Assembly (NCBI GenBank): GCA_026770025.1
Contig: JAMXDE010000085.1
Coordinates: 1-64,000, forward strand
Direction: 5' to 3'
Origin: Craspedostauros australis
Lineage: Eukaryota; Bacillariophyta; Bacillariophyceae; Mastogloiales; Achnanthaceae
Length of the DNA stretch: 64,000 nt
Part shown: piece after piece, positions 1 through 64,000 of the stretch
Layout: every line of letters begins with the position of its first letter
How positions within the stretch are numbered: the stretch's first letter is position 1
Made by a program: the position numbers and the translations under genes
Notes under the pieces: model-generated
The model's input: the letters and a program-made list of their open reading frames with translations, nothing else
What the model was told of the DNA's origin: nothing
Databases searched by the model: none

Positions 1-3000
1 TTTGTGAAATAGAAATTTAATTTTTTTTTATTATTTAAGAATGATTTAAAACTTAAGATCGTACGCGGGCAAATATGACTAAAAATGTTATATTTTAGGT
101 AAAGGTCTTTGATATGTCTTTTTATTCGATTTTGTGTGAATTTTGATAAAAAAGGTGTTACTATTAAGTTTCGTATGAGATTGTAGTTGAAATAATGCAT
201 GAAGGATAGATGTGATTATTGGAATGACAGCGATAAAATTTTTTAGGGTTAATTTGTTATTAAATTAGAAGAATCGTTAGTTGATTTTAATCATTTGGTC
301 CGATTTTAAAATAAATTTGAGTTGATGGCATTCTGTAAATTTAAAGAACTTTAGAGATTTTTTAGGCGGAAGACTCGTGTTACGAACTAAGGTTACAAAC
401 AAGTAAAATCGACGGATTCAAAGTCTTCAAGGTTCAAATAATGTATTTAGTACTCAAATTTGACGAATTCATAAAAGGATATAGTAGCATAAAATTGCTT
501 TAATGTATCTATATAATTATCTAAATTAGACATGAGAGCATTTTATTCAATCGACTGTTTTAAGGGAATTAATATTTTTTTTAATGTTAATGAGGGTGAT
601 TTGGGTGATAATATATGTTATATTTAATATAAGTATGGTTATATTTTATATTGATAGGTCGTATGTGAGTGTTTTTATTGATTATGTAGTTTTTCGTTAG
701 AGACGTTTATAGTTATTAAGTCAAAATATGTATTAGTTTTTCCAAGACGATCTTGACGAATTGTTTCATTTTTTGTAAAATAGAAATTTAATCTTTTTTT
801 ATTATTTAGGAATGATTTAAAACTTAAGATGGTACGCGGGCAAATATGACTAAAAATGTCATATTTTAGGTAAAAAGGTCTTTGATATGTCTTTTTATTC
901 GATTTTGTGTGAATTTTGATAAAAAAGGTGTTACTATTAAATTTCGTATGAGATTGTAGTTGAAATAATGCATGAAGGATAGATGTGATTATTGGAATGA
1001 CAGCGATAAAATTTTTTAGGGTTAATTTGTTATTAAATTAGAAGAATCGTTAGTTGATTTTAATCATTTAGTCCGATTTTAAAATAAATTTGAGTTGATG
1101 GCATTCTGTAAATTTAAAGAACTTTAGAGATTTTTTAGACGGAAGACTCGTGTTACGAACTAAGGTTACAAACAAGTAAAATCGGCGGATTCAAAATCTT
1201 CAAGGTTCAAATAATGGTACTTAGTACTCAAATTTGACGAATTCATAAAATGACATAGTAGTATAAAATTGCTTTAATGTATCTATATAATTATCTAAAT
1301 TAGACATGAGAGCATTTTATTCAATCGACTGTTTTAAGGGAATTAATGTTTTTTTTAATGTTAATGAGGGTGATTTGGGTGATAATATATGTTATATTTA
1401 ATATAAGTATGGTTATATTTTATATTGATAGGTCGTATGTGAGTGTTTTTATTGATTATGAAGTTTTTCGTTAGAGACGTTTATAGTTATTAAGTTGAAA
1501 TATGTATTAGTTTTTCCAAGACGATCTTGACGAATTGTTTCATTTTTTGTGAAATAGAAATTTAATTTTTTTATTATTATTTAGAAATGGTTTAAAACTT
1601 AAGATCGCACACGGGCAAATGTAACTAAAAGTATTATGCCGTGTTTTGAGTTATTATGCACGTATTTGACTTATATAAGTGTATCATATAGATCTTAGTA
1701 AATTTAATACATTTATGAGTGATTTTTAAGATTTAATGTTTTTTTTAATGTATACAGAATCGCTTCATTTTTTGTGAAACAAAAATTTAACCTTTTTTGT
1801 ATTGTTTAGAAATGATTTAAAACTCAAGATCACACGCAGGCAAATGTGATTAAAAGTATTCTATTTTAGTTAAGGATTTTTGATATGTCTTCTTATTAGA
1901 TTTTGTATGAATTTTGATAAAAAAAGGTGTCACTATCAAGTTTTGTATGAAATTGTAGTTGAAATCAAGCATGAAGGATAGATGTGATTATTGGAATGGC
2001 GGCGGTAAAATTTTCTAGAGTTAATTTGTTATTAAATTAAAAGAATCGCTAGTTGATTTTAATCATTTAGTTCGATTTTAAAATAAATTTGGGTTGATGG
2101 CATTTTTTGTAAATTCAAAGAACTTTAAAGATTTTTTAGACGGAAGACTTATGTTACGAACTAAGGTTACAAACAAGTAAAATTGACGGATTCAAAGCCT
2201 TCAAGGTTTAAATAATGTACTTAGCACTCAAATTTGACGAATTCATAAAAGGATATAGTGGTATAGAATTGCTTTAATGTATTTATATAAACATACAAAT
2301 TAGAAATGGGAGCATTCTATTCAATCGATTGTTTTAAAGGAATTAGTGAAAATTTTAATGTTAATGAGGGTGATTTGGGTGATAATATATGTTATATTTA
2401 ATATAAGTATAGTTATACTTTATATTGCTAGGCCGTATGTGAGTGTTTTTATTGATTATGTGATTTTTCGTTAGAGACGTTTATTGTTATTAAGTTAAAA
2501 TACGTATTAGTTTTTCCAAGATGATCTTGACGAATTGTTTCATTTTTTGTGAAACAAAAATTTAACCTTTTTCGTATTGTTTAGAAATGATTTAAAACTC
2601 AAGATCACACGCAGGCAAATGTGATTAAAAGTATTCTATCTTAGTTAAGGATTTTTGATATGTCTTCTTATTAGATTTTGTATGAATTTTGATAAAAAAG
2701 GTGTCACTATCAAGTCTTGTATGAAATTGTAGTTGAAATCAAGCATGAAGGATAGACGTGATTATTGGAATGGCGGCGATAAAATTTTCTAGAGTTAATT
2801 TATTATTAAATTAGAAGAATTGCTAGTTGATTTTAATCATTTAGTCCGATTTTAGAATAAATTCGGGTTGATGGCATTTTGCAAGTTTAAAAAAGTTTAA
2901 GGATTTTTTAGACGGGAGACTTGTGGCGCGGACGAGGGTTACAAACAAGTAAAATGGGCTGATCCAAAGTCTTCAAGGTTTAAACAATGTACTTATCACT

Positions 3001-3303
3001 TAAATTTGATGAGTTTATAAAACGATATTGCAGTATAAAATCGCTTTAATGGGTTTATATAAACATACAAATTAGACATGAGAGCATTTTATTCAATCGA
3101 CTATTTTAAGGGAATTAGTGAAAATGTTAATGGGGATGATTTGGGTGATAATACATGTTATATTTAATATAGGTATAGTTATATTTTATATTAATAGGTT
3201 GTATGTTAGTGTTTTTATTGATTATGTAGGTTTTAGTTAGAGACGTTTATAGTTATTAAGTTGAAATATGTATTAGTTTTTCCAAGACGATCTTGACGAA
3301 TTG

Positions 3304-4198
3304 TTTCATTTTTTGTGAAATAGAAATTTAATCTTTTTTATTATTTAGCAATGGTTTAAAACTTAAGATCGCACACGGGCAAATGTAACTAAAAGTATTA
3401 TGCCGTGTTTTGAGTTATTATGCACGTATTTGATTTACATAAGTGTATCATATAGATCTCAGTAAATTTAATACATTTATGAGTGATTTTTAAGATTTAA
3501 TGTTTTTTTTAATGTATACAGAATCGTTTCATTTTTTGTGAAATAGAAATTTAACCTTTTTTTATTATTTAGGAATGGTTTAAAACTTAAGACAGCACAC
3601 GGGCAAATGTAACTAAAAGTATTGTGCCGTGTTTTGAGTTATTATGCACGTATTTGACTTACATAAGTGTATCATATAGATCTTAGTAAATTTAATACAT
3701 TCATGAGCGATTTTTAAGATTTAATGTTTTTTTTAATGTATACAGAATCGTTTCATTTTTTGTGAAATAGAAATTTAACCTTTTTTTATTACTTAGAAAT
3801 GGTTTAAAACTTAAGATCGTACACGGGCAAATGTAACTAAAAGTATTGTGCCGTGTTTTGAGTTATTATGCACGTATTTGACTTACATAAGTGCATCATA
3901 TAGATCTTAGTAAATTTAATACATTTATGAGTGATTTTTAAGATTTAATGTTTTTTCTAATGTACACAGAATCGTTTCATTTTTTGTGAAATAGAAATTT
4001 AACCTTTTTTTATTATTTAGGAATGGTTTAAAACTTAAGATCGCACACGGGCAAATGTAACTAAAAGTATTATACCGTGTTTTGAGTTATTATGCACGTA
4101 TTTGACTTACATAAGTGTATCATATAGATCTTAGTAAATTTAATACATTCATGAGTGATTTTTGAGATTTAATGTTTTTTTTAATGTATACAGAATCG
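3304..4198 (+). repeat. Four tandem short (S) units
   Basis: Heads at 3304, 3527, 3751 and 3975, spacing 223-224 bp. Each S unit has the shared head (hairpin, T-run, GGTTTAAAACTTAAGA, a CACACGGGCAAATG box) and then an S-specific tail with TGCCGTGTTTTGAGTTATTA, CATATAGATCT and a TTAATG-T-run-AATGTATACAG end. They are followed directly by a long unit carrying the 25-nt head deletion (4199). Confidence 0.92.
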
Positions 4199-4940
4199 TT
4201 TCATTTTTTGTATTGTTTAGAAATGATTTAAAACTCAAGATCACACGCAGGCAAATGTGATTAAAAGTATTCTATTTTAGTTAAGGATTTTTGATATGTC
4301 TTCTTATTAGATTTTGTATGAATTTTGATAAAAAAAGGTGTCACTATCAAGTTTTGTATGAAATTGTAGTTGAAATCAAGCATAAAGGATAGATGTGATT
4401 ATTGGAATGGCGGCGATAAAATTTTCTAGAGTTAATTTATTATTAAATTAGAAGAATTGCTAGTTGATTTTAATCATTTAGTCCGATTTTAGAATAAATT
4501 CGGGTTGATGGCATTTTGCAAGTTTAAAAAAGTTTAAGGATTTTTTAGACGGGAGACTTATGGCGCGGACGAGGGTTACAAACAAGTAAAATGGGCGGAT
4601 TAAAAGTCTTCAAGGTTTAAACAATGTACTTAGCACTTAAATTTGATGAATTTATAAAACGATATTGCAGTATAAAATCGCTTTAATGGGTTCATATAAA
4701 CATACAAATTAGACATGGTAGCATTCCATTCAATCGACTATTTTAAGGGAATTAGTGAAAATGTTAATGAGGATGATTTGGGTGATAATACATGTTATAT
4801 TTAATATAAGTATAGTTATATTTTATATTGATAGGTTGTATGTGAGTGTTTTTATTGATTATGTAGGTTTTAGTTAGAGACGTTTATAGTTATTAAGTTA
4901 AAATATGTATTAGCTTTTCTAAAATGATCTTGACGAATTG
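4199..4940 (+). repeat. L2 long unit with 25-nt head deletion
   Basis: The head reads CATTTTTTGTATTG where intact L2 units (for example 7482) have CATTTTTTGTGAAAC, about 17 intervening bases and a second TTTTTTGT before ATTG. The missing 25 nt lie exactly between two TTTTTTGT direct repeats. The same deletion recurs in the units at 57031 and 60214. Confidence 0.88.
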
Positions 4941-7256
4941 TTTCATTCTTTGTGAAATAGAAATTTAATCTTTTTTTATTATTTAAGAATGATTTAAAAC
5001 TTAAGATCGTACGCGGGCAAATATGACTAAAAATGTTATATTTTAGGTAAAGGTCTTTGATATGTCTTTTTATTCGATTTTGTGTGAATTTTGATAAAAA
5101 AGGTGTTACTATTAAGTTTCGTATGAGATTGTAGTTGAAATAATGCATGAAGGATAGATGTGATTATTGGAATGACAGCGATAAAATTTTTTAGGGTTAA
5201 TTTGTTATTAAATTAGAACAATCGTTAGTTGATTTTAATCATTTAGTCCGATTTTAAAATAAATTTGAGTTGATGGCATTCTGTAAATTTAAAGAACTTT
5301 AGAGATTTTTTAGACGGAAGACTCGTGCTACGAACTAAGGCTACAAACAAGTAAAATCGGCGGATTCAAAGTCTTCAAGGTTCAAATAATGGTACTTAGT
5401 ACTCAAATTTGACGAATTCATAAAATGACATAGTAGTATAAAATTGCTTTAATGTATCTATATAATTATCTAAATTAGACATGAGAGCATTTTATTCAAT
5501 CGACTGTTTTAAGGGAATTAATGTTTTTTTTAATGTTAATGAGGGTGATTTGGGTGATAATATATGTTATATTTAATATAAGTATGGTTATATTTTATAT
5601 TGATAGGTCGTATGTGAGTGTTTTTATTGATTATGTAGGTTTTAGTTAGAGACGTTTATAGTTATTAAGTTAAAATATGTATTAGCTTTTCTAAAATGAT
5701 CTTGACGAATTGTTTCATTCTTTGTGAAATAGAAATTTAATCTTTTTTTATTATTTAAGAATGATTTAAAACTTAAGATTGTACGCGGGCAAATATGACT
5801 AAAAATGTTATATTTTAGGTAAAGGTCTTTGATATGTCTTTTTATTCGATTTTGTGTGAATTTTGATAAAAAAGGTGTTACTATTAAGTTTCGTATGAGA
5901 TTGTAGTTGAAATAATGCATGAAGGATAGATGTGATTATTGGAATGACAGCGATAAAATTTTTTAGGGTTAATTTGTTATTAAACTAGAAGAATCGTTAG
6001 TTGATTTTAATCATTTAGTCCGATTTTAAAATAAATTTGAGTTGATGGCATTCTGTAAATTTAAAGAACTTTAGAGATTTTTTAGACGGAAGACTCGTGT
6101 TACGAACTAAGGCTACAAACAAGTAAAATCGGCGGATTCAAAGTCTTCAAGGTTCAAATAATGGTACTTAGTACTCAAATTTGACGAATTCATAAAATGA
6201 CATAGTAGTATAAAATTGCTTTAATGTATCTATATAATTATCTAAATTAGACATGAGAGCATTTTATTCAATCGACTGTTTTAAGGGAATTAATGTTTTT
6301 TTTAATGTTAATGAGGGTGATTTGGGTGATAATATATGTTATATTTAATATAAGTATGGTTATATTTTATATTGATAGGTCGTATGTGAGTGTTTTTATT
6401 GATTATGTAGGTTTTAGTTAGAGACGTTTATAGTTATTAAGTTAAAATATGTATTAGCTTTTCTAAAATGATCTTGACGAATTGTTTCATTCTTTGTGAA
6501 ATAGAAATTTAATCTTTTTTTATTATTTAAGAATGATTTAAAACTTAAGATCGTACGCGGGCAAATATGACTAAAAATGTTATATTTTAGGTAAAGGTCT
6601 TTGATATGTCTTTTTATTCGATTTTGTGTGAATTTTGATAAAAAAGGTGTTACTATTAAGTTTCGTATGAGATTGTAGTTGAAATAATGCATGAAGGATA
6701 GATGTGATTATTGGAATGACAGCGATAAAATTTTTTAGGGTTAATTTGTTATTAAATTAGAAGAATCGTTAGTTGATTTTAATCATTTAGTCCGATTTTA
6801 AAATAAATTTGAGTTGATGGCATTCTGTAAATTTAAAGAACTTTAGAGATTTTTTAGACGGAAGACTCGTGTTACGAACTAAGGCTACAAACAAGTAAAA
6901 TCGGCGGATTCAAAGTCTTCAAGGTTCAAATAATGGTACTTAGTACTCAGATTTGACGAATTCATAAAATGACATAGTAGTATAAAATTGCTTTAATGTA
7001 TCTATATAATTATCTAAATTAGACATGAGAGCATTTTATTCAATCGACTGTTTTAAGGGAATTAATGTTTTTTTTAATGCTAATGAGGGTGATTTGGGTG
7101 ATAATATATGTTATATTTAATATAAGTATGGTTATATTTTATATTGATAGGTCGTATGTGAGTGTTTTTATTGATTATGTAGTTTTTCGTTAGAGACGTT
7201 TATAGTTATTAAGTTGAAATATGTATTAGTTTTTCCAAGACGATCTTGACGAATTG
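4941..7256 (+). repeat. Three tandem L1 long units with exact 772-bp period
   Basis: Three successive L1 units start at 4941, 5713 and 6485, and the next head is at 7257, so the period is exactly 772 bp each time. The copies are almost identical by eye, with scattered single-base differences (for example GATCGT versus GATTGT near 4995 and 5780). This is the most homogeneous stretch of the left array and looks like recent tandem amplification or gene conversion. Confidence 0.92.
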
Positions 7257-10200
7257 TTTCATTTTTTGTGAAATAGAAATTTAATTTTTTTTTTATTATT
7301 TAGAAATGGTTTAAAACTTAAGATCGCACACGGGCAAATGTAACTAAAAGTATTATGCCGTGTTTTGAGTTATTATGCACGTATTTGACTTACATAAGTG
7401 TATCATATAGATCTTAGTAAATTTAATACATTTATGAGTGATTTTTAAGATTTAATGTTTTTTTTAATGTATATAGAATCGTTTCATTTTTTGTGAAACA
7501 AAAATTTAACCTTTTTTGTATTGTTTAGAAATGATTTAAAACTCAAGATCACACTCAGGCAAATGTGATTAAAAGTATTCTATTTTAGTTAAGGATTTTT
7601 GATATGTCTTCTTATTAGATTTTGTATGAATTTTGATAAAAAAAGGTGTCACTATCAAGTTTTGTATGAAATTGTAGTTGAAATCAAGCATGAAGGATAG
7701 ACGTGATTATTGGAATGGCGGCGATAAAATTTTCTAGAGTTAATTTATTATTAAATTAGAAGAATTGCTAGTTGATTTTAATCATTTAGTCCGATTTTAG
7801 AATAAATTCGGGTTGATGGCATTTTGCAAGTTTAAAAAAGTTTAAGGATTTTTTAGACGGGAGACTTATGGCGCGGACGAGGGTTACAAACAAGTAAAAT
7901 GGGCGGATTAAAAGTCTTCAAGGTTTAAACAATGTACTTAGCACTTAAATTTGATGAATTTATAAAACGATATTGCAGTATAAAATCGCTTTAATGGGTT
8001 TATATAAACATACAAATTAGACATGAGAGCATTTTATTCAATCGACTATTTTAAGGGAATTAGTGAAAATGTTAATGAGGATGATTTGGGTGATAATACA
8101 TGTTATATTTTATATTGATAGGTTGTATGTTAGTGTTTTTATTGATTATGTAGGTTTTAGTTAGAGACGTTTATAGTTATTAAGTTGAAATATGTATTAG
8201 TTTTTCCAAGACGATCTTGACGAATTGTTTCATTTTTTGTGAAATAGAAATTTAATCTTTTTTATTATTTAGCAATGATTTAAAACTTAAGATCGCACAC
8301 GGGCAAATGTAACTAAAAGTATTATGCCGTGTTTTGAGTTATTATGCACGTATTTGATTTACATAAGTGTATCATATAGATCTCAGTAAATTTAATACAT
8401 TTATGAGTGATTTTTAAGATTTAATGTTTTTTTTAATGTATACAGAATCGTTTCATTTTTTGTGAAATAGAAATTTAATCTTTTTTTATTATTTAGGAAT
8501 GATTTAAAACTTAAGATCGTACACGGGCAAATGTAACTAAAAATATTATATCGTGTTTTGAGTTATTATGCACGTATTTGACTCACATAAGTGTATCATA
8601 TAGATCTTAGTAAATTTAATACATTCAGGAGTGATTTTTAAGATTTAATGTTTTTTTTAATGTATACAGAATCGTTTCATTTTTTGTGAAACAAAAATTT
8701 AATCTTTTTTGTATTGTTTAGAAATGATTTAAAACTTAAGATCACCCGCAGGCAAATGTGACTAAAAGTATTCTATCTTAGTTAAGGATCTTTGATATGT
8801 CTTCTTATTAGATTTTGTATGAATTTTGATAAAAAAAGGTGTCACTATCAAGTTTTGTATGAAATTGTAGTTGAAATCAAGCATGAAGGATAGATGTGAT
8901 TATCGGAATGGCGGCGATAAAATTTTCTAGAGTTAATTTATTATTAAATTAGAAGAATTGCTAGTTGATTTTAATCATTTAGTCCGATTTTAGAATAAAT
9001 TCGGGTTGATGGCATTTTGCAAGTTTAAAAAAGTTTAAGGATTTTTTAGACGGGAGACTTATGGCGCGGACGAGGATTATAAACAAGTAAAATCGACGGA
9101 TTCAAAGCCTTCAAGGTTCAAACAATGTACTTAGCACTCAAATTTGACGAATTCATAAAAGGATATAGTAGTATAGAATTGCTTTAATGTATTTATATAA
9201 ACATACAAATTAGAGATGGGAGCATTCTATTCAATCGATTGTTTTAAAGGAATTAGTGAAAATTTTAATGTTAATGAGGGTGATTTGGGTGATAATACAT
9301 GTTATATTTAATATAAGTATGGTTATACTTTATATTGCTAGGCCGTATGTGAGTGTTTTTATTGATTATGTAATTTTTCGTTAGAGACGTTTATAGTTAT
9401 TAAGTTTAAATATGTATCAGTTTTTCCAAGATCATCTTGACGAATTGTTTCATTTTTTGTGAAATAGAAATTTAATCTTTTTTTATTATTTAGGAATGAT
9501 TTAAAACTTAAGATTGTACGCGGGCAAATATGACTAAAAATGCTATATTTTAGGTAAAAGGTCTTTGATATGTCTTTTTATTCGATTTTGTGTGAATTTT
9601 GATAAAAAAGGTGTCACTATTAAGTTTTCGCATGAGATTATATTTGAAATAATGCATGAAGGATAGATGTGATTATTGGAATGGCAGCGATAAAATTTTC
9701 TAGGGTTAATTTGTTATTAAATTAGAAGAATCGCTAGTTGATTTTAATCATTTAGTCCGATTTTAGAATAAATTCGGGTTGATGGCATTTTGTAAATTTA
9801 AAGAAGTTTAAAGATTTTTTAGACGGAAGACTCGTGTTACGAATTAAGGTTACAAACAAGTAAAATCGACGGATTCAAAGTCTTCAAGGTTCAAATAATG
9901 TACTTAGCACTCAAATTTGACGAATTCATAAAAGGACATAGTAGTATAAAATTGCTTTAATGTATCTATATAAGTATTTAAATTAGACATGACAGCATTT
10001 TATTCAATCGACTGTTTTAAGGGAATTAACGTTTTTTTAATGTTAATGAGGGTGATCTGGGTGGTAATATATGTTATATTTAATATAAGTATGGTTATAT
10101 TTTATATTGATAGGTCGTATGTGAGTGTTTTTATTGATTATGCAGTTTTTCGTTAGAGAGGTTTATAGTTATTAAGTTAAAATACGTATTAGTTTTTCCA

Positions 10201-11413
10201 AAACGGTCTTGACGAATTGTTTCATTTCCTGTGAAATAGAAATTTAATCTTTTTTTATTATTTAGGAGTGATTTAAAACTTAAGACCACACGCGGGCAAA
10301 TGTGACTAAAAGTATTATACTGTGTTTTGAGTTATTATACGCGTATTTGATTCACGTAAGTGTACCATATAGATTTTAGTAAATTTAATACATTTATGAG
10401 TGATTTTTAATATTTAATGTTTTTTTTAATGTATACAGAATCGTTTCATTTTTTGTGAAACAGAAATTTAACCTTTTTTTATTATTTAGGAATGGTTTAA
10501 AACTTAAGATCGTACACGGGCAAATGTAACTAAAAGTATTGTGCCGTGTTTTGAGTTATTATGCACGTATTTGACTTACATAAGTGTATCATATATATCT
10601 TAGTAAATTTAATACATTTATGAGTGATTTTTAAGATTTAATGTTTTTTTTAATGTATACGGAATTGTTTCATTTTTTGTGAAACAAAAGTTTAACCTTT
10701 TTTGTATTGTTTAGAAATGATTTAAAACTCAAGATCATATGCAGGCAAATGTGATTAAAAATATTCTATTTTAGTTAAGGATTTTTGATATGTCTTCTTA
10801 TTAGATTTTGTATGAATCTTGATAAAAAAAGGTGTCACTATCAAGTTTTGTATGAAATTGTAGTTGAAATCAAGCATAAAGGATAGACGTGATTATTGGA
10901 ATGGCGGCGATAAAATTTTCTAGAGTTAATTTATTATTAAATTAGAAGAATTGCTAGTTGATTTTAATCATTTAGTCCGATTTTAGAATAAATTCGGGTT
11001 GATGGCATTTTGCAAGTTTAAAAAAGTTTAAGGATTTTTTAGACGGGAGACTTATGGCGCGGACGAGGATTACAAATAAGTAAAATGGGCGGATTAAAAG
11101 TCTTCAAGGTTTAAACAATGTACTTAGCACTTAAATCTGATGAATTTATAAAACGATATTGCAGTATAAAATCGCTTTAATGGGTTTATATAAACATACA
11201 AATTAGACATGAGAGCATTCTATTCAATCGACTATTTTAAGGGAATTAGTGAAAATGTTAATGAGGATGATTTGGGTGATAATACATGTTATATTTAATA
11301 TTGATAGGTTGTATGTGAGTGTTTTTATTGATTATGTAGGTTTTAGTTAGAAACGTTTATAGTTATTAAGTTAAAATATGTATTAGCTTTTCTAAAATGA
11401 TCTTGACGAATTG

Positions 11414-13400
11414 TTTCATTCTTTGTGAAATAGAAATTTAATCTTTTTTTATTATTTAAGAATGATTTAAAACTTAAGATCGTACGCAGGCAAATATGAC
11501 TAAAAATGTTATATTTTAGGTAAAAGGTCTTTGATATGTCTTTTTATTCGATTTTGTGTGAATTTTGATAAAAAAGGTGTTACTATTAAGTTTCGTATGA
11601 GATTGTAGTTGAAATAATGCATAAAGGATAGATGTGATTATTGGAATGACAGCGATAAAATTTTTTAGGGTTAATCTGCTATTAAATTAGAAGAATCGTT
11701 AGTTGATTTTAATCATTTAGTCCGATTTTAAAATAAATTTGAGTTGATGGCATTCTGTAAATTTAAAGAACTTTAGAGATTTTTTAGGCGGAAGACTCGT
11801 GTTACGAACTAAGGTTACAAATAAGTAAAATCGACGGATTCAAAGTCTTCAAGGTTCAAATAATGTACTTAGTACTCAAATTTGACGAATTCATAAAAGG
11901 ATATAGTAGCATAAAATTGCTTTAATGTATCTATATAATTATCTAAATTAGACATGAGAGCATTTTATTCAATCGACTGTTTTAAGGGAATTAATGTTTT
12001 TTTTAATGTTAATGAGGGTGATTTGGGTGATAATATATGTTATATTTAATATAAGTATGGTTATATTTTATATTGATAGGTCGTATGTGAGTGTTTTTAT
12101 TGATTATGTAGTCTTTCGTTAGAGACGTTTATAGTTATTAAGTCAAAATATGTATTAGTTTTTCCAAGACGATCTTGACGAATTGTTTCATTTTTTGTGA
12201 AATAGAAATTTAATCTTTTTTTATTATTTAGGAATGATTTAAAACTTAAGATGGTACGCGGGCAAATATGATTAAAAATGTCATATTTTAGGTAAAAAGG
12301 TCTTTGATATGTCTTTTTATTCGATTTTGTGTGAATTTTGATAAAAAAGGTGTTACTATTAAATTTCGTATGAGATTGTAGTTGAAATAATGCATGAAGG
12401 ATAGATGTGATTATTGGAATGACAGCGATAAAATTTTTTAGGGTTAATTTGTTATTAAATTAGAAGAATCGTTAGTTGATTTTAATCATTTAGTCCGATT
12501 TTAAAATAAATTTGAGTTGATGGCATTCTGTAAATTTAAAGAACTTTAGAGATTTTTTAGACGGAAGACTCATGTTACGAACCAAGGTTACAAACAAGTA
12601 AAATCGGCGGATTCAAAGTCTTCAAGGTTCAAATAATGGTACTTAGTACTCAAATTTGACGAATTCATAAAATGACATAGTAGTATAAAATTGCTTTAAT
12701 GTATCTATATAATTATCTAAATTAGACATGAGAGCATTTTATTCAATCGACTGTTTTAAGGGAATTAATGTTTTTTTTAATGTTAATGAGGGTGATTTGG
12801 GTGATAATATATGTTATATTTAATATAAGTATGGTTATATTTTATATTGATAGGTCGTATGTGAGTGTTTTTATTGATTATGTAGTTTTTCGTTAGAGAC
12901 GTTTATAGTTATTAAGTTGAAATATGTATTAGTTTTTCCAAGACGATCTTGACGAATTGTTTCATTTTTTGTGAAATAGAAATTTAATTTTTTTTTTATT
13001 GTTTAGAAATGGTTTAAAACTTAAGATCGCACACGGGCAAATGTAACTAAAAGTATTATGCCGTGTTTTGAGTTATTATGCGCGTATTTGACTTACATAA
13101 GTGTATCATATAGATCTTAGTAAATTTAATACATTTATGAGTGATTTTTAAGATTTAATGTTTTTTTTAATGTATACAGAATCGTTTCATTTTTTGTGAA
13201 ACAAAAATTTAACCTTTTTTGTATTGTTTAGAAATGATTTAAAACTCAAGATCACACGCAGGCAAATGTGATTAAAAGTATTCTATTTTAGTTAAGGATT
13301 TTTGATATGTCTTCTTATTAGATTTTGTATGAATTTTGATAAAAAAAGGTGTCACTATCAAGTTTTGTATGAAATTGTAGTTGAAATCAAGCATGAAGGA
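11414..13400 (+). repeat. Block duplicated from 1-1980 at 11,422-bp offset
   Basis: Unit heads at 12186, 12960 and 13185 lie exactly 11,422 bp from those at 764, 1538 and 1763. Diagnostic variants are shared: TTTAGGCGGAAG and AAGGATATAGTAGCAT in the first unit, and AAGATGGTACGCGGG with ATGTCATATTTTAGG in the second. The block is therefore a copied segment, not independently arranged units. Similarity fades inside the following L2 unit. Confidence 0.8.
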
Positions 13401-13930
13401 TAGACGTGATTATTGGAATGGCGGCGATAAAATTTTCTAGAGTTAATTTATTATTAAATTAGAAGAATTGCTAGTTGATTTTAATCATTTAGTCCGATTT
13501 TAGAATAAATTTGGGTTGATGGCATTTTGCAAGTTTAAAAAAGTTTAAGGATTTTTTAGACGGGAGACTTACGGCGCGGACGAGGGTTACAAACAAGTAA
13601 AATGGGCGGATTAAAAGTCTTCAAGGTTTAAACAATGTACTTAGCACTTAAATTTGATGAATTTATAAAACGATATTGCAGTATAAAATCGCTTTAATGG
13701 GTTTATATAAACATACAAATTAGACATGAGAGCATTTTATTCAATCGACTATTTTAAGGGAATTAGTGAAAATGTTAATGAGGATGATTTGGGTGATAAT
13801 ACATGTTATATTTTATATTGATAGGTCGTATGTTAGTGTTTTTATTGATTATGTAGGTTTTAGTTAGAGACGTTTATAGTTATTAAGTTAAAGTATTTAT
13901 TAGTTTTTCTAAAATGATCTTGACGAATTA

Positions 13931-14929
13931 TTTCATTTTTTGTGAAATAGAAATTTAATCTTTTTTTATTATTTAGGAATGATTTAAAACTTAAGATTGT
14001 ACGCGGGTAAATATGACTAAAAATGTTATATTTTAGGTAAAGGTCTTTGATATGTCTTTTTATTCGATTTTGTGTGAATTTTGATAAAAAAGGTGTCACT
14101 ATTAAGTTTTCGCATGAGATTATATTTGAAATAATGCATGAAGGATAGATGTGATTATTGGAATGGCAGCGATAAAATTTTCTAGGGTTAATTTGTTATT
14201 AAATTAGAAGAATCGCTAGTTGATTTTAATCATTTAGTCCGATTTTAGAATAAATTCGGGTTGATGGCATTTTGTAAATTTAAAGAAGTTTAAAGATTTT
14301 TTAGACGGAAGACTCGTGTTACGAATTAAGGTTACAAACAAGTAAAATCGACGGATTCAAAGTCTTCAAGGTTCAAATAACGTACTTAGCACTCAAATTT
14401 GACGAATTCATAAAAGGACATAGTAGTATAAAATTGCTTTAATGTATCTATATAAGTATTTAAATTAGACATGACAGCATTTTATTCAATCGACTGTTTT
14501 AAGGGAATTAATGTTTTTTAATGTTAATGAGGGTGATCTGGGTGGTAATATATGTTATATTTAATATAAGTATGGTTATATTTTATATTGATAGGTCGTA
14601 TGTGAGTGTTTTTATTGATTATGCAGTTTTTCGTTAGAGAGGTTTATAGTTATTAAGTTAAAATACGTATTAGTTTTTCCAAAACGGTCTTGACGAATTG
14701 TTTCATTTCTTGTGAAATAGAAATTTAATCTTTTTTTATTATTTAGGAATGATTTAAAACTTAAGACCACACGCGGGCAAATGTGATTAAAAGTATTATG
14801 CTGTGTTTTGAGTTATTATACGCGTATTTGATTCACGTAAGTGTACCATATAGATTTTAGTAAATTTAATACATTTATGAGTGATTTTTAAGATTTAATG
14901 TTTTTTTTAACGTATACAGGAAACTTCGT
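13931..14929 (+). repeat. Terminal L1'-S' block, copy of 9448-10443
   Basis: This long unit and the short unit after it carry private variants (TTTTCGCATGAGATTATATT in the long unit; ACGCGTATTTGATTCACG and TGTACCATATAGATTT in the short one) shared only with the block at 9448-10443, offset about 4,482 bp. The array ends at this block's last base. Confidence 0.82.
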
Positions 14930-15032
14930 TTAAATTTTTTTATACGGATTTTCATTTAACGTTTCAGTTAAAATTTTTTTAGTTTATTGCTTAATGTTAT
15001 CTAGTCATCCGGGATATGTAAAGCTAGATTAT

Positions 15033-15107
15033 GGTGAATATAACTCAGTTGGTTAGAGTACTAGGTTGTGATTCTAGGAGTCACAGGTTCAAATCCTGTT
15101 ATTCACC
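15033..15107 (+). tRNA. trnH: tRNA-His (GUG)
   Basis: A complete cloverleaf with anticodon GTG in a CTAGG/TCTAG-type arm. The acceptor GTGAATA (15034-15040) pairs with TATTCAC (15100-15106). The additional G at 15033 pairs with C 15107, giving the encoded G-1:C73 pair typical of bacterial-type tRNA-His. It is the first gene after the left repeat array and precedes rnl. Confidence 0.95.
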
Positions 15108-15124
15108 TCGACTTTTCTATTTTA

Positions 15125-17850
15125 AACATTAAAAATTTATAGCATTAAAAGGATACTTAAGCATTAGATCTAAATGAGCGTTTAACTTCGAAATATTACA
15201 ATGAGTTTTTTATTAACTGAGACTTGTAATTTCTCATAGATCGAAAAATCGAGTTTTATTGATTTAAGCAATTTTTCTTTTAAGAGAAAATTAAAAACTT
15301 AATGAACTGAATCATCTAAGTAATTAGGTTATTGAAATCAATCGAGATATCGTGATTAGTGGCGAACGAAAGCGATAAAAGACTGAAAAATTTTTATTTA
15401 AGGTGTCGTTTAAAAGTATCCCAAAGAAGGTTAATCGTAATAGATCAGTCCTGTGAAGCGGCATATAAATTTTTTGTAAGTAAATTGATACAAGTCATGT
15501 GTTGATTAAAAACCGGGGGACCATCCTCGAAGTCTTAGAGATTTAATGACTAATAGTGGAAAGTACCGTGAGGGAAAAGTGAAAGAATTTTCGCGAAAAT
15601 GAAAAATTTTTAAAATTTAATGCCAACAAATTGTCGTAGTTCAATTACACAGAATAACGGCGTACCTTTTGCATAATGGATCAACAAGTGTATTTTAATG
15701 GCGAGCTAAAGTTTAATTATTTAGGCGTAAAAAAAATAAGTTGTAATACTGCAATTAAGTCTTTAAAATATGACCCGAAACTAAGTGATCTAATCATGAG
15801 CTGGTTGAAGTCGAAGCGGAAACGCTTCATTGAGGACCGAACCCGTGTATGTGGAAAAATGCTGGGATGACTTGTGATTAGGGGTGAAAGGCCAATCAAA
15901 CTTAGAGATAGCTGGTTTTCTGCGAAATCTATTTTAGTAGAACGTTTAGAATTTACTTTGGAAGAGGTAGAGCTCTTATTAAATGATAGGGACTTAACGT
16001 CTTATTGAATTTAGTAAAACTTCGAATACTTATTAAAAGGAAGCTAAACAGACAGGCTTTGAGTGCTAAGATTCACAGCCAAGAGGGAAACAGCCCTGAT
16101 TATTGGTTAAGGCCCCAAAAAATGACTAAGTTAAAAAGGGTTAAAAAATACAAACAACCGAGAGGTAGTCTTAGAAGCAGACACCCTTTAAAGAAAGCGT
16201 AACAGCTCATTGGTCTAGTTTTTTTGCCCAGAAAATGTATAGGGAATAAAGTTATTTGCCGAAACTATAAATTTTACTTATTTTTAAATAAAATGGTAGC
16301 AGAACGTTCTGTAAATCAAAGAAAATTCATAGTTATATGGGTTGGAGATATCAGAAGTGATAATGTTGATATGAGTAACGATAAACGGTGTTAAACATCG
16401 TCACCTTAAGTTCAAGGTTTCCAAAACAAGATTAAATCGTTTTGGTTAAGTAATTCGGTCTCTAAGATAAAGATGATAATCTTATTTTGATGAGTAATAA
16501 AGTACAAATCTTCTAATTTTTAAAAGTGACAAAATATTAAGACTATCTGAATTTTATAGTTTAAATTTAGGTTTTTTAGTGTTTTCAAGAAATAGCTTTA
16601 AAGATAAAACCGTACCCTAAACCAACACAGGTGAACTAGTTTAGTAAATTAAGGTGCTTGAGAAAACTGCGTTGAAGGAACTCGGCAAATTGACTCTGTA
16701 ACTTCGGAATAAGGAGTGACACTTTTTGGTAACCCTGAAAGTGTTGTCACATAATCGAGGACAGCGACTGTTTATTAAAAACACAAGTTTCTGCTAATTT
16801 GTAAGAAGATGTATTGAAACTGACGCCTGCCCAGTGCTGTAAGATTAAAAGAAGAGGTCTTTTGGCTTTAACTCGAACTCCCAGTAAACGGCGGCTGTAA
16901 CTCTGACGGTCCTAAGGTAGCGAAATTCCTTGGCATTTAATTGGTGTCCTGCATGAATGGCGTAACGACTGTCCTACTGTCTCCAACGCAGACTCAGTGA
17001 AATTAAAGTTCCTGTGAAGATGCAGGATTCTTGTGGCTAGACGGAAAGACCCTGGCACCTTTACGATAATTATGCATTGTAATAAAATTTTTTTTGTATA
17101 GAATAAGTGGAAAGTTGCATTTTGATGTGTTACGCTAGTAAACTATTTAAACATCCTTGAAATACCACTCTGAAGATTTTTTGTTACTTATTTAGAAGAC
17201 ATTGTATGGTGGGTCGTTTGACTGGGGCGGTCGCCTCCTAAAAAGTAACGGAGGCGTACAAAAGGTAACCTTAAGTTGATGTGTAACTTCTTTAAAGCAT
17301 AATAGTATATTGGTTGCTTGACTGTAAGATTGACAAATCAAGCAGGGACGTAAGTCGGTTATAGTGATCCGGTGATTCTGAATGGAAAAGGTCACCGCTC
17401 AACGGATAAAAGGTACGCCAGGGATAACAGGCTAATCACCCTCTAGAGACCCTATCGACGGGGTGGTTTGGCACCTCGATGTTGGATTATCGCATCCTGG
17501 AGCTGTAAATGGTTCCAAGGGTTTGGCTGTTCGCCAATGAAGGCGGTACATGATCTGAGTTTAGAACGTCGTGAGACAGTTTGGTCCCTATCTACCATAA
17601 GAGTATAAAATTGTAAGAAGTAGACCTTAGTACGAGAGGACTGGGAAAAGTAAGCCTCTGGTGAATCGATTGCAAGACTTATTGCATTGTCGAGTAGCTA
17701 CGTTTATAATAAATAATCACTGAAAGCATCTAAGTGAGAAGTTATTCTTGATATTCGTTTTTTTTAATGTGGAAGATTACTACATAGATAGGCTTAGTGT
17801 GTAAGAATTGTAAGGTTTTCAGCTAATAAGTACTAAATTAAAATTTCTTA
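15125..17850 (+). rRNA. rnl: Large subunit ribosomal RNA
   Basis: Forms the core of the mitochondrial 50S-type subunit. Landmarks: the GGTAGCGAAATTCCTTGGC core near 16915-16935, the TAACAGGCTAATC / GGCACCTCGATGTTGG peptidyl-transferase region near 17424-17485, and the sarcin-ricin loop AGTACGAGAGGA near 17629-17640. Ends are estimated: the 5' end follows trnH closely, and the 3' end is about 17845-17855 after TAATAAGTACTAAATT. Short ORFs inside it are chance readings. No intron was seen in the conserved segments. Confidence 0.95.
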
Positions 17851-17914
17851 TTTTTAATGTTTTTAAAAATTAATTTACATTTTTATTGGAAACTTTAGCT
17901 CTGTAAATCAATTT

Positions 17915-17943
17915 AAGGCGAATTAGTTTAATTTTTTCGCCTT
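17915..17943 (+). terminator. Hairpin in the rnl-rns spacer
   Basis: AAGGCGAA (17915-17922) and TTCGCCTT (17936-17943) form a perfect 8-bp stem with a 13-nt loop, in an otherwise AT-rich spacer of about 150 bases between the rRNA genes. It may be an rRNA processing or stabilising hairpin; that role is inference. Confidence 0.5.
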
Positions 17944-17999
17944 TGTTCAGATTTTAATTCAAATTAATTAAAAAATTGTATATAAATACTTATTAATTA

Positions 18000-18835
18000 A
18001 TATTATATGAGTTTGATCCTGGCTCAGAATGAACGCTAGTAGTATGCCTAACACATGCGAGTCTAACGAAAGTTTTTTTCGTGGCGAACGGGTGAGGAGA
18101 AAACAGAAGAACTGCCTTTTTGATTGGCACAAAGCTTATTTTATAAGTAAAAATTCCAAATAATCAAAGACTTTAGTCGCAAAGAGATGTTTCTGTTGAA
18201 GATTAGGTAGTTGGTAATTTATAAGCTTACCAAGCCTACGATCTTTAGTTGGTCTGAGAGGATGATCAACCACACTGGAACTGAAACAAGGTCCAGGCTA
18301 ACATGTTGGCCAGCAGTGTGGAATATTGGACAATGAACGAAAGTTTGATCCAGCAATACTACATGGGTGATGACTGCTTATTAAAGTTGTAAAGCTCTTT
18401 TATTAAAGAAGATAATGACATTATTTAAAGTAATTTAGTCCCGGCAAATACTCGTGCCAGCAGCCGCGGTAATACGGGAGGGGCGAGCGTTATTCGGCTT
18501 AATTGGGCGTAAAGGGTCCGTAGACTGTAAAATAAGTTTTTTGTTAAATCTTAAAACCTAATTTTAACTTTTGCAATTAATACTATTTTACTTCGAGTTT
18601 GGTACAGAAAAGCAGAATTTTATAAGAAAGGGTGAAATCTGTAGATATATAAAGGAATGCCATCAGCGAAGGCGGCTTTTTGGTACAAACTGACGTTGAG
18701 GGACGAAAATATGGGTAGCAAACAGGATTAGAGACCCTGGTAGTCCATATTGTAAATTCTGGGTACTGTGATTTAATTTTTAAAAGTTGGATCTTTCAAG
18801 CTAACGCAATAAGTACCCCGCCTGAAGAGTATGAT

Positions 18836-18868
<33 letters not shown>

Positions 18869-19001
18869 TCTAACACTAGTGGTGGGGCATGTGGTTTAAT
18901 GCGATAATCCGCGCAAAACCTTACCAATTCTTGACATATTAATAATTAATTTTACAATTTATTTTTGTTTGGATTATTATTATTACAGGTGTTGCACGAC
19001 T

Positions 19002-19038
<37 letters not shown>

Positions 19039-19468
19039 TGAAACGGGCGTAACTCTTATCTATAATAGAGACAAACTAAGGGTTTTTGCTCTTAATTGCT
19101 TTAAAGAGACAATTAACGATAAGTTAATGGAAGGTAAGAATTAAGTCAAGTCAATGTGACCCTGATGAATTGGGCTACACACGTGCTACAATGAAAATTA
19201 CAAAGAGTAACAAAAAAGAAATTTTAAGTTAATCTGTAAAAATTTTCCCAGTTCGGATTATAGGCTGCAACTCGTCTATATGAAGGTGGAATCACTAGTA
19301 ATCGCAAATCAGAACGTTGCGGTGAACATGTAACTTGACCTTGTACACACCGCCCGTCACTTGCAAAGAGTTAGTTTCGCTTGAAGATTTTAATAAAATC
19401 TATTGAGAGACTGATGATTTGGATGAAGTCGTAACAAGGTAGCTGTACGGGAACGTGTAGCTGGAATA
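18000..19468 (+). rRNA. rns: Small subunit ribosomal RNA
   Basis: Landmarks: GAGTTTGATCCTGGCTCAG near 18009-18027, GTGCCAGCAGCCGCGGTAA near 18454, the GGATTAGAGACCC 790-type loop near 18725, CAAAGGAATTGACGGGG near 18851, the decoding-site region GTACACACCGCCCGTCAC near 19343, and GTCGTAACAAGGTAGC near 19429. The 3' end (GTAGCTGGAATACA) has no CCTCC anti-Shine-Dalgarno, as in many mitochondria, so start codons here cannot be supported by an SD match. Ends are approximate; a tRNA-like element begins immediately at the 3' end. Confidence 0.95.
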
Positions 19469-19469
19469 C

Positions 19470-19521
19470 AGTAGAGTTAATATATTTGACTAATAAAGAG
19501 GTTCAAATCCTCAATCTACTA
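19470..19521 (+). ncRNA. tRNA-like element after rns, no D arm
   Basis: AGTAGAG (19470-19476) can pair with ATCTACT (19514-19520) in six of seven positions. A T arm AGAGG-TTCAAAT-CCTCA lies at 19497-19513 (four pairs). Only 20 nt separate acceptor and T arm and no 7-nt anticodon loop with a stem can be drawn, so this is not a normal tRNA. It abuts the 3' end of rns and may be a t-element that marks an RNase P/Z cleavage site, or a degenerate tRNA. Confidence 0.4.
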
Positions 19522-19610
19522 TAATTACCTGAACAATTGTTCAAGAGTAATCTTTAGAAAGCTTTTTAATACTGAAGATCGGGAATTACGTAAGATAGTC
19601 TAATAGCTAA

Positions 19611-19683
19611 GTCAGGGAAGTGCATAGGTTAGCATATCAGGTTCATGCCCTGAAACTTGTAGGTTCGAATCCTGCCTCTGATA
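19611..19683 (+). tRNA. trnfM: tRNA-fMet (CAU), initiator
   Basis: Cloverleaf with anticodon CAT in the arm TCAGG-TTCATGC-CCTGA and T arm GTAGG-TTCGAAT-CCTGC. Of the three CAT tRNAs here, its anticodon-to-T-arm region most resembles the plant mitochondrial initiator (recalled family pattern), and its first acceptor pair is a weak G-U, in keeping with initiators. nad6 starts one base after the discriminator, so tRNA excision would create the nad6 5' end. Confidence 0.8.
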
Positions 19684-19684
19684 G

Positions 19685-20272
19685 ATGACAGTTTCTTTAA
19701 TATATATATTTTCCGCTTTACTAATACTTAGCGCAGTAATGGTAATCCTTGCTCAGAATCCACTTCATTCTGTTTTATTTTTAGTAAGTTGTTTTCTGCA
19801 TGCATCTTTACTAATTTTTTTAACCGATAATGAGTTTTTAGCTTTATTTTTTTTAATCATATATTTAGGCGCTATAGCAATCCTATTTTTATTTGTCGTG
19901 ATGATGTTGGACATAAAATACCATGAGTTGCAAATAACACGGTTATACTTGCCTGTTGGTATTTTGCTGGGTGGTGTTTTATTTTTCGAAGTCCACGGTG
20001 CAGTCTCTAAGATTTTCTCAACAATTTCTCCTTTAAAAGATCAAAACTATAATATCTATGGAAATTGGTATAACAATATTGATGCATTAACAGATGTACT
20101 AGCTATAAGTCAAGTATTTTATACACAGTATTTGCTGCAAATATTAGTTGCGGGTTTGATCTTATATATCGCTGTTATTGGTGTGGCCTTTCTGACAATT
20201 TTTCCTGAGTCAAACAAAACTTCGTACGGTCAATCTTTATTTAAACAAATTTCGAGAAAAAATGTTTTATAA
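19685..20272 (+). CDS. nad6: NADH dehydrogenase subunit 6
   Basis: 195-aa inner-membrane subunit of the complex I proton-pumping arm (NuoJ homologue). Several hydrophobic helices are visible. The family signature is NPLHSVLFLVSCF at residues ~25-37, then EFLALFFLIIYLGAIAILFL (~50-69), the conserved TM3 region with its pi-bulge. The ATG lies one base after trnfM, so the start is fixed by context. Length is normal for algal nad6. It is followed within 10 bp by trnM, and there is no sign of degradation. Confidence 0.95.
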   Translation: MTVSLIYIFSALLILSAVMVILAQNPLHSVLFLVSCFLHASLLIFLTDNEFLALFFLIIYLGAIAILFLFVVMMLDIKYHELQITRLYLPVGILLGGVLFFEVHGAVSKIFSTISPLKDQNYNIYGNWYNNIDALTDVLAISQVFYTQYLLQILVAGLILYIAVIGVAFLTIFPESNKTSYGQSLFKQISRKNVL

Positions 20273-20279
20273 TTCAAAT

Positions 20280-20353
20280 GATGGAATAGTTCAGTTGGTT
20301 AGAATGTTGGAATCATAATCCAAATGTCGGGAGTTCAAATCTCTCTTTCATCA
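20280..20353 (+). tRNA. trnM: tRNA-Met (CAU), elongator
   Basis: The acceptor GATGGAA pairs with TTTCATC. The anticodon arm is TTGGA-ATCATAA-TCCAA and the T arm GGGAG-TTCAAAT-CTCTC. The GGAATCATAATCC anticodon arm is the bacterial and plastid elongator-Met pattern, so this is assigned as elongator; the exact class of CAT tRNAs is an inference from resemblance. Confidence 0.8.
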
Positions 20354-20359
20354 AATAAA

Positions 20360-20432
20360 GAGTAATTGACTCAATTGGTAGAGTGTCTTGCTTACAACGA
20401 GAAAGTTAGTGGTTCGAGTCCGCTATTACTTA
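20360..20432 (+). tRNA. trnV: tRNA-Val (UAC)
   Basis: Anticodon TAC in the arm TCTTG-CTTACAA-CGAGA; T arm AGTGG-TTCGAGT-CCGCT; acceptor GAGTAAT pairs with ATTACTT (G-U at the top). It sits 6 bp after trnM and 17 bp before the nad11 3'-half gene. Confidence 0.93.
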
Positions 20433-20449
20433 AAATAAAATTTTTATAA

Positions 20450-22024
20450 ATGGGAGCGTTAACACTAAAAACATTTTCTGATGAGGTTAGAGAATGGGAG
20501 TTTATTGAAGGAGAAGGCATTGATCCTACTGATGGTTTTGGGACCAGTTTACGGCTTTCTATACGAGAAAATCAGATATTCTTGGCAGAACCTAATGATC
20601 CTGATATGCCATGGTTAACAGATCGTGGTCGATTATTTTTTGATGGGATGTTTGAAGAATCTCATTCTGATTTAGATTGGCAAGAATTTTTCCGAAAAGT
20701 GATGGATTCTTTGTACTTTACAGATCATTTAAATTATCTTAAAAAAAGCTCTATCTTTTCGTTATTATTCATATTTGAAAATCTTAGTTTAGAAACCTTG
20801 AATATACTATATTTATTAGGCCGGCAATCTTCATTAATTCAACTTCGTAGAGCAGAAGCTTCCTCCAATAAAAATGATTTGGAAAGTTTTTATCAACTTA
20901 ATTCAAGTTCAAGGAAACATAATCTAAACAAATCTACTTTAGGTTTGCTGATTAATACTAATGTCCGCTATGAAGGTTACGTTTTAAATTTAAGTCTAAG
21001 GCAGCGACTCTTAAAAGGAAATTTTAAACTGTTTGTACTAAATTCTATAGTAGATCTGACATTCCCAGTTTATAATTTAGGGTCAAATATGAATATTTTG
21101 CGTTCAATTGGAGAAGGTACTAATTTAAGTTGCCAGGATTTTAAAAATGCAGAATTTCCTTTATTAATATCCAATTCTGAAACGATGCGACGTAATGATG
21201 CAAAAGAAATTTTTAAAATACTGAAGCGTGTTGTCTTAATGAATGGCGCTTGGAACGCTTTAAATACATTGAATCCAAATTTAGGTGCAACAGGAATGAA
21301 TTCTTTGTCGAATTTCCTTCCGGTAAATTCAGAAGATTTTAGCAATTTTTTCGGTTTATATTTTATTAATATTTCAGTGAGTGCTGTATCGAATCTGAAG
21401 CAATTGACTGAGCTAGAACTACTTGATTTAACTGTTCCAAACAGATTAAAAGCTAATAGTAATATTATAAGCCAAAATAATACCAATTTAAGTAAAGAGT
21501 TTTGTTTACAGTTTAATGAAAATGATTTAAGTCGGTACTATTACTTACCAAATAACTTGTTTTTAGAAGATAGTGAAACTTTTATAAACACGCAAGGGCT
21601 GATTAAACGAGTAACTAAGACAATTCATTTTAAGAAAGAAGCTAAAACAAATTGGCAGATTCTTAGAAAGCTTTACGCCAAAGTGAAAAAATTAGTTGTA
21701 TTGACTAATAAAAAAGATAACGTCCTAATTCATTATAATTGTAACAACTTGTTTAGTTTTAAGAATTTTATGCATTTTCAGTTTCAGACATCGAAAAGCC
21801 TTACCAGTATGGGTTCCTTTTTAACTAAGCGAGCAAAACCTTTAAATTATCTGGCAGTTTCGCAACCAATCAAATCAAAAAGGGTGAAGATTTTTAATAC
21901 AAAACTGAAAAATTGGTTGGACGACTTCTTTAACACTGCAGGGAAAGACTTTTATAGCTATAATTCTTCGGCTTTAATTAATTGCTCCAAAATTCAACGA
22001 GCTAATATGACTAATTTTTTTTAA
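20450..22024 (+). CDS. nad11: Complex I subunit nad11, C-terminal half (separate gene)
   Basis: 524-aa product equivalent to the C-terminal part of the 75-kDa/NuoG subunit, the degenerate molybdopterin-oxidoreductase-like domain without redox centres. The first ~65 residues fit the NuoG segment right after the last Fe-S cluster: GALT, then VREWEF, SLRLSIRENQIF, and WLTDRGRLFFDGMF. The rest is weakly conserved and AT-biased, as expected for this domain. The 5' half with all the Fe-S clusters is encoded at 52348-52962, so nad11 is split. The start ATG immediately precedes GALT, the motif that also occurs near the end of the 5' half (GVLT). A 138-codon antisense ORF inside it is a shadow. Confidence 0.88.
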   Translation: MGALTLKTFSDEVREWEFIEGEGIDPTDGFGTSLRLSIRENQIFLAEPNDPDMPWLTDRGRLFFDGMFEESHSDLDWQEFFRKVMDSLYFTDHLNYLKKSSIFSLLFIFENLSLETLNILYLLGRQSSLIQLRRAEASSNKNDLESFYQLNSSSRKHNLNKSTLGLLINTNVRYEGYVLNLSLRQRLLKGNFKLFVLNSIVDLTFPVYNLGSNMNILRSIGEGTNLSCQDFKNAEFPLLISNSETMRRNDAKEIFKILKRVVLMNGAWNALNTLNPNLGATGMNSLSNFLPVNSEDFSNFFGLYFINISVSAVSNLKQLTELELLDLTVPNRLKANSNIISQNNTNLSKEFCLQFNENDLSRYYYLPNNLFLEDSETFINTQGLIKRVTKTIHFKKEAKTNWQILRKLYAKVKKLVVLTNKKDNVLIHYNCNNLFSFKNFMHFQFQTSKSLTSMGSFLTKRAKPLNYLAVSQPIKSKRVKIFNTKLKNWLDDFFNTAGKDFYSYNSSALINCSKIQRANMTNFF

Positions 22025-22044
22025 TTTCTTGATATATATATATT

Positions 22045-22482
22045 ATGAATACTAATCTTTTTTTAAAAAACTTTACTGAAACCACTAATTATCTAGAAAA
22101 TTTAAGCCTAATATCATTGTCTTCGCTTAAAGGAGAATATTTGGGTATTTTAATTTATATCATTTTTGGTGCTTGTTTAGGCTTATTAATTGTTGGTCTT
22201 TCTTATTTGTTTGTCACTCAAAGTCCTGAGTCTGAAAAGTTGTCGACTTATGAATGTGGTTTTGAGCCTTATGAGGATAGTAGAAATAGATTTAATATCC
22301 GTTTTTACACAATTGCGATTTTGTTTTTATTATTTGATATTGAGATAATTTTTTTACTCCCTTGGTGTTTGTCATTGTCACAGCTTAACATTCTAAGTTT
22401 TTGGTCTATTATTGAATTTTTAGCAGAACTTGGTGTTGGGTTTGTTTATATTTGGGTAGTGGGGGCAATTGATTGGAAGTAA
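22045..22482 (+). CDS. nad3: NADH dehydrogenase subunit 3
   Basis: 145-aa complex I membrane subunit (NuoA homologue). The signature loop YECGFEP (residues ~69-75), carrying the conserved Cys involved in the active/deactive transition in other species, is followed by RFYTIAILFLLFDIEIIFLL and a third helix ending GAIDWK. It is longer than the usual ~118 aa because of about 25 extra residues before the first helix. Upstream is the nad11 3' half (20 bp); cox3 follows. Confidence 0.95.
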   Translation: MNTNLFLKNFTETTNYLENLSLISLSSLKGEYLGILIYIIFGACLGLLIVGLSYLFVTQSPESEKLSTYECGFEPYEDSRNRFNIRFYTIAILFLLFDIEIIFLLPWCLSLSQLNILSFWSIIEFLAELGVGFVYIWVVGAIDWK

Positions 22483-22500
22483 TTAGCTTTGATAAATATT

Positions 22501-23361
22501 ATGAGTAACGTAAAAAATAATTTAAATTTTAAATATCTAAACACAACTCACCAATTTCACTTGGTTGACCCTAGCCCATGGCCTCTATTAGCTTCGCTTG
22601 GAGGGTTTATGCTTACAATTGGCCTCGTTCTGTATATGCATAGAATGTTGGGGGGCTGGGCTTTGTTTTTAAATGGTTTTTTAACTGTTCTGTATGTAAT
22701 GTATGTTTGGTGGCGTGATATTGTTAGAGAAGCTACTTATGAAGAGCAGCATACTTTTGTTGTACAACGAGGTTTGCGGCTTGGTATGGTGCTTTTTATT
22801 GTGTCAGAAATCATGTTTTTTTTTGCATTCTTTTGGTCATTTTTCCATTCAAGTTTGTCTCCTGTATTTAATATTGGAGGCGTTTGGCCTCCTAAATCCA
22901 TAGTTTCTATGGATACTTATACGATACCCCTTACGAATACTTTTCTACTTTTAAGTTCTGGGGCTACTGTAACCTGGGCTCATCATGCAATTATTCTTAG
23001 AGCAAAAAGACAGACAATTGTTGCGCTTATTTACACACTAATACTGGCTATTTTATTTACTTATTTTCAAGGTTTGGAGTATGTTTCTGCTCCTTTTAAT
23101 ATAAGTGATGGAATTTATGGGTCTTGTTTTTATATGGCGACAGGGTTTCACGGTTTCCATGTTTTTGCAGGGTCTGTTGCTTTATTTGTGTCATTTGTCA
23201 GAATAGTCTTGAATCACTCAACTGATACGCATCACTTTGGTTTTGAATCAGCGATTTGGTATTGGCATTTTGTTGATGTGGTATGGCTATTTTTGTTTAT
23301 CAACATTTATTGGTGGGGAAATTTGGAGCCTCAAACATTATCTGTGACTTTATTTGTTTAA
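22501..23361 (+). CDS. cox3: Cytochrome c oxidase subunit 3
   Basis: 286-aa subunit III of complex IV, seven-helix type. Characteristic segments: HLVDPSPWPLLASLGGF near residue 20, WWRDIVREATYEEQHT (~68), the conserved Glu-containing helix SEIMFFFAFFWSFFH, and HFGFESAIWYWHFVDVVWLF near the C-terminus. The frame is open 12 nt further upstream from a TTG, but the ATG at 22501 is preferred because it gives the family-like start and needs no rare initiator. It lies 18 bp after nad3 and 15 bp before cob. Confidence 0.95.
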   Translation: MSNVKNNLNFKYLNTTHQFHLVDPSPWPLLASLGGFMLTIGLVLYMHRMLGGWALFLNGFLTVLYVMYVWWRDIVREATYEEQHTFVVQRGLRLGMVLFIVSEIMFFFAFFWSFFHSSLSPVFNIGGVWPPKSIVSMDTYTIPLTNTFLLLSSGATVTWAHHAIILRAKRQTIVALIYTLILAILFTYFQGLEYVSAPFNISDGIYGSCFYMATGFHGFHVFAGSVALFVSFVRIVLNHSTDTHHFGFESAIWYWHFVDVVWLFLFINIYWWGNLEPQTLSVTLFV

Positions 23362-23376
23362 AGTCGAGTTAGTGCA

Positions 23377-24630
23377 ATGACTATTAATTTTTTAAATAAA
23401 AACGATTTAAGTGCAAATACACTTATCAAGCAAACAGCTTTAGCTACTAGAATCCGAGCTCATAATGTTTCATTAAATAAATTTCGATGGAATAAAAATT
23501 ATCTTTTGGGCTTCGTAGATTGTCATTTAATTCACTACCCAACACCCATTGGTTTAACATATGCTTGGAGTTTTGGTTCATTAGCAGGTATATGTTTGGT
23601 TATACAGATTATCTCTGGTACTTTGCTATCAACACACTATTTAGCAGATATTGATTTGGCTTTTGCTAGTGTAGAGTATATTATGCGTGATGTTCCTAAC
23701 GGGTGGTTTATTAGATATGTTCATGCAAATGGTGCGTCAATGTTTTTTATTGCTGTATACAGTCACATTTTCAGAGGTCTTTATTATGGTTCATATATGA
23801 AACCGAGACAACTCTTGTGGTGTTCTGGTGTTATTTTACTTTTACTGATTATGGGTACCGCTTTTACGGGTTATGTTTTACCTTGGGGTCAAATGAGTTT
23901 TTGGGGGGCAACTGTTATTACTAATATGGTAACCGCTATCCCTTTCGGGGGTCAGACGATAGTTGAATGGTTGTGGGGTGGTTTTACAGTAAATGCACCT
24001 ACCTTACGAAGATTCTATAGTGTTCATTTCTTATTACCATTTATCATTTCTGGTATTACTTTAATACATTTGGCTTTACTGCATAAAGATGGGTCTACGA
24101 GTCCTATAGGATCGGATACTGGTGTAGATGATATACCTTTTTATCCTTATTATTTTTCAAAAGATTTGTTTGCATTTACTTGCTTCTTGCTATTTTTTGG
24201 TACATTTGTGTTTTTTTTCCCAAATTTATTGAATCATCCAGACAATTGTATTCCAGCTGATCCAATGGAGACACCTAAACATCTTGTGCCTGAATGGTAT
24301 TTTTTACCCTTTTATGCTATTCTAAGATCTATTCCTCATAAAGTTGCTGGTATTGTTGCTATGGGAGGCTCTATTTTAGTTTTACTGTTGATTCCATTCA
24401 ATTACACAGGTTATATAAGAAACACCACTTACCGACCTTTGTTCAAAATATTTTATTGGTTATTAGTGGCTGATTTTGTTGCATTGATGTGGATTGGTCA
24501 GGCTCCAATAACAGATCCGTTTATAGCTCTTGGGCAATATGCATCTATTTATTATTTTGCCTTTTTTATTATCATTATACCTATTATTGGTTTAATAGAG
24601 ACAAAATTAATGGACGTTAAAATAGTATAA
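23377..24630 (+). CDS. cob: Apocytochrome b
   Basis: 417-aa cytochrome b of complex III, carrying the quinol sites and two b hemes. Heme-ligand histidines are visible in [20 protein letters not shown] and in [20 protein letters not shown]. The Qo motif [16 protein letters not shown] is intact. The N-terminus carries about 35-40 more residues than usual before [15 protein letters not shown], with no in-frame ATG nearer the conserved start, so the extension is likely translated. It is followed by a tRNA-like element instead of a normal tRNA. Confidence 0.96.
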
Positions 24631-24640
24631 TGAGATCAAT

Positions 24641-24699
24641 GCCAAGAATACAAAACTCTGTTTTCGGTTTCACATCAGGTTCGATTCCTGATCTTGGCT
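24641..24699 (+). ncRNA. tRNA-like element between cob and nad2, no D arm
   Basis: GCCAAGA (24641-24647) pairs perfectly with TCTTGGC (24692-24698). A perfect T arm TCAGG-TTCGATT-CCTGA lies at 24675-24691. Only 27 nt lie between, too few for D and anticodon arms; the only local hairpin (AAAAC-TCT-GTTTT) has a 3-nt loop. It fills the cob-nad2 junction (10 bp after cob, 7 bp before nad2), where a tRNA would be expected to guide transcript cutting. Best reading: a t-element or highly reduced tRNA; amino-acid identity unknown. Confidence 0.5.
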
Positions 24700-24706
24700 A
24701 ATTAAT

Positions 24707-26620
24707 ATGACTGAATTTCAATTATTTCAAATGTATCATTTAAAAGAAATGACTCTTTCTGCAGAGTTTTTCTTAAGCTGTTCTGTACTTCAACTGACAT
24801 TTTATGCAATAGGAACTGCATATCAACGAAAGCATGGTTATGTTATTTTAAGTCAACAGATTTATAGTATCGGTATTCTTATTTTGGTTCTCACGTCGTT
24901 GCTTTACTTTAATGAAGGCTTATTTTTAGCTGATTTAATGATAGGTAGTAATTCTGTGATCAATGACTTTTTGAGCTTTAACGTGAAGTTCGTTATTTGT
25001 TTATTGTCAGTATTTTTTTTGTTAATGGTAAAATTATCTTATAAAGATGAATTAATCTATAACAATTTTGAATATTTAGTTTTGATTTTAATTTCAGTAC
25101 TTGGTTTATTGCTTTTGTGTTCTTCTAACGATTTAATAACAGCTTATCTTTCTATCGAGTTGCATAGTATTGCATTTTATTTAATGGCTGCATTTAAAAA
25201 AAATTCAGCATATTCTATCGAGAGCGGTTTAAAATATTTTATTATAGGTTCACTATCTTCTGCTTTTTTTTTATTTGGGTCTTCTCTTCTATACGGCTCA
25301 TTAGGTACTTTAAATTTTGATGGTCTTCGATCTGTTCTCTTTTCTATTAACAGTGGTCTAGTATCGGGGTCATCTGTTGTATCTTCTAACAATATTGGTG
25401 TAGTTGTTTTTAGTGCCGAATTAGGTTCGACTGTTAGCGATGTTATAAATTTAAGTAATTTAGGTGTTTCTAGCATAGTTAACGTTGATATAAAACATGA
25501 CTTAGTTGATTTGATTTATACTAAAGAAAACCCACAAATAAATTATTTTATTTTATCCGATATAAACTTGTCTTTTCAGAGCACTGCATTTTTAGAGGGT
25601 TGTTTTGTAAATTTGCATTATTGGACACGTGTTATTAATAATGAAGTGATTTCTAGTTTTGGATATAGTACCAGCTCTATATTACCTATACTGTTAAACT
25701 TATTTGATTTAATGATAGACGCTTATTTTTTTGACTTAGATAAAAGTTTCGCTGAATTAGAGATCGCGTATATAGGTTTTTTACTTATTTGCATTAGTAT
25801 TTTTATAAAACTTGCGTTAGCTCCGTTTCATCTATGGTCACTTGATGTATATGAAGGTTCCCCAAATTCTACAACTGTGTTTTTTGCAGTGATACCTAAA
25901 ATAGCCTTGTTCGTTTTATTGATGCGTTTATGTTATTCTACCTTTTATAGTATCGCTGTTGAAAATTATCAAAATTATTTTATTTTAATTGGCGTGTTAA
26001 GCATTTTTGTAGGTTCCATAGGCGGTTTAGAGCAACGTAAATTAAAAACGTTAATGGCGTATAGTTCTGTCAGTCATACTGGTTATTTATTTCTGGCTTT
26101 TAGTATGAGCACATCAGAAAGTTTTCAAATTATCTTATATTACTTAGTTATTTTTATGGTATCAGGGTTATGTTTTTGGTCTGTGTACCTCTTTCTCAAG
26201 CGAAATCAAATGGTTTATTTTAGAAAGCATAATAAAGAATTGAGTGATTTTGTTCTTCTAAGAGAGTCTAATCCTGTTTTAGCTTTGATTTTTGCAATGA
26301 CATTATTTTCTATAGCAGGAATACCACCTTTAATTGGTTTTTTGGCAAAAGTTGGCGTGTTTTTGACAGTTGTTCAAGCGTCCGCTTACGGTGTGGCAGT
26401 AATCGCTATTTTATTGAGTATAACTTCTACTTTTTATTACATCCGTATAATTAAGCTATTATATTTTGAAAATATTTTAGTTGGTAGATTGTATCACCCT
26501 ATTATTACGCAAAAAGCTATTTTATTGGTTCTATTATCATTTTCTTTGATAATTTTATGCCTAAATCCAAAGATTTTGTATCTTATCTTTTATCGGGTTG
26601 CTTTAAGTGTTGGGTTTTAA
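24707..26620 (+). CDS. nad2: NADH dehydrogenase subunit 2, enlarged
   Basis: 637-aa complex I antiporter-like subunit (NuoN homologue). Conserved parts: LLLLCSSNDLITAYLSIELH (~144-163), LALAPFHLWSLDVYEGSP (~364-381) with the conserved Lys/His region, RKLKTLMAYSSVSHTGYL (~445-462) and SIAGIPPLIGFLAKVG (~535-550). The protein is over 100 residues longer than the usual ~500 aa. The extra length lies mainly between residues ~205 and ~345, a Ser/Asn/Val-rich stretch between two helices that keeps the frame open, so it is an insertion and not an intron with stops. Confidence 0.93.
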   Translation: MTEFQLFQMYHLKEMTLSAEFFLSCSVLQLTFYAIGTAYQRKHGYVILSQQIYSIGILILVLTSLLYFNEGLFLADLMIGSNSVINDFLSFNVKFVICLLSVFFLLMVKLSYKDELIYNNFEYLVLILISVLGLLLLCSSNDLITAYLSIELHSIAFYLMAAFKKNSAYSIESGLKYFIIGSLSSAFFLFGSSLLYGSLGTLNFDGLRSVLFSINSGLVSGSSVVSSNNIGVVVFSAELGSTVSDVINLSNLGVSSIVNVDIKHDLVDLIYTKENPQINYFILSDINLSFQSTAFLEGCFVNLHYWTRVINNEVISSFGYSTSSILPILLNLFDLMIDAYFFDLDKSFAELEIAYIGFLLICISIFIKLALAPFHLWSLDVYEGSPNSTTVFFAVIPKIALFVLLMRLCYSTFYSIAVENYQNYFILIGVLSIFVGSIGGLEQRKLKTLMAYSSVSHTGYLFLAFSMSTSESFQIILYYLVIFMVSGLCFWSVYLFLKRNQMVYFRKHNKELSDFVLLRESNPVLALIFAMTLFSIAGIPPLIGFLAKVGVFLTVVQASAYGVAVIAILLSITSTFYYIRIIKLLYFENILVGRLYHPIITQKAILLVLLSFSLIILCLNPKILYLIFYRVALSVGF

Positions 26621-26630
26621 CTACAAAAAT

Positions 26631-26718
26631 GGAGGAATGGCTGAGTGGCTTATAGCGAAGATCTGCTAAATCTTTATACAGTAATTCTGTATCGTGGGTT
26701 CGAATCCCACTTCTTCCA
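26631..26718 (+). tRNA. trnS: tRNA-Ser (GCU)
   Basis: Class II tRNA with a long variable arm. Anticodon GCT in AGAT-CTGCTAA-ATCT; acceptor GGAGGAA pairs with TTCTTCC; T arm GTGGG-TTCGAAT-CCCAC. It reads AGY serine codons. Confidence 0.94.
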
Positions 26719-26751
26719 TATCTTCAATATGGTTTGTCTATAAATTAAATT

Positions 26752-27228
26752 ATGTTTTTTTCGATAAAAATATCTGCAAAAGATAAAAGAGTCTTGTGTA
26801 ATTTTTTGAAAGTGCTTTGTGAGTCTCCAATGTCAACTTTATTTTTAAAATTATTTTCTGATAAAAGAATAAAGAAAGTGGTAACTGTTCTGAAATCTCC
26901 TCATGTAAATAAGTCAGCGCAAGAAAAGTTTGAGTTTCGAATTTTCTCAAAATCTATCCGACGTGTTTCTTTTCAATCGTTACGAGATTTAGTTAATATT
27001 AAAAAAATTCAAGAGCATATTTCTCCGGGAGTAAAATTACGTATCAAATTTTCTCTTGAAAAAACCTATGGAATTAATGGAGCTCTCTTTGCGATAAGGT
27101 CTTCGCACGGTTCTGTGAAGTTTTTTGATCAAAAAAAAGAGATTTTAAAAATTAATGCATTCCAACTAATGTATTTATTCGATTCCTCAGGTGAGTTAAT
27201 TCTCCAAAGTGATTTGCTAAAATTGTAG
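26752..27228 (+). CDS. rps10: Ribosomal protein S10
   Basis: 158-aa protein of the small mitoribosomal subunit. The recognisable core is at residues ~42-66: LKSPHVNKSAQEKFEFRIFS matches the S10 family pattern (SPHVNKKSREQFE in bacteria, from memory), preceded by the first strand region. About 80 residues follow the core with no recognisable domain, so the gene is longer than bacterial S10 (~103 aa). The ATG at 26752 is the first in frame. It lies between trnS(GCU) and trnR(UCU). Confidence 0.78.
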   Translation: MFFSIKISAKDKRVLCNFLKVLCESPMSTLFLKLFSDKRIKKVVTVLKSPHVNKSAQEKFEFRIFSKSIRRVSFQSLRDLVNIKKIQEHISPGVKLRIKFSLEKTYGINGALFAIRSSHGSVKFFDQKKEILKINAFQLMYLFDSSGELILQSDLLKL

Positions 27229-27235
27229 TTTGTTA

Positions 27236-27309
27236 GCGTCTTTAGCTCAGTTGGATAGAGCAACAGCCTTCTAAGCTGACGGTCAAAGGTTCAATTCCTT
27301 TAAGACGTA
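27236..27309 (+). tRNA. trnR: tRNA-Arg (UCU)
   Basis: Anticodon TCT in loop CTTCTAA; acceptor GCGTCTT pairs with AAGACGT; T arm AAAGG-TTCAATT-CCTTT. It reads AGR arginine codons. It lies directly upstream of nad5. Confidence 0.94.
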
Positions 27310-27343
27310 ATTATCTGAGGTGAGATGCTTTAGTAATAGTAAA

Positions 27344-29353
27344 ATGTATATTTTATTAGTTTTTTTATCTTTAATTGGTTTTAGTACAGCTGGATTATTC
27401 GGCAGATATATTGGTCCTCGTGGCGCTTCTTTTATAACAACGGGCTGTCTGATTTTTACTCTTTTGTTTTCATTGATCGCATTTTATGAAGTTGGTCTTA
27501 TGGGTAGTGTTACTTATGTTCGTCTTGGTACATGGTTAAGCTCTGAAGTGTTACTTATTAATTGGGGATTCATGTTTGATAGCCTTACTGTAGTTATGTG
27601 CATAGTTGTTACTTTCGTTTCATCGTTAGTTCATTTGTACTCTACAGAATATATGTCACATGATCCTCATTTGCCGAGGTTTATGTCATATCTATCTCTT
27701 TTTACTTTTTTTATGCTTATACTTATTACAGCCGATAATTTTATTCAAATGTTTTTAGGCTGGGAGGGTGTTGGCCTTTGTTCATATCTTCTTATTAATT
27801 TTTGGTTCACTAGAGTTCAGGCTAATAAAGCAGCTATTAAAGCAATGGTATTAAATCGGATTGGGGATTTCTGTTTAATTATAGGCATACTTGTGATTTT
27901 TACAAATTACAAAGCTGTAGATTATTCTACAGTTGCTGCGCTAACTCCTTTATTTAAGAATCATACTATAAATTTTTTAAATTTTGATTTAAATGTATTA
28001 GCGGTGGTAGGCTTGTTTCTATTTTTAGGCGCGATGGGGAAATCTGCTCAACTCGGTCTTCATACTTGGTTACCTGATGCTATGGAAGGGCCTACTCCTG
28101 TTTCTGCACTTATTCATGCTGCGACAATGGTTACGGCAGGTGTTTTTTTAATAGCTCGAACTTCTTTCATTTATGAATATACACCTGAAGTACTTGAGTT
28201 TATCACTATTTTAGGTGCCATGACAGCTTTTTTTGCTTCAAGTGTTGGGCTTTTGCAAAATGATTTGAAAAGGGTTATTGCTTATTCGACGTGTAGTCAA
28301 TTAGGTTATATGGTTTTTTCTTGTGGCCTTTCTGATTACTCCGTGGGTATTTTTCACTTATCCAATCATGCGTTTTTCAAAGCTCTCTTATTTCTTGCTG
28401 CAGGGGCTGTGATACATGCCGTCAATGACGAGCAGGATATGAGAAAAATGGGAGGATTAAAGAAGTTAGTTCCTTTTACTTATTCAATTGTGGTTATTGG
28501 TTCATTGGCATTAATAGGTTTCCCGTTCTTAGCAGGTTTTTATTCGAAAGATTTAATTTTAGAGGTTTCCTATGGTAAGTTTACCCCACACAGTCATTTT
28601 AGCTACTTCTTAGGTACTTTCGGAGCTTTTTTAACGGCTTTCTATTCAATGCGGCTTCTTTGTTTAACATTTTTAGTCAAGCCAAATGGTTATAAAACGG
28701 TAGTAGGATTTGCTCAGGAAACTTTTAGTACAATGTTTTTAGCACTTTGTTTTTTGGCTGTTCCTAGTGTGTTAATAGGTTTTTTAACCAAAGACTTTAT
28801 GGTAGGTGTGGGTTCTGATTTTTTTGGTCCTGCTATATACAATAATCCGCGGACTCTCCATGTATTTGACGCTGAGTTTATAGAATTTTTTTATAAAATT
28901 CTACCTGTAAGTTTAAGTTTACTAGGTTCTATTTCAGCTTTCATATTATACAATTTTCAGGGTGAGTTTCTTTATAGATTGAAAACAACATATATTGGGA
29001 GAAAGGCTTACAGTTTTTTAAATAAAAAGTGGTTCTTTGATAAGATCTACAACGAATTGATTGGCCAATTCTTCTTTAGGTTTGGCTATTCTGTTAGTTA
29101 TAAATTAGTTGATCGAGCCCCTCTTGAAATTCTTGGTCCAACTGGTTTATCAAATGTTGCGTCACGAATGTCTATTTCGTTACATAAATTGCAAACAGGA
29201 TCTGTTTACCATTACACTTTAATTATTTTAATTGGTTTAGTTAGCGCTTTTTGTTTGCGTCAATTTTACATACTATTCTATTATAATTTTGATTTAAGGG
29301 TTTTGGTTTTATTTTTAGGGTCTTTATTTTTTATTAGTGACTTGAATAGTTAA
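27344..29353 (+). CDS. nad5: NADH dehydrogenase subunit 5
   Basis: 669-aa largest proton-pumping subunit of complex I (NuoL homologue). Signature segments: FLGWEGVGLCSYLLINFWF (~136-154), HTWLPDAMEGPTPVSALIHA (~239-258), KRVIAYSTCSQLGYM (~310-324) and LIGFPFLAGFYSKDLILE (~384-401). Length is normal. The frame extends 24 nt upstream to a GTG, but the ATG at 27344 gives the family-typical hydrophobic N-terminus (MYILLVFLSLIG), so it is preferred. Confidence 0.96.
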   Translation: MYILLVFLSLIGFSTAGLFGRYIGPRGASFITTGCLIFTLLFSLIAFYEVGLMGSVTYVRLGTWLSSEVLLINWGFMFDSLTVVMCIVVTFVSSLVHLYSTEYMSHDPHLPRFMSYLSLFTFFMLILITADNFIQMFLGWEGVGLCSYLLINFWFTRVQANKAAIKAMVLNRIGDFCLIIGILVIFTNYKAVDYSTVAALTPLFKNHTINFLNFDLNVLAVVGLFLFLGAMGKSAQLGLHTWLPDAMEGPTPVSALIHAATMVTAGVFLIARTSFIYEYTPEVLEFITILGAMTAFFASSVGLLQNDLKRVIAYSTCSQLGYMVFSCGLSDYSVGIFHLSNHAFFKALLFLAAGAVIHAVNDEQDMRKMGGLKKLVPFTYSIVVIGSLALIGFPFLAGFYSKDLILEVSYGKFTPHSHFSYFLGTFGAFLTAFYSMRLLCLTFLVKPNGYKTVVGFAQETFSTMFLALCFLAVPSVLIGFLTKDFMVGVGSDFFGPAIYNNPRTLHVFDAEFIEFFYKILPVSLSLLGSISAFILYNFQGEFLYRLKTTYIGRKAYSFLNKKWFFDKIYNELIGQFFFRFGYSVSYKLVDRAPLEILGPTGLSNVASRMSISLHKLQTGSVYHYTLIILIGLVSAFCLRQFYILFYYNFDLRVLVLFLGSLFFISDLNS

Positions 29354-29368
29354 AATCTCTTAGTAATT

Positions 29369-30145
29369 ATGATTACAGAAAAAATTTTCTTTCTATGCGA
29401 TGCTCCAGAGCTCGTTCAATTAAGATTACAAGATCCTTCTACCACCACAATGGAAGGCTTATTAGAGTTTAACAAACATTTATTGTTTGTTATAACTATT
29501 ATCGTAGTGTTAGTTGCTTGGTTAATGTTTGCAACTATTTCTAATTATGATGAATTTAATAATCCAAAAAGTCAAAGCTTTTTTCACTCAAATGTTTTAG
29601 AAATTGTATGGACTTCTTTACCAGCTTTAACACTGTTAAATCTTGCATCTCCTTCATTTACTTTACTTTATTCTATGGATGAAATTTCAACTCCTGAAAT
29701 TTCAATAAAAATTATTGGGCATCAATGGTATTGGAGTTATGAGATTTCTGATTTTGACACCATGGCGACTTGTATGGAATCTGATAAGACATTAAAGTAT
29801 ACTTGTTATTTGCTTGCTGAGGAAAGTATTTCACAAAAAAATTACCTAGGCTTTTTTAGGCTATTAGAGACTAATAAACGAGTCTTACTGCCATCTAACA
29901 CACATTTGCGGTTATTAGTAACTTCTGTGGATGTTTTACATAGCTGGGCAATACCATCGTTTGGTGTGAAAGTTGATGCCTGCCCAGGTCGTTTAAATCA
30001 AGTCAATGTGTTTCTTAAACGAATCGGTATGTTTTTTGGTCAATGCAGTGAAATTTGTGGTGTAAATCATGGTTTTATGCCTATTGTATTGTTAGTTGTA
30101 CCATCGATACAGTATCACTATTTTGTTGTTTCAAAATTATTCTAA
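29369..30145 (+). CDS. cox2: Cytochrome c oxidase subunit 2
   Basis: 258-aa complex IV subunit carrying the CuA site. Two N-terminal helices, then the IGHQWYWSYEISD aromatic segment for cytochrome c electron entry. CuA ligands: His in DVLHSWAIPSFGVKVDACPG, and the Cys, Glu, Cys, His and Met in CSEICGVNHGFMPI near residues 226-239. No split (as in some green algae) and no intron. Starts 15 bp after nad5 and ends just before trnI. Confidence 0.96.
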   Translation: MITEKIFFLCDAPELVQLRLQDPSTTTMEGLLEFNKHLLFVITIIVVLVAWLMFATISNYDEFNNPKSQSFFHSNVLEIVWTSLPALTLLNLASPSFTLLYSMDEISTPEISIKIIGHQWYWSYEISDFDTMATCMESDKTLKYTCYLLAEESISQKNYLGFFRLLETNKRVLLPSNTHLRLLVTSVDVLHSWAIPSFGVKVDACPGRLNQVNVFLKRIGMFFGQCSEICGVNHGFMPIVLLVVPSIQYHYFVVSKLF

Positions 30146-30153
30146 TACAAGAT

Positions 30154-30227
30154 AAGCCTATAACTCAGTTGGTTAGAGTGTACGCCTGATAAGCGTAAAG
30201 TCAGTAGTTCAAATCTATTTAGGCTTA
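30154..30227 (+). tRNA. trnI: tRNA-Ile (GAU)
   Basis: Anticodon GAT in the arm ACGCC-TGATAAG region; acceptor AAGCCTA pairs with TAGGCTT; T arm AGTAG-TTCAAAT-CTATT. It reads AUY codons. It is 15 bp upstream of nad7. Confidence 0.95.
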
Positions 30228-30242
30228 AGAATTTATTGTTGT

Positions 30243-31436
30243 ATGAGTTTAAAAAAAGATTTAGTAAAAGATATTAAGAATTTCACAATAAACTTTGGTC
30301 CACAACACCCTGCAGCGCATGGTGTTCTTAGGTTAGTTCTAGAACTAACAGGCGAAGTTGTTGAAAGGGCAGAGCCTCATATTGGTTTGTTACACAGGGG
30401 TACTGAAAAATTAATTGAGTACAAAAATTATCTTCAAGCATTACCTTATTTTGATAGGCTTGATTATGTTTCAATGATGTCACAAGAGCATACGTATTGC
30501 TTAGCCATTGAAAAATTAGTAAATTGCCAAATTCCAGAGCGAGCTCAATATATTCGAGTTTTGTTTGCAGAAATCACACGGATTTTGAATCATTTGTTAG
30601 CTGTAGGTTGCCATGCAATGGACGTTGGGGCAATGACTCCCTTTTTGTGGGGATTTGAAGAGAGAGAAAAGTTGATGGAATTTTATGAACGTGTTTCAGG
30701 TGCGCGGATGCATGCTGCATATTTTCGGCCGGGTGGTGTTCATACTGACCTACCTAAAGGTTTATTGACGGACATTTATTTATTTAAGGAGCAATTCAAA
30801 CTGCGTTTAGTAGAGATTGAAGAGATGCTTACTGATAATCGAATTTGGAAACAAAGGTTGGTGGATATTGGCGTTGTTTCACTAGACGATGCTTTAAATT
30901 GGGGTTTTAGTGGTGTTATGTTACGTGGCTCTGGGTTAGAGTGGGATGTTCGAAAAACTCAACCATACGAGATTTATAATAAACTTGAATTTCAGACTCT
31001 TTCTGGGAGTAATGGTGATTGTTATGATCGATACTTGATTCGATTATTTGAAATGAAGCAATCTTTATTTATTATTGAACAATGTCTTGATCAGTTACCT
31101 GCAGGATCTATAAAATCTTCTGATTACAAGGTGACACCACCTTCTAGATTTGATATGAAGCAATCTATGGAAGCTCTGATTCACCATTTTAAATTTTTTA
31201 CCAATGGTATAAACGTACCTAGTAGTGAAACCTATGTTGGTACAGAAGCTCCAAAAGGTGAATTTGGTGTATATCTTATATCAAATAATTCTAGTAAGCC
31301 TTATAGATGTAAAATAAAAGCGCCTGGTTTTGCTCACTTGCAAGGGCTTGATATGATGTCAAGAGGTCATATGATTGCTGATGTTGTCACAATTATAGGT
31401 ACCCAAGATATTGTATTTGGGGAGGTTGACCGATAA
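30243..31436 (+). CDS. nad7: NADH dehydrogenase subunit 7
   Basis: 397-aa 49-kDa subunit of the complex I matrix arm (NuoD homologue) that forms part of the quinone pocket. Conserved: [20 protein letters not shown] (~16-35) with the HPAAH quinone-pocket loop, [14 protein letters not shown] (~46-59), and the C-terminal end DIVFGEVDR, the normal family terminus. Length and ends are typical. A small rpl31-like ORF follows within 40 bp. Confidence 0.97.
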
Positions 31437-31474
31437 TTTGTTTGCCGTTCTTGAAATATTTCTTGCTAAAGTCT

Positions 31475-31672
31475 ATGAATACGAGAATATTAAAGGTTTC
31501 CTCAGATGGTTCTTTTTCTTTTCACACTATCTTCAGTTTAGGTGATAAAACACAGTGTATTCTACTAAAAAAAAAAGATGAAGTAAACTTTTTTTTAAAT
31601 CAAAAGAGAGTAAAGACTTCGATTGATTTGAAATTTAGTTCTCTTTACAAGACTCGATACTTTAAAATTTAG
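31475..31672 (+). CDS. Small basic protein, candidate ribosomal protein L31
   Basis: 65-aa basic protein. The N-terminal part has ILKVSSDGSFSFHTIF, which resembles the SDGS segment of stramenopile mitochondrial L31 proteins as I recall them. The zinc-binding Cys of bacterial L31 are absent; only one Cys is present. The frame is open 33 nt upstream to a TTG (31442), but the ATG at 31475 places the SDGS segment at the right distance. Position between nad7 and trnQ and its basic, compact nature support a ribosomal protein. Function not proven; it could be an unrelated small ORF. Confidence 0.5.
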   Translation: MNTRILKVSSDGSFSFHTIFSLGDKTQCILLKKKDEVNFFLNQKRVKTSIDLKFSSLYKTRYFKI

Positions 31673-31681
31673 ATTTAAATA

Positions 31682-31753
31682 TGGAATATAGCCAAGTGGC
31701 AAGGCGATCGTTTTTGGTACGATCATTCAAAGGTTCGAATCCTTTTATTCCAA
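31682..31753 (+). tRNA. trnQ: tRNA-Gln (UUG)
   Basis: Anticodon TTG in arm GATCG-TTTTTGG-type context (CGATCG...CGATC stem); acceptor TGGAATA pairs with TATTCCA; T arm AAAGG-TTCGAAT-CCTTT. Confidence 0.93.
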
Positions 31754-31789
31754 TGTTATTAATAAAGGTTAGATTCCTTTTCCAAATCA

Positions 31790-33277
31790 ATGAATCTCAA
31801 TTTTGATTTTATAATTCAAGATCTATTGATCTATATTTCTTTTATTCCGTTTATAGGAATTTTATCATTGTTTTTTATTGATTCAGAAAATAAAGCTTTG
31901 CTGAAAAAAGTAGCCTTACATAGTTCTTTTCTTCCTTTGATCGGGTTTTTATTTGTTTGGTCAGGTTTTGAAAAGTCTGTTGGGACATTTCAGTATGTGA
32001 CTAAGATTTTTTGGATTCCGATTTTAAATTTAAATATTACATTAGGAGTAGATGGTATTTCCTTATTTTTTCTTCTTTTGACAACTCTTTTAATTCCACT
32101 CTGTTTATTAATAAGTTGGAATGCCATTCAATATAACGTAAAAGGCTATTTAATATCATTCTTACTAATTGAATTTTTACTAATAGGAGTTTTTTGTGTT
32201 TTAGATGTTTTGCTTTTTTATATTTTGTTTGAAAGTATACTTATTCCTATGTTTTTGATAATCGGAATTTGGGGTTCCCGAGAACGGAAAGTTTTAGCAG
32301 GTTTCTATTTCTTTTTGTACACATTATTAGGTTCTGTATTGATGTTATTGTCTATACTTTATATATATTACCAGGCAGGGACTACTGATTATGAAATTTT
32401 GCTTACATTTACCTTTTCCGAGTTGGAACAAAAATTTCTTTGGTTTACTTTTTTTCTTGCTTTTGCTGCAAAAGTTCCTATGATGCCTGTTCATTTATGG
32501 TTGCCCGAAGCTCACGTAGAAGCACCTACAGCAGGTTCTGTGATACTCGCCGGTGTGCTTCTAAAACTAGGAACATATGGCTTTATTAGATTTTCTTTAC
32601 CTTTATTTCCTCAAGCTTCATTTTATTTTGCCCCATTTGTGTATACAGTATCACTCGTTGGTATTGTTTATACATCTTTGACAGCTATTCGACAGACTGA
32701 CTTTAAACGGATTATTGCTTATACTTCTGTTGCTCATATGAATGTTGTAATGTTAGGTATCTTTAGTTTCAATAATATTGGTATTGAAGGTGCTTTACTA
32801 CAAAGCCTAAGTCATGGTTTTGTCGCGAGTGCACTTTTTGTAGTTATTGGTGTAGTATATGAACGATATAGGACGCGTTTGGTTAAATATTACGGTGGTT
32901 TGGCTCATACTATGCCGCTATATATTTCTATTTTCTTATTTTTTACTATGGCAAACATAGGTTTTCCTGGAACCAGTGGATTTATTGGAGAGTTCCTTAT
33001 TTTAGTTGGTTCATTTAAAGTAAATTCAAGTGTGACTTTTTTTGGTGCTACGGGTATGGTCCTCGGTGGATGTTACTCTCTTTGGTTATTTAATAGAATT
33101 GCGTTCGGAAATTTGAAAAATCTATATCTTGCTCAAAATTTAGACATTAATAAGCGAGAGTTTGTTATTTTTTTAGCTTTGATTGTTTACACATTAATTT
33201 TAGGTATTGTTCCTGATCTTTATTTAAATTCTGTTCATATGAGTGTAAATAACTTGATTGAAAATATGTATTTTTAA
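31790..33277 (+). CDS. nad4: NADH dehydrogenase subunit 4
   Basis: 495-aa complex I antiporter-like subunit (NuoM homologue). Signature segments: LGVDGISLFFLLLTTLL (~84-100), FFLAFAAKVPMMPVHLWLPE (~221-240) followed by AHVEAPTAGSVILAGVLLKL, KRIIAYTSVAHMNVVMLG (~305-322) and ANIGFPGTSGFIGEFLIL (~390-407). Normal length. It ends 3 bp before rps13. Confidence 0.97.
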   Translation: MNLNFDFIIQDLLIYISFIPFIGILSLFFIDSENKALLKKVALHSSFLPLIGFLFVWSGFEKSVGTFQYVTKIFWIPILNLNITLGVDGISLFFLLLTTLLIPLCLLISWNAIQYNVKGYLISFLLIEFLLIGVFCVLDVLLFYILFESILIPMFLIIGIWGSRERKVLAGFYFFLYTLLGSVLMLLSILYIYYQAGTTDYEILLTFTFSELEQKFLWFTFFLAFAAKVPMMPVHLWLPEAHVEAPTAGSVILAGVLLKLGTYGFIRFSLPLFPQASFYFAPFVYTVSLVGIVYTSLTAIRQTDFKRIIAYTSVAHMNVVMLGIFSFNNIGIEGALLQSLSHGFVASALFVVIGVVYERYRTRLVKYYGGLAHTMPLYISIFLFFTMANIGFPGTSGFIGEFLILVGSFKVNSSVTFFGATGMVLGGCYSLWLFNRIAFGNLKNLYLAQNLDINKREFVIFLALIVYTLILGIVPDLYLNSVHMSVNNLIENMYF

Positions 33278-33280
33278 AAC

Positions 33281-33643
33281 ATGCTCTATATACTTGAAAC
33301 AAAATTACGTGAGAACAAGCCTTTATTATTTGCATTAACTTCTATTTATGGTATAGGGTTGACTAAAGCAAGGACATTGTGTAAAAAATTAGGCTTTTCA
33401 TCTAATTTAAAAGTTAAACACTTGACTCAAGAACAAACTTTTGATTTACTAAAACTTATTGATAGGTTGGGTTGGAAAATCAATAATGAGTTAAGGAAAT
33501 TTGAGTCATTTCAAATAAAACGATTAATTTTAACAAGGTCTTACCGTGGAATACGTCGAATTAAGGGTCTTCCGGTACGTGGTCAGCGAACCCATACTAA
33601 TGCTAAATCGGCTCGTCGTGTTCGAAAATTACTTTTAATATGA
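33281..33643 (+). CDS. rps13: Ribosomal protein S13
   Basis: 120-aa small-subunit head protein. Helix-two-turn-helix-like N-terminal segment LTSIYGIGLTKARTLCKKLG (~19-38) and the C-terminal GLPVRGQRTHTNAKSARR motif (~96-113) are textbook S13. Its stop codon TGA overlaps the nad9 ATG (ATGA, 33640-33643), a coupled arrangement. This TGA stop is direct evidence that UGA is not read as Trp in this genome. Confidence 0.95.
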   Translation: MLYILETKLRENKPLLFALTSIYGIGLTKARTLCKKLGFSSNLKVKHLTQEQTFDLLKLIDRLGWKINNELRKFESFQIKRLILTRSYRGIRRIKGLPVRGQRTHTNAKSARRVRKLLLI

Positions 33644-34212
33644 ATAATTTATTTGTTACTGAAAATCTTAAAATATTAACTCGATCGTTGCCGATCGTAA
33701 AAATACAATTTCATCATAATGATGTTACTTTAATCGTTAAGAAGGAGCATATTTTTTCCGTTCTATTGTTTTTAAAAAATCACATAAATTTTCAGTTTAA
33801 AATGCTAACTTGTATTTCTGGTGTCGATTATCCTGAAAACGTTAACAGATTTACGCTTGTCTATGAACTTTTGAGTGTTAGGTACAATACTCGTTTAAGA
33901 GTTAAAACATTCACAAATGAATTATCTCCTGTTGATTCTGTTGAAAATGTTTTTCTGGCTGCGGGTTGGTATGAGTCTGAGATTTGGGATATGTTTGGGA
34001 TATTTTTTGCCAATCATAGCAATTTAGTTCGTCTTCTTACTGATTATGGTTTTGAAGGTTACCCACTTAGAAAAGACTTCCCTCTTACAGGATTTATTGA
34101 GGTGAGCTATGATTACACTCGTAAACGGGTGTCTAATGAAAGGGTGGAGTTGGCTCAAGAGTTTCGAGCTTTTAAATTTGCGTCTCCTTGGGAATCTCTT
34201 GAATTAAAATAA
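33640..34212 (+). CDS. nad9: NADH dehydrogenase subunit 9
   Basis: 190-aa 30-kDa subunit of the complex I matrix arm (NuoC homologue). Conserved: VFLAAGWYESEIWDMFGIFF (~104-123) and LTDYGFEGYPLRKDFPLTGF (~133-152). The start overlaps the rps13 stop by 4 nt. The stop TAA is followed in the same frame by TTG AAA ATG, the ATG being the rps14 start, so one stop codon separates two genes that share a frame. Confidence 0.96.
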   Translation: MNNLFVTENLKILTRSLPIVKIQFHHNDVTLIVKKEHIFSVLLFLKNHINFQFKMLTCISGVDYPENVNRFTLVYELLSVRYNTRLRVKTFTNELSPVDSVENVFLAAGWYESEIWDMFGIFFANHSNLVRLLTDYGFEGYPLRKDFPLTGFIEVSYDYTRKRVSNERVELAQEFRAFKFASPWESLELK

Positions 34213-34218
34213 TTGAAA

Positions 34219-34518
34219 ATGAAAAAAATATTTGCAAAAGATACGTTAAATCGAAAATTAGTAAATCTAACTGAATTGAAGACTTTTATATCGAAACATA
34301 TTTCTTTAAATCAAAATTTACCGCAGACTCTTAGATGGAGAGTCTTGTATAATTTGTCTCAGTCAATAAAAAATAATTCAAAAACGCATTTATCGAATAG
34401 GTGTATCAAAACAATTAATCGAAGAACTTTTTTTAAATTTTCAAAATTTTCACGGGTTGTTTTTTTACGATTAGCTAAAGCAGGTTTAATTAGTGGTATC
34501 CGTAAATCTGTTTGGTAA
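34219..34518 (+). CDS. rps14: Ribosomal protein S14
   Basis: 99-aa small-subunit protein, zinc-free type. The C-terminal half has NRCIKTINRRTFFKFSKFSR and the end LAKAGLISGIRKSVW, matching the family pattern (FKLSRIKLRELASEGLLPGVKKSSW type). The ATG at 34219 is preferred over the TTG at 34213. It is in frame with nad9, six bases after its stop. cox1 follows 21 bp downstream. Confidence 0.92.
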   Translation: MKKIFAKDTLNRKLVNLTELKTFISKHISLNQNLPQTLRWRVLYNLSQSIKNNSKTHLSNRCIKTINRRTFFKFSKFSRVVFLRLAKAGLISGIRKSVW

Positions 34519-34530
34519 CGTTCGTTTTAG

Positions 34531-35793
<1,263 letters not shown>

Positions 35794-35799
35794 TAATTA

Positions 35800-37956
35800 A
35801 TGACTATCTTGATTAAACGATTTGTGATAAAGCATGATGCTTACCTGAGAGGGCTAACCTCACAAGGGACCATAGCATGCATCAGAAGGCGCTCTGAAAG
35901 AGTGAGTGCCAAGCTATTAACTGATATGGGTAGGTTTACGAATCCCAGTTACAACTTTCTGGCAGGGTCTGAAGTCCCTATTAAACGATTGAGTGTTAGA
36001 AATTACGTAGTCTTTCTTTCACCAAGCAAGTTCAACAAGCCGGCTGCAAGTAGCAGTTTTAAAAAGGGGAGCCCTAAGTTAGTTTTGCGACGAAAACGAA
36101 CGGAATTCGCGATGACTCGAAGTTCGAAAGAATGGGGGTTACGGAGGGTCCATAGTACTGCGCCATCTTGCAGGAAGGGACCTAGTTGTGTTAGGTTTGA
36201 CAAGGATACGCTTTCGGGTGTATACAAATCAAATCAGTTGGACTTATTAAGATCTTATATTATTAGTAACAAAAAATGTGTTAATTTGAGTAGTATCATG
36301 TCTGATCCAAATTTTCTAATTGCCGCTTGGGCTAGAATCCGCTCTAATAGTGGGAGTTTAACTTTTGCTTTGAGTAAAGAAACTTTAGATGGAATCGCTC
36401 TATCTTGGTTTGAGGAAACTGCAAATACCATGCGGAACGGAATATTCCAATTTTCTCCTTCTAGAAGAACTTACATTTCTAAGTCTGATGGGGGGAAGAG
36501 ACCCTTAACTATGCCTTCTCCGAGAGATAAGATTGTCCAAGAAGCTATGCGTTTTTTATTAATGCCGGTTTTCGAAGGTGATTTTAGCAAAAACTCTCAT
36601 GGTTGGGTATCCGGTAGAGGCTGTCATACTGCTTTAAACCAAATTAAAATGGAATTTGCCCACGATAATTGGCTTATTGAAGGGGATATTGATCAACAAT
36701 TCCCAAGTTTGAATCATCAGGTATTAGACAAATTATTGAAAACCAAGATAGATGACCAAGCTTTTATAGACTTAATTTACAAATACCTTAGGGTGGGTTA
36801 TGGCGAGTCCCCAGACAAAATAGTTAAAATGCGTATTGGGACAAGCCAAGGAGGAGTTTTATCTCCTGTTCTAGCGAACATTTATATGACTCCTTTTGAC
36901 AAATGGGTTGAAAAAGATCTTATACCTAAATATACTAAAGGTAAAAGAAGGAAAGCCAACCCTGTTTATACAAAAATGATACGTTCCGGAAAAGTTACTG
37001 ATCACTCTATTCCTAGTTTGTATGCACATGATCGAAATTTTATTAGACTTCACTATGTTCGTTATGCGGACGATTTCATCATGGGTTTAAATGGTCCGAA
37101 AATTTATTGTAAGCAAATGGTTGATGAGTGCAAAACATTTTTGTTTGAACAACTAAAACTTACCTTAAACATCGAAAAGACCAAGATAACTCATAGTCAG
37201 TTAGATTCCGCAACATTTTTAGGTTATCGTGTATACAAAACTAAGCTTTCTAAAATGAAAATAGCTTATAATCTCAAAGGTCAGCTTTCTCGTAGAACCA
37301 CTAATATTATTTTAGACGGTCCTATAGATCGAATTGTAAAAAAATTGGATGAACGAGGTTACACCAAAAAAGACGGTTCACCTACCAGAAATGGAAGATT
37401 CATAAATCATACGTTGTATGATATGATAGAACATTATAAAATGGTGGAAAGAGGTATTCTTCAATATTACAAGTTAGCTAATAATTATGGTAGAGTCGCT
37501 GCTAGAGTACATTATATCTTAAAATACTCTTGTGCCCTTACTATTGCCTCTAAGATGAAACTTACTACCTTACGGAGGGTATTTAATAAATACGGCAAGA
37601 ATCTTAATATTAAAGATGAATCGGGTAAAATTATTATTAATTATCCGACGGTCGATTATCGTCGTCCGAAAAAGTTTACTATAGCTCCTAGATTAGACTA
37701 TTCTTCATTAGAAGCATATATTGATCAGTATGATCGTCGAGTACAAAGAGGTCGTAAGGATCTTAAAGGTCCTTGTGTATTATGTGGCAGTAATCAGGAT
37801 ATTGAAATTCATCACGTTCGAAAACTTAGTAAAACTAAGCGTAAAGACTACTTATCTGGTATGATGTCTAGAATGAATCGAAAACAAGTTCCTGTTTGCA
37901 AAAAATGTCATATAAAAATACATCAGGGCGTATACGATGGCAAACGAGTCAAATAA
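35800..37956 (+). CDS. Group II intron-encoded reverse transcriptase/maturase/HNH endonuclease
   Basis: Up to 718 aa. The RT domain spans ~215-475, with the catalytic YADDFIMG motif at ~424-431, FSPSRRTYISKSDGGKRPL in the fingers region and GTSQGGVLSPVLANIYM (~348-364). A maturase (X) domain follows. A C-terminal HNH endonuclease has CVLCGSNQDIEIHHV (~663-677) and VPVCKKCHIKIHQG. All motifs are intact. The ATG at 35800 is only 74 nt from the splice site, so the first ~140 codons overlap intron domain I RNA. The true start may be downstream (for example ATG 36298, close before the region conserved in such proteins). The frame equals that of cox1 exon 1, interrupted by one TAA. Confidence 0.93.
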   Translation: MTILIKRFVIKHDAYLRGLTSQGTIACIRRRSERVSAKLLTDMGRFTNPSYNFLAGSEVPIKRLSVRNYVVFLSPSKFNKPAASSSFKKGSPKLVLRRKRTEFAMTRSSKEWGLRRVHSTAPSCRKGPSCVRFDKDTLSGVYKSNQLDLLRSYIISNKKCVNLSSIMSDPNFLIAAWARIRSNSGSLTFALSKETLDGIALSWFEETANTMRNGIFQFSPSRRTYISKSDGGKRPLTMPSPRDKIVQEAMRFLLMPVFEGDFSKNSHGWVSGRGCHTALNQIKMEFAHDNWLIEGDIDQQFPSLNHQVLDKLLKTKIDDQAFIDLIYKYLRVGYGESPDKIVKMRIGTSQGGVLSPVLANIYMTPFDKWVEKDLIPKYTKGKRRKANPVYTKMIRSGKVTDHSIPSLYAHDRNFIRLHYVRYADDFIMGLNGPKIYCKQMVDECKTFLFEQLKLTLNIEKTKITHSQLDSATFLGYRVYKTKLSKMKIAYNLKGQLSRRTTNIILDGPIDRIVKKLDERGYTKKDGSPTRNGRFINHTLYDMIEHYKMVERGILQYYKLANNYGRVAARVHYILKYSCALTIASKMKLTTLRRVFNKYGKNLNIKDESGKIIINYPTVDYRRPKKFTIAPRLDYSSLEAYIDQYDRRVQRGRKDLKGPCVLCGSNQDIEIHHVRKLSKTKRKDYLSGMMSRMNRKQVPVCKKCHIKIHQGVYDGKRVK

Positions 37957-37984
37957 AACTTCTGTCCAATTTTAACATGAGTGA

Positions 37985-38018
37985 GAGCCGTATGCAGGGA
38001 AACTTGCACGTACGGTTC
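37985..38018 (+). other. Group II intron domain V
   Basis: A 34-nt hairpin with the catalytic AGC near its 5' side, a two-nucleotide bulge region and a GAAA tetraloop; the closing strand is ACGGTTC. It sits 29 nt after the ORF stop and 45 nt before the 3' splice site, the expected location. Confidence 0.9.
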
Positions 38019-38063
38019 GGGGTCGACTTATTGATAAGTAACGAGATTGGTAAGTTAGGCCAC

Positions 38064-38383
38064 TTCTTTCTATGGGTGCAATTTTTTCAGTATTTGGTGG
38101 TATATATTATTGGTTTGATAAAATCACTGGTGTTAAATATTCTGAAATTTTAGCACAAATTCATTTTTGGACGTTTTTTGCAGGCGTTAATTTAACTTTT
38201 TTTCCAATGCATTGGTTAGGAGTTGCTGGTATGCCTCGTCGTATTCCTGATTACCCAGATGCTTTTTACGCTTTCAATAAAGTAGCGTCGTGGGGTTCAT
38301 ATATTTCAGCAGCATCGTTTCTTCTTTTTTTCTTTATTGCATTTGAAGCGTTTTATTCAAACCGAATAACAACAAAACATTAA
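38064..38383 (+). CDS. cox1: Cytochrome c oxidase subunit 1, exon 2
   Basis: Encodes the last two bases of codon 396 (giving GTT, Val) through the stop, 106 aa. It starts TT CTT TCT ATG, restoring [17 protein letters not shown], then [19 protein letters not shown] and [13 protein letters not shown], all typical of the COX1 C-terminal third. The ATG at 38072 is internal, not a start. Ends 14 bp before atp6. Confidence 0.94.
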
Positions 38384-38397
38384 TTTAAAGTTCTTGA

Positions 38398-39156
38398 ATG
38401 CTATATAGTCCTTTAGATCAATTTAAAATAGCTCCTTTATTTAGTTTAGTCATTGTTGGTGTAGATTTATCTGCAACAAATTTTTTGTTAGTCTCTTTAT
38501 TAACTATTTTTACTCTGCGGAGCTTAGTTTTTTTAATGAAAGATATTCATTCTAATTCATTTTTCGTAATTCCAACTGGATGGCAGCATCTTATTGAGAA
38601 AATTTACGGTCTTATCACTCAACTTCTCTCAGATATTATCACAACTGGGAGTGAAAAATATTTTCCGGTAATGGCTTTATTGTTTATTTTTATTCTTTCA
38701 AATAACTTAATTGGTCTTGTTCCATACAGTTTCACTGTAACTAGTCATATTACCCTTACTTTTTTTATGTCTTTTTCAATTTTTGTTGCTATGAATGTGA
38801 TAGGTTTTCAGAAACACGGTATCGAGTTTTTTTCACTTTTTTTACCTGCCAATACGGGATTCTTTCTTGCTTTATTAATCGTGCCTATTGAGTTAATTTC
38901 GTTTATTGCTAAGCCTATCAGTTTAGGTGTGCGACTTTTTATTAATTTAATGGCAGGACATAGTTTGCTAAAGGTAATTGTCGGATTCTCATGGAATATA
39001 CTTTTGGTAGAAAACTTGCAAGCAATTATTTTTGTAATTCCTCTTTTAATATTAGTAATTTTAATGGGTTTAGAGCTTGGGGTAGCTCTTATTCAGGCTT
39101 ACGTTTTTATAACCTTAAGTTCCATTTATTTAAATGAAAGTGAGGCATTACATTAA
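38398..39156 (+). CDS. atp6: ATP synthase subunit 6 (a)
   Basis: 252-aa membrane subunit a of the F0 sector. The essential Arg is in ISLGVRLFINLMAGH (~175-189), and the C-terminal helix ELGVALIQAYVFITLSSIYL is intact. About six hydrophobic segments. Normal length and no cleavable-presequence sign. Followed by a non-conserved ORF island. Confidence 0.96.
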   Translation: MLYSPLDQFKIAPLFSLVIVGVDLSATNFLLVSLLTIFTLRSLVFLMKDIHSNSFFVIPTGWQHLIEKIYGLITQLLSDIITTGSEKYFPVMALLFIFILSNNLIGLVPYSFTVTSHITLTFFMSFSIFVAMNVIGFQKHGIEFFSLFLPANTGFFLALLIVPIELISFIAKPISLGVRLFINLMAGHSLLKVIVGFSWNILLVENLQAIIFVIPLLILVILMGLELGVALIQAYVFITLSSIYLNESEALH

Positions 39157-39163
39157 TTTATAG

Positions 39164-39523
39164 TTAAAGAAGCTTATAATCTTTAAACAGTATCTTTTTG
39201 GCAGGTTGATTGAAGAACAACCATATTTAGCTTTTAGCCAGAATCTTGAAAAGTATTTCAGTTGCTCTGAAGTCTTCAAGAAAATCAAAAATCAATTTAA
39301 TGTTATTGATAGTATTTTAGATACTCCAGACAACATTTCACGAAGATTGGTTACAAGTAGCAATCGGACTAACTTCGAAAGAATAGTCTCGTACGGGTAT
39401 CTTGAAGAAAACTTCAAGGACGACAGATACAGAGCAGGAAGGTTGTACACAAATATAATGAAATGTACAACAGTAAAGAGTATTTGGATAGGCTTAGCTT
39501 GGAGCTTGATTATTCGGAAGTAA
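39164..39523 (+). pseudogene. Unrecognised ORF fragment without ATG start (orf A)
   Basis: The frame is open from 39164 to 39523 but contains no ATG near its 5' end; the first likely initiator is TTG at 39206 (105 codons). The product is polar and charged up to about residue 85 and resembles nothing I recognise. It overlaps the next ORF (39463) by 61 nt in another frame. The charged N-terminal part would continue smoothly into that ORF if one base were gained or lost near the ATGAAATG at 39458-39465. Either two overlapping genes or one frameshifted gene; I favour the latter weakly. Confidence 0.4.
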
Positions 39524-40146
39524 CAAATTTAATGAAAAGTACCTCTTCAAAAGATCAAAAAGCTCTAAGTCGTTACTTAAATAGGAAATTTTACACCTGC
39601 GCTTATTTAGCTCGAAAGGAGCTTCAGGAAAATTCTCATAATCCTTCTCTATATGGTGGAATAATGGATCTTAATTTTTTACTTAAATTCTTTCTTACGA
39701 CTTTCGTCTTACTATTTTCTCCTACTTTAGCTTTGTTCTTTTTACTGATCAGATGCTTTTTCCTTATCTTTAACCAAAAGCAGGCTCTGGCAGCGGTTGA
39801 AATCATAGCTTTTCCGCTTTTGTGGAGTTCACTTTACAATATTTCCGTCATGTTTTTAGATTTTCACATTGTTGTAACTCCATCAAATAATCAAGACCTG
39901 GGGGTGGGACTCCTAAAAAATTATGATAAATTGCTCTTCCCTTCCTTAACTTTCCAAGCTTATCACATTTTCTCTATATTATCAAAGGTCTTTTCTTGTG
40001 AAATCAATTTAACGTACTTGAATCCCTTAGGTCTTATAAGACTAATCATCGCAAGTTTTCTTCATCCTTGTTTAAGTCAAGCCAAAAAGAAGGATGAAGA
40101 AAAAAATAACCTAGTCCTATATAGTTTTTCCTTTTTTTTTGTTTAA
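39463..40146 (+). CDS. Unrecognised membrane-protein ORF (orf B, 227 aa)
   Basis: Begins ATG TAC. Residues 1-65 are polar (Ser/Lys/Glu-rich); residues ~70-100 and ~105-130 are strongly hydrophobic, and more hydrophobic stretches lie near 155-170 and 188-202. The C-terminus is KKKDEEKNN followed by a short hydrophobic tail. No known family recognised. The codons end in C more often than in the neighbouring nad/cox genes (CTC, TTC and TCC are frequent), which hints at foreign or relaxed origin. Possibly the downstream part of a gene broken at ~39460. Confidence 0.5.
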   Translation: MYNSKEYLDRLSLELDYSEVTNLMKSTSSKDQKALSRYLNRKFYTCAYLARKELQENSHNPSLYGGIMDLNFLLKFFLTTFVLLFSPTLALFFLLIRCFFLIFNQKQALAAVEIIAFPLLWSSLYNISVMFLDFHIVVTPSNNQDLGVGLLKNYDKLLFPSLTFQAYHIFSILSKVFSCEINLTYLNPLGLIRLIIASFLHPCLSQAKKKDEEKNNLVLYSFSFFFV

Positions 40147-40155
40147 ATAGATCTC

Positions 40156-40329
40156 ATGAAAAAAATTGACAAGAACTTTTACGACAAATTACAAAAACTC
40201 TCGATATCGTCTGATAAAGATTTTTACCCTATTGTGGACTCGAATAAAAACAAAGTATCTTCAAACTCTATAACCGTTTTCGCTATAGACGAAAAAAATG
40301 GTATCGTATTCTATTGGACACTTCAATAA
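40156..40329 (+). CDS. Small unrecognised ORF (orf C, 57 aa)
   Basis: ATG-initiated, 57 codons, charged, beginning MKKIDKNFYDKLQKL and ending FYWTLQ before TAA. It lies 9 bp after orf B in the same island. Too short to assign; may be a gene remnant. The 145 bases from its end to trnF contain nothing I can support. Confidence 0.3.
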   Translation: MKKIDKNFYDKLQKLSISSDKDFYPIVDSNKNKVSSNSITVFAIDEKNGIVFYWTLQ

Positions 40330-40474
40330 GTACCATTTTTTTTCTCTTTAGATGTTGTACAAAGAAACTTACTTAAAATATTATCAGACATTGGATCATC
40401 TTAGCACATAAAGTTCGAAAGAAAGAACCCGTTTCATCCCCGAATTCAAAATAGTAGAATCCTACGACATAAAT

Positions 40475-40547
40475 GTCTAGATAGCTCAGTTGGTAGAGCA
40501 AAGGACTGAAAATCCTTGTGACGGCAGTTCAAACCTGCCTCTGGACA
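40475..40547 (+). tRNA. trnF: tRNA-Phe (GAA)
   Basis: Anticodon GAA in arm AGGAC-TGAAAAT-CCTTG region; acceptor GTCTAGA pairs with TCTGGAC; T arm GGCAG-TTCAAAC-CTGCC. rps8 starts at the next base. Confidence 0.95.
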
Positions 40548-40931
40548 ATGAAAAATCATTTATGGAACGCCTTCGCAACAATAAATAATGGTCAGTCAGC
40601 AAAAAAAAGTATTGTTATACTACCTCGTCAAAGTATACTGGAGTCTTTCTTACAAATTTTATGGGATGAGGGTTTCATATCAGGTTATAGTGTTCGTGAT
40701 TCTTACCAATTAAAAGTTTTTTTAAAATACAGAAAAACTGGTGAGCCTGCAATTAACGTTATAAAATTTATGTCTAAGCCTAGTCAAAGGGTGTATTACT
40801 CGTCTAAGCAAATTTGGAAGATTGACTCGAGTAAAACATTCCTTATTTTTTCAACTAATAAGGGTTTAAAATCTCTTAAACAGTGTAAAAAAGGTAATGT
40901 TGGAGGAGAGCCTTTTATATTTATATATTAA
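40548..40931 (+). CDS. rps8: Ribosomal protein S8
   Basis: 127-aa small-subunit protein that binds the central rRNA domain. The N-terminal domain has SILESFLQILWDEGFISGYSV, and the C-terminal segment GLKSLKQCKKGNVGGEPFIFIY is equivalent to the S8 signature before its end. The ATG directly follows trnF; an upstream TTG-initiated reading would run into the tRNA and is rejected. It heads the rps8-rpl6-rps2-rps4 run. Confidence 0.9.
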   Translation: MKNHLWNAFATINNGQSAKKSIVILPRQSILESFLQILWDEGFISGYSVRDSYQLKVFLKYRKTGEPAINVIKFMSKPSQRVYYSSKQIWKIDSSKTFLIFSTNKGLKSLKQCKKGNVGGEPFIFIY

Positions 40932-40939
40932 TAGAATTA

Positions 40940-41512
40940 ATGAGTTTACAAAAGAAACATATAATAAAGGTACCACAAAATATAAAAATAATTTATGATC
41001 AAAAAAAACAATTATTAACATTGATGGGAGATACTAAAACAAAATCACTAAAGCTTAAAGTAATAGTTTTTATCTTACCTTCTCCAAATATCATCGTAAT
41101 AAGTCAAAAGATGTGGCGTTCTCAATCTTCATTAACTCAAGGGCGTCTAAAGTCATTGCAGCAACTCACTGTGGTGTTGATTCGGCAAAGTTTAACTGAG
41201 ATTGTTTATGTCTTGTATTCGAAGTTAAAGTTAATTGGTGTTGGTTATAAGGTCTTTCCTGTGGGATCTGCAAAAGGTCAATTAAACTTTAAGCTTGGGT
41301 ATAGTCATTCAATTTATTTTAAAATACCTGAGAATATTGTTGCAGCGTGTCCTAAACAAACGAAAATATCTTTATACGGTGATGTTAGTTATGATAAATT
41401 GACCCAACTGTCAGCTTCTATTCGTGCATGTAAGACTCCGGAACCTTACAAAGGTAAGGGGGTCTTGTATGAAAAAGAGACTCTTGTTTTAAAGCGCGGG
41501 AAAAAAATTTAA
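40940..41512 (+). CDS. rpl6: Ribosomal protein L6
   Basis: 190-aa large-subunit protein. The duplicated L6 fold is suggested by two halves; the second has LKLIGVGYKVFPVG (~94-107) and the C-terminal EPYKGKGVLYEKETLVLKRGKK, the family's KGxGI signature region. It follows rps8 by 8 bp, keeping bacterial spc-operon order, and rps2 follows by 2 bp. Confidence 0.93.
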   Translation: MSLQKKHIIKVPQNIKIIYDQKKQLLTLMGDTKTKSLKLKVIVFILPSPNIIVISQKMWRSQSSLTQGRLKSLQQLTVVLIRQSLTEIVYVLYSKLKLIGVGYKVFPVGSAKGQLNFKLGYSHSIYFKIPENIVAACPKQTKISLYGDVSYDKLTQLSASIRACKTPEPYKGKGVLYEKETLVLKRGKKI

Positions 41513-41514
41513 TT

Positions 41515-42105
41515 ATGAAAATAAATAAAAATTTTAAAAAATCAAACCGTTTTTTTAAATTACAATTAATCAAATTTAAAATTTATAAGGAACAAAAAAA
41601 TATAAAAAATATTGAAATGGGGAGCTGTCTGAATCATAAAATAATAAATTTAAAAAAGGCCTTGAGATTAATATTTAAATATGTTGGAAATAAAAAGCTT
41701 GTTTGGTTTTTCAATTCTTCTACAACTTTAGGCAAAGGTTTCGTTAAAGACTCTAAAGATAATCTTATGTTTTCAAAAGACTTTAAGTATAGAAATTTGA
41801 GTTTAAATAAAGGTGTTGTGCAAAAACTTTTGTTAAATGATTCGAAAGCCTTTTCCAAGCTTTCTCAATTTAAAAAATATAATCAACGACCTGATTTGGT
41901 TGTGTTGTTTAGTTCCATTGGTCAAGAAGATAAACATGTAGTGAGACAGTGTAACGATTTGCGAATACCACTGATTAATTTTACATCAGTAAATATTGAA
42001 GCTGAACAAAAATTTAAATTAAATTACGATGTAATCTTGCAAAAGCCTATTTTAGGTGATTTGGCTTTAATTTTAACGAATGCTGTGTTAAGCCGTTTAA
42101 GATAA
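41515..42105 (+). CDS. rps2: Ribosomal protein S2
   Basis: 196-aa small-subunit protein. Family features: an N-terminal segment with residues ending LRLIFKYVGNKKLVWFFNSS, and the characteristic PDLVVLFSS...VRQCNDLRIPLINFTSVN region (~127-160), equivalent to the bacterial PDLLFVID...EARKLGIPVIAIVDTN part. It is shorter and more divergent than bacterial S2 (~240 aa), with an extended basic N-terminus. Confidence 0.85.
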   Translation: MKINKNFKKSNRFFKLQLIKFKIYKEQKNIKNIEMGSCLNHKIINLKKALRLIFKYVGNKKLVWFFNSSTTLGKGFVKDSKDNLMFSKDFKYRNLSLNKGVVQKLLLNDSKAFSKLSQFKKYNQRPDLVVLFSSIGQEDKHVVRQCNDLRIPLINFTSVNIEAEQKFKLNYDVILQKPILGDLALILTNAVLSRLR

Positions 42106-42117
42106 TTATTAGAAGAC

Positions 42118-42819
42118 ATGAGTAATAAAAGATATCAACCGTTTCATAAACAAGTTTTACGCATTAGAAAAAATATACAAAATCGGCTCAAATTATTTCG
42201 TTTTAACAAGCAGAAATGGAAAAAGCTTCAAAGATACTCACGTCGTCAATTAACGTTCACTAGAAGATTTAGAATTAAAGACCAATATCAGTTAACTGTG
42301 TCTAAATTTGCTGGTCGTGGCAATTCTTTTCGAAGAAAATTTAAAAATAATCTGTTAACTGTTAAAACGATAAAGCTTTTTTATGGAAATATAAAACAGT
42401 CTACTTTCAAAAACATAATAAGTAAAGCGAAAACCAAAGGTAATATGACACGAAGTATTGTTGACTATTTTGAATGTCGATTGGACACTGTCTTATATCG
42501 TTCGAATTTTTCATCGAGCATTGGTCAGGCTCGGCAATTAATATTGCACAAACATATTCTTGTAAACGGCCATACTGTGTCCACGTGTCATTATACGGTA
42601 GGTTCTGGGGATATTGTTCAGATCCAAAGTGATCCTAGTATTAGAAAAATGGTAAGAAAGAATATAGATATGGCTAACTTTTGGCCAATACCACCTAAGC
42701 ACTTTGTAATTAATTATAAAACATTACAATTAACATTAGCGGATAATTGTGTAGAGAGAAATACTCAACCAATATTTAATCATCATCTTAAAATTCAATC
42801 TTTAACAATTACGCTTTAA
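42118..42819 (+). CDS. rps4: Ribosomal protein S4
   Basis: 233-aa 16S-binding protein. The S4 RNA-binding domain is clear at ~123-175: ECRLDTVLYRSNFSSSIGQA, then LILHKHILVNGH. The N-terminal region is basic and divergent, and the C-terminal ~60 residues are poorly conserved. Last gene of the rps8-rpl6-rps2-rps4 series; trnN follows. Confidence 0.92.
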   Translation: MSNKRYQPFHKQVLRIRKNIQNRLKLFRFNKQKWKKLQRYSRRQLTFTRRFRIKDQYQLTVSKFAGRGNSFRRKFKNNLLTVKTIKLFYGNIKQSTFKNIISKAKTKGNMTRSIVDYFECRLDTVLYRSNFSSSIGQARQLILHKHILVNGHTVSTCHYTVGSGDIVQIQSDPSIRKMVRKNIDMANFWPIPPKHFVINYKTLQLTLADNCVERNTQPIFNHHLKIQSLTITL

Positions 42820-42836
42820 TAGAGATAGGCTTATAA

Positions 42837-42908
42837 TCTTCTGTAGCTCAGTGGTAGAGCAAGTGGCTGTTAACCATTAGGCCGTAGGTTCAAATCCTAC
42901 CTGAAGAG
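42837..42908 (+). tRNA. trnN: tRNA-Asn (GUU)
   Basis: Anticodon GTT in the arm TGGCTGTTAACCA; acceptor TCTTCTG against CTGAAGA (one T-T mismatch); T arm GTAGG-TTCAAAT-CCTAC. Confidence 0.92.
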
Positions 42909-42916
42909 TTAAAATA

Positions 42917-42989
42917 TGGAGGTAATCGGGCTCGAACCGATAACTTTGTGCTTGCAAAGCACACACTCTACCAATTGAGTTATACCCCC
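42917..42989 (-). tRNA. trnA: tRNA-Ala (UGC)
   Basis: On the minus strand: acceptor GGGGGTA pairs with TACCTCC; anticodon TGC in arm TGTGC-TTTGCAA-GCACA; T arm ATCGG-TTCGAGC-CCGAT. First of a minus-strand pair with atp8. Confidence 0.94.
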
Positions 42990-43004
42990 TTTCATTTTTA
43001 TGTT

Positions 43005-43226
43005 TTATTTTTTTAGTTCAGTTATTGAGTGATAACTAAAAAAATTTGGTAAAGAAACTGAAGTTAGTGTTAAAGATTCATTTTTCAACAATCTTTTAGC
43101 ACGGAATTTAAAAGTTGTTATTACTTCTGGTAATAACTGAAGTGAAATGAACGAATAATAAATCATTACACTTACTAAAGAACTTACTAGAATAATAGAT
43201 AAAGTAGAGAAATCGAACTGCGGCAT
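43005..43226 (-). CDS. atp8: ATP synthase subunit 8
   Basis: 73-aa product starting MPQFDFSTL, the hallmark of mitochondrial ATP8, followed by one membrane helix (IILVSSLVSVMIYYSFISLQ region, residues ~11-30) and a basic C-terminal tail. Membrane stalk component of F0. Minus strand, 15 bp upstream of trnA (minus), so the two can be co-transcribed. Shorter than many algal versions, but the N-terminal signature is intact. Confidence 0.88.
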   Translation of the reverse strand: MPQFDFSTLSIILVSSLVSVMIYYSFISLQLLPEVITTFKFRAKRLLKNESLTLTSVSLPNFFSYHSITELKK

Positions 43227-43246
43227 TTTTTTGCGTTTTAACTATG

Positions 43247-43327
43247 GCTCGTTTGGTGGAATTGGTAGACACGTCAGACTTAAAATCTGATTCTATATGA
43301 GTATCGGTTCAAGTCCGATAGCGAGTA
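43247..43327 (+). tRNA. trnL: tRNA-Leu (UAA)
   Basis: Class II. Anticodon TAA in TCAGA-CTTAAAA-TCTGA; acceptor GCTCGTT pairs with AGCGAGT; T arm ATCGG-TTCAAGT-CCGAT. It diverges from atp8. Confidence 0.94.
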
Positions 43328-43343
43328 ATTTATCTTTGAGCAA

Positions 43344-43425
43344 GCCAAAATGATGAAATTGGTAGACATGCTAGGTTTAGGTTCTAGTTCTTAAGTGAGT
43401 AGGGGTTCAAGTCCCCTTTTTGGTA
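43344..43425 (+). tRNA. trnL: tRNA-Leu (UAG)
   Basis: Class II. Anticodon TAG in CTAGG-TTTAGGT-type arm; acceptor GCCAAAA pairs with TTTTGGT; T arm AGGGG-TTCAAGT-CCCCT. It lies 16 bp after trnL(UAA). Confidence 0.93.
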
Positions 43426-43445
43426 ATCTGCAATAAACGTACGGT

Positions 43446-43826
43446 ATGGCTACAATAAACCAACTCTGCAAGAAAAATCGTCTAAAAAAACGTAAACTTA
43501 ATAAGACTCCTGCATTGAACAGATGTCCTCAAAAAAAAGGAATTTGTACAAAACTCGTTCTAAGGACTCCAAAAAAACCAAACTCGGCGCTTCGTAAAAT
43601 CGTCAAACTTCGTTTGAACAGTGGTAAAATGATTTATGCATATATCCCTGGCGAAGGTCACAACTTACAAGAATATTCTACTGTCTTGATTAGAGGGGGT
43701 AGAGTCAAAGACTTACCTGGGATAAAGTATCATTTAGTTCGTGGTAAGCTTGACTTTTCTGGCTTAAAAGAACGAAAGACTTCTAGATCAAAATACGGTA
43801 CCAAGAAAATCAGAAAATACTTATAA
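43446..43826 (+). CDS. rps12: Ribosomal protein S12
   Basis: 126-aa decoding-centre protein, strongly conserved. Segments: [35 protein letters not shown] (~43-57, containing the Lys that determines streptomycin response in bacteria) and [12 protein letters not shown]. It pairs with rps7 in bacterial str-operon order. Confidence 0.97.
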
Positions 43827-43856
43827 ATTCAACTGGCAGCGAAATAAAAAAGTAAT

Positions 43857-44318
43857 ATGATTATACAAAATTATTCTAAGCAGTTAAAATCCAAAATTCT
43901 AACAATTTTGCTAGAAAATGGCAAAAAAGAAACTAGCGAAAAGCTATTAAAATTTAGTTCGAAATTAGTGCAAAAAAAAACAAAGAAAAGGTTTTTATCG
44001 TTATTTAAAATTTCGCTCGTTAATTCGGCACCACTTTTTAAAATTAAAGAGCAAAAAACAAAAAAAGGTAAACGTAAAAGTATAAAAATTGTACCACAAT
44101 TTGTGTTGAGTGCGAATCATCGTGTTTTATTCGCTTTGAAATTATTTAGATTAGCGGTAAAGTCATCAAGTAGTGTGAAAGCTCAGTTGTCGTATCAAAA
44201 ATTAGCGGATGAGATTTCGAATTCTCTAAGTCTCAAAAGCAGGTCTATTGATTATAAGACTGATTATCATGCGAAAGCACTAGCAAATAAAAGATACTTG
44301 GCTCAATTTAGATGGTAG
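43857..44318 (+). CDS. rps7: Ribosomal protein S7
   Basis: 153-aa small-subunit head assembly protein. C-terminal half: LFALKLFRLAVKSSSSVKAQ (~90-110), KLADEISNSL and the final YHAKALANKRYLAQFRW, equivalent to the bacterial HRMAEANKAFAHYRW end. The central part is divergent and lysine-rich. It follows rps12 by 30 bp. Confidence 0.9.
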   Translation: MIIQNYSKQLKSKILTILLENGKKETSEKLLKFSSKLVQKKTKKRFLSLFKISLVNSAPLFKIKEQKTKKGKRKSIKIVPQFVLSANHRVLFALKLFRLAVKSSSSVKAQLSYQKLADEISNSLSLKSRSIDYKTDYHAKALANKRYLAQFRW

Positions 44319-44321
44319 CTT

Positions 44322-44395
44322 TACGTTTAGTAGGATTTGAACCTACAACCTTCGGGACCGAAATCCGACGCTCTGTCCAATTGAGCCATAAACGC
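44322..44395 (-). tRNA. trnR: tRNA-Arg (UCG)
   Basis: Minus strand. Acceptor GCGTTTA pairs with TAAACGT; anticodon TCG in arm TCGGA-TTTCGGT-CCCGA (one mismatch); T arm GTAGG-TTCAAAT-CCTAC. It reads CGN codons and lies 3 bp after the rps7 stop, convergent with it. Confidence 0.92.
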
Positions 44396-44417
44396 GGTTT
44401 TATGATTGCGTCATTGT

Positions 44418-44798
44418 ATGATTCAACAACAAACTATATTAAAAGTAACCGATAACTCAGGTGCCAAAACTGTTAAATGTATAAAAGTCTTGGGCGGGTT
44501 TAAAAAACGTTACGCTATTGTAGGAGACCTCATTATCGTTTCGGTACAAAATTTACGAAATAGAGCTCGTGAGAGCGCAAAAGTCTCGAAAGGTGGGGTT
44601 TTTAAGGCTTTAGTTATTAGAACAAAAACGAAAAAATTGAGGCGAGATGGGTTAAGCTTTTCTTCGGTTGAAAATTCTGTTGTTCTTATTAACAAACAGG
44701 GTACCCCTATAGCTACTCGGATTTTAGGCTCCATTCCAAAAATTTTGAAAAAGAAAAAATTTGTTAAATTTGTAAGTCTTTCTTCAGGTTTAATTTAA
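44418..44798 (+). CDS. rpl14: Ribosomal protein L14
   Basis: 126-aa large-subunit interface protein. Starts MIQQQTILKVTDNSGAKTVK, the family N-terminus, and has the conserved VGDLIIVSVQ and SVVLINKQGTPIATRILG segments. A TTG four codons upstream is in frame but the ATG matches the family start. It pairs with rpl5 in bacterial spc order (5 bp gap). Confidence 0.96.
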   Translation: MIQQQTILKVTDNSGAKTVKCIKVLGGFKKRYAIVGDLIIVSVQNLRNRARESAKVSKGGVFKALVIRTKTKKLRRDGLSFSSVENSVVLINKQGTPIATRILGSIPKILKKKKFVKFVSLSSGLI

Positions 44799-44803
44799 AT
44801 TAA

Positions 44804-45337
44804 ATGAACATTTTAGAATACTATTTTAAATACATAATAGCGCGCGATTTATTTAATAAATTTCACTATAAAAATACAAAAGAGCTTCCACAATTAAGTT
44901 ACATTAGTTTAAATTTTGGTTATAAAACAAATGATCTTAAAAACGTAGCTTCTGCTTTACTCGCTTTAAAATTAATAGCAAAAGACCGGGCTTCAGTTAG
45001 TAAAGCAAAAAAATCTAATTTAATGCTTAGGATACGAAAAGGGCAACCTGCTGGTTGTGTTGCGCGTTTAGATGGAACTGATTCCTTCATCTTTTTGGAT
45101 AATTTTACCTCGCAAATAGCGCCTTCTTTAAAAGATTTTACTGGTTTGAAGTTAAAGAAAAACTGTCGGACAGGCGCTTTATCTTTAGAGTTGTCACAAT
45201 TAATTGTGTTTAAAGAGTTGGAGCGTCAGTTTTATTTATTTAATGATTTAGAGAAGCTAAATGTAACCTTTGTGACAACTGCAAAAACCTATACACAGTT
45301 TCGTTATTTATTAAGTAGTTTAAGGTTACCTTTTTAG
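44804..45337 (+). CDS. rpl5: Ribosomal protein L5
   Basis: 177-aa central-protuberance protein. Conserved: KELPQLSYISLNFG (~26-39), AKKSNLMLRIRKGQPAGC (~67-84, with the G-P/G RNA-contact region) and a typical C-terminal segment with FVTTAKTYTQFRYLLSSLRLPF. No 5S rRNA gene, its usual partner, was recognised in the window. Confidence 0.93.
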   Translation: MNILEYYFKYIIARDLFNKFHYKNTKELPQLSYISLNFGYKTNDLKNVASALLALKLIAKDRASVSKAKKSNLMLRIRKGQPAGCVARLDGTDSFIFLDNFTSQIAPSLKDFTGLKLKKNCRTGALSLELSQLIVFKELERQFYLFNDLEKLNVTFVTTAKTYTQFRYLLSSLRLPF

Positions 45338-45372
45338 CTCAACCTTTTAGTGATGCAGCACAAAAGCAAAAT

Positions 45373-45445
45373 GCAATTGTAACTCAATAGGTAGAGTGTA
45401 ACCTTGCCAAGGTTGAAGCTAAGGGTTCGAGTCCCTTCATTTGCT
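45373..45445 (+). tRNA. trnG: tRNA-Gly (GCC)
   Basis: Anticodon GCC in ACCTTGCCAAGGT; acceptor GCAATTG against CATTTGC (one mismatch); T arm AAGGG-TTCGAGT-CCCTT. The only tRNA-Gly found, although GGA codons occur. Confidence 0.92.
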
Positions 45446-45448
45446 TAA

Positions 45449-45534
45449 GGATGGATGACTGAGTGGTCTAAAGTGACAGTTTTGAAAACTGTTGTATTTT
45501 ATCGATACCGTGGGTTCGAATCCCACTCTATCCT
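45449..45534 (+). tRNA. trnS: tRNA-Ser (UGA)
   Basis: Class II with long variable arm. Anticodon TGA in ACAGT-TTTGAAA-ACTGT; acceptor GGATGGA pairs with TCTATCC; T arm GTGGG-TTCGAAT-CCCAC. It reads UCN codons. Confidence 0.94.
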
Positions 45535-45549
45535 AATTCTTATAGAGTT

Positions 45550-45629
45550 GGCTAGTTGGCTAAATAACATAATTGGCAATGTAAAAGATTGCAAATTTTT
45601 TAATACTGGTTCGAATCCAGTTTTAGCCT
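45550..45629 (+). tRNA. trnC: tRNA-Cys (GCA), unusual structure
   Basis: Acceptor GGCTAGT against TTTAGCC (six of seven pairs); T arm ACTGG-TTCGAAT-CCAGT perfect. Anticodon arm AAAGA-TTGCAAA-TTTTT gives anticodon GCA (all A-T/G-U). The D region is long and hard to fold. An alternative arm GCAAT-GTAAAAG-ATTGC would give AAA and is rejected because Cys is otherwise missing and the T-G-C-A-A loop fits tRNA-Cys. Confidence 0.8.
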
Positions 45630-45634
45630 TTGAT

Positions 45635-46624
45635 ATGTTAATTACAATTTTAATTCTTTTTTTAAAAATTCTTAGTATCACTGTTCCTCTTCTTATAGCG
45701 GTAGCTTATTTTACGGTGGCGGAACGAAAAATTATGGGTGCTATTCAAAGACGAAGAGGCCCTAATGTAATAGGGTTTATTGGTACTTTACAGGCTCTTG
45801 CTGATGGTTTAAAACTGTTTGTTAAGGAGACTACTCTACCCAGTAATTCTAACGTTATTATATTTCTTTTAGCTCCTTTATTATCATTTCTATTAAGTTT
45901 GATTGGTTGGGCGGCAATTCCGTTTTCTCATAAAATTGTGTTAGCTGACGTAAATTTAGGACTGCTTTATTTATTAGCTGTTTCATCATTAAATGTTTAT
46001 GGGATAATCTTAGCTGGTTGGTCAAGTAATTCTAAATATGCTTATCTCGGAGGATTACGTTCGGCATCTCAAATGATTTCTTATGAAATGTCCATCAGTT
46101 TTATTTTGTTAAGTGTTGTAATTTGTACAGGTTCATTAAACTTAAGTAAAATCGTTTTAGCACAAACTGAGATTTGGTTAATAATTCCTCTTTTTCCCCT
46201 CTTTATTATGTTCTACATTTCAATGTTAGCAGAAACTAATAGACATCCTTTCGATCTTCCTGAGGCCGAAGCCGAACTTGTATCAGGATATAATGTAGAA
46301 TATTCTGCGATGACCTTTGCACTATTCTTTTTAGGCGAGTATGCTAATATGTTAATGATGAGTGCAATTTCATCTGTTTTATTCCTGGGTGGGTGGCTCC
46401 CACCTTTTAATATTTTCCCATTAAATTTTTTCCCAGGGAGTTTGTGGTTTAGTTTAAAAATATTATTCGGTGTACTTTTTTTTATCGTAACAAGAGCTAC
46501 TTTGCCTAGATATAGATATGATCAGCTAATGCATCTCGGTTGGAAGAGTTTCCTCCCTTTGTCTATTGCGTATTTTGTATTTACGTCGTGTAGTTTAATA
46601 AGTTTTAATTGGTTACCTTACTAA
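45635..46624 (+). CDS. nad1: NADH dehydrogenase subunit 1
   Basis: 329-aa complex I membrane subunit (NuoH homologue) that forms the quinone channel. Conserved: [19 protein letters not shown] (~29-47), [18 protein letters not shown] (~206-223) and [15 protein letters not shown] near the C-terminus. The frame is open far upstream through trnS and trnC, but the ATG at 45635, 5 bp after trnC, gives the family length. The 3' end overlaps tatC on the other strand by 12 bp. Confidence 0.96.
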
Positions 46625-47347
46625 AATTTGTTTGACAATTTTCAGAAGTATGCGAAATTCATAAAGTGTGCTAAGGAGTATTGTCAAAAATATCTGACTA
46701 ATTATGTCTGGAGGAGTGCTTAGAGTTGATATGAGTAGAAAGAAACAGTAGAGAAACCTTCTAAGTTTTTTCATTAAGATAATTTTTTGATTAACGTTAT
46801 CTATAATTATGCTCGTGGTAACAAGGAGAAAGATATTGAATAAACTGGTGAAGTAAAGGTTTTGATAGTATTTCAAATATTGGCTAATTTTAGCTTCAAA
46901 ATAGATTGGCTGAGCTTCTTGCTCTAAATGTTGATAAAATGTTAGAAAAAATTTTAAAGAAAAAGGCAAAACTAGTTTATTTAATATGGTCAATACGATT
47001 ACGTAAAGACATAATAACAAGACAAAAGATTTCTTCATTTTTTTATACTCGATTATATTGAATCCAGGTGCCATAAATAGAAAAATTGCGTATAACGTAT
47101 AAAAGAACATAATTTGGTTCGTTACAAGAAGGAGTACATTGAGATTTGTTGAAAAAAGTTCTGTTATATCTGTATAGATAAAATGCCCTTCAGTTAAGCC
47201 AATTTGTTCAAAATTAAATAAGCCTACGAAAGAAAAGAAAATTGTTTTTTTGTATTTGTAGCATGTGCAAAATAGGAAAAGCCATGTAGTAATTAAGATA
47301 ATTATTCGATTTCGTAATTCAAGTAGATATTTATAGTAATTTTTCAT
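46613..47347 (-). CDS. tatC: Sec-independent translocase component TatC
   Basis: 244-aa six-helix membrane protein (also mttB). Begins with the cytosol-side [10 protein letters not shown] pattern of TatC (bacterial HLxELRxR). Later it has [19 protein letters not shown] (equivalent to the P-GL-E-..K region) and [12 protein letters not shown], equivalent to bacterial STPPDxxSQ. In stramenopile mitochondria TatC inserts folded proteins such as the Rieske protein (established for the family elsewhere). Minus strand, convergent with nad1, overlapping its last 12 bp. Confidence 0.92.
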
Positions 47348-47363
47348 TCTATATGTTGCTCTT

Positions 47364-47436
47364 AGGAGGATAGCTCAGTTGGCAGAGCAGTGGTTTCCAA
47401 AACCAAAGGACAGGGGTTCGACTCCCTTTTTTCCTG
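47364..47436 (+). tRNA. trnW: tRNA-Trp (CCA)
   Basis: Anticodon CCA in GGTTTCCAAAACC; acceptor AGGAGGA pairs with TTTTCCT (G-U pairs); T arm AGGGG-TTCGACT-CCCTT. CCA reads UGG only, consistent with UGA as stop in this genome. Confidence 0.94.
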
Positions 47437-47438
47437 TT

Positions 47439-47470
47439 AAAAAGCTATACTATTTGTTAGTATAGTTTTT
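47439..47470. terminator. Strong hairpin at the 3' ends of trnW and tatA
   Basis: CTATACTA (47445-47452) and TAGTATAG (47458-47465) pair perfectly around TTTGT, extended by an A-run facing a T-run, giving a stem of about 12 bp. The tatA stop codon (minus strand, 47450-47452) lies inside it. Being flanked by A and T runs, it looks terminator-like on both strands; a role in 3'-end formation or stability is inference. Confidence 0.6.
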
Positions 47471-47581
47471 TATTTGTTTTAAAACATATCGTGTTTGTTT
47501 TTTTAATGCTTTAATATCTCCGAAGAGCATAAAAAGAAAAGTTAATAAAACGAATATTTGTCCAATACTTACTGTTCTCAT
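47450..47581 (-). CDS. tatA: Candidate TatA-like translocase protein, 43 aa
   Basis: A short minus-strand ORF: ATG at 47579-47581, stop TAG at 47450-47452. The product MRTVSIGQIFVLLTFLFMLF continues GDIKALKKQTRYVLKQ. This is the TatA layout: short N-terminus, one helix with a preceding Gly-Gln, the conserved Phe-Gly hinge (LFGD), then a basic amphipathic helix. It lacks the acidic C-terminal tail of bacterial TatA. Its neighbour on the same strand is tatC (46613-47347), with trnW between on the other strand. Function rests on motif and context. Confidence 0.75.
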   Translation of the reverse strand: MRTVSIGQIFVLLTFLFMLFGDIKALKKQTRYVLKQIKNYTNK

Positions 47582-47606
47582 AAAAATATATTTAATTAAA
47601 AATTGT

Positions 47607-47679
47607 AGGCCTGTAGTTCAGTTGGTAGAACGTGCTGCTCATAACGGTTTAGTCGTAGGTTCAAATCCTACTGGGCCTA
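47607..47679 (+). tRNA. trnI: tRNA-Ile (CAU, probably lysidine-modified)
   Basis: Anticodon CAT in loop CTCATAA; acceptor AGGCCTG pairs with TGGGCCT; T arm GTAGG-TTCAAAT-CCTAC. The GCTCATAACGG anticodon region resembles plant mitochondrial and bacterial tRNA-Ile(CAU) rather than either Met class, and AUA codons are common here. Assignment by resemblance; elongator Met is the alternative. Confidence 0.7.
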
Positions 47680-47704
47680 GCGTATTTATAAAGACTCTTT
47701 AGAT

Positions 47705-48172
47705 ATGAATTTGGATTTAAAAAACTATCGTGCGTTAAGAATAAAGCATTATTTAAAAAAATCACCTATTCTTGTAGTATATCATACGCCTAGACTAAGG
47801 TGTAAGAAGCTGCTTCTTATAGAACAAGATTTGAAAAAGTTAGGTTTAGTGCAATATAAAGTTGCAAATAGTGCAATTTCAAGAATTACCCAATCTTCTA
47901 TATATCGGAACTTTACTACGGCAATTTCAGGTACTGTTACAATTTTAAAATTACAAAGTAATACTGAAGAAATTTTAATGGAAACCTTAATAAAAAAATT
48001 CCATTCAATCTTTGTTTGTCTTTTTTTAAAACTCAATAATAAAATTTATGAAGTTAATAACACGAAATATTGTGACAAGGCTTCATATAAACAAATAATG
48101 TCTACATTTAATGCTTCTTTAAATGTTTATTTTAAAAGTCCGTATTCCTGGTCATTTAAAAACTCGAAATAA
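47705..48172 (+). CDS. Candidate ribosomal protein L10-like
   Basis: 155-aa basic protein. Residues ~20-125 fit the layout of L10: a strand (ILVVYHT), helix with LLLIEQDLKKLGL, strand YKVANSAISR (bacterial RVVKNTLLRR position), then FTTAISGTVTILKLQS (bacterial GPTLIAYS position), then a helix with LMETLIKKFHS. Match is by pattern only. The last codons (SKW-type end SWSFKNSK) overlap trnP on the opposite strand by 9 bp (48164-48172). If not L10 it is a lineage-specific ORF. Confidence 0.55.
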   Translation: MNLDLKNYRALRIKHYLKKSPILVVYHTPRLRCKKLLLIEQDLKKLGLVQYKVANSAISRITQSSIYRNFTTAISGTVTILKLQSNTEEILMETLIKKFHSIFVCLFLKLNNKIYEVNNTKYCDKASYKQIMSTFNASLNVYFKSPYSWSFKNSK

Positions 48173-48236
48173 TGTGATTTGAACACATGACCCCCTGTTC
48201 CCAAAACAGGTGCGCTACCAACTACGCCATATTTCG
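48164..48236 (-). tRNA. trnP: tRNA-Pro (UGG)
   Basis: Minus strand. Acceptor CGAAATA pairs with TATTTCG; anticodon TGG in CCTGT-TTTGGGA-ACAGG; T arm ATGTG-TTCAAAT-CACAT. Its 3' end overlaps the end of the L10-like ORF on the other strand. Confidence 0.94.
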
Positions 48237-48256
48237 ATGATTTATGATAAAGAAGA

Positions 48257-48339
48257 AGGAGAGAATAGGATTCGAACCTATGATGAGAAAACTCAACAGA
48301 TTTACAATCTGTCGCTTTAAACCGCTCAGCCATCTCTCC
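48257..48339 (-). tRNA. trnY: tRNA-Tyr (GUA)
   Basis: Minus strand, class II with long variable arm as in bacteria. Acceptor GGAGAGA pairs with TCTCTCC; anticodon GTA in CAGATTGTAAATCTG; T arm ATAGG-TTCGAAT-CCTAT. Confidence 0.94.
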
Positions 48340-48346
48340 AGTGAGT

Positions 48347-48907
48347 TTATTTTATAGTTTTGCGTACATATTTCTTTCGCCGAACCTTTCTTTTTCTGCA
48401 GCCATTGTAAGGTACTTTATTAAAACTTTTAATGACTCGAATAAAGAAAAGACTTTCTAAATGTTTTATGATAAAAAATTTGTGTGTTCTAACATTTTTT
48501 AAATGAATGGCCACTGGGGCATCATTTGCGAACGAAATTTTTAATTTTAACAATCGGATTAATCTGTTTAAAGCTATCTTTCTTCTCTTCTTTTGTTTTC
48601 CTTGGAACCCTATATCACCTGCTCCACGGAAAAAAATTATTTCCCCTTTTGCGTTAGATAATTGTATTGTTGTGTTTGTTCGTAGAAAAGTTATTGATAA
48701 AATATAAGAGACTAATAGATTTTCGTTTGTTATTGAGGAGTGTTTTTGTTCACCTAATTTTTTGCTTAAGTTAGTTTTTTTTATTGTTTTTAATTGGGTC
48801 GTCTGATTCAGTAACTTTGCCAAGTGAATTTGTTCTTTTGTTTTTTTTAGAGATTTCAAGTTTAATTTGAGCATTAAATTTTTAAAAGTTAAGTTTGATA
48901 AAGACAT
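48347..48907 (-). CDS. rps11: Ribosomal protein S11
   Basis: 186-aa small-subunit platform protein. Conserved C-terminal half: LRTNTTIQLSNAKGEIIFFR (bacterial TFNNTIVTITDxxGN position), GFQGKQKKRR, and the end VPYNGCRKRKVRRKKYVRK, the family HNGCRPPKRRRV signature. About 60 extra Lys/Thr-rich residues precede the core. Minus strand, followed by trnY and trnP on the same strand. Confidence 0.92.
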   Translation of the reverse strand: MSLSNLTFKNLMLKLNLKSLKKTKEQIHLAKLLNQTTQLKTIKKTNLSKKLGEQKHSSITNENLLVSYILSITFLRTNTTIQLSNAKGEIIFFRGAGDIGFQGKQKKRRKIALNRLIRLLKLKISFANDAPVAIHLKNVRTHKFFIIKHLESLFFIRVIKSFNKVPYNGCRKRKVRRKKYVRKTIK

Positions 48908-48955
48908 ATAAATAAAAAACGTATTTAATTAGAAATAAAGAGTATTAGTTGCATT

Positions 48956-49741
48956 ATGTTTAAACAAAGCAAACCGTTTACACCGTCTCAGAGAAATTTG
49001 TTACAGTTAAATAAGAATTATTTACAAAAAAAACCTATATTAAAAACTTTAATTTGCGGCAAAAAAAACTTTGCCGGACGAAACAACTCAGGTCAGATTA
49101 CCGCTTACCATCGAGGGGGCGGGGTAAAAAGACGTTTTAGAAAAATAAGTTTTAATCATTTAAACGTTTCTGCAATGAGTATTGTGTGTAGCTTGGAGCA
49201 TGATCCAAATCGAAGTGCTTTTATTGCTTCAGTTTACGATTATTCGACAAAAACTTTCGCTTACATTTTAGCGCCTCGACAATTAACTGTGGGGGACATT
49301 GTTAGTTACGGTCAAGAAATTAAACCGAGTTTAGGGAGTTCCTTGCCTTTGTCTCAAATACCTGTAGGTACTTATATATACAACGTTAGTCTTAAGAAAC
49401 AATCTTGTTCTATTGTAGCGAGATCCGCAGGGACTTTTGCGATTTTGAGAGACAAATCGGTGAAATTTGTCACTATTTTGTTACCTTCTGGTCTCAGTAG
49501 AAAAGTTTCACCAAAATGCTTTGCTTCTATAGGAGAAGTGTCCAACACTGGGCATTTGTTGCAATGTTTAGGAAAGGCTGGAAGATCCCGTTGGTTAAAT
49601 CATAGGCCTGTTGTAAGGGGTGTCGCAATGAATCCTACAGACCATCCTCACGGAGGTGGTGAGGGTAAGAAGTCTGGAATATCCAAGACGCCTTGGGGAA
49701 AGTCTAACTTGAGAGGTAAAACAGGTAAACATAGCAATTAA
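48956..49741 (+). CDS. rpl2: Ribosomal protein L2
   Basis: 261-aa peptidyl-transferase-centre protein. Conserved: GRNNSGQITAYHRGGGVKRR (~43-62), the C-terminal VRGVAMNPTDHPHGGGEGK (~220-238) containing the essential His, and TPWGKSNLRGKTGKH. Start of the rpl2-rps19-rps3-rpl16 run, in bacterial S10-operon order. It diverges from rps11. Confidence 0.97.
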   Translation: MFKQSKPFTPSQRNLLQLNKNYLQKKPILKTLICGKKNFAGRNNSGQITAYHRGGGVKRRFRKISFNHLNVSAMSIVCSLEHDPNRSAFIASVYDYSTKTFAYILAPRQLTVGDIVSYGQEIKPSLGSSLPLSQIPVGTYIYNVSLKKQSCSIVARSAGTFAILRDKSVKFVTILLPSGLSRKVSPKCFASIGEVSNTGHLLQCLGKAGRSRWLNHRPVVRGVAMNPTDHPHGGGEGKKSGISKTPWGKSNLRGKTGKHSN

Positions 49742-49755
49742 AATATTACAAAATC

Positions 49756-50004
49756 ATGGGAAGATCAAAATGGAAAGGTCCATCTCTCAATAATATGAAT
49801 CGAACTCAAACAAATATGAACTATGCGATATCTTTAGCTCGGAGTACCGAAATTACCGCTAAAGACGTTGATTCGTCTGTAAGTGTTCATTGTGGGGATA
49901 GGTCAATTATAGTAAAAATAACGAAAGAGATGATAGGACACAAAGTAGGAGAGTTTGCTCCAACAAAAGAATGTGCGGTATTTAAGAAGAAAAAAAATAA
50001 GTAA
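49756..50004 (+). CDS. rps19: Ribosomal protein S19
   Basis: 82-aa small-subunit head protein: MGRSKWKGPSL at the N-terminus (family RSxxKGPF), and the GHKVGEFAPTKECAVFKKKK end, equivalent to bacterial GHKLGEFAPTRTFRGH. Between rpl2 and rps3 as expected. Confidence 0.95.
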   Translation: MGRSKWKGPSLNNMNRTQTNMNYAISLARSTEITAKDVDSSVSVHCGDRSIIVKITKEMIGHKVGEFAPTKECAVFKKKKNK

Positions 50005-50015
50005 TCTATATATAA

Positions 50016-50996
50016 ATGGGACAAAAAACAAATCCAAACATATTTCGGCTTGGTATTAGTAAAACATGGAAAACTAAATTTTATGAAAAAAAAACAGGAG
50101 AACTCGCGGATTTTATTTTTAACGATTTAGAAATTATTAACTACATAAAAAGGTTTTTTCAAACGAACGATTTGTACCTACATGACTACAAACTATCATA
50201 TAGCAATTCAACTATTAATATCTTTATATCGTATTTTATTACAGAAAAATTTAGTTTTACACATCTGGAAAATAAACTTCAAATTCGGTCAGATAATTCA
50301 GGTAAAGGCTCGAAAATTGTCAAATTAGTTGGCACAAGGGAAAAGATAAAACGAGGCTCGAATAGTCGGCTTATAAATAGCTCTTCTGGTTATATTAATA
50401 GACTGAGTAGATTATTTGTTTATAATTCATTAACTTTAAAGCGTCGGGGAGAATACTCAGTCGAACGTTCATCAACGAACGTTCTGGCCAAACTTGTTGA
50501 AGGTCTCAATTTATTTACGGGTAATAAACATCAGTTTATTTTAACAATGAAATGTATAAATACTAATTTCGTTTTAACAAAGTATCAGTCAAAAACGCTA
50601 AAAAAAAAGTTATTAAATTTGCAGAGGTTTCGAAATTCATCATTTTTTAAAGAAGGCTTCAATGTGTTCTTTGTAACATTATCTAATGGTAGTGGGGCCA
50701 GCCTGTTGGCTACTTTTATTGCTGCGGAACTTAAACGTTCAAAGCGACAAAAGCCAATATTTATGTTTATAAAACGATTCTTTAATTTATTTATAAACAC
50801 AAATATGTCAAGTTTGAAAGGTGTAAAGGTTATTGTTAAAGGGAAGTTAAATGGGGCCCCTAGAGCTAAGCATAAGATAATCACTGTTGGTAGTGTGCCT
50901 ATTCAAACAATTAGCGAGATAATTGATTATTCTTCTATTAGTGTTCAGAACCCTAATGGAAGTTACGGTATTAAGGTCTGGGTAGTTGAAAAATAG
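50016..50996 (+). CDS. rps3: Ribosomal protein S3
   Basis: 326-aa small-subunit protein. N-terminus MGQKTNPNIFRLGISKTWKT is the S3 signature. The C-terminal domain has MSSLKGVKVIVKGKLNGAPR (bacterial GIKVQVSGRLNGAEIAR position) and NPNGSYGIKVWVVEK at the end. The middle is an enlarged, poorly conserved region, usual for mitochondrial S3. It starts 11 bp after rps19. Confidence 0.95.
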   Translation: MGQKTNPNIFRLGISKTWKTKFYEKKTGELADFIFNDLEIINYIKRFFQTNDLYLHDYKLSYSNSTINIFISYFITEKFSFTHLENKLQIRSDNSGKGSKIVKLVGTREKIKRGSNSRLINSSSGYINRLSRLFVYNSLTLKRRGEYSVERSSTNVLAKLVEGLNLFTGNKHQFILTMKCINTNFVLTKYQSKTLKKKLLNLQRFRNSSFFKEGFNVFFVTLSNGSGASLLATFIAAELKRSKRQKPIFMFIKRFFNLFINTNMSSLKGVKVIVKGKLNGAPRAKHKIITVGSVPIQTISEIIDYSSISVQNPNGSYGIKVWVVEK

Positions 50997-51014
50997 TATA
51001 CGATTAAATTAAAT

Positions 51015-51419
51015 ATGTTTCTATCTCCTAAAAAAACTAAATATAAAAAGTTAAAAAAAGGAAAATTAAAGCGTTTTGAGTTTAAAGCAAATGAATTACA
51101 ATTTGGCACACTAGGGTTAAAAGCTCAAACTTCGGGGTTAATAAGTGCTCGTCAATTAGAGTCTGCGAGACGTGCTATTACAAGAAAACTAAAGCGTAAA
51201 GGTAAGGTTTGGGTTAGAATCTTCCCACATTTACCTATTACAGCCAAGCCGACTGAGTCAAGGATGGGGAAAGGTAAAGGGTCTGTTTTATATTGGGCCG
51301 CTCGTGTTGCTGCAGGAACTGCGTTATTTGAAATCTGTGGCGTAAGTGCGTTAGTAGCTGTAAAAGCTTTTAATGCTGGAAGTGTGAAACTACCAATTTC
51401 AACAAAAATCTTTGACTAA
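51015..51419 (+). CDS. rpl16: Ribosomal protein L16
   Basis: 134-aa large-subunit protein: MFLSPKKTKYKKLKKGKLK (bacterial MLxPKRTKxRKxxKG), VWVRIFPHLPITAKPTESRM (~71-90) and GKGKGSVLYWAARV. Complete at both ends. Last of the S10-type run; atp9 follows after 88 bp. Confidence 0.96.
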   Translation: MFLSPKKTKYKKLKKGKLKRFEFKANELQFGTLGLKAQTSGLISARQLESARRAITRKLKRKGKVWVRIFPHLPITAKPTESRMGKGKGSVLYWAARVAAGTALFEICGVSALVAVKAFNAGSVKLPISTKIFD

Positions 51420-51486
51420 TAAATTAAAAAAGAAGCGTAGATGAAACTTGAATTAAATTATATGCTGCTCTCGTTTTCCGAAATGA

Positions 51487-51735
<249 letters not shown>

Positions 51736-51762
51736 GATTCAGACATAACTTATTCTCTAATA

Positions 51763-51835
51763 GAGTATATAGCTCAGTTGGGAGAGCGTTGGACTTTTAA
51801 TCCACAGGTCCTGGGTTCAAGCCCCAGTGTGCTCA
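51763..51835 (+). tRNA. trnK: tRNA-Lys (UUU)
   Basis: Anticodon TTT in TTGGA-CTTTTAA-TCCAC; acceptor GAGTATA pairs with TGTGCTC (G-U pairs); T arm CTGGG-TTCAAGC-CCCAG. nad4L starts 1 bp downstream. Confidence 0.95.
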
Positions 51836-51836
51836 A

Positions 51837-52163
51837 ATGTATGAAATAGAGACGAATTTTCATTTATTAACTGTAATAATAATACTTTTCCACATAGGAA
51901 TGTTAGGTTTAATTCTAAATAGAGGGAATATTCTTAAAACAATAATGGCTTTAGAACTGTTGTTACTATCTGTGAATTTAAGTTTTATAACTTTTTCGCT
52001 TTACTTAGATGACATTACTGGTCAGATCTTTGTGTTGTTCATTCTGACATTATCTGCAACAGAATCTTCAATCGGTCTATCTATACTTGCCGTTTATTAT
52101 GAGCAGCGAGAAAATATTCAATTAGATTCTATTAAAATCCAAAATAAAAATTTAAAAGTATAA
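51837..52163 (+). CDS. nad4L: NADH dehydrogenase subunit 4L
   Basis: 108-aa complex I membrane subunit (NuoK homologue) of three helices. Conserved Glu residues lie in TIMALELLLLSVNLSF (~36-51) and ILTLSATESSIGLSILAVYY. A short polar C-terminal tail extends beyond the usual ~100 aa. The ATG lies one base after trnK. Confidence 0.95.
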   Translation: MYEIETNFHLLTVIIILFHIGMLGLILNRGNILKTIMALELLLLSVNLSFITFSLYLDDITGQIFVLFILTLSATESSIGLSILAVYYEQRENIQLDSIKIQNKNLKV

Positions 52164-52171
52164 TAATTTAT

Positions 52172-52245
52172 TGAAAAAGATGGAATTTGAATCCATAATC
52201 TCCGACGTGACAGGTCGGCGCTTTAACCAATTAAGCTACATTTCC
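52172..52245 (-). tRNA. trnD: tRNA-Asp (GUC)
   Basis: Minus strand. Acceptor GGAAATG against CTTTTTC (one mismatch and one G-U); anticodon GTC in CCGAC-CTGTCAC-GTCGG; T arm ATGGA-TTCAAAT-TCCAT. Confidence 0.92.
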
Positions 52246-52270
52246 TAAGTTTTTCTCACTTTTAAAAGTT

Positions 52271-52342
52271 GTTCTTATCGTCTAATGGTTAGGACATTAC
52301 CCTTTCACGGTAGAAATACGGGTTCAAATCCCGTTAAGAATA
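52271..52342 (+). tRNA. trnE: tRNA-Glu (UUC)
   Basis: Anticodon TTC in TACCC-TTTCACG-GTA-type arm; acceptor GTTCTTA pairs with TAAGAAT; T arm ACGGG-TTCAAAT-CCCGT. It is 5 bp before the nad11 5' half. Confidence 0.93.
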
Positions 52343-52347
52343 ATTCT

Positions 52348-52962
52348 ATGTCAAACCGCAATACTGTTAACCTAAACAAGGTTTCTCTATTGGCTTATTT
52401 AATAAATTTAGGTGTTTCTATACCTCATTATTGTTATCATAATAATTTATCTATTGCAGGTAATTGTAGAATGTGTATTGTTGAAATGGGTAATTTGCCA
52501 AAACCTGTAGTTGCCTGCGCCGTAAGTGCAGGTGCTAGTCTGTTTACTCACGATATATACCATAACAGTGGTCTTGTAAAAAAAGCTCGAGAAAATGTTA
52601 TGGAGTTCCTTTTATTGAATCATCCATTGGATTGTCCGATTTGTGATCAGGGTGGTGAATGTGATTTGCAAGATCAATCGCTTTTTTTTGGCTTGACCAA
52701 AAGAAGATTTTACAAGTTTAAACGAGCTGTTATGGACAAGAATTTAGGTCCAATAGTTCGAACTGTAATGACACGGTGTATTCATTGCACTCGGTGCGTT
52801 CGATTTAGTGCAGAGATCGCTGGTTCCGAAGAACTTGGTGTATTTGGTCGAGGAAATTCTAGTGAAATTGGGACGTATGTAAGCAAAGTGTTACTATCTG
52901 AATTATCAGGTAATGTTATTGATTTGTGCCCTGTAGGAGTTCTTACACCAAATTTTAATTAA
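52348..52962 (+). CDS. nad11: Complex I subunit nad11, N-terminal Fe-S half (separate gene)
   Basis: 204-aa Fe-S part of the 75-kDa/NuoG subunit. The 2Fe-2S ligands are in [20 protein letters not shown] and PVVACAV; the His-Cys cluster is [18 protein letters not shown]; the 4Fe-4S ligands are [10 protein letters not shown] and IDLCPVG. All cluster ligands are present. The protein stops after [10 protein letters not shown], just where the NuoG molybdopterin-like domain should begin; that domain is a separate gene at 20450-22024. The ATG at 52348 after trnE is chosen over the open frame further upstream. Last gene before the repeats. Confidence 0.95.
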
Positions 52963-52974
52963 TAACTTGAGTTC

Positions 52975-53006
52975 TTTTTTCTTAATAGCCAAAAAATAAG
53001 AAGAAA
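52975..53006 (+). terminator. Hairpin just after nad11 5' half
   Basis: TTTTTTCTTA (52975-52984) can pair with TAAGAAGAAA (52997-53006), ten pairs with one G-U, around a 12-nt loop. It lies 12 nt after the stop of nad11 and is the last structured element before the repeats, so it may define the mRNA 3' end. Inference. Confidence 0.45.
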
Positions 53007-53097
53007 TGTGTGAGAATATTAACGTAAATTTTATTTAGTTTACTTGGTATGCGACAGTTGGGCTGCTTATATGCACGTTATCCTGGTTAATTGCATA

Positions 53098-53814
53098 ACG
53101 TTTACCGCTATTAAATTAAAATATGTATCGATTTTTCTAAGATTACCCTGATGAATTATTTCATTTTTTGTGAAACAGAAATTTTATTTAGGAATTGGTT
53201 TAAAATTTTGGATTATATGTAGACAAATGTAATTAAAAGTATTACATTTTAGGAAGGGTCTTTAATAGGTTTTTTCATTAGATCTTGTAGAAATTACGAT
53301 ACAAGAAGGACGTTATCATCAAGCTGCACGGTCGATTATATTTAAAGAAAAATATAAGATACAGGTATACGTATATTATGGTAAAATATAATTTTAAAAC
53401 GAAGGAAGCTTTTTAAAAGCAGAACAGATGCAAAAAAGTGTCTGTTGTCAGAAAGACTCGTATATTACGGTTAGAGTCAAAAGCTGTAGAAAGTTTGCTC
53501 GATGTCCGTAAATATTGAGCTTGCTGTATTATAAGGTCGCTTCGTTTTAGTCTGGTAAAGAAGTTCACGTCGTATAGCATAAAAAAAACATTAATTAATA
53601 AAATGAGAATTATTTAAGATTACTCGATTTTTTATGAAATAGAAACAAAGACCCTTAAACTGTTCAGGGTTGATATTTTACCTTGTAGAAATATAAAAAG
53701 TCTATTTAGAACGAAGTGTCTTTATTATGTTTCCTTATTGAGTTTTGTGACAGTTTCGATAAAAGAAAAGTATTACTATCAAGTTGCACATTGGACTGTA
53801 GTTGAAATAAAGTG
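53098..53814 (+). repeat. Decayed long-unit copies at the array edge
   Basis: No gene here. 53098-53360 follows the long unit in order with many substitutions and gaps: ATTAAATTAAAATATGTAT, the TTTCATTTTTTGTGAAAC head (53159 on), then a ATTAAAAGTATT box and an ACGTTATCATCAAGCTGCAC equivalent of the GTGTCACTATCAAGTTTTG box. A second, more broken copy runs from about 53620 to 53814 (TTTTATGAAATAGAAAC head, ACTATCAAGTTGCACATTGG). 53360-53620 is probably also decayed repeat but cannot be aligned by eye. Confidence 0.75.
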
Positions 53815-56359
53815 TGATCATTGGAGTGGCGGTGATGAAATTTTTTAAAGTTAATTTGTTATTAAATTACAAGAATCGCTAGTTGATTTTAATCATTTAG
53901 TTCCATTTTAGAATAAATTTGGGAAAAAATTCGGGTTGATGGCATTTTGCAAATTTAAAAAAATTTAAGGATTTTTTAGACGGGAGACTTATGGCGCGGA
54001 CAAGGGTTACAAACAAGTAAAATGGGCGGATTAAAAGTCTTCAAGGTTTAAACAATGTACTTAGCACTTAAATTTGATGAATTTATAAAACGATATTGCA
54101 GTATAAAATCGCTTTAATGGGTTTATATAAACATACAAATTAGACATGGGAGCATTTTATTCAATCGACTATTTTAAGGGAATTAGTGAAAATGTTAATG
54201 AGGATGATTTGGGTGATAATACATGTTATATTTAATATAAGTATAGTTATATTTTATATTGATAGGTTGTATGTGAGTGTTTTTATTGATTATGTAGGTT
54301 TTAGTTAGAGACGTTTATAGTTATTAAGTTAAAATATGTATTAGCTTTTCTAAAATGATCTTGACGAATTGTTTCATTCTTTGTGAAATAGAAATTTAAT
54401 CTTTTTTTATTATTTAAGAATGATTTAAAACTTAAGATCGTACGCGGGCAAATATGACTAAAAATGTTATATTTTAGGTAAAGGTCTTTGATATGTCTTT
54501 TCATTCGATTTTGTGTGAATTTTGATAAAAAAGGTGTTACTATTAAGTTTCGTATGAGATTGTAGTTGAAATAATGCATGAAGGATAGATGTGATTATTG
54601 GAATGACAGCGATAAAATTTTTTAGGGTTAATTTGTTATTAAATTAGAAGAATCGTTAGTTGATTTTAATCATTTAGTTCGATTTTAAAATAAATTTGGG
54701 TTGATGGCATTTTTTGTAAATTCAAAGAACTTTAAAGATTTTTTAGACGGAAGACTTATGTTACGAACTAAGGTTACAAACAAGTAAAATCGACGGATTC
54801 AAAGCCTTCAAGGTTTAAATAATGTACTTAGCACTCAAATTTGACGAATTCATAAAAGGATATAGTGGTATAGAATTGCTTTAATGTATCTATATAAACA
54901 TACAAATTAGAAATGGGAGCATTCTATTCAATCGATTGTTTTAAAGGAATTAGTGAAAATTTTAATGTTAATGAGGGTGATTTGGGTGATAATATATGTT
55001 ATATTTAATATAAGTATAGTTATACTTTATATTGCTAGGCCGTATGTGAGTGTTTTTATTGATTATGTGATTTTTCGTTAGAGACGTTTATAGTTATTAA
55101 GTTAAAATACGTATTAGTTTTTCCAAGATGATCTTGACGAATTGTTTCATTTTTTGTGAAATAGAAATTTAATTTTTTTTTTTTATTTAGGAATGGTTTA
55201 AAACTTAAGATCACACACGGGCAAATGTAACTAAAAGTATTATGCCGTGTTTTGAGTTAGTATGCACGTATTTGACTTACATAAGTGTATCATATAGATC
55301 TTAGTAAATTTAATACATTTATGAGTGATTTTTAAGATTTAATGTTTTTTTTAATGTATACAGAATCGTTTCATTTTTTGTGAAATAGAAATTTAACCTT
55401 TTTTTATTATTTAGGAATGGTTTAAAACTTAAGATCGTACACGGGCAAATGTAACTAAAAGTATTGTGCCGTGTTTTGAGTTATTATGCACGTATTTGAC
55501 TTACATAAGTGTATCGTATAGATCTTAGTAAATTTAATACATTTATGAGTGATTTTTAAGATTTAATGTTTTTTTTAATGTATACAGAATCGTTTCATTT
55601 TTTGTGAAACAAAAATTTAACCTTTTTTGTATTGTTTAGAAATGATTTAAAACTCAAGATCACACGCAGGCAAATGTGATTAAAAGTATTCTATCTTAGT
55701 TAAGGATTTTTGATATGTCTTCTTATTAGATTTTGTATGAATTTTGATAAAAAAAGGTGTCACTATCAAGTTTTGTATGAAATTGTAGTTGAAATCAAGC
55801 ATGAAGGATAGATGTGATTATCGGAATGGCGGCGATAAAATTTTCTAGAGTTAATTTATTATTAAATTAGAAGAATTGCTAGTTGATTTTAATCATTTAG
55901 TTCGATTTTAGAATAAATTCGGGTTGATGGCATTTTGCAAGTTTAAAAAAGTTTAAGGATTTTTTAGACGGGAGACTTATGGCGCGGACGAGGGTTACAA
56001 ACAAGTAAAATCGACGGATTCAAAGCCTTCAAGGTTTAAACAATGTACTTAGCACTTAAATTTGATGAATTTATAAAATGATATTGCAGTATAAAATCGC
56101 TTTAATGGGTTTATATAAACATACAAATTAGACATGAGAGCATTTTATTCAATCGACTATTTTAAGGGAATTAGTGAAAATGTTAATGAGGATGACTTGG
56201 GTGATAATACATGTTATATTTAATATAGGTATAGTTATACTTTATATTGATAGGTTGTATGTGAGCGTTTTTATTGATTATGTAGGTTTTAGTTAGAGAC
56301 GTTTATAGTTATTAAGTTGAAATATGTATTAGTTTTTCCAAGACGATCTTGACGAATTG

Positions 56360-58544
56360 TTTCATTTTTTGTGAAATAGAAATTTAATCTTTTTTATTAT
56401 TTAGCAATGGTTTAAAACTTAAGATCGCACACGGGCAAATGTAACTAAAAGTATTATGCCGTGTTTTGAGTTATTATGCACGTATTTGATTTACATAAGT
56501 GTATCATATAGATCTCAGTAAATTTAATACATTTATGAGTGATTTTTAAGATTTAATGTTTTTTTTAATGTATACAGAATCGTTTCATTTTTTGTGAAAT
56601 AGAAATTTAACCTTTTTTTATTATTTAGGAATGGTTTAAAACTTAAGACCGCACACGGGCAAATGTAACTAAAAGTATTATACCGTGTTTTGAGTTATTA
56701 TGCACGTATTTGACTTACATAAGTGTATCATATAGATCTTAGTAAATTTAATACATTTATGAGTGATTTTTAAGATTTAATGTTTTTTTTAATGTATACA
56801 GAATCGTTTCATTTTTTGTGAAATAGAAATTTAACCTTTTTTTATTATTTAGGAATGGTTTAAAACTTAAGATCGTACACGGGCAAATGTAACTAAAAGT
56901 ATTGTGCTGTGTTTTGAGTTATTATGCACGTATTTGACTTACATAAGTGTATCACATAGATCTTAGTAAATTTAATACATTTATGAGTGATTTTTAAGAT
57001 TTAATGTTTTTCTTAATGTATACAGAATCGTTTCATTTTTTGTATTGTTTAGAAATGATTTAAAACTCAAGATCACACGCAGGCAAATGTGATTAAAAGT
57101 ATTCTATTTTAGTTAAGGATTCTTGATATGTCTTCTTATTAGATTTTGTATGAATTTTGATAAAAAAAGGTGTCACTATCAAGTTTTGTATGAAATTGTA
57201 GTTGAAATCAAGCATGAAGGATAGATGTGATTATTGGAATGGCGGCGATAAAATTTTCTAGAGTTAATTTATTATTAAATTAGAAGAATTGCTAGTTGAT
57301 TTTAATCATTTAGTCCGATTTTAGAATAAATTCGGGTTGATTGCATTTTGCAAGTTTAAAAAAGTTTAAGGATTTTTTAGACGGGAGACTTATGGCGCAG
57401 ACGAGGGTTACGAACAAGTAAAATGGGCGGATTAAAAGTCTTCAAGGTTTAAACAATGTACTTAGCACTTAAATTTGATGAATTTATAAAACGATATTGC
57501 AGTATAAAATCGCTTTAATAGGTCTATATAAACATACAAATTAGACATGGGAGCATTTTATTCAATCGACTATTTTAAGGGAATTAGTGAAAATGTTAAT
57601 GAGGATGATTTGGGTGATAATACATGTTATATTTAATATAAGTATAGTTATATTTTATATTGATAGGTTGTATGTGAGTGTTTTTATTGATTATGTAGGT
57701 TTTAGTTAGAGACGTTTATAGTTATTAAGTTAAAGTATGTATTAGTTTTTCTAAAATGATCTTGGCGAATTGTTTCATTTTTTGTGAAATAGAAATTTAA
57801 TCTTTTTTTATTTTTTAGGAATGATTTAAAACTTAAGATCGTACGCGGGCAAATATAACTAAAAATGTTATATTTTAGGTAAAGGTCTTTGATATGTCTT
57901 TTTATTCGATTTTGTGTGAATTTTGATAAAAAAGGTGTTACTATTAAGTTTCGTATGAGATTGTAGTTGAAATAATGCATGAAGGATAGATGTGATTATT
58001 GGAATGACAGCGATAAAATTTTTTAGGGTTAATTTGTTATTAAATTAGAAGAATCGTTAGTTGATTTTAATCATTTAGTCCGATTTTAAAATAAATTTGA
58101 GTTGACGGCATTCTGTAAATTTAAAGAACTTTAGAGATTTTTTAGACGGAAGACTCGTGTTACGAACTAAGGTTACAAACAAGTAAAATCGGCGGATTCA
58201 AAGTCTTCAAGGTTCAAATAATGGTACTTAGTACTCAAATTTGACGAATTCATAAAAGGACATAGTAGTATAAAATTGCTTCAATGTATCTACATAATTA
58301 TCTAAATTAGACATGAGAGCATTTTATTCAATCGACTGTTTTAAGGGAATTAATGTTTTTTTTAATGTTAATGAGGGTGATTTGGGTGATAATATATGTT
58401 ATATTTAATATAAGTATGGTTATATTTTATATCGATAGTTCGTATGTGAGTGTTTTTATTGATTATGTAGTTTTTCGTTAAAGACGTTTATAGTTATTAA
58501 GTTAAAGTATGTATTAGTTTTTCCAAAACGGTCCTGACGAATTG
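56360..58544 (+). repeat. Higher-order block S-S-S-L2(del)-L1
   Basis: Three short units (56360, 56583, 56807), the 25-nt-deleted L2 (57031) and an L1 unit (57773) with AAAGTATGTATTAG and TTTTTTAGGAATG variants. The same series recurs at 59543-61728 at offsets of 3183-3184 bp. Confidence 0.85.
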
Positions 58545-59318
58545 TTTCATTTTTTGTGAAATAGAAATTTAATCTTTTTTTATTATTTAGGAATGATTTA
58601 AAACTTAAGATCACAGGCAGGCAAATGTGACTAAAAGTATTCTATCTTAGTTAAGGATCTTTGATATGTCTTTTTATTAGATTTTGTGTGAATTTTGATA
58701 AAAAAAGGTGTCACTATCAAGTTTTGTATGAAATTGTAGTTGAAATCAAGCATGAAGGATAGATGTGATTATTGGAATGGCGGCGGTAAAATTTTCTAGA
58801 GTTAATTTGTTATTAAATTAAAAGAATCGCTAGTTGATTTTAATCATTTAGTTCGATTTTAAAACAAATTTGGGTTGATGGCACTTTTTGTAAATTCAAA
58901 GAACTTTAAAGATTTTTTAGACGGAAGACTTATGTTACGAACTAAGGTTACAAACAAGTAAAATTGACGGATTCAAAGCCTTCAAGGTTTAAATAATGTA
59001 CTTAGCACTCAAATTTGACGAATTCATAAAAGGATATAGTGGTATAGAATTGCTTTAATGTATCTATATAAACATACAAATTAGAAATGGGAGCATTCTA
59101 TTCAATCGATTGTTTTAAAGGAATTAGTGAAAATTTTAATGTTAATGAGGGTGATTTGGGTGATAATATATGTTATATTTAATATAAGTATAGTTATACT
59201 TTATATTGCTAGGCCGTATGTGAGTGTTTTTATTGATTATGTGATTTTTCGTTAGAGACGTTTATAGTTATTAAGTTAAAATACGTATTAGTTTTTCCAA
59301 GATGATCTTGACGAATTG

Positions 59319-61728
59319 TTTCATTTTTTGTGAAATAGAAATTTAATTTTTTTTTATTATTTAGGAATGGTTTAAAACTTAAGATCGCACACGGGCAAAT
59401 GTAACTAAAAGTATTGTGCCGTGTTTTGAGTTATTATGCATGTATTTGACTTACATAAGTGTATCATATAGATCTCAGTAAATTTAATACATTTATGAGT
59501 GATTTTTAAGATTTAATGTTTTTTTTAATGTATACAGAATCGTTTCATTTTTTGTGAAATAGAAATTTAACCTTTTTTTATTATTTAGGAATGGTTTAAA
59601 ACTTAAGACCGCACACGGGCAAATGTAACTAAAAGTATTATACCGTGTTTTGAGTTATTATGCACGTATTTGACTTACATAAGTGTATCATATAGATCTT
59701 AGTAAATTTAATACATTTATGAGTGATTTTTAAGATTTAATGTTTTTTTTAATGTATACAGAATCGTTTCATTTTTTGTGAAATAGAAATTTAACCTTTT
59801 TTTATTATTTAGGAATGGTTTAAAACTTAAGATCGCACACGGGCAAATGTAACTAAAAGTATTATACCGTGTTTTGAGTTATTATGCACGTATTTGACTC
59901 ACATAAGTGTATCATATAGATCTTAGTAAATTTAATACATTCATGAATGATTTTTAAGATTCAATGTTTCTTTTAATGTATACAGAATCGTTTCATTTTT
60001 TGTGAAATAGAAATTTAACCTTTTTTTATCATTTAGGAATGGTTTAAAACTTAAGATCGTACACGGGCAAATGTAACTAAAAGTATTGTGCCGTGTTTTG
60101 AGTTATTATGCACGTATTTGACTTACATAAGTGTATCACATAGATCTTAGTAAATTTAATACATTTATGAGTGATTTTTAAGATTTAATGTTTTTTTAAT
60201 GTATACAGAATCGTTTCATTTTTTGTATTGTTTAGAAATGATTTAAAACTCAAGATCACACGCAGGCAAATGTGATTAAAAGTATTCTATTTTAGTTAAG
60301 GATTTTTGATATGTCTTCTTATTAGATTTTGTATGAATTTTGATAAAAAAAGGTGTCACTATCAAGTTTTGTATGAAATTGTAGTTGAAATCAAGCATGA
60401 AGGATAGATGTGATTATTGGAATGGCGGCGATAAAATTTTCTAGAGTTAATTTATTATTAAATTAGAAGAATTGCTAGTTGATTTTAATCATTTAGTCCG
60501 ATTTTAGAATAAATTCGGGTTGATGGCATTTTGCAAGTTTAAAAAAGTTTAAGGATTTTTTAGACGAGAGACTTATGGCGCAGACGAGGGTTACGAACAA
60601 GTAAAATGGGCGGATTAAAAGTCTTCAAGGTTTAAACAATGTACTTAGCACTTAAATTTGATGAATTTATAAAACGATATTGCAGTATAAAATCGCTTTA
60701 ATAGGTTTATATAAACATACAAATTAGACATGGGAGCATTTTATTCAATCGACTATTTTAAGGGAATTAGTGAAAATGTTAATGAGGATGATTTGGGTGA
60801 TAATATATGTTATATTTAATATAAGTATAGTTATATTTTATATTGATAGGTTGTATGTGAGTGCTTTTATTGACTATGTAGGTTTTAGTTAGAGACGTTT
60901 ATAGTTATTAAGTTAAAGTATGTATTAGTTTTTCTAAAATGATCTTGACGAATTGTTTCATTTTTTGTGAAATAGAAATTTAATCTTTTTTTATTTTTTA
61001 GGAATGATTTAAAACTTAAGATTGTACGCGGGCAAATATGACTAAAAACGTTATATTTTAGGTAAAAGGTCTTTGATATGTCTTTTTATTCGATTTTGTG
61101 TGAATTTTGATAAAAAAGGTGTTACTATTAAGTTTCGTATGAGATCGTAGTTGAAATAATGCATGAAGGATAGATGTGATTATTGGAATGACAGCGATAA
61201 AATTTTTTAGGGTTAATTTGTTATTAAATTAGAAGAATCGTTAGTTGATTTTAATCATTTAGTCCGATTTTAAAATAAATTTGAGTTGATGGCATTCTGT
61301 AAATTTAAAGAACTTTAGAGATTTTTTAGACGGAAGACTCGTGTTACGAACTAAGGTTACAAACAAGTAAAATGGGCGGATTAAAAGTCTTCAAGGTTCA
61401 AATAATGGTACTTAGTACTCAAATTTGACGAATTCATAAAATGACATAGTAGTACAAAATTGCTTTAATGTATCTATATAATTATCTAAATTAGACATGA
61501 GAGCATTTTATTCAATCGACTGTTTTAAGGGAATTAATGTTTTTTTTAATGTTAATGAGGGTGATTTGGGTGATAATATATGTTATATTTAATATAAGTA
61601 TGGTTATATTTTATATTGATAGGTCGTATGTGAGTGTTTTTATTGATTATGTAGTCTTTCGTTAGAGACGTTTATAGTTATTAAGTTGAAATATGTATTA
61701 GTTTTTCCAAGACGATCTTGACGAATTG
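59319..61728 (+). repeat. Higher-order block S-S-S-S-L2(del)-L1
   Basis: Four short units (59319, 59543, 59767, 59991), the 25-nt-deleted L2 (60214) and an L1 (60956). It matches the block at 56360-58544 except for one more S unit, so short units are gained or lost within blocks. Confidence 0.85.
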
Positions 61729-64000
61729 TTTCATTTTTTGTGAAATAGAAATTTAATTTTTTTTTTATTATTTAGAAATGGTTTAAAGCTTAAGATCGCA
61801 CACGGGCAAATGTAACTAAAAGTATTATGCCGTGTTTTGAGTTATTATGCACGTATTTGACTTACATAAGTGTATCATATAGATCTTAGTAAATTTAATA
61901 CATTTATGAGTGATTTTTAAGATTTAATGTTTTTTTTAATGTATACAGAATCGTTTCATTTTTTGTGAAACAAAAATTTAACCTTTTTTGTATTGTTTAG
62001 AAATGATTTAAAACTCAAGATCACACGCAGGCAAATGTGATTAAAAGTATTCTATTTTAGTTAAGGATTTTTGATATGTCTTCTTATTAGATTTTGTATG
62101 AATTTTGATAAAAAAAGGTGTCACTATCAAGTTTTGTATGAAATTGTAGTTGAAATTAAGCATGAAGGATAGATGTGATTATTGGAATGGCGGCGATAAA
62201 ATTTTCTAGAGTTAATTTATTATTAAATTAGAAGAATTGCTAGTTGATTTTAATCATTTAGTCCGATTTTAGAATAAATTCGGGTTGATGGCATTTTGCA
62301 AGTTTAAAAAAGTTTAAGGATTTTTTAGACGGGAGACTTATGGCGCAGACGAGGGTTACGAACAAGTAAAATGGGTGGATTAAAAGTCTTCAAGGTTTAA
62401 ATAATGTACTTAGCACTTAAATTTGATGAATTTATAAAACGATATTGCAGTATAAAATCGCTTTAATAGGTTTATATAAACATACAAATTAGACATGGGA
62501 GCATTTTATTCAATCGATTATTTTAAGGGAATTAGTGAAAATGTTAATGAGGATGATTTGGGTGATAATACATGTTATATTTAATATAAGTATAGTTATA
62601 TTTTATATTGATAGGTTGTATGTGAGTGTTTTTATTGATTATGTAGGTTTTAGTTAGAGACGTTTATAGTTATTAAGTTAAAGTATGTATTAGTTTTTTT
62701 AAAATGATCTTGACGAATTGTTTCATTTTTTGTGAAATAGAAATTTAATCTTTTTTTATTTTTTAGGAATGATTTAAAACTTAAGATCGTACGCGGGCAA
62801 ATATGACTAAAAATGTTATATTTTAGGTAAAAGGTCTTTGATATGTCTTTTTATTCGATTTTGTGCGAATTTTGATAAAAAAGGTGTTACTATTAAGTTT
62901 CGTATGAGATCGTAGTTGAAATAATGCATGAAGGATAGATGTGATTATTGGAATGACAGCGATAAAATTTTTTAGGGTTAATTTGTTATTAAATTAGAAG
63001 AATCGTTAGTTGATTTTAATCATTTTAGTCCGATTTTAAAATAAATTTGAGTTGATGGCATTCTGTAAATTTAAAGAAGTTTAAAGATTTTTTAGACGGA
63101 AGACTTGTGTTACGAACTAAGGTTACAAACAAGTAAAATCGACGGATTCAAAGTCTTCAAGGTTCAAATAATGTACTTAGTACTCAAATTTGACGAATTC
63201 ATAAAAGGATATAGTAGTATAAAATTGCTTTAGTGTATCTACATAAGTATCTAAATTAGACATGAGAGCATTTTATTCAATCGATTGTTTTAAGGGAATT
63301 AATGTTTTTTTTAATGTTAATGAAAGTGATTTGGGTGATAATATATGTTATATTTAATATAAGTATGGTTATATTTTATATTGATAGGTTGTATGTGAGT
63401 GTTTTTATTGATTATGTAGGTTTTAGTTAGAGACGTTTATAGTTATTAAGTTAAAATATGTATTAGCTTTTCTAAAATGATCTTGACGAATTGTTTCATT
63501 CTTTGTGAAATAGAAATTTAATCTTTTTTTATTATTTAAGAATGATTTAAAACTTAAGATCGTACGCGGGCAAATATGACTAAAAATGTTATATTTTAGG
63601 TAAAGGTCTTTGATATGTCTTTTTATTCGATTTTGTGTGAATTTTGATAAAAAAGTTGTTACTATTAAGTTTCGTATGAGATTGTAGTTGAAATAATGCA
63701 TGAAGGATAGATGTGATTATTGGAATGACAGCGATAAAATTTTTTAGGGTTAATTTGTTATTAAATTAGAAGAATCGTTAGTTGATTTTAATCATTTAGT
63801 CCGATTTTAAAATAAATTTGAGTTGATGGCATTCTGTAAATTTAAAGAACTTTAGAGATTTTTTAGACGGAAGACTCGTGTTACGAACTAAGGTTACAAA
63901 CAAGTAAAATGGGCGGATTAAAAGTCTTCAAGGTTCAAATAATGGTACTTAGTACTCAAATTTGACGAATTCATAAAATGACATAGTAGTATAAAATTGC

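What the first reader, a model, noticed from the sequence alone, without database searches (positions are those of the whole stretch)
1..14929. Two-family composite repeat array sharing one head module
Every unit, long or short, opens with the same ~90-bp head and then switches to an L-specific (~650 bp) or S-specific (~130 bp) tail. S and L1 tails also share the 19-nt TTAATG-T8-AATGT segment, which could be the microhomology that created S from L by internal deletion or template switching. With the right array this is at least 25 kb, about 39% of the window, carrying no credible gene.
Basis: seen in the sequence. Interest (0 to 1): 0.75.

Follow-up and report, generated by a model that had tools for sequence, protein, structure and literature searches.

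The report
Diatom mitochondrial repeat array, three-class composite
The stretch is one part of a 28-kilobase non-coding repeat block in what looks like a diatom's circular mitochondrial genome, a kind of region already known from other diatoms, here with an unusually readable record of how two repeat families were spliced together by recombination.

Summary
Units of two sizes (223-225 bp S, 742-775 bp L) open with a shared head of about 105 bp. The left and right arrays are one: the window is most of a 66,256-bp circle with mitochondrial genes in diatom order, and the contig ends fall inside the array. On the circle it spans 53153 to about 14918: 28 kb (42%), 53 heads, no credible gene. Large non-coding repeat regions are known in diatom mitogenomes, so the kind is known. 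The anatomy is the new detail. L has two main classes, Lb and La. Twelve blocks follow one grammar: 1-4 S, then Lb, then (8 of 12) La. The head is mosaic: columns 5 and 35 follow the preceding unit, columns 59-108 the unit's own tail, so S and L runs join inside the head. Origin of S by internal deletion of L is not supported: S lacks L's 3' end, and outside a ~30-nt patch its tail resembles no L. That patch (19 identical nt) beats shuffles but occurs only in La, which more likely gained it. I found no structural, compositional or conservation sign of function; expansion by recombination is the best reading. The species was not identified.

The parts
1..14918 (+). Left part of the array; on the 66,256-bp circle it continues from 66256. 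The last S unit is 14695-14918
   Evidence: nothing convincing of a further head after 14918 (best E 0.09)
53153..64000 (+). Right part of the same array (continues outside the window to 66256 and then to base 1)
53097..53151 (+). Diverged remnant of an L tail at the left edge
   Evidence: 78% over 55 bp
53153..54365 (+). Most diverged edge unit: head plus start 72% (53153-53323), L tail 82% (53718-54365); between them only a 32-nt minus-strand match was found
55139..56353 (+). Block S S Lb
56354..59312 (+). Block S S S Lb La Lb (the last L, 58539, is a mosaic unit)
59313..61722 (+). Block S S S S Lb La
61723..64000 (+). Block S Lb La La (cut by the window end)
1532..3297 (+). Block S Lb Lb; the unit at 1757 is a recombinant with an Lb 5' part and the 3' part of unit 58539
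3298..7250 (+). Block S S S S Lb La La La
7251..8221 (+). Block S Lb
8222..10213 (+). Block S S Lb La
10214..12953 (+). Block S S Lb La La
12954..14694 (+). Block S Lb La
3521..3625 (+). Example of the shared head (about 105 bp) in an S unit
4193..4934 (+). Lb unit with a 25-bp head deletion between two TTTTTTGT repeats (the same deletion at 57025 and 60208)
15033..15109 (+). trnH, first gene after the array, followed by rnl (15126-17853) and rns (18001-19476)
52285..52962 (+). nad11a (Fe-S domains), last gene found before the array; the molybdopterin half (nad11b) lies at 20450-22024

Best explanation
It is the single large non-coding repeat region of a diatom mitochondrial genome. Two tandem families, S and L, share a head of about 105 bp. 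Homologous exchange inside that head, between about columns 36 and 59, joined S runs to L runs and gave a composite unit S(1-4)-Lb-La(0-3). Further unequal exchange, gene conversion and copying of blocks of about 1-3.6 kb then expanded and shuffled it to 28 kb. Shown here from sequence: shared head, mosaic head, unit grammar, recombinant L units, block copies, a decayed left edge. Inferred: that exchange happened by homologous recombination or recombination-dependent replication, and that the array has no sequence-specific role and persists because it is tolerated. The placement among diatoms is not resolved.
For: Circle: C83 overlaps itself by 13,496 bp with 0 mismatches at period 66,256; C89, a second contig starting elsewhere, repeats the circle with one extra A at 13928 and two bases short. 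Mitochondrial genes, rRNAs and tRNAs; the order rps8-rpl6-rps2-rps4..rps12-rps7-rpl14-rpl5-nad1-tatC..rpl2..rps3-rpl16..nad4L-nad11 agrees with the cluster given for diatoms in PMC7800273; split nad11, which PMC8987724 reports in Bacillariophyceae and Mediophyceae. One nuclear light-harvesting protein has its best PDB matches in fucoxanthin chlorophyll proteins. Mosaic head: column 5 is C in 21 of 23 heads after S and 0 of 29 after L (p = 1e-12), while columns 59, 80, 92 and 108 follow the unit's own class. Grammar: 12 of 12 L units after S are Lb, 0 of 14 La units follow S. Recombinants: unit 1757 matches an Lb at 271/277 in its 5' part and unit 58539 at 494/498 in its 3' part. Block copies: five pairs of 1.1-3.6 kb at 96-98% (which listed only pairs over 900 bp at 96% or more). 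Left edge unit 72-82%.
Against: Simple local unequal crossing-over predicts that neighbours are most alike; they are not (Spearman -0.07 for S, 0.006 for L; median distance to the best match 19.5 and 12.5 units, no nearer than permuted), so block copying over long distances must be invoked. The right edge unit is not decayed (97.8% to its best match). Only two head columns (5 and 35) carry the strong link to the preceding unit. rps10 lies outside the cluster here (26752) but heads it in PMC7800273. No reads were available, so exchange between molecules was not observed. Lack of function is an argument from absence.
Confidence: 0.75

Rival explanations
1. The array is a functional control region: the head is a repeated origin or promoter element that starts replication or drives transcription of the adjacent trnH-rnl-rns genes.
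For: It lies just upstream of trnH-rnl-rns; an origin was suggested for the Asterionella region and, as cited there, for two cryptophytes (PMC7800273); the head occurs 53 times.
Against: At the most diverged edge the head (71-72%) is no better kept than the tail (82%). Whole units fold no better than shuffles (RNA parameters, z from -0.85 to 1.89 in 6 folds of 3 units); 2 overlapping windows of 106 fall below z -2.5, both in the S tail. GC skew is positive in all 32 windows of 2 kb, so no switch point is seen. The array's base make-up is near that of fourfold sites (C 0.083 in both; G 0.18 against 0.13).
Confidence: 0.15
2. S arose from L by internal deletion or template switching at the shared 19-nt TTAATG-T8-AATGT segment.
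For: The 19-nt run exceeds shuffles (0 of 3000 reach 19), and 28 of 30 columns align around it.
Against: 0 of 24 S units carry ATCTTGAC, the end of most L units; the rest of the S tail has no similarity to L; the segment is absent from the 14 Lb-class units and from the diverged edge unit.
Confidence: 0.06
3. The order of units is an assembly artefact.
For: Repeats are a classic source of mis-assembly; no reads were seen.
Against: Two contigs with different start points agree over 66,254 circle positions with one 1-base difference, and the units carry many differences. Both contigs come from one assembly, so this is not fully independent.
Confidence: 0.05

Closest known systems
Repeat region of the Asterionella formosa mitogenome (61.9 kb; 24.9 kb repeats; PMC7800273, whole text read)
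   Same: One long coding-free block of tandem repeats in a diatom mitogenome, next to nad11; contig longer than one turn; a group II intron with a reverse transcriptase in cox1; much of the same ribosomal-protein/nad cluster
   Different: There it lies between trnQ and nad11; here between nad11a and trnH-rnl, with trnQ at 31682. rps10 heads the cluster there and lies elsewhere here. Unit sequences could not be compared; that paper says they are not conserved between species
[quoted passage not shown] passages in PMC8283788, PMC3423374, PMC8987724)
   Same: Large array of several tandem elements in various combinations
   Different: Described as including five elements of 33-404 bp; here two sizes, ~224 and ~770 bp, with a common head. 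G+C 36.7% there, 26% here
Nitzschia inconspicua mitochondrial spacer, 19 kb (PMC8329260, passages)
   Same: Large coding-free spacer in a 69.6-kb mitogenome, no Rfam match
   Different: Described there as holding many low-complexity repeats
Satellite arrays with higher-order repeats (recalled, general knowledge)
   Same: Composite unit of diverged monomers, one edge decayed
   Different: No similarity gradient between neighbours; a mitochondrial, not centromeric, setting

Membership tests
Large repeat region of diatom mitogenomes | Lies in a mitochondrial genome of diatom gene content | tested here: met
   (33 of 38 ORFs of 100 aa or more have a Pfam match, one of them, rps2, below its cut-off) against the gene cluster; split nad11; atp8, rps11, rps19 and atp9 were not identified; species not identified
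Large repeat region of diatom mitogenomes | A single contiguous block of tandem repeats | tested here: met
   the 46 matches and the 40 all lie within the array in C83 and C89 (only the best 40 candidates of 74 and 73 were scored)
Large repeat region of diatom mitogenomes | No coding sequence inside | tested here: met
Large repeat region of diatom mitogenomes | Repeat sequence related to that of a described diatom | not testable with these tools
   I found no diatom mitogenome to compare with; three viral-contig scans found no relative
Satellite array under unequal crossing-over | Decayed edge units | tested here: inconclusive
   left edge decayed (72-82%), right edge not (97.8% to its best match)
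Satellite array under unequal crossing-over | Adjacent units most alike | tested here: not met
Satellite array under unequal crossing-over | Length variation between molecules | not testable with these tools
   no reads
Mitochondrial origin or control region | Skew switch point at the array | tested here: not met
   skew positive in 32 of 32 windows of 2 kb
Mitochondrial origin or control region | Stable hairpins | tested here: not met
   three units and 106 sub-windows, RNA parameters only
Mitochondrial origin or control region | Mapped replication or transcription start | not testable with these tools
   needs experiment

The most novel reading that the evidence does not exclude
The head is an active exchange module: breaks or replication restarts occur preferentially in it, so mitochondrial replication in this diatom is recombination-driven and starts or restarts at up to 53 sites, which keeps assembling S and L families into new composite units.
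Probability: 0.12. Interest if true: 0.6.

Novelty: new member of a known kind. Interest (0 to 1): 0.3.

Why it matters
Diatom mitochondrial repeat regions are often left unresolved by short reads (PMC7800273; PMC12949581). This one is complete in the assembly and its units are diverged enough to be told apart, so it gives a readable record of how such regions grow: two families joined through a shared module, then copied in blocks over long distances. It would let the origin hypothesis be tested at a named element.

Tried and rejected
the S-tail against L alignment in that script was void because a search string was missing from the L consensus; redone. In some searches the last S unit was taken as 245 bp and so held 21 bases beyond its end; one search then gave it 89% to its best match. 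Trimmed to 224 bp it has 97.8%, so an earlier claim of a decayed right edge was dropped and the confidence of the best explanation lowered from 0.78 to 0.75. The permutation test still used the untrimmed unit (1 of 24).

Function tests that gave nothing: folding, skew, Rfam, head copies elsewhere in the circle (best E 7.6e-4 over 25 AT-rich bases, taken as chance). The 4-fold comparison used 15 plus-strand genes and two minus-strand ORFs, one of which has no Pfam match. Strand-asymmetric substitutions between L units (singletons T>C 37 of 304 T sites against A>G 7 of 260 A sites; in S units 12 of 98 against 6 of 73) were not turned into a claim, because direction was read from majority states, not a tree.

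Relatives: three scans of viral contigs found none. The plastid family PF00223 was not found in this assembly, but 61 chlorophyll-binding matches were, so the plastid contig is probably just missing. Of two light-harvesting proteins tried, one (L018) had no PDB match at 1e-5 and the other (L019) matched well. Species not identified: I recognised no matching assembly in the listings of paper searches.
Full report
What the window is. It is bases 1-64000 of contig C83 (79,752 bp) in a 74.8-Mb, 90-contig assembly. C83 overlaps itself at a period of 66,256 with 0 mismatches over 13,496 bp. C89 (66,255 bp) starts 36,512 bases further on and covers the same circle with one extra A at circle position 13928 and two bases short at its end. 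The circle carries rnl, rns, 24 tRNAs and respiratory and ribosomal protein genes: of 38 ORFs of 100 aa or more, 33 have a Pfam match (rps2 below its cut-off) and 5 have none. It is a mitochondrial genome. The order rps8-rpl6-rps2-rps4..rps12-rps7-rpl14-rpl5-nad1-tatC..rpl2..rps3-rpl16..nad4L-nad11 agrees with the diatom cluster in PMC7800273 (whole text); rps10, which heads that cluster there, lies at 26752 here, and atp8, rps11, rps19 and atp9 were not identified. nad11 is split, and PMC8987724 (passages) reports split nad11 in Bacillariophyceae and Mediophyceae. One nuclear light-harvesting protein has its best PDB matches in fucoxanthin chlorophyll proteins; a second one tried had none at 1e-5. 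I call the host a diatom with high but not full confidence.

The array. It lies between nad11a and trnH-rnl. There are 53 heads: 24 S units (223-225 bp), 28 L units (742-775 bp) and one diverged edge unit. Heads align over about 105 bp. No gene was found in it, in the window or in the 2.3 kb beyond it. Two DNA searches of the whole assembly with array pieces returned 46 and 40 matches, all in C83 and C89 (only the best 40 candidates of 74 and 73 were scored), so no nuclear copy was seen among those.

Classes and grammar. At 78 diagnostic sites L units fall into La and Lb, with several mosaics that share a third 3' pattern (units 58539, 1757, 54366, 8669). Unit 1757 matches an Lb unit at 271/277 in its 5' part and unit 58539 at 494/498 in its 3' part; unit 54366 matches La at 274/275 and then 58539 at 493/498. 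Units are ordered: 12 of 12 L units that follow S are Lb, 0 of 14 La units follow S, 2 Lb-class units follow L. Twelve blocks result, 971-3953 bp long, 8 of them with La. Blocks recur at a distance, for example 61723-65357 with 10438-14030 at 96% over 3.6 kb.

The head is a junction. Column 5 is T in 29 of 29 heads after L and C in 21 of 23 after S (the exceptions are the units at 65476 and 10662); column 35 behaves alike (T in 28 of 29 after L; C in 18 of 23 after S, 3 gaps, 2 T). Columns 59, 80, 92 and 108 instead follow the unit's own class: at column 108, C in 23 of 24 S and T in 28 of 28 L; at column 80, A in 21 of 24 S and G in 27 of 28 L. Other variable columns on the left (24, 26, 43, 48) are linked to both about equally. 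Both kinds of junction, L to S and S to L, therefore change identity in the same interval of the head; put otherwise, the true boundary between units lies inside it. This is what exchange between an S array and an L array within their shared homology would leave. Three Lb units also share a 25-bp deletion between two TTTTTTGT copies inside the head; each follows a run of 3 or 4 S units.

Origin of S. The 19-nt run is real: 19 of 24 S and 9 of 29 long units have it exactly, no shuffle of 3000 shares 19 or more, and 3 of 2000 reach the alignment score. But the rest of the S tail is not L-like (77 and 92 of 300 shuffles reach the scores against La and Lb), no S unit has the usual 3' end of L, and the 14 Lb-class units and the most diverged edge unit have another sequence at that place. 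I read it as a short tract copied from S into La, and not as the scar of a deletion that made S. The direction rests on the edge unit standing for the older state, which is an inference.

Dynamics. The left edge unit is strongly diverged (72% and 82% segments); the right edge unit is not (97.8% to its best match). Similarity does not fall with distance and best matches are no closer than permuted ones. Copying of multi-unit blocks fits this better than plain neighbour-to-neighbour unequal crossing-over.

Function. The head at the diverged edge is no better kept than the tail. Six whole-unit folds have z between -0.85 and 1.89. GC skew is positive in all 32 windows of 2 kb; fourfold sites of 15 plus-strand genes have a skew of 0.22 and the array 0.37, and 135 fourfold sites of two minus-strand ORFs read on the plus strand give 0.31, so the array seems to share a genome-wide strand bias, more strongly. 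An origin has been suggested for such regions (PMC7800273); nothing here supports or excludes it firmly.

Literature. Diatom mitochondrial repeat regions of about 5 to 35 kb are described (passages: PMC3423374, PMC8987724, PMC7693118, PMC8329260, PMC12949581; the 2011 primary paper was not read). Some diatoms are reported to lack one (PMC7799578, passages). None of the passages I saw describes a shared-head composite of this form, but I did not read the primary repeat papers, so I make no claim of first description. The kind is known; the anatomy is the new part.

Noticed in passing
34540-38383: cox1 is split by a group II intron: exon 1 within 34540-35796, a reverse transcriptase/maturase/HNH ORF at 35800-37956, a group II domain match at 37983-38063 and exon 2 at 38072-38383.
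   Followed up: yes
13928 (circle position): The only internal difference between contigs C83 and C89: one extra A in C89, inside an array head.
   Followed up: yes
53572-53603: A 32-nt minus-strand match (84%, E 7e-4) to the end of an S unit inside the diverged edge unit; possibly an inverted S remnant.
   Followed up: no
array, L units: Singleton differences between L units are strand-asymmetric on the plus strand: T>C 37 of 304 T sites, A>G 7 of 260 A sites.
   Followed up: no
whole assembly G000: No PsaA/PsaB match although 61 chlorophyll-binding matches exist: the plastid genome seems absent from the assembly.
   Followed up: partly
4870-5148 and similar places: A 92-aa antisense ORF (code 4) recurs in seven places on the circle, at junctions into La units or the unit at 54366; the one tested has no significant Pfam match. 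Likely chance in repeated DNA.
   Followed up: partly
39206-39523, 39463-40146, 47705-48172, 48347-48907: Four ORFs among the mitochondrial genes, outside the array, without a Pfam match at 1e-3; likely fast-evolving ribosomal or ATPase genes, not identified.
   Followed up: partly
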